Positions 1 to 35,862 of a DNA stretch of 35,862 bases are shown piece by piece. The DNA is taken from positions 1 to 35,862 of the forward strand of contig JAOZKH010000013.1 in the NCBI GenBank assembly GCA_029935405.1, written 5' to 3'. The translations under genes and the position numbers were made by a program. Positions within the stretch are counted from its first letter, which is position 1, and the number at the start of each line of letters is the position of its first letter. Below the pieces are notes generated by a model. It worked only from the letters and a program-made list of their open reading frames with translations. It made no database searches and was not told the origin of the DNA. The stretch is from Vallitaleaceae bacterium (GTDB lineage: Bacteria > Bacillota > Clostridia > Lachnospirales > Vallitaleaceae).

Positions 1-33
1 TAATATTACAATATTTATCACGAAAGGCACATT

Positions 34-651
34 ATGAACAGAATACTTCTTCAAGGAGATATTGATGTAAATTGTTACTTCATTGAATACAAGGGTAAGT
101 GTTTCATTGTTGACCCTGGTTATGAGAAAAACAAAGTCATAGAATTTATTAATAAAAACAACTATGAGGTGCTAGGCATCTTACTTACCCACGCGCATGT
201 TGATCACATTGGTGCTATTGACGCTTTTGCAGTCCCTGTGTATCTTCACAAAAATGGGTATGAGCTTTTAATTGACAATCATAAAAACGGCTTTGAGTTT
301 TATAACAAAAAAGCACCTTATGATTTAAATTCAATTGATATAAAACTATTTGATGATCATGATTATATTAAACTAGAAGATAAAACTATCGAAATCTTTT
401 ATACGCCAGGACATTCTATTGGAAGTGTTTGCTATAAATTCGACGATGATTTATATACCGGCGATACGCTATTTGCAGGATCAGTTGGTAGATGGGATTT
501 TCCAACAGGAGATCTCGAGGCATTACAACATTCAGTAATATCTATTATCGACACTTTTCTAGATAGTACTCAAATCCACCCTGGTCATGGACCAAGTAGC
601 ACCATCAGTAATGAAAAGAAAACAAATTACTATTATAATCAATGGAAATAA
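34..651 (+). CDS. MBL-fold metallo-hydrolase (glyoxalase II-like)
   Basis: This 205-residue protein is a compact cytoplasmic metallo-beta-lactamase-fold hydrolase. The metal-ligand series is complete: HAHVDH near residue 54, a histidine in TPGHSIGS near 126, the aspartate of GDTLFAGS near 144, and the late histidine in HPGHGPS near 185. The GDTLFAGSVGR segment and the length fit the short glyoxalase-II-like (YcbL type) group, which hydrolyses thioesters such as S-lactoylglutathione analogues. The true substrate cannot be read from sequence. A GAAAGG ribosome site precedes the ATG. The gene is on the opposite strand to the fermentation operon that follows, and only 33 bases of upstream sequence are visible, so its promoter and operon cannot be judged. 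Confidence 0.9.
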   Translation: MNRILLQGDIDVNCYFIEYKGKCFIVDPGYEKNKVIEFINKNNYEVLGILLTHAHVDHIGAIDAFAVPVYLHKNGYELLIDNHKNGFEFYNKKAPYDLNSIDIKLFDDHDYIKLEDKTIEIFYTPGHSIGSVCYKFDDDLYTGDTLFAGSVGRWDFPTGDLEALQHSVISIIDTFLDSTQIHPGHGPSSTISNEKKTNYYYNQWK

Positions 652-749
652 CATTACTTATTAACGTCACATATCTGTCACATAATAATCCTATACTTAC
701 ATTATCAAACAACACAAATCAATAGATTGTGAATTTAGGAGGAATTAAA

Positions 750-1202
750 ATGAAAAAGATGTTTTTATTAACGATGGCAATTGGTTTAATGGTAGTAAGT
801 TTAGTAAGTGTAGCAGCAGAGGAAACAGTAACAGAAGAAGTCACAGAATTTGTGTCAAACATGGATGCAGAAACATTTCTAGTAAGAAGATTAGAACAGA
901 TTCAAAGCGCTCTTGATATGAATTTGATTACTGATGAACAAGCAGCATCTCTTATAGCTCATATTGAAGACGTTGCAGCTACGGGAGCTTTTGGCAATGG
1001 TCCTACTAATGGTTCTAAGGGTGATGGAAATGCAATATGTGTCCTTGGTGAAAACGATTTAGGAATTTTCAGAAGCGAAAGTGCTGGCAATAGAACTGGT
1101 AATGGAAATGGCGTAGGACAAAAGCTTCAAGAAGGCACTGGAGAAGGTACTGAACAAAGCAATGGTCGTGGCCAAGGTAATGGTCGTGAAAAAAATCTAT
1201 AA
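750..1202 (+). CDS. Small secreted or surface protein with Gly/Asn-rich tail
   Basis: I do not recognise a named family. The ORF track opens at a GTG (729), but a perfect AGGAGG at 737-742 sits just before the ATG at 750, so the protein is about 150 residues starting MKKMFLLTMAIG. It begins with a lysine pair and a hydrophobic stretch ending VAAEE, a typical Sec signal peptide. An acidic Thr/Val/Glu-rich spacer follows, then a short helical segment with ITDEQAASLIAHIE, resembling the helix-turn-helix repeats of small exported clostridial proteins. The last third is a low-complexity Gly/Asn/Gln tail containing one cysteine. It stands alone, with a strong terminator directly downstream. Extracytoplasmic location is well supported; function is unknown. 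Confidence 0.75.
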   Translation: MKKMFLLTMAIGLMVVSLVSVAAEETVTEEVTEFVSNMDAETFLVRRLEQIQSALDMNLITDEQAASLIAHIEDVAATGAFGNGPTNGSKGDGNAICVLGENDLGIFRSESAGNRTGNGNGVGQKLQEGTGEGTEQSNGRGQGNGREKNL

Positions 1203-1219
1203 ACTATAATAAAATAATT

Positions 1220-1259
1220 AAAAAGTAGTATATTCACTCATCTGAATATACTACTTTTT
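1220..1259. terminator. Bidirectional intrinsic terminator
   Basis: A perfect 17-bp inverted repeat (AAAAAGTAGTATATTCA and its complement) surrounds a 6-base CTCATC loop. The stem has an A-run on one side and a T-run on the other, so it can end transcription from both strands. It sits exactly between the converging secreted-protein gene and the regulator gene. Confidence 0.93.
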
Positions 1260-1264
1260 TTCGT

Positions 1265-3139
1265 CTATGTCTCTTTTAATTTCTTCCATAAAGCAGTCCT
1301 ACTTATTCCAAGCATATCTGCAATGTCTGTTTTACTCATCCCGCTTGCACTTAACATATTAATTATTTTTCTTTCAACAATTTTATTAAGTTCTTTCAAA
1401 TCTATTGTATTTCCTATAGATATTGTTTCATCGATTATAGGAGTATTTAGCTTATTATTAGCCAAATCAATCTCTCCAAATATAGAATATCTTCTTGCAA
1501 TATTTTTGAGTTCACGTACATTTCCTGGCCAATCATAGGACAGTAGCTTTAATTCAATTTCGCTTGTTACCGGAAATTTATTAATATCTACATTCATGTC
1601 CTCTAGAAATTGACAAAATAGAGGTATAATATCACCCTTACGCTTTCTAAGTGGAGGGATTGTAATTTCAAGAATTGATAATCTATAGAAAAGATCACTT
1701 CTAAATTCTCCTTCTGCAATCATTTTTCTTAAATCTTCATTTGCAGCAGCAACAATTCTAACATCTAGTGGAATTACATAGTCAGAACCAAGTCGCATAA
1801 CCTCTTTTTCTTCAACAATACGAAGTAGCTTTACCTGAAGATTTTTAGATATACTATTGATTTCATCAAGAAATATAGTTCCTCCATGTGCAAGTTCGAA
1901 TAATCCTGGTTTTCCACCTTTTCTAGCTCCTGTAAAAGCTCCTTCTTCATAGCCAAACAATTCAGATTCAAGTAGGTTTTCAGATATAGCTCCACAGTTT
2001 ATAGCAACAAAAGGTTCATCTCGTCGTCGACTAATACTATGAATCCCTTGAGCCACCATTTCTTTACCGGTACCACTATCTCCATATATAACTACTGTAT
2101 TTTCATCTAATCCAAGTCTCTTTGCTTTATCAATAACCTTTACCATATCAGCATCAAAGACTTTCATATCTTCAAAGCAATATTTAGCTACAAGCCCTTT
2201 TTTATTAAGCTCTACTCTAATATGTTTTTCTAATTTTTGTAACTTTGTTATATCCCTTAGAGTAAATACTACTGCAACTATCTCTTTGCCGACATATATT
2301 CTTGAAACACTGACAACAGCAGTTATATCATCAAAAGTCATGATTTGATTAACTATCTCTTTGCTACCATTTAATATATCCATCATAAACATTAAAGAAG
2401 GAAATGTACTTGCAAGTTCTCTACCAATTGGCTTATCAATTTTTTTACCATGAAGTGCTATAACACGATCATTACAAGTTTTAATAATTCCTTTTATATC
2501 AACTGTTAAAACTGCATCATGAACTCCTTCAAGAATAGTTTTTAACATTTCTGCTCTATACTTTTCTTCATATATTGCATCTATAGTTTTAGAGGCAAAT
2601 GTAATAATCTCTCTGATTGAATCTGTTGTAGCATTTATAAAGATTGAATCCATACCTTTATCAGCCGCCAATTGAGTTACAATAACACCACCAAGTATTA
2701 CCACTTGTTTCTTCTGTTTAGAAAAGCTTTCAACAATATCTTCTATCTCACTTCGTTCACTAAAGAATTTCACCTTAACGTTTGCATCTATCAAATCTTT
2801 CCATTCATTAAAATCAAAGTTAATACCATCCCACAAAACAACAACCATCTCTTTGTGAAAGGTTTTAGCTTTTTTTAATGCCTTTAATATATCAATCGAA
2901 GTCATTTCTAATCTTATCACTGGTACTAATGCTTTATCTTTGGCAAATCGATAGGCACCACTTCTTGCAATGAGTACATCAATACCTTTTTTGGACATTT
3001 CAAATCCTTGGTATTCAATATTTTCAGGTTCTAAAAGCTCAATATATATAGAACCATTCTTAACTTCCGTAGGGTAAAGATCTACAACAATTTGTTTCAT
3101 TTCAAGGTCTTGTACAATAATTCCTATTTTCTTATCCAT
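1265..3139 (-). CDS. PrpR-like sigma-54-dependent enhancer-binding regulator
   Basis: This 624-residue protein is a transcription activator for sigma-54 RNA polymerase. Domain order: a PrpR_N-type sensor (about 1-190, including VILGGVIVTQLAADKG), a PAS domain (about 197-300, starting ILEGVHDAVLTVD), an AAA+ module with Walker A GDSGTGKE (353-360), the sigma-54-contacting GAFTGA loop (400-405) and Walker B TIFLDE (421-426), and a C-terminal Fis-type helix-turn-helix (KTDIADMLGISRTALWKKL). PrpR_N domains in characterised relatives sense small carboxylic acids or CoA-linked metabolites. It is the last gene behind ptb-iorA-iorB-buk, whose upstream region carries a -24/-12 promoter, so it probably activates that operon. 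The 82-base gap after buk includes a short hairpin, so it may also have its own promoter. The effector is unknown; an aromatic 2-oxoacid or arylacetate derivative is an inference. Confidence 0.93.
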   Translation of the reverse strand: MDKKIGIIVQDLEMKQIVVDLYPTEVKNGSIYIELLEPENIEYQGFEMSKKGIDVLIARSGAYRFAKDKALVPVIRLEMTSIDILKALKKAKTFHKEMVVVLWDGINFDFNEWKDLIDANVKVKFFSERSEIEDIVESFSKQKKQVVILGGVIVTQLAADKGMDSIFINATTDSIREIITFASKTIDAIYEEKYRAEMLKTILEGVHDAVLTVDIKGIIKTCNDRVIALHGKKIDKPIGRELASTFPSLMFMMDILNGSKEIVNQIMTFDDITAVVSVSRIYVGKEIVAVVFTLRDITKLQKLEKHIRVELNKKGLVAKYCFEDMKVFDADMVKVIDKAKRLGLDENTVVIYGDSGTGKEMVAQGIHSISRRRDEPFVAINCGAISENLLESELFGYEEGAFTGARKGGKPGLFELAHGGTIFLDEINSISKNLQVKLLRIVEEKEVMRLGSDYVIPLDVRIVAAANEDLRKMIAEGEFRSDLFYRLSILEITIPPLRKRKGDIIPLFCQFLEDMNVDINKFPVTSEIELKLLSYDWPGNVRELKNIARRYSIFGEIDLANNKLNTPIIDETISIGNTIDLKELNKIVERKIINMLSASGMSKTDIADMLGISRTALWKKLKET

Positions 3140-3193
3140 ATAACTAACTCCACAAAATATTCTCTTTTATATAAATCTATATACAAAAAGTAT

Positions 3194-3212
3194 ATCATAG
3201 TGGAACTATGAT
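3194..3212. other. Short hairpin between buk and regulator gene
   Basis: ATCATAG and CTATGAT form a 7-bp stem around a 5-base loop. Read on the minus strand it is followed after four bases by a T-run (ATACTTTTTG). It could be a weak terminator or attenuator after buk that lowers read-through into the regulator gene. The stem is short and AT-rich, so this is tentative. Confidence 0.35.
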
Positions 3213-3221
3213 TTCTACTAA

Positions 3222-4289
3222 TTACTCTGTATATTCTCTAGATAACTCCTCTTTGTTAAGAACTCTAAGAATTCCATATGCTAAGGATTCAAGTTCTGCT
3301 TCTCCAGGCATTATTTCTACAGGTGCTATAAAACCAACCTTTTTGGTGATAAAGTCTGTTGTCATTTTTGAGTATGCGATACCACCTGTAATAATGATTG
3401 CATCAACCTCACCTTCAAGAACTGCTGCTAATTCGCCAATAGCCTTAGAAACCTGATATGAAAGTGCATCATAATGCAGTTTCGCTTTATCGTCTCCACT
3501 CAGTGCTCTATCTTCAATATCTTTAGCATCGTTTGTTCCAAAATAAGCGCTAAAGCCGCCTTTTCCTCTAAGTTTTTTGTGCATAGTTTTCTTATCGTAA
3601 TCACCGCTATAACATAGATCAATTAACTTTTTGCATGGTACTCTACCTGCTCTTTCAGGTGAAAAAGGTCCTTCATCGTCAGAAACAATATCAATCATTT
3701 TCCCTTTTTTATGAGCACTAAGAGATATTCCACCACCTAGATGGGCAATTATAAAATTCATATCCTTATATACTTTACCATACTTTTTTGCAACCTTATG
3801 AGCCATTGCTCTCGAATTAAGAGCATGACTTAAACTTATTCGTTTAATTTCAGGCATTCCTGAGATTTTTGCAATATCATCCATCTCATCAACTGCCACT
3901 GAATCATAAATATATGAAGGTATATTTATAGGTTCTGCAATTGCATGTGCAATTAAAGCTCCAAGATTAGATGCATGAGGAACAATAGGTCTGTTTTTAA
4001 GTCTATCAATCATAATATCATTGACTTTATAAGCTCCTGATTGAACCGGCGGCAAAATACCACCTCGTCCTACAGTTGCTGCTAAGTCACTTACCTGCAA
4101 CCCTTTGTCCTTTAAAACACTTAAAATACTTTCTTTACGCATATCAAATTGATCTTGTATATTTTCATATTTGTCTAACTTAGCAGTGCTATGTTCAATA
4201 CTTTCTTTAAACACCAACTCTTTATCGTCATACACCGCTATTTTTGTCGAAGTTGAACCCGGATTTATTGCTAATATTTTTTTGCCCAT
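3222..4289 (-). CDS. buk: Butyrate kinase (acyl kinase of the aromatic 2-oxoacid module)
   Basis: This 355-residue ASKHA-fold kinase transfers phosphate from an acyl-phosphate to ADP, giving a free acid and ATP. It has the phosphate-loop motif LAINPGSTSTKIAVYDD at the N-terminus, VGRGGILPPVQSGAY, the family HLGGGIS motif, the GPFSPERAGRVP segment and a late ITGGIAYS nucleotide loop. Length is normal for butyrate kinases (about 355). An AAGGAGG site lies before the ATG. It follows iorB after a 108-base gap containing a 12-bp inverted repeat. Although the family is named for butyrate, its position with indolepyruvate oxidoreductase suggests substrates such as phenylacetyl- or indoleacetyl-phosphate, or branched acyl phosphates; that specificity is an inference. 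Confidence 0.95.
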   Translation of the reverse strand: MGKKILAINPGSTSTKIAVYDDKELVFKESIEHSTAKLDKYENIQDQFDMRKESILSVLKDKGLQVSDLAATVGRGGILPPVQSGAYKVNDIMIDRLKNRPIVPHASNLGALIAHAIAEPINIPSYIYDSVAVDEMDDIAKISGMPEIKRISLSHALNSRAMAHKVAKKYGKVYKDMNFIIAHLGGGISLSAHKKGKMIDIVSDDEGPFSPERAGRVPCKKLIDLCYSGDYDKKTMHKKLRGKGGFSAYFGTNDAKDIEDRALSGDDKAKLHYDALSYQVSKAIGELAAVLEGEVDAIIITGGIAYSKMTTDFITKKVGFIAPVEIMPGEAELESLAYGILRVLNKEELSREYTE

Positions 4290-4322
4290 ATTTTCCTCCT
4301 TATTTATTGTTATTAAGAATTG

Positions 4323-4381
4323 GTCAAGGTGTCACTACATATAGTGGTGTAATAAAAGAAACAAAGTTTTGACACCTTGAC
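4323..4381. repeat. 12-bp inverted repeat between iorB and buk
   Basis: GTCAAGGTGTCA at 4323-4334 and its exact complement TGACACCTTGAC at 4370-4381 enclose 35 bases. A smaller hairpin CACTA-CATA-TAGTG (4335-4348) abuts the left arm. No T-run follows on the minus strand, so it is not a classical terminator. It may be an mRNA processing or stability structure, or a small mobile-repeat remnant. Confidence 0.7.
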
Positions 4382-4397
4382 TCGAATTATTTATATT

Positions 4398-4964
4398 CTA
4401 AATAGTCATTCCAATATTTATGGCTTTTATATTAATCTCAATGAATTTTTTCTTAATATTTTCACGTATAATCTTTTCCCAATCTATGTCAGTAAGATTC
4501 ATAGATTTTATTAGTACTCCAAGAAGAATCATATTCATAACTTTAACATTTCCAAGTTCCTGCGCCACGCTAACAGCATCAATAACTTTAGCATTAGTTT
4601 TATTTATTAATTCTTCATTAATCTTCTCTGGATAATCGATTTTACCAATTATAATAGGCATTGATTCTATTTCATAGTCGTTAACCACTGCCATACCGCC
4701 CTTTTTAAGATGATTTAACCATCTAAGTGCTTCCATTTTCTCAAAGGCTACTAGCATATCTGCTCCGCCTATTTCAATAACTGGACTAAGAACTTTTTTA
4801 CCATAACGCACTTGTGAAGACACTGATCCACCTCTTTGAGACATACCGTGAATTTCACTCATTTTAACATCATGGCCTGCTTCCATAAGACCTAATGTTA
4901 ATATCTTACTTGCAAGGATTGTTCCTTGTCCACCAACTCCTACCAACATAATACTCTTAATCAT
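4398..4964 (-). CDS. iorB: Indolepyruvate:ferredoxin oxidoreductase, beta subunit
   Basis: This 188-residue protein is the small subunit of the two-subunit indolepyruvate oxidoreductase, corresponding to the gamma domain of 2-oxoacid:ferredoxin oxidoreductases. It opens with the GVGGQGTILASKIL nucleotide-loop motif, then SEIHGMSQRGGSVSSQVRYG, both typical of IorB. It works with IorA to oxidise aryl 2-oxoacids such as indolepyruvate and phenylpyruvate to aryl-acetyl-CoA, reducing ferredoxin. It follows iorA with a one-base gap, implying translational coupling. Its ribosome site lies within the end of iorA. Length is normal for the family. Confidence 0.95.
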   Translation of the reverse strand: MIKSIMLVGVGGQGTILASKILTLGLMEAGHDVKMSEIHGMSQRGGSVSSQVRYGKKVLSPVIEIGGADMLVAFEKMEALRWLNHLKKGGMAVVNDYEIESMPIIIGKIDYPEKINEELINKTNAKVIDAVSVAQELGNVKVMNMILLGVLIKSMNLTDIDWEKIIRENIKKKFIEINIKAINIGMTI

Positions 4965-4965
4965 C

Positions 4966-6750
4966 TTATTTTACCTCCTTAGTAATTGCCTCAACAGGGC
5001 ATACTTGAAGACATACTTCACAACCTACGCACTGAGCTGGATCAATAATAGCTTTACGATTTTTTCTATCAAAAGATAATGCTGGACAACCTGTCTTGAT
5101 ACACTTGCGACAACCAGTACATTTATCAGCTTCTATAATACATTTTTCTGTGAAAGCACCTTTAAATTCTTCCTTATCTTCCGGTGAAAAGCTTTTAAGA
5201 GCGCAAGGAAATCTCGTGATAATTACTGAAGGTTCATCTAAATCATACGCCCAATCAAAAGCTTCATTAACTTCATCTAAGATATTAGGATCAATAACTC
5301 TAACATGATCGATACCACACGCTCTAACAAGTGGTTCAATTTCTATAGTTTTAGTTGGCATACCTTGAAGGGTATAACCAGAACCAGGATTTTCCTGATG
5401 ACCTGTCATTCCTGTGATTCTATTATCTAAAATCAAGTTAATTGTATTACTTCCGTTATAAACAACATCTAACAATGAGTTAATTCCTGTATGAAAAAAT
5501 GTAGAATCTCCAAGAATCGATACAACTCTCATTTCATTGTCTTCTTTCATATTAAAAACATGTTGTGCACCATGACCCATGCTAATACTTGCACCCATTG
5601 CAATGATTATATCCATTGCATTATAAGGTGCTGCAAATCCTAAACTATAACAACCTATATCACCTGAAATAAATGTATTTTTTCTTTTGCCTAATTCATA
5701 AAAAATTCCTCTATGTGGACACCCTGGACATAACGTAGGCGGGCGGGCTATAACTTTTTCTGTTTCCGAATCAACAGATTCAAGAGTTTCTCCAAATACT
5801 GACTTTCTAATAACATCTGATGTCATCTCACCACTGTATGGAAATGTATCACTACCATGGCATTTGATACCAAGAGTTTGAACGAATTCCTCTATAATCG
5901 GGTCATTTTCTTCAATTATATATATTTTATCAACTTTTGAAGCAAAGTCTTTAATTAAATTTTTAGGTAACGGGTTAGTAAACCCTAGTTTTAAGTATGA
6001 CGCATTTTCTCCAAAGACTTCTTTAGCAAAGTTAAAGGCGCAACCTGAACTAATTACACCTACCGACTTATTGTTGATTTCTGTATAATTAAGTGGAGTT
6101 ATTTCAGTATACTTTTTCATAAGGTTCATGCTATTCTCTACCTTGACACGCCTTTGTCTCGCTATCGATGGCACAACAACATACTTAGTAGCATCTTTAG
6201 TGTAATCTTTCAAAGGTACATTTACTCTATCTTCAAGTGTCACAATACCTTTAGAGTGACACACTCTAGTTGTCATTCTAAATAGTACAGGTGTATCAAA
6301 TGTTTCACTGATATCAAATGCTACTTTCATCATATCTTTACACTCTTGACTATCTGAAGGCTCAAGAAGTGGCATTTTAGCAGCTCTTGCATAGTTACGA
6401 TTGTCCTGCTCGTTTTGAGAAGAGTGCTGCCCTGGCTCATCAGCAGTTATAATAACCATTCCACCATTAACACCTGTATAAACAAATGTAAACATCGGGT
6501 CTGCTGCAACATTAACACCCACATGTTTCATTGCAGTAAAACTCCTTGCTCCTGCAACGGATGCTCCTATAGCACTTTCCATTGCCACTTTTTCATTTGG
6601 TGCCCACTCAGCTTTTATATCTTCTTTATAAAGAGCAGTGTTTTCCATAATCTCTGTACTTGGTGTTCCTGGATATGCTGATGCATAATGAACACCTGCT
6701 TCATAAGCTCCACGAGCAACCGCTTCATTACCTGTCATTAATTTTTTCAT
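4966..6750 (-). CDS. iorA: Indolepyruvate:ferredoxin oxidoreductase, alpha subunit
   Basis: This 594-residue catalytic subunit carries, in order, the pyrimidine-binding domain (starts KLMTGNEAVARGAYEAG, YPGTPSTEI), the transketolase C-like domain, a thiamine-pyrophosphate domain (CPGCPHRG, GDIGCYSLG, GDSTFFHTG then LDN about 24 residues later) and a C-terminal double [4Fe-4S] ferredoxin domain (CTGCRKC and CVGCEVCLQVCP). With IorB it decarboxylates aryl pyruvates from Trp, Phe and Tyr to aryl-acetyl-CoA, passing electrons through its clusters to ferredoxin. It sits 38 bases after ptb in a sigma-54-type operon. A GGAGGAAAAG ribosome site precedes the ATG. The assignment is secure; preference among aromatic or branched substrates is not visible. 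Confidence 0.96.
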   Translation of the reverse strand: MKKLMTGNEAVARGAYEAGVHYASAYPGTPSTEIMENTALYKEDIKAEWAPNEKVAMESAIGASVAGARSFTAMKHVGVNVAADPMFTFVYTGVNGGMVIITADEPGQHSSQNEQDNRNYARAAKMPLLEPSDSQECKDMMKVAFDISETFDTPVLFRMTTRVCHSKGIVTLEDRVNVPLKDYTKDATKYVVVPSIARQRRVKVENSMNLMKKYTEITPLNYTEINNKSVGVISSGCAFNFAKEVFGENASYLKLGFTNPLPKNLIKDFASKVDKIYIIEENDPIIEEFVQTLGIKCHGSDTFPYSGEMTSDVIRKSVFGETLESVDSETEKVIARPPTLCPGCPHRGIFYELGKRKNTFISGDIGCYSLGFAAPYNAMDIIIAMGASISMGHGAQHVFNMKEDNEMRVVSILGDSTFFHTGINSLLDVVYNGSNTINLILDNRITGMTGHQENPGSGYTLQGMPTKTIEIEPLVRACGIDHVRVIDPNILDEVNEAFDWAYDLDEPSVIITRFPCALKSFSPEDKEEFKGAFTEKCIIEADKCTGCRKCIKTGCPALSFDRKNRKAIIDPAQCVGCEVCLQVCPVEAITKEVK

Positions 6751-6788
6751 AATCTTTTCCTCCTATATAGTAACAAACTACTTAAGAT

Positions 6789-7700
6789 TTAAATCCCGTT
6801 TTTAATGGCTGCACATAATGCTATTGATAAATATTTTTCCTCCGTTGTTGCACCTCTTGATGTAAGAACAATTGGACACTTAGCACCGACTATAAATCCG
6901 GCCATTTTTGCTCCTGCAGAATAGACTAGACTTTTACCTAAAACATTGCCTGCATGTATATCATGTACAAGCATAATATCTACATCTTCTGTAACCGGAC
7001 TATCGAAGCCCTTGATTCTAGCCGATTCACTGCTCATTGCAAGATCGTAAGATATTGGTCCTTCAACAGTACATCCATTTATAGAACCATTTAAACTCAT
7101 TTGTTTAAGTAAATCTGCATCTACTGTTTCGGGCATTTTAGGATTAATTCTTTCAACTGCAGTAAGGACTGCAACCTTTGGATTATCATAGCCTATTTGT
7201 CTAAATGTATTAACCGCATTTTGAAGTATTTGCTTTTTTTTCTCTAGATCCGGATAGGTCATCATTCCCCCATCTGTTACGGCTAGAAGTTTCTTATAAC
7301 TCTCCATCTCATAAATAGCTATATGAGACATTATATCACCTGTTCGGAGTCCTGATTCCTTATCCACAACAGCTTTTAACAAATCTCCCGTTTGGATTTT
7401 ACCCTTCATAATGAAGTCTGCTTCACCTGCATTAATCATATCAACGGCTTTTCGTGCTGCATCTACTTCGCTATTTGTATCAATTAATACATCTTCTGAT
7501 AATACTTCACCAAGATTATTTAACATCTCTTTAATTGCTACAACATTACCTACAAGTATAGGTTCTATCAGATTGTCTTTTCGTGCTTGAATAACTGCTT
7601 CTAAGGTATGTTCATCTTGTGCTGCAACAACAACAACCTTTTTAACTGTTTTATTCTTCTGCACAGATTTAATCAATTCATCAAAAGTTTTAAAAACCAT
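6789..7700 (-). CDS. ptb: Phosphate acyl(butyryl)transferase
   Basis: This 303-residue protein belongs to the phosphate acetyl/butyryltransferase family and exchanges CoA of an acyl-CoA for phosphate. Visible family features include VVVAAQDEHTLEAVIQAR near the N-terminus, FIMKGKIQTGDLLKAVVDKESGLR in the middle and the C-terminal GFIVGAKCPIVLTSRGATTEEKYLS segment. Length (about 300) matches Ptb rather than the longer Pta proteins. It is the first gene of the ptb-iorA-iorB-buk operon, so it probably acts on the aryl- or branched acyl-CoA made by IorAB and hands the acyl-phosphate to Buk. An AATGGAGGAAG ribosome site precedes its ATG, and a -24/-12 promoter lies about 50 bases upstream. Confidence 0.93.
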   Translation of the reverse strand: MVFKTFDELIKSVQKNKTVKKVVVVAAQDEHTLEAVIQARKDNLIEPILVGNVVAIKEMLNNLGEVLSEDVLIDTNSEVDAARKAVDMINAGEADFIMKGKIQTGDLLKAVVDKESGLRTGDIMSHIAIYEMESYKKLLAVTDGGMMTYPDLEKKKQILQNAVNTFRQIGYDNPKVAVLTAVERINPKMPETVDADLLKQMSLNGSINGCTVEGPISYDLAMSSESARIKGFDSPVTEDVDIMLVHDIHAGNVLGKSLVYSAGAKMAGFIVGAKCPIVLTSRGATTEEKYLSIALCAAIKNGI

Positions 7701-7749
7701 TTTCTTCCTCCATTATAATTTCTTCTAATACTATCTACCTAACTATATA

Positions 7750-7765
7750 TGCAATTATCATGCCA
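7750..7765 (-). promoter_or_regulatory. Sigma-54 (-24/-12) promoter for ptb-iorA-iorB-buk
   Basis: On the minus strand the sequence reads TTGGCATGATAATTGCATA. This matches the sigma-54 consensus TGGCACG-N4-TTGCW except for one C-to-T change, with exact GG-to-GC spacing. The GG is at 7763-7764 and the GC at 7751-7752, so transcription should start near 7740, about 40 bases before the ptb start. The nearby PrpR-like enhancer-binding protein gene is the expected activator. Confidence 0.85.
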
Positions 7766-7824
7766 ACTTTTTATATTCTATGATAACTACGTTGAACGGG
7801 ATGCATTCGTTTTCAAACTACAAG

Positions 7825-7870
7825 CAAAAGCAAACACATGTCAATTAAAGTTGACGTATGTTTGCTTTTG
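7825..7870. promoter_or_regulatory. 20-bp dyad: possible enhancer site or yczE terminator
   Basis: Arms CAAAAGCAAACACATGTCAA and TTGACGTATGTTTGCTTTTG flank a 6-base loop and match at 18 of 20 positions; as minus-strand RNA 19 of 20 pairs form, one of them G-U. The centre is about 95 bp upstream of the sigma-54 -12 element, a normal distance for an enhancer-binding-protein site. It also follows the stop of the minus-strand YczE-like gene, so it could be a terminator with a poor U tract. Both roles are possible. Confidence 0.6.
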
Positions 7871-7938
7871 TTAACAGTTTATCTATTTTCCCGAGTTGAA
7901 ACTCCCTTTATTTCTCCAAAATTTATTGCAAAACAAGT

Positions 7939-8580
7939 TTAGTTACTCGCTATATCACTAATCACAAATACTTTATCAAACCAATTCATAAGAATACCAA
8001 TTGTAGGTCCAATTGTTAATGCAGATATTAATGTACCAATAGAAATTCCTCGTAGTTCACCAAAAAACACCAAACTAAGAATTACTGCTACACTGCACAT
8101 AACAATGTCAAACCCTAACTTGAATCGACTTAATTTTATCCCTAATTTAGCTGATACTTCTCTTACAAACACGTCAAACGGTAGAATTGGTAACTGTGAT
8201 CGATAAAAGAATACAAGTCCTGCTGAAATAGTAACAATGGATATAACAAAAAAACTACCCCTAAGCATATGTCCTGTTAGATTAACATCTTTCATCACAT
8301 AAGCAAAAAAATCAATTGTATACCCAAACACTACAGATGTGCCAAAGGACATTAAATATCTTGCATCAAATTTTCGAAGCACTATAATCGTTAACAAGAA
8401 TACAATTCCTTGAACACTATAATTAAAAACCCCAAAGGACACTGTTAAAAATCTCTGACTCAAAACATAAGAAGGACTTGTTGCAACGGTTACACCATAG
8501 TTAGCTTTTACCGCAAGTATAATACCAAAACTTAGCAATAATAGTCCCAGTACAAAAGATATATGTTTATTAAGCTTCAT
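7939..8580 (-). CDS. YczE/YitT-like integral membrane protein
   Basis: This 213-residue protein is very hydrophobic, with five or six predicted membrane spans. It begins MKLNKHISFVLGLLLLSFGIILAVKANYGV, and the region FRLGFD-like (SRFKLGFDI) with GISIGTLISALTIGPTIG near the C-terminus is typical of the YczE/YyaS/YitT membrane family (DUF6198-like), whose function is not established. An AGGAG site precedes the ATG. It is divergent from the GntR gene, with 109 bases between the two starts, a common arrangement for a regulator and its target. A role in export or uptake of fermentation acids or amino acids is only a guess from context. Confidence 0.75.
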   Translation of the reverse strand: MKLNKHISFVLGLLLLSFGIILAVKANYGVTVATSPSYVLSQRFLTVSFGVFNYSVQGIVFLLTIIVLRKFDARYLMSFGTSVVFGYTIDFFAYVMKDVNLTGHMLRGSFFVISIVTISAGLVFFYRSQLPILPFDVFVREVSAKLGIKLSRFKLGFDIVMCSVAVILSLVFFGELRGISIGTLISALTIGPTIGILMNWFDKVFVISDIASN

Positions 8581-8613
8581 TTTGATCTCCTCGTTCTTCT
8601 ATTCTTTTAAACA

Positions 8614-8642
8614 TTGCATTTTTAAATCTCAATGTGTATAAT
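8614..8642 (+). promoter_or_regulatory. Sigma-A promoter of the GntR gene
   Basis: TTGCAT at 8614-8619 and TATAAT at 8637-8642 are separated by exactly 17 bases, giving a near-consensus vegetative promoter. Transcription would start near 8650, with a leader of about 40 bases to the GntR start. Confidence 0.8.
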
Positions 8643-8689
8643 ATTTATAAACACGAAAGCAAATAATTTCATTTTGATGAGGTGATAAT

Positions 8690-9322
8690 ATGTCAAATAA
8701 AAATAAAAACAAAAATGATAATGTACAAAAAATTTATGCGGATTTAAAATCCAAAATATTAAGCGGCAAACTTAAACATGATGACAGACTAATAGAAGTC
8801 ACAACTGCTAAAAGTTACGGCGCTAGTAGAATTCATGCAAAAGAGGCTTTTCGTTTACTAGAGAGCGAACGTTTAGTCAAACACATGCCCAATCGAGGTT
8901 TTATTGTTCGAGGTGTCACCTCAGACATGATTAATGAAATAGTCGAAATCCGTCAAGCATTAGAAAATGTAATCTTTAAAGAAATTATTAAAACTGCAAG
9001 TGATAAGGACCTTCACGATTTGACCAGGCTAGCTAAACGATTCGAAGTATTTGTACATAACGATATGATTGAAGATGCACTTCACGAATTAGATGTATTA
9101 TACGCAAGGGTATACTCTTTATCTGAATACAAAAGAATCATTAAGATTTTAAGTCAATATGCTGATTATATCGGTTTAGTTCGTAATATGACTATCAAAA
9201 CCAAAGCGGATCTAGAAGAAGGTGTTATAAACTTTAACAACTTAGTGGGCGCTCTTAACGATAGAGATACTGAAGAACTAGAACGCCAATTAGCACTGCG
9301 ACACGCTCATTTTAAAAATTAA
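8690..9322 (+). CDS. GntR-family regulator with FCD-type effector domain
   Basis: This 210-residue regulator has an N-terminal winged helix (about 12-78; IYADLKSKILSGKL, then ASRIHAKEAFRLLESERLVKHMPNRGFIV) followed by an all-helical FCD-like domain (about 85-205). In most FCD domains a D-x-x-x-H and two later histidines bind a metal. Here the first position reads LDVLYARV (tyrosine where histidine is usual), and the mid-domain histidine is not visible; only the terminal RHAH remains. The start ATG follows GAGGTGATAAT. It is divergent from the YczE-like gene and convergent with ptb2, the two stop codons overlapping in a TTAA. Likely targets are the YczE-like gene or the neighbouring branched-chain acid genes. 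Confidence 0.88.
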   Translation: MSNKNKNKNDNVQKIYADLKSKILSGKLKHDDRLIEVTTAKSYGASRIHAKEAFRLLESERLVKHMPNRGFIVRGVTSDMINEIVEIRQALENVIFKEIIKTASDKDLHDLTRLAKRFEVFVHNDMIEDALHELDVLYARVYSLSEYKRIIKILSQYADYIGLVRNMTIKTKADLEEGVINFNNLVGALNDRDTEELERQLALRHAHFKN

Positions 9323-10236
9323 TTCACTTCATCATAACCGGCTAATATAACCGCCATTTTGATACTATTAAGTTTCGCCTCGCTATTGTCTGCTCTAGAC
9401 GTTATAACCACAGGCGCTGTCGCACCAACCACAACTCCTGAGTATTTCATGTTAGCAAAGTACACTAGTGACTTGAAGAATACATTCCCTACACCTAAGT
9501 CGTTTAATATAAGAATATCTGCTTTTCCTGCAACAGGATCTTCAATCCCCTTTATACGCGCCGCTTCTTCAGATACAGCATTATCAAGTCCAAAAGGACC
9601 TCCAACCGTAAATTCTTCACTATCTGCATACTTTTCCACAAGTTCTTTAGCGTGTACTGTTGATATAAGTTTTGCATTGACTTTTTCAATAGGAGCCACA
9701 ATTCCAACTTTAGGACAGACATTCCCAAGTGCGTGTGAAACACTTACTGCGTTTTTTATTATCACCTCTTTATCTTCTAACGAAGGTTCTATATTTATAG
9801 CAGGATCTGTCAAAAGAATTAGTCTATCATAACCTTCAATTTCACAAATAGATACATAACTTAGCAAGGCGTTTTTTCTCAATCCATTTTCTCTGCTTAG
9901 TATTGCTCTTAGAAATATTGAAGTATCTAAAAGTCCTTTCATAACAATATGAGCTTTTTTATCTTTAACTAATTTCACAGCGATTTCTGCCGCTTCTTTT
10001 TCCTCTTTACTATCAATTATCTCAAAACTACTTATATTTAATTTATTATTATTGGCAATTTTAATTATATTTTCTTCATTTCCTACTAAAATTGCATTAA
10101 TCAAATTTAACTCTTTTGCTTCACAAATCGCTTCAAGAACATGCAATTCATCTGCTGCTGCAACTGCCATTACTTTTCTTTCATTTATTCCTTTTTCACT
10201 TATAATCTTATCAATTTCAGCATATTTTCTTATCAT
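9319..10236 (-). CDS. ptb: Phosphate acyl(butyryl)transferase, second copy
   Basis: This 305-residue protein is a second member of the phosphate butyryltransferase family. It keeps VMAVAAADELHVLEAICEAKE at the N-terminus, IVMKGLLDTSIFLRAILSRENGLR in the middle and the GVVVGATAPVVITSRADNSEAKLNSI C-terminus. It shares the overall plan of the copy at 6789 but is clearly diverged from it. It lies 56 bases after the second butyrate kinase on the same strand; the kinase comes first, the reverse of the order in the other module. Divergent neighbours encode branched-chain aminotransferase and a 2-oxoacid oxidoreductase, so isobutyryl-, isovaleryl- or 2-methylbutyryl-CoA are the probable substrates. 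Its stop overlaps the convergent GntR stop. Confidence 0.92.
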   Translation of the reverse strand: MIRKYAEIDKIISEKGINERKVMAVAAADELHVLEAICEAKELNLINAILVGNEENIIKIANNNKLNISSFEIIDSKEEKEAAEIAVKLVKDKKAHIVMKGLLDTSIFLRAILSRENGLRKNALLSYVSICEIEGYDRLILLTDPAINIEPSLEDKEVIIKNAVSVSHALGNVCPKVGIVAPIEKVNAKLISTVHAKELVEKYADSEEFTVGGPFGLDNAVSEEAARIKGIEDPVAGKADILILNDLGVGNVFFKSLVYFANMKYSGVVVGATAPVVITSRADNSEAKLNSIKMAVILAGYDEVN

Positions 10237-10292
10237 TTGTTTTGCTGTCTCCTTTAATCTTTGATTTTCAAGTAGTTTACTTTCAAACGAGT

Positions 10293-11357
10293 TTACCCAT
10301 AAGTTTTAATAGCTTCAAGTCCATCAAGGACACGTACTACTCCTTCTTCAAGGGCTTTTAATTCATCTTCACCTGGCACAATAAAAAGTGGCGCTAAAAA
10401 CGATACTCTATCTTCTACCGCTTTAATTATTTTCTTATCACGAGCTAATCCTCCAGTGATAACAATTCGATCAATTTCACCAGATAATGTTGCTGCAAGA
10501 GAACAAATCTCTTTAGAAAGCTTATATGTAAATCCATTAACAACTCTCTGCCAATCTAAGTTAGTCTCTGCGCCGGTCATAACTAATTTCATATCCGTTG
10601 TACCTGTATGCGCATAAAATCCACCTTTTCCCACAAGCATACGATCAATTTCCTTTTTAGTATATTTACCTGAAAAACATAACTCAGCTAATTGTTTTGA
10701 CGGTAGACTTCCTGCTCGTTCTGGAGAAAACGGACCTTCTTCTAAGGCATTATTTACATCAACAACTCTACCTTTCATGTGGGCTCCAACTGAAACACCA
10801 CCACCTAGATGAGCAACAATAAAGTTACCTTTCTCATATTCTATTCCCATATCAGCCGCCGCCTTTTTAGCTACCGCTTTTTGATTCAATGCATGAAATG
10901 CACTAATTCTAGAAATTTCAGGCAATCCTGTATATCTAGCCTCATCAATCATTTCATCTACTACTACAGGGTTAACTGTATAAGCAGGTTTATTATATTT
11001 CTTTCCTAATCTATCCGCAATAATTGCACCTAAGTTACTAGCATGATCACCGTAAGTCGAATTGCTCAAGTCATCGAGCATTGCTTGACTAACTGAATAC
11101 GTGCCTCCTTGCAATGGTTTAAGGAGCCCTCCTCTTCCAACAAATGCATCTACTAATGCAAGCTCTACTTTTTCCTTCTCAAGAATATCATCAATAAATT
11201 CAAAGCGATAATCTAACTGATCTGCTGCTTTTTCAAACTTTCTAATCTCTTCGACATTGTGAGCTATGCTCTTATCGAATACTAATTTTCCACTATCAAA
11301 TAGTGCAATTTTTGTTGATGTAGATCCAGGGTTAATAGCAAGTATTACGTAATCCAT
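10293..11357 (-). CDS. buk: Butyrate (branched-chain acid) kinase, second copy
   Basis: This 354-residue ASKHA acyl kinase has LAINPGSTSTKIALFDS at the start, VGRGGLLKPLQGGTYSV, AHLGGGVSVGAH, EGPFSPERAGSLP and the late VITGGLARDK loop, all in the positions seen in butyrate kinases. A GAGGAGGTCC ribosome site precedes the ATG. It leads the buk2-ptb2 pair and diverges from the aminotransferase gene across a 170-base AT-rich region with inverted and direct repeats. In context it should make ATP from isobutyryl-, isovaleryl- or 2-methylbutyryl-phosphate in oxidative branched-chain amino acid fermentation. Butyrate itself remains possible. Confidence 0.95.
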   Translation of the reverse strand: MDYVILAINPGSTSTKIALFDSGKLVFDKSIAHNVEEIRKFEKAADQLDYRFEFIDDILEKEKVELALVDAFVGRGGLLKPLQGGTYSVSQAMLDDLSNSTYGDHASNLGAIIADRLGKKYNKPAYTVNPVVVDEMIDEARYTGLPEISRISAFHALNQKAVAKKAAADMGIEYEKGNFIVAHLGGGVSVGAHMKGRVVDVNNALEEGPFSPERAGSLPSKQLAELCFSGKYTKKEIDRMLVGKGGFYAHTGTTDMKLVMTGAETNLDWQRVVNGFTYKLSKEICSLAATLSGEIDRIVITGGLARDKKIIKAVEDRVSFLAPLFIVPGEDELKALEEGVVRVLDGLEAIKTYG

Positions 11358-11406
11358 AAAGGACCTCCTCTGATTAATTGATTTTTTTACAATTTTTTAA
11401 AAAAAT

Positions 11407-11474
11407 ATTGTTAACATCTTTACAAATTGCTAACAATGTATTATCATATTAACATAACTATAATAACATAACTA
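11407..11474. promoter_or_regulatory. Divergent control region of buk2 and aminotransferase
   Basis: ATTGTTA (11407-11413) and TAACAAT (11431-11437) form an inverted repeat 17 bases apart. An 11-base direct repeat TAACATAACTA follows at 11450-11460 and 11464-11474. A TATAAT at 11459-11464 could be the -10 of the plus-strand aminotransferase promoter, but I see no good -35. The repeated TAACA/TGTTA half-sites suggest one regulator serving both directions. Confidence 0.5.
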
Positions 11475-11527
11475 AGTTTTGTATTCAACATCTAGATATT
11501 ATGAAACATCAATCATAGGAGGTAATA

Positions 11528-12589
11528 ATGGAGATACTATTTAATGAAAGAAGCGTTTTAAAAACAAAGCCCCATCCTAGCGAATTAGGCTTTGGCAAGG
11601 AATTTACAGATTATATGTTTATTATGAATTATGAAGAAGGAAAAGACTGGTTTGATCCTAGAATTGTTCCCTACGAAAAAATTCAAATTGAACCTTCTGC
11701 AATGGTTTTCCATTATGCGCAAGCTGATTTTGAAGGTATGAAAGCATATAAAACCACCTCAGGAAATATAAATCTATTTAGACCTGAGATGAACATGGAA
11801 AGATTAAATCAATCTAACGAAAGAATTTGTATTCCTAAGTTTGACGGAAAATTTGTCTTGTCAGCTATTAAAAAGCTTATTGAAATTGAAAAAGACTGGA
11901 TTCCAGAAGCTCCTGATACGGCACTCTACATCAGACCTTTTATTATTGCAACAGATCCATTTTTAGGCGTTAGACCATCTCTTACATATCAATTAATGGT
12001 TATATTATCACCTGTAGGAGCATATTACAAAGAAGGTATTAACCCTGTAAGTATCTATGTTGAAACAGATTATGTTAGAGCTGTAAGAGGTGGCGTTGGT
12101 AATGCAAAAGTTGCCGGCAACTATGCAGCAAGTATTAAAGCACAGATGGAAGCTAAGGCAAAAGGATTTGCACAAGTACTTTGGCTTGACGCTGTAGAGA
12201 GAAAGTACGTAGAAGAAGTTGGCACCATGAATATATTCTTTAATATAGATGGCACCATCATTACGCCTAAGCTTAGTGGAAGTATTCTACCTGGAATAAC
12301 AAGAAATTCAGTTATAACTTTCCTAAAAGACAAAGGTTATACAGTAGAAGAAAGAAAAATAACTATTGACGAAGTTTTTACCGCTTCACATGAAGGCAAG
12401 TTAAAAGAAGTCTTTGGAACAGGCACCGCTGCTGTTATATCACCTGTTGGAAAACTTTCTTATTATAATGAACTTATCGAAATTAACGATAATAAAATAG
12501 GCGAAACTTGCAAATTAATTTACGACAATATCACCGGCATTCAAAACGGAACAGTAGAAGACAAATTCAATTGGATTGTCACCATATAG
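11528..12589 (+). CDS. ilvE: Branched-chain amino acid aminotransferase
   Basis: This 353-residue fold-type IV PLP aminotransferase interconverts Leu, Ile and Val with their 2-oxoacids using 2-oxoglutarate. The family signature is clear: YAQADFEGMKAYKT, NMERLNQSNERICIP, YIRPFIIATDPFLGVRPS, the PLP lysine within GVGNAKVAGNYAAS and the EVGTMNIFF region, ending with GTGTAAVISPVG. Length matches the class II BCAT group. A GGAGGTAATA ribosome site precedes the ATG. It comes before a four-subunit 2-oxoacid oxidoreductase and opposite an acyl kinase pair, so a catabolic role is more likely than biosynthesis. No T-box leader was found. Confidence 0.95.
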   Translation: MEILFNERSVLKTKPHPSELGFGKEFTDYMFIMNYEEGKDWFDPRIVPYEKIQIEPSAMVFHYAQADFEGMKAYKTTSGNINLFRPEMNMERLNQSNERICIPKFDGKFVLSAIKKLIEIEKDWIPEAPDTALYIRPFIIATDPFLGVRPSLTYQLMVILSPVGAYYKEGINPVSIYVETDYVRAVRGGVGNAKVAGNYAASIKAQMEAKAKGFAQVLWLDAVERKYVEEVGTMNIFFNIDGTIITPKLSGSILPGITRNSVITFLKDKGYTVEERKITIDEVFTASHEGKLKEVFGTGTAAVISPVGKLSYYNELIEINDNKIGETCKLIYDNITGIQNGTVEDKFNWIVTI

Positions 12590-12612
12590 ATAATTCACAA
12601 ATTAATGAATTT

Positions 12613-12690
12613 TATAGTTTTATGATTTTATAACTCCATGATTTTGCATATTAATAGTTTTACAAATTTATGATTTTACAGCTTTATTTA
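12613..12690 (+). repeat. Degenerate AT-rich direct repeats before vorD
   Basis: The 116-base gap between the aminotransferase and ferredoxin genes is built of imperfect copies of AGTTTTAYRATTTTA-like units; ATGATTTT occurs three times. No terminator or clear promoter is visible, so the downstream genes are probably co-transcribed with the aminotransferase gene. Confidence 0.45.
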
Positions 12691-12705
12691 TAGAAAGGCG
12701 ATAAA

Positions 12706-12915
12706 ATGAAAAAAGTAATATTTAAACACGATGAGTGCAAAGGCTGCGGACTTTGTGCGGCAGTTTGTCCGAAAAAAATTATATTTTTTGATAAATCAAT
12801 CAATCCTAACGGATTTCATCCTGCAACTGTAGATGAACAGGACAAGTGTATTTCATGTGGTTTCTGCGCCACAATGTGCCCTGATTTGATTATTACTGTG
12901 AGAAAAGAGGTATAG
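12706..12915 (+). CDS. vorD: 2-oxoacid:ferredoxin oxidoreductase, ferredoxin (delta) subunit
   Basis: This 69-residue protein is a two-cluster [4Fe-4S] ferredoxin subunit. Both cluster motifs are intact: CKGCGLCAAVCPK in the N-terminal half and CISCGFCATMCPD in the C-terminal half. It carries electrons from the thiamine-bearing core to free ferredoxin. It opens the D-A-B-C gene order common in four-subunit branched-chain or 2-oxoglutarate oxidoreductases, with a one-base gap to the alpha gene. GAAAGGCGATAAA provides the ribosome site. Vor (branched chain) is preferred over Kor (2-oxoglutarate) only because of the neighbouring aminotransferase and acyl-kinase genes. Confidence 0.92.
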   Translation: MKKVIFKHDECKGCGLCAAVCPKKIIFFDKSINPNGFHPATVDEQDKCISCGFCATMCPDLIITVRKEV

Positions 12916-12916
12916 T

Positions 12917-13987
12917 ATGAAAAAAGTGTTAATGAAGGGCAACGAAGCCATCTCAGAAGCTGCAATTCAAGCAGGATGCAAGTTCTTTTTTGGCTATCCT
13001 ATTACTCCACAAAATGAAATTCCGGCATACATGGCAAAGCATCTACCAAAAGCTGGTGGACGCTACACACAAGCTGAATCTGAAATTGCTGCTATTAATA
13101 TGGTTTACGGAGCAGCCGGTTGTGGTGCAAGAGTTATGACTTCTTCATCAAGTCCTGGAATGAGCCTGAAGCAAGAAGGAATTTCATATCTTGCAGGTGC
13201 ACAGTTACCTTGTGTTATTGTAAATATTATGAGAAGTGGTCCTGGCTTAGGTGGAATATTACCAGCACAATCTGATTACTTTCAAGCTGTAAAAGGCGGA
13301 GGACACGGTGATTACAATCTTATCGTATACGCTCCTTCAACTGTTCAAGAAGCTGTTACTTTAACCATGGAAGCATTTGATGTTGCCGACTTATATCTAA
13401 CTCCAGTTATGATTCTTGGTGATGGTATATTAGGACAAGTTATGGAACCTGTTGAGTTTATCCCTCCTAAGAAAAGGAAACTTCCAAAAAAAACATGGGC
13501 AACTACCGGTAATGATGGTTCAAGACCTAACAATCTTATCAACTCACTATATATCGAAGCTGACGTACTATACGAACGCACATTAGCACAATACAAAAAA
13601 TATGATTTAATTAAGGAAAAAGAAACCAGGTACGAACTATATAACACAGCAGATGCAGAAGTTATTATTGCAGCATATGGATCAACTGCACGAATTGTAA
13701 AAAGCGTGATTGATGGCCTATTAGAAGAAGGCATAAGAATCGGACTAATTCGCCCCATCACTGTATGGCCATTCCCATATACTATATTTGAAGAATATGC
13801 ATCAAGTGATAAAGTTAAGAAATTTTTAACTATTGAAATGAGCATGGGACAAATGATAGAAGATGTTAAACTTGGAGTTAATGGTAAAAAACCAGTTGAT
13901 TTCTTTGGGAGAACAGGTGGAAAAATTCCGACATATGATGAAATCAAAGGAAAAGTTATAGAAGTAATTAGGGAGGTAACAGCATGA
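12917..13987 (+). CDS. vorB: 2-oxoacid:ferredoxin oxidoreductase, alpha subunit
   Basis: This 356-residue subunit contains the pyrimidine-binding and transketolase-C-like domains. It begins KVLMKGNEAISEAAIQAGC, has the substrate-region motif GYPITPQNEIPAYMA, then ESEIAAINMVYGAAGCGARVMTSSSSPG, and ends with the second domain (AYGSTARIVKSVIDGL). It lacks the thiamine diphosphate motif, which is on the next gene. Its last four bases overlap the beta gene. Symbol choice (VorB or KorA) varies between naming schemes. The likely reaction is 3-methyl-2-oxobutanoate and related branched 2-oxoacids to acyl-CoA. Confidence 0.93.
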   Translation: MKKVLMKGNEAISEAAIQAGCKFFFGYPITPQNEIPAYMAKHLPKAGGRYTQAESEIAAINMVYGAAGCGARVMTSSSSPGMSLKQEGISYLAGAQLPCVIVNIMRSGPGLGGILPAQSDYFQAVKGGGHGDYNLIVYAPSTVQEAVTLTMEAFDVADLYLTPVMILGDGILGQVMEPVEFIPPKKRKLPKKTWATTGNDGSRPNNLINSLYIEADVLYERTLAQYKKYDLIKEKETRYELYNTADAEVIIAAYGSTARIVKSVIDGLLEEGIRIGLIRPITVWPFPYTIFEEYASSDKVKKFLTIEMSMGQMIEDVKLGVNGKKPVDFFGRTGGKIPTYDEIKGKVIEVIREVTA

Positions 13988-14721
13988 AAACAGTTTTTGA
14001 AAAAACCAAAGGCTTAACAGACAAAACATTTCATTATTGTCCAGGGTGTACACATGGTATAGTTCATAGACTTGTAGCCGAATCTCTTGTAGAATTAAAC
14101 GTTTTAGACAAAGCAATAGGCGTCGCACCTGTAGGTTGCTCAGTTTTTGCATATGAATATTTCAACTGTGATATGCAACAAGCATCTCACGGAAGAGCTC
14201 CTGCAGTTGCTACAGGAATAAAACGTGTTTTACCTGATAGTATAGTTTTCACTTATCAAGGCGACGGTGATTTAGCTTCTATTGGATCAGCTGAAATCAT
14301 GCATGCTGCTGCTAGAGGTGAAAACATTACTGTCATATATGTAAATAATGCAATTTTTGGAATGACTGGCGGCCAAATGGCTCCTACCACTCTTATTGGA
14401 CAAGTTACAACCACAAGTCCTAACGGAAGAGACCCGCTTACTGACGGTTATCCAATTAATATGTCTGAAATGTTGGCTCAACTTATTGGTTCTACTTATA
14501 TTGAACGTGTTTCAATAACCAATGTAAAAAATGTTAAACACGCAAAAAAAGCAATTAAAAAAGCTTTTGAAAACCAGATTAATAATAAGGGATTTTCTAT
14601 GATTGAGATACTTTCCACTTGTCCTACTAACTGGGGAATGACCCCATTAGATTCTCTTAAGTGGTTAGACGAGAAGATGCAAAGTGTTTTCCCTTTAGGT
14701 GTTTTTAAGGAGGTAAAATAA
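13984..14721 (+). CDS. vorA: 2-oxoacid:ferredoxin oxidoreductase, beta (TPP) subunit
   Basis: This 245-residue thiamine-pyrophosphate subunit has HYCPGCTHGIVHRL, the APVGCSVF loop, and the classical TPP-binding motif beginning GDGDLASIG and ending VNN about 25 residues later, followed by FGMTGGQMAPTT. The TNWGMTP segment near the C-terminus is typical of branched-chain 2-oxoacid oxidoreductases, supporting Vor over pyruvate oxidoreductase. It overlaps the alpha gene by four bases (ATGA) and the gamma gene by one (TAATG), so the three subunits should be made by coupled translation. Confidence 0.93.
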   Translation: MKTVFEKTKGLTDKTFHYCPGCTHGIVHRLVAESLVELNVLDKAIGVAPVGCSVFAYEYFNCDMQQASHGRAPAVATGIKRVLPDSIVFTYQGDGDLASIGSAEIMHAAARGENITVIYVNNAIFGMTGGQMAPTTLIGQVTTTSPNGRDPLTDGYPINMSEMLAQLIGSTYIERVSITNVKNVKHAKKAIKKAFENQINNKGFSMIEILSTCPTNWGMTPLDSLKWLDEKMQSVFPLGVFKEVK

Positions 14722-15278
14722 TGGAAAAAATGATACTTGCAGGTTTTGGTGGTCAAGGAATAATGAGCATGGGACAAATGATAGCCTACGCTGGAATGGT
14801 TGAAGATAAAAACGTAACATGGCTTCCTTCATACGGACCTGAGATGCGTGGCGGAACAGCTAATTGTAACGTTATTGTTTCAGATAAAGATATTGCTTCT
14901 CCAATAGTTGATCACGCATCAACAGTAATTGTAATGAACAAGCCATCACTTGAAAAATTCGAACACTATGTTGCTCCTGGAGGAAACCTTTATATTAATA
15001 GTTCCCTAATAGATCACAAAGTAAGCAGAACTGACATTCATGTACATTATATTCCAGCAAGCGATATAGCTGTAGAAATAGGCAATGTTAAGGTTGCAAA
15101 CATGGTTCTACTTGGTGCTTTGCTCAAAATCAGTAAAGTTATTACCGAGAAGTCTGTACTTGATGCTTTATCTAAAGTTCTTGGTTCAAGTAAAACTCAT
15201 CTCTTTGAGATTAACGAATTAGCACTTGAAAAAGGTGCCGCACTAGTTAGTAACACTAACCCAAATATAGCAATGTAA
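14721..15278 (+). CDS. vorC: 2-oxoacid:ferredoxin oxidoreductase, gamma subunit
   Basis: This 185-residue protein is the gamma subunit that binds CoA in this enzyme family. It opens MILAGFGGQGIMSMGQMIAYAG, followed by WLPSYGPEMRGGTANCNVIVSD, both diagnostic for the family. It is the last gene of the ilvE-vorDBAC run. Its stop is only five bases from the stop of the convergent FAD oxidase gene, and no terminator hairpin separates them, so the two operons may produce overlapping 3' ends. Confidence 0.94.
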   Translation: MEKMILAGFGGQGIMSMGQMIAYAGMVEDKNVTWLPSYGPEMRGGTANCNVIVSDKDIASPIVDHASTVIVMNKPSLEKFEHYVAPGGNLYINSSLIDHKVSRTDIHVHYIPASDIAVEIGNVKVANMVLLGALLKISKVITEKSVLDALSKVLGSSKTHLFEINELALEKGAALVSNTNPNIAM

Positions 15279-15283
15279 GCTTT

Positions 15284-16831
15284 TTAAAATATAACTCCGC
15301 TGTTAATTATTCCTTTCGTTTCAAGCAATGATTTTACTTTTTTCATCTCAATCAAGTCTTGTTCTGATAGCATATACTTTAACAGCGGATTTTTAAGTTT
15401 TCCAATACCGTGCTCTGCGGCTATTGAACCATTTAGCTTAACAACATGTTTAGCCCATTTTATAACGGTTTCTTTAGCTACTTGGTATTGTTTATAACTA
15501 TCTGGAATTAAATTAACATGCAAATGGTTATTACCAATATGTCCAAATATAATGCCTTCATAATTTTCTTCTTGAATTTCTTCTTTATACATGTTCAGAA
15601 CTTCATTTAAGTCCTTATTAAGAACTGCCATATCCGTTCCTATCTTATGTAATCTAACATCCATAAGTTTTCTTCTAGCTATTAAAATGTTAATACATTC
15701 AGGTACTGCATGCCTAATTTTTTTTAATTTATTGTAATCTGACGCCTCAAGTCCTAACCATTGCTCCTCTTTATTAATACCAAATACATCCATTTGATTC
15801 CATAACTGCTCCATAATTTCATCTAGTTGCTCATCTGATTCTAGATGAAATTCAAGATATATTCCTCCATCATAATCTGTTGATATTAACGGAAGTGCTT
15901 TTATCTCCATCTTATCCTCTCTAAATAAATTCAAAAGTTCAAAAGTTTTTTGATCAAAATATTCAATTGCACATAGATTTTGCAAGCCGCTCTCCCTTAG
16001 CCACTTTACAAAATCAGTCATTCTATTATCTTTATTCATAAACAACATAATTCCAAATATTATTTCTGGCTTATTAATAAGTCTTAATTCTACTTCCGTA
16101 ATAACACCTAAAATTCCTTCAGCACCAATAAAAAGATCTATTAAATCCATTTCTTCCTGATAAAATAGACCTACTACATCTTTTAATTGATTACAGTGTT
16201 CATGCCATGATGGTAGTGTTTTAATTTCAATATCAAATACCTTAGCTAAATCCAAATACTTGTACTGACCTCTTCTTATATTTATTTTTTTCGAAGGTGT
16301 TATCACACATATTGACTCCACAAACGCACGCACTGATCCATAGGCATACGAACAGGCCCCAGAGGCATCACAAGCCACCATTCCACCTATTGAAGCCAGT
16401 GTTTCTGTTGGATCTGTAGGAAACATCTTTGCCGACTCTTTTTTAAATTTTTTATATACCCTTATTGCTTCAGTATCCCAATCTGATATATTAATATTTT
16501 TACTAGTAATTATATCATTTAAATCTTTTAATAACACTCCAGCTTCAACTTTGATTGTATAATAATCCTTGTCTTTATTGTAAGACATATCTATAATTTT
16601 ATTCATTTTAGAAAGATTAATTATCGTTCCACCATCTGGTACGCCACCACCACAAATACCAGTTAACCCACCTTGAATAGTCATAGGAATATTATTAGAA
16701 TAACAATTATTAACTAGTTCTAGTACATCATCTGTACTATGACAAAAAACCAATTTATCTGCCTGACCTGTTAACAAAGATTCATCTTTTAAATAATCAG
16801 TATAATTTTCTAATTCTGTAATCACTTTCAT
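15284..16831 (-). CDS. GlcD/D-lactate-dehydrogenase-like FAD-linked oxidoreductase
   Basis: This 515-residue flavoprotein of the PCMH (FAD_binding_4) / FAD-oxidase C family oxidises 2-hydroxyacids in known relatives such as GlcD and Etf-linked lactate dehydrogenase. The N-terminal FAD domain shows IQGGLTGICGGGVPDGGTI and ASIGGMVACDASG; the C-terminal catalytic domain carries GHIGNNHLHVN and AAEHGIGKLK, whose histidines serve the hydroxyacid centre. It overlaps the EtfA gene by four bases, so its electrons probably go to this Etf pair, as in the LctBCD complex of acetogens. It is the last gene of the eight-gene operon. No Fe-S domain or partner GlcF is present. The substrate is not visible. 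Confidence 0.9.
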   Translation of the reverse strand: MKVITELENYTDYLKDESLLTGQADKLVFCHSTDDVLELVNNCYSNNIPMTIQGGLTGICGGGVPDGGTIINLSKMNKIIDMSYNKDKDYYTIKVEAGVLLKDLNDIITSKNINISDWDTEAIRVYKKFKKESAKMFPTDPTETLASIGGMVACDASGACSYAYGSVRAFVESICVITPSKKINIRRGQYKYLDLAKVFDIEIKTLPSWHEHCNQLKDVVGLFYQEEMDLIDLFIGAEGILGVITEVELRLINKPEIIFGIMLFMNKDNRMTDFVKWLRESGLQNLCAIEYFDQKTFELLNLFREDKMEIKALPLISTDYDGGIYLEFHLESDEQLDEIMEQLWNQMDVFGINKEEQWLGLEASDYNKLKKIRHAVPECINILIARRKLMDVRLHKIGTDMAVLNKDLNEVLNMYKEEIQEENYEGIIFGHIGNNHLHVNLIPDSYKQYQVAKETVIKWAKHVVKLNGSIAAEHGIGKLKNPLLKYMLSEQDLIEMKKVKSLLETKGIINSGVIF

Positions 16832-17748
16832 AAATCTAGCACCAACTTATAATCCTCTATAATTCCAATGTCAGCATAGTTAAATATTCTTGCGCCACTA
16901 TCCTTATTAATAGCAATGATTTTCTCCGAACTAAGTATTCCATTAATAAATGGTGTAGCTCCCGAAACACCTATACAAAGGCATACTTTTGGCGATACAA
17001 CTTTTCCTGTTTGACCAATAAGCTTATGTAGTGGTAACCAATTAAAATCGATAACCTTTTTGGTTCCTCCCACAACTGCACCAATAGACTTAGCATATTT
17101 TTCAATCTGTTGTACATTTTCTTTACATCCCACACCATATCCACAAACAATAACTATATCGGCTTTTGTAATACTCTCTTGTTCAACTATTTCTATGTAG
17201 TTACTTATAATAACCTTCTTTTCAATGCTATTTTCTAGTTCAATATATTTAACAGAAATTTTCTTAGAATAATCAATGTTTGATTTTATTGTTTTAAGAT
17301 TAGATCTAAATCCAATTATTACAGGTAATTCAACTTTGATAGAACAATTAATATTTCCACCATATACTGGTTTAGTAAGCATACTGTCCTTATGTTCAAA
17401 ATCAATACTTATTCCAACACAATCTAAATATCCATCCATTTTATATTTATAACATAGCTTTGGAATTATCAAATCTTTATTTTCTTTAGTAGCAACAATT
17501 AGAATTTCAGGTTTATTATTATCTATATATTGTTCAATTACTTTCAAATATTGTTCAACCTTATTGTATCCAATTCCTACTTTTTCTTTGGATTTATTAG
17601 GTTTTACAATAATAATATCAATATTACATTCTTCTAATTCTTCAGGCTTACAATTTGAGATAACTAAATCAATAGCTTTTTGTATTTCATTAGGTATTTC
17701 ACTAGGTATTCCCTCTATATTTCCATCACCGATTATACCGATTTTCAT
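16828..17748 (-). CDS. etfA: Divergent electron transfer flavoprotein alpha subunit
   Basis: This 306-residue protein is an EtfA by its C-terminal FAD domain: IVVCGYGVG-like start (IVIVCGYGVGC, usually GGRG), LIGQTGKVVSPKV, GVSGA and IIAINKDSGARIFNYADIGI. The N-terminal half is only weakly EtfA-like and rich in Lys, Ile and Asn. Two residues that contact the FAD in characterised Etfs are replaced: the arginine of GASR is Lys230 (GGTKKVID), and the histidine after SGAIQ is Phe267 (SGATPF). The threonine of QTGK is kept. It overlaps EtfB and the FAD oxidase gene by four bases each. It should carry FAD and electrons between the operon's dehydrogenases, probably with an altered redox potential. 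Confidence 0.88.
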   Translation of the reverse strand: MKIGIIGDGNIEGIPSEIPNEIQKAIDLVISNCKPEELEECNIDIIIVKPNKSKEKVGIGYNKVEQYLKVIEQYIDNNKPEILIVATKENKDLIIPKLCYKYKMDGYLDCVGISIDFEHKDSMLTKPVYGGNINCSIKVELPVIIGFRSNLKTIKSNIDYSKKISVKYIELENSIEKKVIISNYIEIVEQESITKADIVIVCGYGVGCKENVQQIEKYAKSIGAVVGGTKKVIDFNWLPLHKLIGQTGKVVSPKVCLCIGVSGATPFINGILSSEKIIAINKDSGARIFNYADIGIIEDYKLVLDL

Positions 17749-18569
17749 CCTATCGCACCTCGATTCTTAGAATACTCGAGTAATAATTCCTGTAATTGAT
17801 CCTGCAAACTCATATCTTCCCTACTTTGCCAATAAATACAGTGCTTATTAGTTTTATTGACTTTAAGCTCTACTATGTTCAAGAGATTTTTATTACTTTT
17901 CATAAGTTTTTTACTAATATGCAAACTTTCTTTAGGTATTATAACTTTGATTTCCTGTTTCTTTGCTTCCATTGTTTTTTTGAGTGTTGCCATTCTAAGG
18001 AATTTATTCCCTGACTGACTAACCGTAACTACAATCGGTCCTTTAACACTTATATGTTCAATACCTTCTTCTACTATGCGGCTCAAATGATATATTCCCT
18101 GTTTATATTCAATTTCAGTTACTAACGTAAAGCAAGGCCACCCTAGCTCTTTAGCTAGGAGTTGACCTGTTAATCCATGACTATAATTATCTGCCTGTCT
18201 TCCACATAGTACTAGCTCAGCATCTTTAGTATCTTCAATAACTGATGCTAACATTTTTGCTATTGCACTTGGCGTGTATTCAGCTTTTTCTACTACATCT
18301 ATTCTTATTGCTTTTTGTACTCCAACTGCCAAAGCTTTTCTAAGAATAGATTCTTTAGATTTATCACCAACTGTAATAACATGAGTATTGATCTTCTGTG
18401 CTTCATCGACTAATCTAAGCATTAATTCCAAAGCAGTTTCATCATAGGTATTCATTATTTTGTTAGCATAGCTAATATCAATACTTTTACCATCTTCTTG
18501 AATAAACCAATCGTCTGTTAATACCATATCTAAATCTTGCACTTGTTTAATACAGCTAATAATTGTCAT
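17745..18569 (-). CDS. etfB: Electron transfer flavoprotein beta subunit
   Basis: The open frame extends to a GTG at 18581, but GAGGAATGAC before the ATG at 18569 and the family start (IISCIKQVQD) favour 18569, giving about 274 residues. Family features are CIKQV at the start, NKIMNTYDETALE, VITVGDKSKESILRKALAVG and LCGRQADNYSHGLTGQLLAKELGWP. The recognition-loop leucine that docks partner dehydrogenases is kept (MATLKKTMEAKKQ). The loop usually DGG reads EEG here. The TGQ after the GRQ motif resembles non-bifurcating Etfs more than the VGP of bifurcating ones; that is a hint only. It sits between the two FAD oxidase genes, with EtfA downstream. Confidence 0.92.
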   Translation of the reverse strand: MTIISCIKQVQDLDMVLTDDWFIQEDGKSIDISYANKIMNTYDETALELMLRLVDEAQKINTHVITVGDKSKESILRKALAVGVQKAIRIDVVEKAEYTPSAIAKMLASVIEDTKDAELVLCGRQADNYSHGLTGQLLAKELGWPCFTLVTEIEYKQGIYHLSRIVEEGIEHISVKGPIVVTVSQSGNKFLRMATLKKTMEAKKQEIKVIIPKESLHISKKLMKSNKNLLNIVELKVNKTNKHCIYWQSREDMSLQDQLQELLLEYSKNRGAIG

Positions 18570-18584
18570 GTCATTCCTCACTTT

Positions 18585-20003
18585 TTAATCTTGTGGAATT
18601 AGAACACCTTGATTCATAATACCATTTGGATCAAATGCATGCTTTAGTTTTGTTAGCATCGGATAAGCTGATCCTAGTTCTTCTTTCATCCATTTTGTTC
18701 TGTAACGACCCACTCCGTGGTGATGTCCTATTGAACCATTATACTTAAGTGTCGTTTCTATAATAATACCAAATAATTGATCATATGTCTTCTGTGCCGC
18801 TTCAATTGTTGGTGCACACATAGCACCGAACATAAAGTAAATATTTGTTCCTTGCATATAACTGTGTGATGAGTGTCCTGTTACTGCAACAATATGTGAA
18901 ACTTCTGCTTTTACTCTTTCAATAACCTCATCATAGATTTTTCCTATATCAGACCACATTGCTGATATTTCACAAGTATCTGCAACTGCACCTTGTTTAG
19001 CGTACATATCAAGATGGTCACATATATCATTACGGTGTACTAACCATATTTCAAGTGGTTTACTTCCAAGTGGTCTTGCTCCATACTTAAGAGCTACTTC
19101 TTCTACAGCTTTTCCTTCTAAATTCGCAAAACCTTTTGGTCCTTCTGATAAAAATAACATAATGCCTTCATTTTCTTTAACAAATGGTCCATAACTTTCA
19201 GCCGCTTCTGTTTTATCATGTAACCTTGCAACAGCTGGTTTCCAGCCTGCTTGAACAATTTCCTTAATAATTGATAAACCTTTTGAAAAATCATCAATTG
19301 CAAAAGCTTGCATAACTCTTTCTGTAGCAAGTTTAAATATCTTTACAGTGACTTCTGTAATAACACCAAAAGCTCCTTCTGAACCTAACCAAATATGGCG
19401 AAGATCAGGGCCTGTTGACTTACGAGGATTATTTTTAATCTTAGTTAATTCACCACTTGGAAGTATGCCTTCTATTCCAACTAACAAATCTTCTATTCCG
19501 CCATATAATGTTGAAAATTGCCCAATACTTCTTGTTGCAACTAATCCACCCATTTGAGCCATTGGTAATGATTGTGGGAAATGTCCTGTTGTATATCCTT
19601 TTTTGTTAAGTGTCTCTTCTAGCACTTGTAATGGCACACCTGACTGAGCTGTAACCGTTAAATTTTCTTCATTAATCTCAATAATTTCATTCATTTCACT
19701 AAGATCAATAACAACACTATGTTCTGGTGTTTCAAGGCCTAAACAAACGCCTGACCCCCCAGTTCTTGGAATACTAACAATCTTTTCTTTGTTAATAAAC
19801 TCCATTACCTTTATCGCTTCTTCTTTAGTATGTATTTTTAAAATACATGTTGCTAACTCTTTAGGTTCCCAACCAAAGTGCTTTTGCACCATTCTAAGAC
19901 CTGTAATATCAGTTGCATATTCTTGTAATATTGTAACTTCTGTTACCACTCTATCTTTGCCTAATACACTTTCAAAAAACTCTACAATTTTCACTTGTTC
20001 CAT
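18585..20003 (-). CDS. FAD-linked oxidase resembling alkyl-DHAP synthase
   Basis: This 472-residue PCMH-type flavoprotein has the FAD domain motifs PRTGGSGVCLGLETPEHSVV and MAQMGGLVATRSIGQFSTLYGG, then a C-terminal domain with VTGHSSHSYMQGTNIYFMF and GHHHGVGRYRTKWM. Those last two segments resemble alkyl-dihydroxyacetone-phosphate synthase more than GlcD, especially the HHH-GVG-R-W pattern. It could act on a dihydroxyacetone-phosphate derivative, an ether-lipid-like compound or a 2-hydroxyacid. It lies 23 bases after the DUF1667 gene and three before EtfB, so Etf is its probable electron acceptor. It is a different subfamily from the GlcD-like protein at the end of the operon, so the two are not simple duplicates. 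Confidence 0.85.
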   Translation of the reverse strand: MEQVKIVEFFESVLGKDRVVTEVTILQEYATDITGLRMVQKHFGWEPKELATCILKIHTKEEAIKVMEFINKEKIVSIPRTGGSGVCLGLETPEHSVVIDLSEMNEIIEINEENLTVTAQSGVPLQVLEETLNKKGYTTGHFPQSLPMAQMGGLVATRSIGQFSTLYGGIEDLLVGIEGILPSGELTKIKNNPRKSTGPDLRHIWLGSEGAFGVITEVTVKIFKLATERVMQAFAIDDFSKGLSIIKEIVQAGWKPAVARLHDKTEAAESYGPFVKENEGIMLFLSEGPKGFANLEGKAVEEVALKYGARPLGSKPLEIWLVHRNDICDHLDMYAKQGAVADTCEISAMWSDIGKIYDEVIERVKAEVSHIVAVTGHSSHSYMQGTNIYFMFGAMCAPTIEAAQKTYDQLFGIIIETTLKYNGSIGHHHGVGRYRTKWMKEELGSAYPMLTKLKHAFDPNGIMNQGVLIPQD

Positions 20004-20026
20004 TATAATTCTCCTTATATTCCTTA

Positions 20027-20377
20027 TTAGATTATTGTTCTAGTTGCAATTATATCCACACCGGTTTCACCGATATTCTTAACAATTATGTCACCTCTTA
20101 AAACTGGGGTATCTACTGTTATTTTGTACAACTCCTTTGCCAATTCAATTAACCTTGATTTTGGAATCTCGTCAGTACTGATAACAGGTAATCTCTTAAT
20201 TTTAGCGTTTTCAATTTTTACCGTTGTAGTTATCATTCGCTTAGGGTCATTATATTCATTAACACCAAAAACCCTACCTCTTTTACATTGATTTCCATTC
20301 ACCTGCACTTCATTGTCTTTTTCATCTACCGATAAAATACAACTTACAGGACATACGATACATGTGAACTTTTTCAT
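20027..20377 (-). CDS. DUF1667 iron-sulfur-type small protein
   Basis: This 116-residue protein matches the DUF1667 family commonly found beside GlpA/GlpB-like oxidoreductases. It has four cysteines in a CIVCPVSC and GNQCKRG arrangement, suitable for an Fe-S cluster, followed by a conserved-looking tail with RMITTTVKIEN and LPVISTDEIPK. It has no membrane span, so unlike GlpC it is not an anchor. It overlaps the GlpB-like gene by four bases. It probably serves as an electron-carrying subunit of the flavoprotein complex; its exact role is not established. Confidence 0.82.
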   Translation of the reverse strand: MKKFTCIVCPVSCILSVDEKDNEVQVNGNQCKRGRVFGVNEYNDPKRMITTTVKIENAKIKRLPVISTDEIPKSRLIELAKELYKITVDTPVLRGDIIVKNIGETGVDIIATRTII

Positions 20378-21645
20378 TCTTTTGACACCTCCATAACATT
20401 AACTGTGATTTTCTTATCGCCTTCTTTAATATTGCTGCTAATGATTTCTTCTACTAACATTTCTGGCGGCAATACCACTCTATGTTTTTTCTTATAATAA
20501 GTTTCATCATTACCTACAGCCGTAACTTCAACTTTTTCTAGTTTCTGTTTAACTCTAAAATATAGTGGCAGTTTTTCTTCTAGGTTATGTTTTCTAACGT
20601 ATTGAGGAACAACAAAAGATACATTTTCACCAGGCTCTAACCTTGTTATTGGCTTATCCATTTTAAGTTGTCCTTTAACATACTTAGCTGCACCTCTTCC
20701 TGCTAATTCACCAGTCAAGGATACATAATCTACTAAGTCAAACACCGTTACCACATTTCCTGCTGCAAATACTCCTTCCATAGAAGTCATAAAATACTCA
20801 TCGACAACAGGCCCTTTTGTTCTTGTATCTATATTGATATTTAATTGATTTGACAACTCATTCTCTGGTATTAGTCCCACAGCTAACACTAACAAGTCAC
20901 ATTCAATATATTCTTCACTACCCTTTATTACTTGACGATCTTTATCTACTTTTGCAACGGTCACACCTTCTAGTTTTTTATTACCATGTGTACGAATCAC
21001 CGTTGTTGATAAATGTAGTGGAATATTGTAATCAACTAAGCACTGTGCAATATTTCTTGTCAAACCTCCAGGCGATTCCATAAGTTCATAAACTCCTTTT
21101 ACTTCTATCCCTTCAAGAGTCATACGCCTTGCCATAATTAACCCAATATCTCCAGAACCTAAAATCACTGCTTTTTCACCTGGAAGATATCCTTCAATAT
21201 TTATATATCTTTGTACAGTTCCTGCTGTTAACACTCCACTTGGTCTCGTTCCCCAAATAAAAGCTTGAGACCTTGTTCTCTCACGGCATCCCATTGCTAG
21301 TATTATGGCACCACACTTGATTTCTGTAATACCATCAATTTCATTCATTGCATATATTACTTTATCCTTAGTTATCTCAATAACAATAGTTTTATCAGCA
21401 ATTTCAATTTTTCGTTCTTTCACTTCAACTATAAAATTATCAGCATACTCACATCCTGATAATCGTTTACCGAACCTGTGTAAACCAAATCCGTCGTGGA
21501 TACATTGTTGCAATATACCACCTAAACTACTATCTCTTTCAATAATCAATACATTATCAATACCTTGTTTTTTTACTTCTATTGCCGCGGCTAGCCCCGC
21601 TGGACCACCACCTATAATGACAACATCAACCTGTCTCTTATTCAC
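20374..21645 (-). CDS. GlpB-like pyridine-nucleotide-disulfide-type FAD oxidoreductase
   Basis: This 423-residue flavoprotein has two dinucleotide folds, VVIIGGGPAGLAAA at the N-terminus for FAD and VILGSGDIGLIMARR in the middle for NAD(P)H. A redox-dyad-like cysteine segment (GGILQQCIHDGFG), AMGCRERTR and a late GVFAAGNVVTVFDLVDYV FAD motif follow. It starts at GTG after GAAGGGAG. It belongs to the group annotated as the B subunit of anaerobic glycerol-3-phosphate or amino acid dehydrogenases. It lies 12 bases after the GlpA-like gene and overlaps DUF1667, so the three products probably form one complex with GlpA-like as the dehydrogenase and this subunit passing electrons. Confidence 0.87.
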   Translation of the reverse strand: MNKRQVDVVIIGGGPAGLAAAIEVKKQGIDNVLIIERDSSLGGILQQCIHDGFGLHRFGKRLSGCEYADNFIVEVKERKIEIADKTIVIEITKDKVIYAMNEIDGITEIKCGAIILAMGCRERTRSQAFIWGTRPSGVLTAGTVQRYINIEGYLPGEKAVILGSGDIGLIMARRMTLEGIEVKGVYELMESPGGLTRNIAQCLVDYNIPLHLSTTVIRTHGNKKLEGVTVAKVDKDRQVIKGSEEYIECDLLVLAVGLIPENELSNQLNINIDTRTKGPVVDEYFMTSMEGVFAAGNVVTVFDLVDYVSLTGELAGRGAAKYVKGQLKMDKPITRLEPGENVSFVVPQYVRKHNLEEKLPLYFRVKQKLEKVEVTAVGNDETYYKKKHRVVLPPEMLVEEIISSNIKEGDKKITVNVMEVSKE

Positions 21646-21657
21646 TTTTTTCTCCCT

Positions 21658-23409
21658 TCAGACGCGACTTTGTCTGTGTAATACATAAGAATTTTCACCT
21701 TTTAATGTTACTTTTGTTAAAGGTATCTCTAATTCTCTTGCAATGATTTCAAGCACTCTAGGTCCACAAAACCCGCCTTGGCAGCGTCCCATACCTGCTC
21801 TTGATCTGCGTTTAATCGCATCTATCGTTGTTGCTGGTATAGGTGAGTGAACAGCATCAATAATTTCTCCTTCAGTAATTAATTCACACCTACAAACAAT
21901 ATTGCCGTATTTAGGATTTTTCTTGATTAATTTGTCTTGCTCTTCGTGACTTAAATCTCTGAATTTTGGTTTTGCTACCCTAATAGGATTATAGTCAGAT
22001 TTAATTTCTAAATTACTGTTTTGTTTAAATAATATCTCTTCTACCATCTCAGCAATAGCAGGAGCTGATGCAAGTCCAGGAGATTGTATTCCTGCAACAT
22101 GAATAAATCCATCAACTTTTCTAGATGCTTCAACAATGAAATCTTCTTTATAGTCAGCTGCTCTAATACCTGCAAAATATGTGATAATCTCACTTTTTTT
22201 CACTTCATCAGTAACCCCTCTACCAAGCTTAATAATATAGTCCATATCTACAGCATCTACAGACTTATCTTCCTTATCATAAACTTCTACAGCATTTGGT
22301 CCCCATAATAAATTGCCTTCAGGTGTAACACTTGCTCCACCACCTTTGGAATTATTACTTCTATCTGAATCGCTCATAAGACCTACAGGTGTATTAAGAT
22401 ATCCTTTACGATTCTTATCAATAATTGCTATTGCTCCACGCCTTGCATGTATTGTGTAAAAACAATCATCAACCATTTTTGCAATGTTATCAGCATACAC
22501 TCCTGCACAATTAATAACTGTTTGACACTTTATTGTCGAATGATTTGTTATTACTTCTTTAATACTTTCCTTTTCCTTTACAATATCAATTATCTGTGTA
22601 TTAAATTTAAAGGTTACTCCATTCTCCGCTGCATTTTCTGCAAGTGCACTACATACTTCAAAAGGTTCAACAAGTCCCATAGTTGTTAATAAAAACCCAC
22701 CTATTGGTTCGCCTTTAAGATTAGGTTCTAGTTCCCTTACTTCTTTGGTATTTAACCATTTCATCCCAGGAACTTTCATAGCCTGACTTAAAGGCTTAAT
22801 TAATTTTCCTATACCTGTATATTTAAGAAATTTTAATATTTTAAATTTATTCACATCTTTTTTGTTATAAAAAACAAGCAGTGACCCTGTTCTTTTTAAT
22901 TCAAAATCTAATTCTTCGGATAATTTTGTATACATTTCATTTCCACGTAAATTCAACTTTGCCTTTAGTGTGCCAGGTTTAGCAAGTACTCCAGGATGTA
23001 TATTTCCATTATTAGCTTTAGTCGCCTCTTCTGCTATGTCACTATTCTTTTCAACCACCATAACATTTAAATTGTATTTACTAAGATTTCTTGCTATTGC
23101 ACAACCAGATATTCCAGCACCGATAATAACAACATCACAGCTTTCACTAATACTATTGTTTTTAACTTCCTTAATCTTTTTAGAATAATCAATAATATTT
23201 GGTTTTATATCTTTCGATATCATATCATTAACAACATTTCTAACACCTTTAACATTTGCTACTTTATGCCCTGCATCAACAACCTGTTTCCAATATAATG
23301 CTGTGCCATTTAATGTTACAATTTTATCCCTTGAGACGGATGCCGAAATATCATAATCAGCTATTTTATTCATATCTGCTATAATTTTTCTAATACGTTT
23401 CTCCATCAT
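21658..23409 (-). CDS. GlpA-like FAD dehydrogenase with N-terminal BON domain
   Basis: This 583-residue protein has three parts. Residues about 3-66 look like a BON domain (ISASVSRDKIVTLNGTA, then VANVKGVRNVVNDM). Residues about 92-480 are a DAO-type FAD oxidoreductase (VVIIGAGISGCAIARNL, a later INCAGVYADNIA), like glycerol-3-phosphate dehydrogenase GlpA. The C-terminus is a BFD-like [2Fe-2S] domain with CRCELITEGEI and GRCQGGFCGPR. A BON domain, normally a lipid- or partner-binding module of exported proteins, is unusual here. The ATG lies seven bases from the kinase stop with a weak ribosome site, implying translational coupling. Likely substrate: the phosphorylated product of the FGGY kinase, possibly glycerol-3-phosphate or a related polyol phosphate. 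Confidence 0.88.
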   Translation of the reverse strand: MMEKRIRKIIADMNKIADYDISASVSRDKIVTLNGTALYWKQVVDAGHKVANVKGVRNVVNDMISKDIKPNIIDYSKKIKEVKNNSISESCDVVIIGAGISGCAIARNLSKYNLNVMVVEKNSDIAEEATKANNGNIHPGVLAKPGTLKAKLNLRGNEMYTKLSEELDFELKRTGSLLVFYNKKDVNKFKILKFLKYTGIGKLIKPLSQAMKVPGMKWLNTKEVRELEPNLKGEPIGGFLLTTMGLVEPFEVCSALAENAAENGVTFKFNTQIIDIVKEKESIKEVITNHSTIKCQTVINCAGVYADNIAKMVDDCFYTIHARRGAIAIIDKNRKGYLNTPVGLMSDSDRSNNSKGGGASVTPEGNLLWGPNAVEVYDKEDKSVDAVDMDYIIKLGRGVTDEVKKSEIITYFAGIRAADYKEDFIVEASRKVDGFIHVAGIQSPGLASAPAIAEMVEEILFKQNSNLEIKSDYNPIRVAKPKFRDLSHEEQDKLIKKNPKYGNIVCRCELITEGEIIDAVHSPIPATTIDAIKRRSRAGMGRCQGGFCGPRVLEIIARELEIPLTKVTLKGENSYVLHRQSRV

Positions 23410-23416
23410 TGTTCAC

Positions 23417-24964
23417 TCACTTTCTAATCTTTAGTTCTATCATTTTCTTATATACCGGTTGTAAAGATTTATAAGTTAATTCATATACTTCTTCAAAAAG
23501 TTGATTATATCTTCTTGCAACTATCGCTTCTGGCTTGTAGGTTTTCGTTATTTGAATCATTCTATTACTAGCTTCGGTAATCCCTTGATAAACGCCAAGA
23601 TATACATAACTAAGTATTGCTGCTCCAAGCCCTGTTGTTTCATGAGATTGCACCACATATACTTCTTTATCAAAAATATTAGCTAATACCTGACACAATA
23701 TTTTACTTTGGGACCCACCTCCTGAGAGACCTATTCTTTGAACTTCTTTATGTGTTTTTTTCTCAATACTTCTTATTCCTTCTTTAATTGAATAAGCCAA
23801 CCCTTCCACTAGCGCTCTATAAAAATGAATTCTTGTATGTTTATCATTTAAACCAATAAGTGTTCCTGAAGCTCCCGGACGTCTTACATCACTCATCCAA
23901 AAAGGTTGCATTAGGAGTCCATCTGCTCCAGGGGCTACCTTATCTAGCTTTTCATTAAGTATGCGTTCAATACTTATCTGTCTATCATTAGATTCTTTTT
24001 TTTCAAGTTCAGCAAACTCCTCGATAAACCAGTTTATCAACCAAAACCCTCTTGTTATACCAAGTTCTGGATTATACTTACCTTTTATTGCAGCCGGATA
24101 AACTGTGCCGTATTTATATAATGGCATATGAGTATCTGTTGTCGTCTGTACCGTTACCATCGAGCCTAATGATACGCTTACTGTTGTTTCGTCTAAGCAA
24201 CCAATACCAAGTGTTTCACATGCTTTATCTGACCCACTTGCAACAACCGGTAATCCAACTGGTAAACCAAGTAACTTCCCACTTTCTTCTGTAAGATTTC
24301 CTATTAAAGAACCCGGTTCAACAAGTTCAAACAAATGTTCTTTATCTACATGAAATACTTTTCCTTCTATATCAGTCTTTTTAGCCCAATCTTGCCGTTT
24401 TGCACTAAAAGGGATATAACCACTTGCTGCTGTGCGAGAATCCTTATACTGACCAGTGAGTTTGTAATTAATATAAGTTGATATAAACAGTAATTTATGA
24501 ACTTTTGCCATGATTTCAGGCTCATTCATCTTCACCCAATGATAAGGACAACCTCTATTATAACTGTCTACAATATTCCAAACTTTCATTAATTTATATG
24601 CTTTTTTTTGCATTTTTGTGATGTTATAATTTTTATCTGCTTTTCTTGTATCCATCCAACTTATTGCCTTTTTAAGTGGTTTCCCATCTTTGTCTACAAA
24701 AACACTAGTACTTCGTTGAGATGCTAATGTTAATGCCACAATATTAGCCATTATTTCTGGCTTCTGTTTTCGAAATTTTTGTACCACTTCACATGCACTA
24801 TCCCAAAAAATATCAGCATCCATCTCGATAAATCCTTCATCGTTCATTTCATACTTAGGGTACTTAACTTTATCTACACCTAGCAACACTCCACTTGCAT
24901 CGTATACAATACCTCTCATACTCTGCGTACCACAATCAAGTACAAATACATATCCTGTCTCCAA
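23417..24964 (-). CDS. FGGY-family carbohydrate or polyol kinase
   Basis: The open frame reaches an ATG at 25048, but that codon lies in the -35 element of the operon promoter. A GGGAGG seven bases before the TTG at 24964 marks the real start, giving about 515 residues beginning (M)ETGYVFVLDCGTQSMRG. FGGY features are the N-terminal phosphate loop, SQRSTSVFVDKDG, ISWMDTRK, ASGSDKACETLG and the C-terminal signature RIGLSGGGSQSKILCQVLANIF. Relatives include glycerol kinase and xylulokinase; specificity is not readable. As first gene of the operon, it probably phosphorylates the pathway substrate before oxidation by the GlpA/GlpB-like proteins. No dedicated transporter is in the operon. Confidence 0.88.
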   Translation of the reverse strand: METGYVFVLDCGTQSMRGIVYDASGVLLGVDKVKYPKYEMNDEGFIEMDADIFWDSACEVVQKFRKQKPEIMANIVALTLASQRSTSVFVDKDGKPLKKAISWMDTRKADKNYNITKMQKKAYKLMKVWNIVDSYNRGCPYHWVKMNEPEIMAKVHKLLFISTYINYKLTGQYKDSRTAASGYIPFSAKRQDWAKKTDIEGKVFHVDKEHLFELVEPGSLIGNLTEESGKLLGLPVGLPVVASGSDKACETLGIGCLDETTVSVSLGSMVTVQTTTDTHMPLYKYGTVYPAAIKGKYNPELGITRGFWLINWFIEEFAELEKKESNDRQISIERILNEKLDKVAPGADGLLMQPFWMSDVRRPGASGTLIGLNDKHTRIHFYRALVEGLAYSIKEGIRSIEKKTHKEVQRIGLSGGGSQSKILCQVLANIFDKEVYVVQSHETTGLGAAILSYVYLGVYQGITEASNRMIQITKTYKPEAIVARRYNQLFEEVYELTYKSLQPVYKKMIELKIRK

Positions 24965-24994
24965 CTTATTTCCTCCCGTATTCAGTCGAACATT

Positions 24995-25012
24995 CAGACG
25001 TCCGGACGTCTG
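24995..25012. promoter_or_regulatory. 18-bp perfect palindromic operator
   Basis: CAGACGTCCGGACGTCTG is a perfect 18-bp palindrome, GC-rich in an AT-rich region. It lies directly downstream of the -10 element at 25020-25025, covering the expected transcription start, where a bound repressor would block initiation. The matching regulator is not encoded next to this operon. Confidence 0.85.
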
Positions 25013-25019
25013 TGTGTTT

Positions 25020-25048
25020 ATAATAATCTTTTTTAATCTATTTGTCAA
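25020..25048 (-). promoter_or_regulatory. Sigma-A promoter of the eight-gene flavoprotein operon
   Basis: On the minus strand TTGACA (25043-25048) is followed by exactly 17 bases and TATTAT (25020-25025). This is a strong vegetative promoter. Transcription would begin near 25012-25014, with a leader of about 50 bases to the TTG start of the kinase gene. Confidence 0.88.
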
Positions 25049-25065
25049 TACAAAAAGAGCCTTAT

Positions 25066-26031
25066 TTAGTAGGAAATAGTTTCATTACTTACTCTATCTT
25101 CTTTGTATCTTTTAATGAAATCATACGCTTCATTGATTTTAGCAATACGATCATTAGCGTATTTCATATAATCATCAGGCATTCCATCAGCAATCATTTT
25201 GTCAGGGTGATATTCTTTAACTAATTTTCTGTACGCCTTTTTTACTTCTGACATTGTAGCATTCTTATCCACTCCTAGAATCTTAGCATTTTTTTCAAGT
25301 AAATCTTCTTGTGAAGCTCCGTTAATACCAAAGCTTCTTTGATTATAATTTCTTTGCCCATAATTATATTGTGAACCATAACTGGCATAACTGGCATCTC
25401 TAAAGCCACCATTAGCAAAATAATTCTTAAGACTATGATATTCATATTCAGAAAGACCTAGTTCAATTACGATTTTCTTAATCATCGTTTCTTCATTGCT
25501 ATTTAAGTTTGTGCCTTTAAGACCTATACCTAGCAATAAATAGCTCACCGACAAAATAAATCTTCTATTATTATGATACAATTTAATCACTCGAACGAAT
25601 TCTTCATATTCCTGTGAATGATCCTTCCCATAATCAAATGCCAATTGATATGTTGCAAGTTCACTTGAACTGATTCTAAAATTCGTTGTTATAAATTGTT
25701 TAATTAAATTAACTTCTTCTTTACTAACATGTCCATCAGCCTTTGCCACTATAGCAGATAGTGCCATAATTGAGGCAATTACTGGGTTCTTATCTTTAAA
25801 TGCTGCTTCATCTTTAAGGTAACTTTTGAATTTTGGTATTTTTCTTGGAAGTAAAAATACTATAATTATTAACCAAGGATAAAAGAATGTTACTATCCCC
25901 CAAAAATAACTATTTCTTCCTTTTATCCATGCACTAAACCCTGCTATTAATGCTATTATGGCCGTAAATACAAACCCTATTACATCAAACCCAAATTCAA
26001 AAATACTACTAATTAATTCCATCATTTTCAT
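25066..26031 (-). CDS. DjlA-like membrane protein with TerB and DnaJ domains
   Basis: The frame opens at GTG 26034; the ATG at 26031 gives 321 residues. Domains in order: two membrane spans (about 13-33 and 43-62), a cytoplasmic TerB-like helical domain (about 84-205, NPVIASIMALSAIVAKADG), an Asn/Tyr/Gly-rich linker and a C-terminal J-domain (about 249-312) with the catalytic HPD in VKEYHPDKM. This resembles DjlA, a membrane-anchored co-chaperone that stimulates DnaK ATPase. The spans place the J-domain in the cytoplasm by analogy. It stands alone; its upstream 200 bases contain three copies of a 10-mer, CTGTATACTT. Confidence 0.85.
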   Translation of the reverse strand: MKMMELISSIFEFGFDVIGFVFTAIIALIAGFSAWIKGRNSYFWGIVTFFYPWLIIIVFLLPRKIPKFKSYLKDEAAFKDKNPVIASIMALSAIVAKADGHVSKEEVNLIKQFITTNFRISSSELATYQLAFDYGKDHSQEYEEFVRVIKLYHNNRRFILSVSYLLLGIGLKGTNLNSNEETMIKKIVIELGLSEYEYHSLKNYFANGGFRDASYASYGSQYNYGQRNYNQRSFGINGASQEDLLEKNAKILGVDKNATMSEVKKAYRKLVKEYHPDKMIADGMPDDYMKYANDRIAKINEAYDFIKRYKEDRVSNETISY

Positions 26032-26073
26032 CACTCTTTCTGCTAAATTCTAGTCATCTATTCAATCTAATTA

Positions 26074-26234
26074 CTGTATACTTTATGTATCAAATGGTTA
26101 GGGAAATTTACTTTGACACCCTAATAATATAAGTATACAGATAAACGACGAAGAAATTATGAAGAAACCATAAAAACTTTATTAAAATATTTTAATCACA
26201 CTTAAGAGTCATAATCAATTTTAACTGTATACTT
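26074..26234. repeat. Three copies of CTGTATACTT in the azlD-djlA gap
   Basis: The 10-mer CTGTATACTT occurs exactly at 26074-26083 and 26225-26234 on the plus strand and at 26131-26140 on the minus strand. The interval also holds an AT-only 16-bp palindrome at 26181-26196 and a TTAGGG/CCCTAA stem. It carries no gene. The repeated 10-mer could be a protein-binding site controlling the DnaJ-type gene. Confidence 0.55.
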
Positions 26235-26242
26235 TTAACACT

Positions 26243-26548
26243 CTAAGCAACTATCAACATCAAATATACAACTGCCATTGAGCCAATAATTGATACAATC
26301 ATACCACCTTTAAAGTAGCTATATATCGCCGCAAACCCCAAGCCAATTACAGAGGCCACCGGTTCTCCCGGAATTGATGTGATTGCTCCTGGTATTATCA
26401 ATGCACCAAGTGCTGTATAAGGTACAAACTCTAAGAATTTTTCAACCTTCTTAGGCAAATGCTTTCCTGAAAAAGTAAAAAATGGAATGATCCTAGGTAT
26501 ATATGTGACAATCATCATTCCAATAATAATAATAATTGTATCATTCAA
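26243..26548 (-). CDS. azlD: AzlD-type branched-chain amino acid exporter small subunit
   Basis: The frame opens at GTG 26563, but GAGGAG seven bases before a TTG at 26548 and the family's usual beginning support the TTG, giving (M)NDTIIIIIGMMIVTYIPRIIPF, about 101 residues. It has three or four membrane spans, with VTYIPRIIPF and the VEKFLEFVPYTALGALI segment typical of AzlD. Its start overlaps the end of azlC by eight bases. With AzlC it forms a membrane complex that exports branched-chain amino acids (shown for relatives such as AzlCD and BrnFE). It is the last gene of the acetate-kinase operon. Confidence 0.85.
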   Translation of the reverse strand: MNDTIIIIIGMMIVTYIPRIIPFFTFSGKHLPKKVEKFLEFVPYTALGALIIPGAITSIPGEPVASVIGLGFAAIYSYFKGGMIVSIIGSMAVVYLMLIVA

Positions 26549-27290
26549 CGTTGGTCTCCTCACTTTCTTTAGATGTATTATACATAAACACTCCTAAAAT
26601 CGATACTAAGATAATAGACACTACAATACTCCATCCTTCAGGCATATATAATAATTCTCTAAGCATACTATTAGTAATTCCAGACAAAACTGCCAATATA
26701 ATTGCTTTATTCGTCTTCTTCATTTCTGGAACCAAAAGTGCAGTAAACATAGCATAAAGCCCGATATTCATACTTAATTGTACTTTATCCGGCAATATAC
26801 TTCCTATCAAAAACCCGGCACCTGTGCCAATTACCCAACCAGAGTATCCTAACAATTCCATAGGAAGCATATATTTAGCTGTGATCTTCCCTTTTGCAAA
26901 AGAAGCTACTGAAAAGGACTCATCTGTAACAAAAAAACCGATTACAAGCTTTGCTATCGGTTTTTTAAGTTTTAATTTTGATGCTAAAGATGCACTCATC
27001 AAAAAATGTCTGAAGTTTAAAAACAATGTAGTTACAATAATTTCAGCCGGACTAACACCTAATGCAATCATACTAATCCCTATAAATTGTGCCGCTCCTG
27101 CAAATACAATAGCAGAAAAAGCAATCGACTCATAAAGTCCTAGTCCTGCTCCCTTTGATAACATTCCAAAAGCCATTGCAATAGGAAAATAACCTAAACA
27201 AACAGGTAATCCATCTATTAATCCATTATATACTGTCAATGTTTCTATATTTGACTTTATTTTTATTTTTTCATTTGTAGTTACTTTCAT
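26541..27290 (-). CDS. azlC: AzlC-type branched-chain amino acid exporter large subunit
   Basis: This 249-residue integral membrane protein has the AzlC pattern: a short cytoplasmic N-terminus, GLPVCLGYFPIAMAFGM, then FAGAAQFIGISMIALG, TTLFLNFRHFLMSASLA and FFVTDESFSVAS. AzlC with AzlD exports Leu, Ile and Val or related compounds in characterised species. An AGGAGT ribosome site precedes the ATG. It follows the M20 peptidase after 28 bases. Its presence fits the branched-chain metabolism at 9-15 kb and could relieve amino-acid excess after peptide or acyl-amino-acid hydrolysis. Confidence 0.92.
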   Translation of the reverse strand: MKVTTNEKIKIKSNIETLTVYNGLIDGLPVCLGYFPIAMAFGMLSKGAGLGLYESIAFSAIVFAGAAQFIGISMIALGVSPAEIIVTTLFLNFRHFLMSASLASKLKLKKPIAKLVIGFFVTDESFSVASFAKGKITAKYMLPMELLGYSGWVIGTGAGFLIGSILPDKVQLSMNIGLYAMFTALLVPEMKKTNKAIILAVLSGITNSMLRELLYMPEGWSIVVSIILVSILGVFMYNTSKESEETNVE

Positions 27291-27318
27291 TTTCTGTCAC
27301 TCCTAAGATGATCTAACT

Positions 27319-28767
27319 CTATCCTCTTTTCATTAGTTCCATATAAAAACTTAAACATCTTTCTATGTTTTCTAGAGAAATTCTTTCATTTGTATTATGT
27401 ATAGTAGCAATCTCTTCTTTAGTTACTTTGACAGGTGCAAATCTATAAATATTAGTACAAATACTTTCATATTTAACCGAATCAGTTCCTGCAAGAACAA
27501 CATAAGGCGCTACAAGAACACTACCAAACACTTCCCATATTGTATCTCTGATTCGTTTGTAACCTACTGAATCTGCACTTGAGATGATTGACGGTTCCTT
27601 ATGTTGGCCAATTAAAATATCAACTTCCATATCTTTTGCCTGTTTATTAATATGATTAACTACCGCTTCTATTGAATCTCCAAGAGCAATTCTAAAGTTA
27701 AATGTAACAGATGCATATTTTGGTAATACATTTGCTGCTACACTTGCTGATGACATTGTGGCTGCTGTTGTTGTTCTTAGCAATGCATTTCCCATATTTG
27801 ATTTTGAAAATATTTTCATAAACAAAGGTTTAAATAACCATAGATTTGCCAAAATCACTCTATTAATTATTCCCATTTTCGGACCTACAGTTTTAAGAAA
27901 ACCTTCGACTGGAGACAATAACTTCATTGGCATTTGATTTTCTTCCATACTATTAATCAACTTACTTACTTGCCCTAGCGCTGTATGTTTAGGCGGCATA
28001 GACGCATGTCCACCTTCCCCTCGTATGGTTACAGTTGCATCTAGATAACCCTTTTCTCCAATACCAACAACGGCAACCGGTTCGCTAATTCCCGCTATAG
28101 AATTAGTTGCAATAACTCCACCTTCATCAAGAATATAATCAATTAATATCCCTTGTTTTTCTAGGTGCGTTGCAATATTAGTAGCACCATCATTTCCTCC
28201 AGTTTCTTCATCGTGACCAAAAGCTAAGTAAATATCTTCTTTTGGTACAAATCCTTGTTCTAACAATCTTTCTACAGATTCCATGGCACATATTAATGTG
28301 TTTTTAGTATCTAGTGAACCTCTTCCCCATAAAAACCCATCTTTGATTGCTCCTGAAAATGGATCCTCTTTCCAATCTGAATAAGAACTTTTTGAAACTG
28401 GCACAACATCTATATGTGCCATATAAAGAGCTGGTTTACCACAGCTATTATTTCCCGCCCATTTATATAACAAACTATATTTATTAATAACTGTTCGTTC
28501 TAAATTTTTGTGTAATAACGGAAACTCTTCTTGAAGCATTTGGTGAAATTTTTCAAACTGACTATAATCATTTTTTGTTTTATCCTTGTATCCAATCGTT
28601 TGTATTTGAATTGCTTTAGATAGTTTATTTACTAAGGAATCAACTTTCTTGATTTTATTTGTAACGGTCTCATTACTTGGTATTTCAGTTTTAAAATTCA
28701 ATGTGTTTATTATGATTATCCCAATTAATAGAATAACCACCGTAATTCCGATATATATTCCAATCAT
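27319..28767 (-). CDS. M20-family peptidase with N-terminal membrane anchor (carboxypeptidase S/PM20D1-like)
   Basis: This 482-residue M20 metallohydrolase has an N-terminal hydrophobic span (about 3-22), followed by the di-zinc core. Catalytic and metal residues are visible: MAHIDVVPV (His118, Asp120), RGSLDTK (Asp153), GHDEETGG (Glu187/188), DEGG, and the late histidine of ATIHNTNERIS. Long WKEDPFSGAIKDGFLWGRG segments match the carboxypeptidase S/PM20D1 group, which cleaves or forms N-acyl amino acids or C-terminal peptide bonds. The anchor is unusual for a cytoplasmic peptidase and suggests work at the membrane, near the two putative transport proteins upstream, with a one-base gap to the nearer one. 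Exact substrate unknown. Confidence 0.88.
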   Translation of the reverse strand: MIGIYIGITVVILLIGIIIINTLNFKTEIPSNETVTNKIKKVDSLVNKLSKAIQIQTIGYKDKTKNDYSQFEKFHQMLQEEFPLLHKNLERTVINKYSLLYKWAGNNSCGKPALYMAHIDVVPVSKSSYSDWKEDPFSGAIKDGFLWGRGSLDTKNTLICAMESVERLLEQGFVPKEDIYLAFGHDEETGGNDGATNIATHLEKQGILIDYILDEGGVIATNSIAGISEPVAVVGIGEKGYLDATVTIRGEGGHASMPPKHTALGQVSKLINSMEENQMPMKLLSPVEGFLKTVGPKMGIINRVILANLWLFKPLFMKIFSKSNMGNALLRTTTAATMSSASVAANVLPKYASVTFNFRIALGDSIEAVVNHINKQAKDMEVDILIGQHKEPSIISSADSVGYKRIRDTIWEVFGSVLVAPYVVLAGTDSVKYESICTNIYRFAPVKVTKEEIATIHNTNERISLENIERCLSFYMELMKRG

Positions 28768-28768
28768 T

Positions 28769-29428
28769 TTAAACCTCCTTTAAAAAACCTTTTTTATACA
28801 TAACTTTTGCCGAAAGCACAGATAACAATCCCATAACCGGTATCAATGCTCCTTCTGTACCACTAGGTATTGGAAAAATAACAAATATCAATACTACAAT
28901 TATAATTGGAACAACCGCCAATTTCCATTGTTTAAGTATCCAATAACCTGCTAAAGCACCAAATAGCGCAGGTAAAATCTGCATAAAAGCAGGTTGCAGT
29001 ACCTCTGCCTCTAGTAAAGGTTGTAATGGAACCAATAAAATCATACCTATAAAAACAATAATTGTTGTTACAATAGATGAAATCGCAACTGCAATTGTTG
29101 CAATAACCTCTGCTTCATCTGATTGTGGCTTAACCTTAGCATTTTCAATACATGTTAAGGCGCATGGAATCTTAAGATTAGTCAAATTTCCAGTCACAAA
29201 CACAAGATAAGAAGCACTAGATCCTAACATAGGTGTGTAAGTTAAAAACTCGGCAACTGCAATTGGAATATATATAACACAAACTGTACCAATTCCAATT
29301 AATAATTTGTTTACTGGTGGAAAAATTCCAAAGTATAAACTAACAAGGGTAGGAGGTAAAAACAACATTGCAAAAGCTATTCCTGCTGTTAACCTTCCCA
29401 ATCGGTGAACTCTATCTTCATATGCCAT
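28769..29428 (-). CDS. Unidentified multi-span membrane protein, pair to DUF5058-like
   Basis: I do not recognise a firm family. The 219-residue protein has six or seven hydrophobic segments and a charged loop (CIENAKVKPQSDEAEV) in the middle. Motifs that may be conserved are PPTLVSLYFGIFPP, YTPMLGSSASYLVFVTGN and LPALFGALAGYWILKQW. It is packed between the DUF5058-like gene (9-base gap) and the M20 peptidase gene (1-base gap). Its pairing with a second membrane protein next to a peptidase suggests a two-subunit transporter for the peptidase substrate or product; this is inference. Confidence 0.7.
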   Translation of the reverse strand: MAYEDRVHRLGRLTAGIAFAMLFLPPTLVSLYFGIFPPVNKLLIGIGTVCVIYIPIAVAEFLTYTPMLGSSASYLVFVTGNLTNLKIPCALTCIENAKVKPQSDEAEVIATIAVAISSIVTTIIVFIGMILLVPLQPLLEAEVLQPAFMQILPALFGALAGYWILKQWKLAVVPIIIVVLIFVIFPIPSGTEGALIPVMGLLSVLSAKVMYKKGFLKEV

Positions 29429-29437
29429 AATATCCCC

Positions 29438-30154
29438 CTAACCTATTCCTATCGATGTAAACAAAACAGCAAAAGCCATCCCTGATATCATACTGACAGA
29501 TAAAGCAAAGTCATTAATCCAGTTTTGTTTAGTTTTATTTCCAATAAAAGTTAACAATAACATAACAGCTGCACTGCATAACATAACCACTAGCCCTAGA
29601 CCACCTTTAGCAATAGGTTGACCAAGGAATACAGATAACATTCCAAAAAACAATGCATTAACAAGTATTTCTGCCCACTTCGAGTCCTTTTTTGCTACTT
29701 TTTTCATTTTGTTTTGATAACGTTTTAAAGCGAAGATACATAACAAAAGTCCCCAAATAATACCTATCGTCATTATCCACATAGAATTTGCAAATACTTC
29801 TCCTGTATAATTTGGGTCTCCTAAGTTTTCAACTCCCATAACTTTTGCTCCAATACCTGCTGCTATTAATTCATAGCTTTGAGAGCCAATAACTGATAAT
29901 CTCATCCACGAGAAAGGAATTCCTAAAACCGGAGCAATAGCAATTAGTGAAATAACAATTGGAATCGATGGCACAATGGCAAATACTGCGCTAGTACGAA
30001 CAGCTTCTATCATTTTTTCCCTACTAAGTCCTATTTCTTTACCTCGCTTAAATGCCATTCTCAAAAATATAACCGATTGAAACATAATAAAAACAATAAC
30101 CATTGCTGCTAACAAATACAATATTTTACTATTAGCGATGTTGATATAATCCAT
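29438..30154 (-). CDS. DUF5058-like integral membrane protein
   Basis: This 238-residue protein has about seven membrane spans, with a positively charged loop (RMAFKRGKEIGLSREKMIEAVRTSA) after the first. The sequence around VFAIVPSIPIVISLIAIAPVLGIPFSWMRLSVIGS fits the DUF5058 family as I remember it; confirmation needs a profile search. It lies 33 bases after the AEC transporter gene and 9 before a second membrane protein, probably its partner. Function is not established; transport of a peptide or amino-acid derivative is a context-based guess. Confidence 0.68.
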   Translation of the reverse strand: MDYINIANSKILYLLAAMVIVFIMFQSVIFLRMAFKRGKEIGLSREKMIEAVRTSAVFAIVPSIPIVISLIAIAPVLGIPFSWMRLSVIGSQSYELIAAGIGAKVMGVENLGDPNYTGEVFANSMWIMTIGIIWGLLLCIFALKRYQNKMKKVAKKDSKWAEILVNALFFGMLSVFLGQPIAKGGLGLVVMLCSAAVMLLLTFIGNKTKQNWINDFALSVSMISGMAFAVLFTSIGIG

Positions 30155-30187
30155 AAAATTCTCCTTTGTTTATTTAATCATTTATTG

Positions 30188-31159
30188 TTAAGCTAATCCA
30201 AGAATGCTTAACCAAATAGTAATGATTGTCATATAAGTAATTACACATAAAGCTGAACTAATTATAATAATATTACCTGCAAGCACTGGATCTCCACCAA
30301 GTTCACTACTCATAGCAAAACTGCTAACTGCCGTTGGCCCTCCAAATAATACACCTACAAGAATAATATTCATTGGTTCTAATCCAACTAAGTAAGCAGC
30401 TGTTGTCATTATTAGTGGTAGAATCAACAACTTAATACTAATGGCAACTAATGTATTAGAAAGAGTTTCTTTAATTCCATCAAAATGGAAAAACGCACCA
30501 ATAGCTACTAATGCCAAAGGTGTTGCCATACTTGCAGTCATACTTATAAAACTGTTTATTACAGAAGGATATGTAATATTTATGGCTGCTGATAAAAATC
30601 CAAGTTCAATTGCGATAATCAAAGGGTTTTTAACAATATTTAGAATAATTTCTTTATATTTCTTTAAACCCGTATGCTTATCTGGTGGTGAAAGTGCAAT
30701 AATTGCTAGTGTATTAAACATAGGAATTACTACCAAAGTTATCAAAGCCATATTTATAACAACTTCATCACCAAAAAGGTTTAACAACACTGGATATCCT
30801 ATGATAAGATAGTTTGTTCTAAAAGCTCCCTGTATAAAGGATCCTACTACATATCCGCGTTGATTAACACTCTCTTTGATAAATGTCCTTGCTGCTAATT
30901 TTGCAATAAAATAAGCTAATAATATAGCAATAGCACAAAATATCATTAATTTAATCTGTGATATTAAAAAGCCGTGACTTAAATCAATTGATGCAACTTT
31001 ACTAAATACCATCATCGGTAAACTTATTCTAAAAACAAATTTGGTAACTTGGTTAACAAAACTATCATTAACTATGCCTATTCGTTTCACTCCATAACCT
31101 AACATAATCATTAAAAATATAGGAACTACTGCGTTAAAGGCAACTTGAAATGCGCTCAT
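30188..31159 (-). CDS. AEC (auxin efflux carrier) family transporter
   Basis: This 323-residue protein has about ten membrane spans in two halves separated by a hydrophilic loop (ALSPPDKHTGLKKYKEIILNIVKNP). The opening VVPIFLMIMLGYGVKRIGI, then FRISLPMMVFSKVA, and the GPTAVSSFAMSSELGGDPVLAGNII segment are hallmarks of AEC-type transporters, which move small carboxylates such as malate or auxin-like acids. It overlaps acetate kinase by four bases. The coupling suggests transport of an organic acid used or made with acetyl-phosphate. Confidence 0.88.
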   Translation of the reverse strand: MSAFQVAFNAVVPIFLMIMLGYGVKRIGIVNDSFVNQVTKFVFRISLPMMVFSKVASIDLSHGFLISQIKLMIFCAIAILLAYFIAKLAARTFIKESVNQRGYVVGSFIQGAFRTNYLIIGYPVLLNLFGDEVVINMALITLVVIPMFNTLAIIALSPPDKHTGLKKYKEIILNIVKNPLIIAIELGFLSAAINITYPSVINSFISMTASMATPLALVAIGAFFHFDGIKETLSNTLVAISIKLLILPLIMTTAAYLVGLEPMNIILVGVLFGGPTAVSSFAMSSELGGDPVLAGNIIIISSALCVITYMTIITIWLSILGLA

Positions 31160-32424
31160 ATATCTTCCTTTTCGAAAGGATAATTTTTAGGCATTGTTTC
31201 CTCTAAGTAGCCTAAATATAAAGTATCATATCCGATAACAATTTCTTCATCCGTAGGGATCACTAAAATTTTTAAGTTATTTTTAACTGATTCACCTATT
31301 TGTATCTCTTCTTTACGAATAGCATTAGCCTCGTTATTAATTTTTATATCTATATTACCTAAAAAATCTATTATCTTTTGACGTACATATCCTTCATTTT
31401 CCCCAAGTCCTGCAGTAAAAATAATAGCATCACAACTTTGAAGCGTTGCCCAATACGCACCGATATATTTTGCAATACGATATGCATATATCGAAATAAC
31501 CAATTCTGCCTCGATATCACCCTTTTCAGCTTTTCCACGAATCACCTGCATCATATTAGTATTGGCAAGTGCTTTTAGCCCAGATTCTTTATTTAAGCTA
31601 TGCATTACCTTCTTAAACGCCTCTTCATGATTAATGTCTTCTTTAGTCATAATACTATCAACAACATGACTGATTATTGCAGGGTCAACATCACCTGAAC
31701 GAGTTCCCATAATTACACCTTCAAGAGGTGTGAAACCCATTGACGTATCCACTGATTTACCATTTTGAATTTTTGTTAAACTACAACCATTTCCAAGATG
31801 AGCTGTAATACCGTTAAACTCTTCATTTGTTTTTCCAACAAACTTAGCTCCACGCTTTGCTACATAAAGATGTGATGTTCCGTGAAATCCATAAGTTCTT
31901 ACGCCAAATTCCTTATACCACTCTTCAGGAATTGCATATCTAAAGGCATACTCAGGAATGGAACCATGAAACGCCGTATCAAAAACTGCGACTTGATTAA
32001 CATCAGGTAATAATTCCATTGCCACTTTTATCCCTAATAGATTTGGCGGATTATGTAATGGTGCAATTGGAATTAAATCTTCTATTGTATTAAGAACATC
32101 TTGATCAATCTTCACACTTGTTTTATAATTTGTTCCACCATGTACAACGCGGTGCCCTACTCCCTTAATACTATCTCTATGAATACCCTTTTTATCAAAC
32201 TGCTCAAACACTGCCATAAGTGCATCATGGTGATTAGGGAGTTTGATATCAATAATTTCTTTAACTCCTTTTGATTCCATCTTAATTCTGCTACTATCCG
32301 TATTGCCAATTTCCTCAACCACACCAGCGATATTATGTTCTAAATGATTTTTCTCTAATAAATTAAATAGAGTAAACTTTAATGATGAACTACCGCAATT
32401 TAGTGCAAGAATAAATTTTTCCAT
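31156..32424 (-). CDS. ackA: Acetate kinase
   Basis: This 422-residue protein interconverts acetate plus ATP and acetyl-phosphate plus ADP. Both signatures are present: FILALNCGSSSLKF at the start and VAVFDTAFHGSIPEYAFRYAIP in the middle, along with GHRVVHGGTNYKTS, TYGFHGTSHLYV, HLGNGCS and FTAGLGENEGYVR. It is about 20 residues longer than the typical 400, mostly at the C-terminus. A GAGGAGG site precedes the ATG. No pta gene is adjacent. It leads the operon with transport and peptidase genes, divergent from the TetR-ABC set. Propionate kinase is a less likely alternative. Confidence 0.95.
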   Translation of the reverse strand: MEKFILALNCGSSSLKFTLFNLLEKNHLEHNIAGVVEEIGNTDSSRIKMESKGVKEIIDIKLPNHHDALMAVFEQFDKKGIHRDSIKGVGHRVVHGGTNYKTSVKIDQDVLNTIEDLIPIAPLHNPPNLLGIKVAMELLPDVNQVAVFDTAFHGSIPEYAFRYAIPEEWYKEFGVRTYGFHGTSHLYVAKRGAKFVGKTNEEFNGITAHLGNGCSLTKIQNGKSVDTSMGFTPLEGVIMGTRSGDVDPAIISHVVDSIMTKEDINHEEAFKKVMHSLNKESGLKALANTNMMQVIRGKAEKGDIEAELVISIYAYRIAKYIGAYWATLQSCDAIIFTAGLGENEGYVRQKIIDFLGNIDIKINNEANAIRKEEIQIGESVKNNLKILVIPTDEEIVIGYDTLYLGYLEETMPKNYPFEKEDI

Positions 32425-32574
32425 ATAAACCTCCTCGACTAGTTTGTTATTGCCTATCTACAATATCATATCATACCACTAGTTATACCGCCACTAAATC
32501 ATATTCTCACTTCCACACTAATTACTTTAATAAAGAACACTTCTTAACTAACGTTTTTTTATACTCTATCTTTA

Positions 32575-32603
32575 TTGACACCTAAAATATTTGGTGTTAT
32601 ATT
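32575..32603 (+). promoter_or_regulatory. Sigma-A promoter of the TetR-ABC operon
   Basis: TTGACA (32575-32580), a 17-base spacer and TATATT (32598-32603) form a near-consensus promoter. Transcription would start near 32610, inside the adjoining palindrome. Confidence 0.85.
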
Positions 32604-32608
32604 CAATC

Positions 32609-32628
32609 AATAACGAACGTTTGTTATT
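32609..32628. promoter_or_regulatory. Imperfect 20-bp palindrome, probable TetR operator
   Basis: AATAACGAACGTTTGTTATT is symmetric except for one base pair in each half. It covers the expected transcription start of the TetR gene, so the product of that gene probably represses its own operon here. Confidence 0.78.
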
Positions 32629-32656
32629 TATTAAATACGCTTTTCAAGGAGGTTCT

Positions 32657-33289
32657 ATGCAGTACAAAAAGGATGAGATCAAAGCTGATATACTAAAAGC
32701 TAGTGAAAATGTTTTTTTTGAAAAAGGTTATGACAAAGCAAGTATTCGTTTAATCGTATCAAAGGCCCATACATCCATAGGTAACTTTTACAATTACTTT
32801 GATAGCAAGCAATCATTATATGAATCTTTAGTTGGTGAAATATATGAACATATGAACCATTTAATTCTACATCATAATGATTTTGATAAGTTTGCAAACC
32901 TTAGAGCGGAAAGCAAAATCAACCTTGAAACATTGCTATCTTTAGACAGATCTTTCCTTAAAACTATTATAGGTCAGTTTTTTCCTCCTATCGACAAACG
33001 TTTTTCATTGTTGATGACCGGAAGTAATACTACTCCTTACCATGAAGCTCGGTATGAGTTTCAATCATTACTAGAAGAACACTTTCTAGAACATATTATG
33101 GAATTTAATCAAAATTATCCATATAAAGAGTTCGGCTCTATTATTGCCTACCAGTTAGTAGAGGGATTAATCGAAATAGGAAGAAAGGATCTTTCAAAAG
33201 AACGCACAACCGCCTTAGCAATCGAGCTTATTATTTTTATTGCTATCGGAACTATTGGAATTATGCAAGGAGGCCACACACATGAGTAA
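32657..33289 (+). CDS. TetR-family transcriptional repressor
   Basis: The ORF track extends to 32591, but AAGGAGG at 32646-32652 sits before the ATG at 32657, giving 210 residues. An N-terminal helix-turn-helix (KADILKASENVFFEKGYDKASIRLIVSKAHTSIGNFYNYFDSK split over residues 9-51) is typical TetR, with the conserved FYNYFDSK ending. The remaining helical region is a ligand-binding and dimer domain with no recognisable ligand. The stop codon overlaps the start of the ABC ATPase gene by eight bases. It probably represses the ABC exporter until a toxic or signalling ligand binds, and may also affect the divergent ackA operon. Confidence 0.92.
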   Translation: MQYKKDEIKADILKASENVFFEKGYDKASIRLIVSKAHTSIGNFYNYFDSKQSLYESLVGEIYEHMNHLILHHNDFDKFANLRAESKINLETLLSLDRSFLKTIIGQFFPPIDKRFSLLMTGSNTTPYHEARYEFQSLLEEHFLEHIMEFNQNYPYKEFGSIIAYQLVEGLIEIGRKDLSKERTTALAIELIIFIAIGTIGIMQGGHTHE

Positions 33290-34157
33290 TTCAACAGATT
33301 TAATGATTAATATAAGTAATCTGAATTTTACATACTTAAAATCTGGAAAACATGCTATTAATGGTATTGATTTTTCTATATCAAAAGGCGAAGTTTTTGG
33401 ATTTTTAGGACCAAGTGGTGCTGGCAAAACAACAACCCAACGCCTCATCATCGGTTTATTAAACGGCTATCATGGTAATATTGAAATACTTGGTAAAGAG
33501 CGTAATAAGTGGGACAAATCATTTTTTGAGGAAATTGGTGTTGCATTTGACTTTCCTAATCTATATCTAAAACTAACCGCGGAGGAAAACCTAAAGCTAA
33601 TAGGTTCCTATTACAAGAACCAAACAAATAACCTAGATGAATTATTCGATGAAGTTGGATTACTAAAAGACAAAAAAACAAAAGTCGAAAACTTTTCAAA
33701 AGGTATGAAAATGCGCTTGAATTTTATACGTTCCATTATGCATTCCCCAAAAATCATGTTTTTTGACGAACCCACCTCAGGGCTTGACCCTGTTAATGCT
33801 AGAATCATTAAAGATAAAATACTAGACATGCGTCGCAAAGGCAAAACAATTTTTTTGACTACGCATAACATGACGGTTGCCGAGCAATTATGTGACAGAG
33901 TCGCTTTCATAAATGAAGGTACTTTATCTGCCGTTGATACACCTGGAAACTTAATGCTTGAACACGGATCAGCATATGTGAAAATTGTATATGAAAATAA
34001 TGGACTAAAAGTTAATAAAAGTTTCGATTTAACATCCATTGGATATAATCAAGAATTTAAACATATATTAGAAACGAAAAAAATACAAACTATTCACAGT
34101 GGTGAAGCAACTTTAGAAGATGTATTTATTAAATTTACCGGCAGAGAATTAATCTAG
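33282..34157 (+). CDS. ABC exporter ATP-binding protein
   Basis: Starting at the ATG after AAGGAGGCCACACAC gives 291 residues. The nucleotide-binding domain has Walker A GPSGAGKTT (about 43-51), a degenerate signature NFSKGMKMR instead of LSGGQ, Walker B IMFFDEPTSGLDP and the switch histidine in TTHNM. The Q-loop region reads GVAFDFPNLYLKLT, as in drug and lantibiotic exporters. It supplies energy for the two following permeases. The ORF-track start at 33240 lies inside TetR and lacks a ribosome site. The three-gene set resembles small drug-efflux systems such as the mycobacterial fluoroquinolone exporter; that match is from memory. Confidence 0.92.
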   Translation: MSNSTDLMINISNLNFTYLKSGKHAINGIDFSISKGEVFGFLGPSGAGKTTTQRLIIGLLNGYHGNIEILGKERNKWDKSFFEEIGVAFDFPNLYLKLTAEENLKLIGSYYKNQTNNLDELFDEVGLLKDKKTKVENFSKGMKMRLNFIRSIMHSPKIMFFDEPTSGLDPVNARIIKDKILDMRRKGKTIFLTTHNMTVAEQLCDRVAFINEGTLSAVDTPGNLMLEHGSAYVKIVYENNGLKVNKSFDLTSIGYNQEFKHILETKKIQTIHSGEATLEDVFIKFTGRELI

Positions 34158-34173
34158 AATCGGAGGTGATATC

Positions 34174-34866
34174 ATGAGATGGTTAACTGCACTAAAAGCA
34201 GATTTATTCTTTCAGTTTAAGCAAGGATTTTACTATATATATGCTATTTTATCTTTAATCTATCTAATAATTTTTAGTCAAATCAGCGATAGTGTTCTCC
34301 AATTTGTTCTACCAATCGTTATGTTTACAGATCCGTCAGTTTTAGGCTTATTTTTCATAGGTGGGCTATTGCTATTGGAAAAAGAACAAGGAATACTTAG
34401 TTTGACTTACATTACTCCTTTAAAAATTTATGAATTTGTTATGAGTAAAGTTATTTCCTTAATCCTCATATCATTACTTGCAGTAATAGTAATTAGCCTA
34501 GTTTCATATAATGGTAGTGTAAATTACTTATCACTAATTAGCGGTATTATACTAACTTCAATTATTTTTACTCTTTATGGGTTTCTAATTGCATCAAAAG
34601 CCAAATCAATTAATGATTACTTTGTTAAAATGATACCCCAAATGATTTTGCTTATCATTCCATGCATTTTGATATTCATATTTCCAAATTGGTGGTTTTT
34701 AAATATTGCTCCAAGCGTATCTGCACTGAATCTAGTTTGGGGCGCCTATCATGGCATTGGATATCCTCAACTTGGTATTAATATTACATATTTGACACTA
34801 ATTAGTTTTATCATGTATCGATATACAATAAAGGCATTCATTAAAGGCATGATTGTAACTGATTAG
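34174..34866 (+). CDS. ABC exporter permease subunit 1
   Basis: This 230-residue protein has six membrane spans, with a cytoplasmic loop containing EKEQGILSLTYITPLKIYEFVMSK. That phrase is typical of ABC-2-like permeases that resemble the fluoroquinolone-export type. An amphipathic N-terminus (MRWLTALKADLFFQFKQGF) is followed by the first span. A CGGAGGTGATATC ribosome site precedes the ATG, 16 bases after the ATPase gene. It should form a heterodimeric channel with the next gene product. Substrate unknown. Confidence 0.85.
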   Translation: MRWLTALKADLFFQFKQGFYYIYAILSLIYLIIFSQISDSVLQFVLPIVMFTDPSVLGLFFIGGLLLLEKEQGILSLTYITPLKIYEFVMSKVISLILISLLAVIVISLVSYNGSVNYLSLISGIILTSIIFTLYGFLIASKAKSINDYFVKMIPQMILLIIPCILIFIFPNWWFLNIAPSVSALNLVWGAYHGIGYPQLGINITYLTLISFIMYRYTIKAFIKGMIVTD

Positions 34867-34879
34867 ACAGGAGGATGAA

Positions 34880-35581
34880 ATGATTAAAAGCATTTACTAT
34901 AAAAGCGATTTAAAACAATTGCTTAGAGAACCTATGATGACACTTTTGTTTTCTATACCTATTATTATTGCACCTGTTTTTAGACTGCTCCTTGAGTTTG
35001 CCGTTCCCTTTAGCCAACGTTATATTACTTATGATATTACTTTATATCACAACTATATTTTAGCCTTTACTCAATCCATTGTCGCTAGTATGTTAGGTGT
35101 AGTTATGGGATTTATGTTACTTGACGACAAAGATGCCAAGATTGTCGAACTAATTAAAGTCACTCCTCTTGGCAGCTCTGGATATCTATTTACTCGATTA
35201 AGTTTTATTGCTGTTGGAATTTTTGTATATGGAATTTATTCATATTTAGTTGTTGGAATATATACTATTAGTATACCTATACTTCTTTATATCAATATTT
35301 TACTAGGTATGTTAGGAGCAACTTTAGGTCTTATCTTTATAAAACTTGCATCTGACAAAGTAAAAGGATTAATCTATGCAAAAGGATTGAACATAATAAT
35401 ATTATTTCCTTTTGTTGATTTATTAGAAGTACCTTTCATCACTGTTATTGCCGCTTGCTTCCCTACTTACTGGATTTACAAAATAATCGAATCAAACGGT
35501 TCATTTTTCTCCATACTAATAGGTACTATAGTCTCATCTATTTGGTTTGGTGTCCTCATACGAAAGGAGGTTAAATCTTAG
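34880..35581 (+). CDS. ABC exporter permease subunit 2
   Basis: This 233-residue protein has six membrane spans and a loop reading LLDDKDAKIVELIKVTPLGSSGYLFTRL, matching the same position and style as the loop of the first permease. It begins IKSIYYKSDLKQLLREPMM. An ACAGGAGGATG ribosome site precedes the ATG. It ends the TetR-ABC operon; its stop lies 13 bases from the stop of the convergent MoaD-like gene, and I see no terminator in between. Together the genes encode a single drug- or metabolite-type efflux pump. Confidence 0.85.
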   Translation: MIKSIYYKSDLKQLLREPMMTLLFSIPIIIAPVFRLLLEFAVPFSQRYITYDITLYHNYILAFTQSIVASMLGVVMGFMLLDDKDAKIVELIKVTPLGSSGYLFTRLSFIAVGIFVYGIYSYLVVGIYTISIPILLYINILLGMLGATLGLIFIKLASDKVKGLIYAKGLNIIILFPFVDLLEVPFITVIAACFPTYWIYKIIESNGSFFSILIGTIVSSIWFGVLIRKEVKS

Positions 35582-35594
35582 TAGTATTTGTCCA

Positions 35595-35828
35595 TTAGCC
35601 ACTGCTAACTGGTCCTAGTATACTTAGTGTGTCTCCTGATTTTAAAACATGGCTTTTTCTAACTCGCTTATAGTTAACTGCAATAATTAGAATTCGCCTT
35701 AATAAAATTGGTGTTTTTAACTTTTTAAGCACTTCCAAAACTGTTGTACCTTCTTCAATGGTCATGTGTCCATTATGATCAATTAAACTGTCATCACAAA
35801 ACCCTGGAGCATAAACTCTAATTTTCAT
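35595..35828 (-). CDS. MoaD/ThiS-like small beta-grasp protein lacking the terminal GG
   Basis: This 77-residue protein has the ubiquitin-like beta-grasp plan: MKIRVYAPGF, then EEGTTVLEVLKKL, ILIIAVNYKRV and LKSGDTLSILGPVSSG at the C-terminus. Sulfur carriers of the MoaD/ThiS family end in GG, but this one ends in SG. GGGAGAATT precedes the ATG. Only 34 bases remain before the window edge, so any upstream partner gene is not visible. It may be a relative used as a protein-binding module, or a sulfur carrier that lost its function. Confidence 0.7.
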   Translation of the reverse strand: MKIRVYAPGFCDDSLIDHNGHMTIEEGTTVLEVLKKLKTPILLRRILIIAVNYKRVRKSHVLKSGDTLSILGPVSSG

Positions 35829-35862
35829 AATTCTCCCATTCTTTAGCAGTCACAGTTTTTTT

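What the first reader, a model, noticed from the sequence alone, without database searches (positions are those of the whole stretch)
16948..17061. EtfA with two key flavin-contact residues replaced (Arg to Lys230, His to Phe267)
Aligned by eye to human EtfA, the arginine of GASR that stacks on FAD (Arg249) is Lys230 here, and the histidine of SGAIQH (His286) is Phe267. I read the codons as AAA and TTT. Both residues tune the flavin potential in characterised Etfs, while the QTGK threonine is kept. Together with the weak N-terminal half and the altered EtfB DGG loop, this Etf probably has a different redox potential, adapted to its unusual partners.
Basis: partly seen in the sequence, partly recalled or inferred. 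Interest (0 to 1): 0.68.

Follow-up and report, generated by a model that had tools for sequence, protein, structure and literature searches.

The report
Electron carrier with swapped flavin-contact residues
A bacterial electron-carrier protein (Etf) has two amino acids next to its flavin changed; one change is normal for Etfs that serve lactate-dehydrogenase-type enzymes, the other is rare but is kept in a distant relative with the same eight-gene operon.

Summary
EtfA (16828-17748, minus strand) has Lys230 (AAA) at human Arg249 and Phe267 (TTT) at human His286, in a gapless alignment with Thr247 kept. The two changes are not equally unusual. Phe/Leu at 286 is normal for Etfs beside GlcD-type FAD dehydrogenases: Acetobacterium LctC has Phe, E. 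coli YgcQ has Leu, and all 27 non-His sequences among 113 sit beside a GlcD-type gene. Lys at 249 is rare (6/113), arose about three times, and occurs together with Phe286 only here and in L002, a distant relative with the same eight-gene operon. By tree and partners the protein is a YgcQ-type, not Lct-type, Etf. EtfB lacks the published bifurcation motifs, so the Etf is probably non-bifurcating. The genome shows no other EtfA, no acyl-CoA dehydrogenase, no ETF-quinone oxidoreductase and no GlcD-type dehydrogenase beyond the two in this operon. Best explanation: a dedicated Etf relay between the operon's own flavin dehydrogenases, with a less stabilised FAD semiquinone and lower potential. That shift is inferred from published work on equivalent residues, not measured. 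New variant of a known kind, moderate interest.

The parts
16828..17748 (-). etfA, Etf alpha subunit, 306 aa, YgcQ-type
   Evidence: PF00766 83.8 bits, PF01012 24 bits (below its cut-off); tree places it with YgcQ-type EtfA; Foldseek best hits all EtfA
17059..17061 (-). Lys230 codon AAA at the human Arg249 position
   Evidence: shared with L002
17008..17010 (-). Thr247 of GQTGK (human Thr266), kept
16948..16950 (-). Phe267 codon TTT at the human His286 position
   Evidence: Phe/Leu is the group norm
16948..16965 (-). SGATPF motif (human SGAIQH), identical in L002
17745..18581 (-). etfB, Etf beta subunit, 278 aa; 4-bp overlap with etfA
   Evidence: PF01012 99.3 bits; lacks RxFxG, DGDTAQVGP and SPT
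18162..18191 (-). EtfB loop DNYSHGLTGQ in place of bifurcating DGDTAQVGP; Tyr133 at the Gly123 position
   Evidence: criterion from PMC12630350
15284..16831 (-). GlcD2: FAD-linked D-2-hydroxyacid-dehydrogenase-like protein; 4-bp overlap with etfA
   Evidence: PF01565+PF02913; D-lactate dehydrogenases and LctD are nearest solved structures; GHxG and EHGIG kept
18585..20003 (-). GlcD1: YgcU-type FAD dehydrogenase
   Evidence: 43% identical to E. coli YgcU; alkyl-DHAP synthase is nearest solved structure
20027..20377 (-). DUF1667 protein
   Evidence: PF07892
20374..21645 (-). Pyr_redox_2 flavoprotein (NAD/FAD oxidoreductase)
   Evidence: PF07992
21658..23409 (-). BON-DAO-BFD flavoprotein, glycerol-3-phosphate-oxidase-like
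   Evidence: PF04972, PF01266, PF04324; NF033460 below cut-off
23417..25048 (-). FGGY-family sugar/polyol kinase
   Evidence: PF00370, PF02782; first gene of the shared operon in L002

Best explanation
The protein is the alpha subunit of a non-bifurcating, YgcQ-type Etf encoded in an eight-gene operon: FGGY kinase, DAO-BFD, Pyr_redox, DUF1667, YgcU-like GlcD1, EtfB, EtfA, GlcD2. Shown: Phe at 286 is a shared trait of Etfs whose genes sit beside GlcD-type (VAO/PCMH-fold) dehydrogenases. Lys at 249 is a rarer change shared by the window and one distant homologue with the same operon. Inferred: losing Arg249 and His286, both reported to stabilise the anionic semiquinone, gives an alpha-FAD with a lower and less separated pair of potentials, suited to two-electron transfer from low-potential hydroxyacid or polyol-type dehydrogenases. 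Inferred: with no other known Etf partner found in the genome, the Etf carries electrons between the operon's own flavoenzymes (GlcD1, GlcD2, and perhaps the DAO/Pyr_redox unit as the exit to NAD). The direction of flow and the substrates are unknown.
For: Residues verified. L002 has the same operon order and the same K/F pair at 35-37% EtfA identity. In a census of 113 EtfA, all 27 with F/L at 286 are beside a GlcD gene, against 7 of 86 with His; in loci found by EtfA query alone it is 7/7 against 3/80. Tree: window+L002 (99/95) inside a 15-row YgcQ-type set (100/97), all non-His. EtfB lacks the bifurcating FAD loop, NAD motif and SPT anchor. Own genome: one EtfA, no PF02770, no Fer4_ETF_QO, and only the operon's two PF02913 proteins. 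Literature: Arg, Ser and His contribute to the high FAD/semiquinone potential (PMC12630350). Two Etfs serving D-lactate/D-2HG dehydrogenases have low, closely spaced potentials: yeast Etf -101 mV two-electron (PMC6771786) and F. nucleatum Etf -70/-122 mV.
Against: No potential was measured. Those two Etfs keep the Arg and His (PMC12630350 states this for F. nucleatum; the yeast paper finds only one FAD-pocket difference from human), so low potential does not need these changes and the changes do not prove low potential. Lys keeps the positive charge and may replace Arg in part. The GlcD association rests on one or two evolutionary events (2 changes on the tree; a single origin not rejected, p-AU 0.115; only 2 independent pairs), and part of the sample was chosen by its GlcD1 neighbour. 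The genome is 97.8% complete, so missing partners could lie in gaps.
Confidence: 0.6

Rival explanations
1. The Lys is a docking adaptation and not a redox one. The equivalent Arg also lies where the Etf shuttle domain meets its dehydrogenase, so Lys was selected, or tolerated, because GlcD1 or GlcD2 presents a different surface.
For: The FAD xylene edge meets the partner FAD in the D-state in A. woodii Ldh-EtfAB, where the interface must be adapted for each dehydrogenase (PMC9232219). Crystal structures of the equivalent Methylophilus R236 K/A/E/C mutants exist (3clu, 3clr, 3clt, 3cls). EtfA, EtfB and GlcD2 diverge much faster than GlcD1 in every pair compared, as expected if they co-evolve.
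Against: The most direct published role of this Arg is semiquinone stabilisation of about 200 mV (title of Talfournier 2001, quoted in PMC6771786). No complex model was made here.
Confidence: 0.25
2. Neutral drift: in a fast-evolving Etf, Arg to Lys and His to Phe have little effect on potential.
For: EtfA is only 35-37% identical between two operons whose GlcD1 is 80% identical. Arg to Lys keeps the charge. Lys249 also occurs in L034-036 and L135.
Against: GTKK and SGATPF are kept unchanged between window and L002 despite that divergence. Arg249 is kept in all 13 other YgcQ-type EtfA, so the site is constrained.
Confidence: 0.12
3. This is a bifurcating or confurcating Etf like A. woodii LctBC, serving an Ldh.
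For: LctC also has Phe at 286, and GlcD2 resembles LctD.
Against: EtfB has DNYSHGLTGQ for DGDTAQVGP, no RxFxG NAD motif and no SPT anchor. EtfA lacks the LctC GLSG loop and, at 306 aa, has no N-terminal ferredoxin domain. It lies outside the LctC clade.
Confidence: 0.03

Closest known systems
E. coli YgcQ/YgcR Etf with YgcU and YgcE
   Same: Same kind of cluster: YgcU-like dehydrogenase (43%), EtfB, EtfA and FGGY kinase; non-His at 286; grouped in the tree
   Different: YgcQ keeps Arg at 249, has Leu at 286 and Ser at 266. E. coli has no GlcD2 or DAO/Pyr_redox/DUF1667 genes in its cluster. EtfA identity is only 23%.
Acetobacterium woodii LctBCD (Ldh-EtfAB, 7qh2)
   Same: Etf beside a GlcD-type dehydrogenase; Phe at the His286 position
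   Different: LctC keeps Arg, has GLSG and an N-terminal ferredoxin domain; LctB has the bifurcating motifs. It lies in a separate clade.
Fusobacterium nucleatum and yeast Etfs serving D-lactate/D-2HG dehydrogenases
   Same: Non-bifurcating Etf fed by a GlcD-type dehydrogenase
   Different: F. nucleatum keeps Arg237, Ser254 and His274; the yeast FAD pocket matches human except for one beta-chain residue. Their acceptors are Bcd or ETF-QO; neither acceptor family was found in this genome.
Methylophilus methylotrophus Etf R236K mutant (3clu)
   Same: An engineered Arg to Lys change at the equivalent residue, with a solved structure
   Different: Laboratory mutant with the rest of its pocket unchanged. 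Here the change is natural and is joined by H286F.

Membership tests
Etf alpha subunit (PF00766/PF01012) | C-terminal FAD-binding domain | tested here: met
   PF00766 83.8 bits against cut-off 27; domain II pLDDT about 84-94 and Foldseek best hits all EtfA
Etf alpha subunit (PF00766/PF01012) | N-terminal Etf domain over its curated cut-off | tested here: not met
   PF01012 24.0 vs 26.7 bits, E 3.7e-5: present but diverged
Bifurcating Etf | EtfB DGDTAQVGP flavin loop with invariant Gly | tested here: not met
   DNYSHGLTGQ, Tyr at the Gly position; Ser in L002
Bifurcating Etf | EtfB NAD motif RxFxG and SPT anchor | tested here: not met
   both absent in window and L002
Bifurcating Etf | beta-FAD bound; NADH-dependent ferredoxin reduction | not testable with these tools
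   needs purified protein
Lct-type confurcating Etf | EtfA in the LctC clade with GLSG and an N-terminal ferredoxin domain | tested here: not met
   GQTG, 306 aa, outside the 13-row LctC clade
YgcQR-type Etf | gene beside a YgcU-like dehydrogenase and FGGY kinase | tested here: met
   GlcD1 43% to YgcU over its whole length; FGGY kinase 23417-25048 25% to YgcE
YgcQR-type Etf | EtfA groups with YgcQ, non-His at 286 | tested here: met
   15-row set 100/97, all F or L at 286; long branches warn of uncertainty inside it
YgcQR-type Etf | Arg at 249 (conserved in the group, though not known to define it) | tested here: not met
   Lys in window and L002; Arg in the other 13

The most novel reading that the evidence does not exclude
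The operon is a closed flavin circuit: one dedicated Etf with a de-tuned, two-electron alpha-FAD moves electrons between two GlcD-type dehydrogenases (and the DAO/Pyr_redox unit), with no acyl-CoA dehydrogenase, quinone or bifurcation. One substrate would then be oxidised at the expense of a 2-oxoacid.
Probability: 0.2. Interest if true: 0.65.

Novelty: new variant of a known kind. Interest (0 to 1): 0.42.

Why it matters
Arg249 and His286 are textbook tuning residues for the Etf flavin, studied mostly by mutagenesis. A natural Etf that lacks both, beside an LctC/YgcQ background that has already lost the His, gives a graded natural series (R/H, R/F, K/F) for testing how Etf potential is matched to partner dehydrogenases. 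The wider result is that His286 is lost in Etfs tied to GlcD-type dehydrogenases; this can be checked directly and would help annotate Etfs by partner. The function of the YgcQRU-type clusters appears to be unassigned, and papers on them were scarce in the library searched.

Tried and rejected
Close orthologues were sought in the same genus and family (22 genomes), order (295 and 392 genomes) and class (391 genomes). No hit as close as L002 appeared, and no EtfA aligned from these searches carried the K/F pair; the loci were not aligned. L002 came from genome contigs. A bifurcating reading was rejected on EtfB motifs. Read error or pseudogene was rejected because the ORF is intact, gene overlaps are kept, and L002 has the same residues. 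An independent-contrast test of His loss against GlcD neighbourhood was underpowered: 2 pairs, single origin not rejected. The idea that Lys249 goes with loss of the second Etf pair is not supported, since L124, L133 and E. coli YgcQ also lack it and keep Arg. The key mutagenesis paper on the two arginines (PMC8958531) was not held, and no paper giving measured effects of R249K was found.

Full report
Observation. EtfA is the minus-strand ORF 16828-17748 (306 aa). Codons 230 and 267 are AAA and TTT. Against human Etf (1efv) the stretch from VGASR to SGAIQH aligns without gaps to VGGTK...SGATPF, so Lys sits at Arg249, Thr266 is kept and Phe sits at His286.

Is it real and retained? One locus, L002 (a Eubacteriales metagenome-assembled genome), is 35-37% identical in EtfA and has the same GTKK and SGATPF. 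It also carries the same eight genes in the same order: FGGY kinase, DAO-BFD, Pyr_redox, DUF1667, GlcD1, EtfB, EtfA, GlcD2. Identities between the two operons are 80% (GlcD1), 70% (Pyr_redox), 68% (kinase), 62% (DAO), 44-49% (EtfB), 35-37% (EtfA) and 38-41% (GlcD2). The Etf and GlcD2 diverge fast, yet the two residues are kept. The same slow-GlcD1, fast-Etf pattern holds in all other relatives compared.

How unusual is each residue? In 113 non-identical EtfA sequences, Lys at 249 occurs in 6, Phe/Leu at 286 in 27, and both together only in the window and L002. All 27 non-His sequences lie beside a GlcD-type FAD-oxidase gene; 7 of 86 His sequences do. Some loci were fetched because of their GlcD1 neighbour, so the subset found by EtfA query is a fairer test: 7/7 against 3/80. 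A. woodii LctC has Phe and E. coli YgcQ has Leu. So the His change is ordinary for this kind of partner and the Arg to Lys change is the distinctive one.

Phylogeny. A 58-row tree with positions 249 and 286 masked puts window+L002 together (99/95) within a 15-row YgcQ-type set (100/97), all non-His. The LctC set (13 rows) is separate and all Phe. The tree needs 2 changes for His loss and 3 for Arg to Lys (window+L002; L034-036; L135). A single origin of His loss is not rejected (p-AU 0.115), and only 2 independent pairs exist, so the GlcD association is striking but evolutionarily thin. Long branches within the YgcQ-type set make its inner order uncertain.

Bifurcation. Published markers of bifurcating EtfB are DGDTAQVGP with an invariant Gly, RxFxG and SPT (PMC9232219; PMC12630350). 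The window has DNYSHGLTGQ with Tyr at the Gly position and lacks the other two; L002 also lacks them. Many relatives carry a second EtfBA pair after GlcD2 that does have the DGDT-type loop; the window and L002 do not have this second pair.

Partners. GlcD1 is 43% identical to E. coli YgcU. GlcD2 is a D-2-hydroxyacid-dehydrogenase-like protein with GHxG and EHGIG kept. In the window's genome (97.8% complete) there is one EtfA, no acyl-CoA dehydrogenase (PF02770), no ETF-quinone oxidoreductase domain, and only these two FAD-oxidase_C proteins. The Etf most likely works with its own operon.

Mechanism. Shown: the residues, their distribution, the operon, and the absence of other known partners from the assembly. 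Inferred: lower semiquinone stabilisation and a lower first potential. Support is that Arg, Ser/Thr and His are reported to raise the FAD/semiquinone potential (PMC12630350), and that the Methylophilus Arg gives about 200 mV of semiquinone stabilisation (title cited in PMC6771786). A. woodii Ldh-EtfAB is argued to need lower alpha-FAD potentials than Bcd-EtfAB (PMC9232219). Against it, the F. nucleatum and yeast Etfs reach low potentials while keeping these residues. A structure of the equivalent Arg to Lys mutant exists (3clu), and a docking role for this residue is a live rival.

Structure. AlphaFold2 with an 11-sequence alignment gives mean pLDDT 73, with domain II (residues 191-306, holding K230 and F267) at about 84-94. 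The 19 best Foldseek hits are Etf alpha-type chains, 7qh2 LctC first. Global TM-scores are low, as expected if the two domains are turned relative to each other; no ligand or complex was modelled.

Verdict. Observation confirmed, interpretation partly supported. New variant of a known kind, interest 0.42.

Noticed in passing
L117, L120, L121, L126, L127, L129, L130, L132, L134: Relatives carry two different EtfBA pairs in one cluster: a YgcQ-type pair beside the YgcU-like GlcD1 and a second pair with a DGDT-type (bifurcating-like) EtfB loop beside GlcD2. This suggests an electron path through two Etfs in series.
   Followed up: partly
L127:4231-6003 and 7403-9217; L128:5356-7122: EtfB and EtfA appear fused into a single ORF of about 590-605 aa.
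   Followed up: partly
window 15284-20003: GlcD1 is strongly conserved while EtfA, EtfB and GlcD2 diverge fast in every pair compared; cause unknown.
   Followed up: partly
window 9319-15278: Beside the operon: a phosphotransacylase-like gene, an acetate/butyrate-kinase-like gene, a class IV aminotransferase and a three-gene 2-oxoacid:ferredoxin oxidoreductase, looking like a branched-chain amino acid fermentation cluster.
   Followed up: no
L034-L036 (L143, L144): A separate Etf lineage with Lys at 249 but His at 286 and no GlcD neighbour detected; partner not identified.
   Followed up: no
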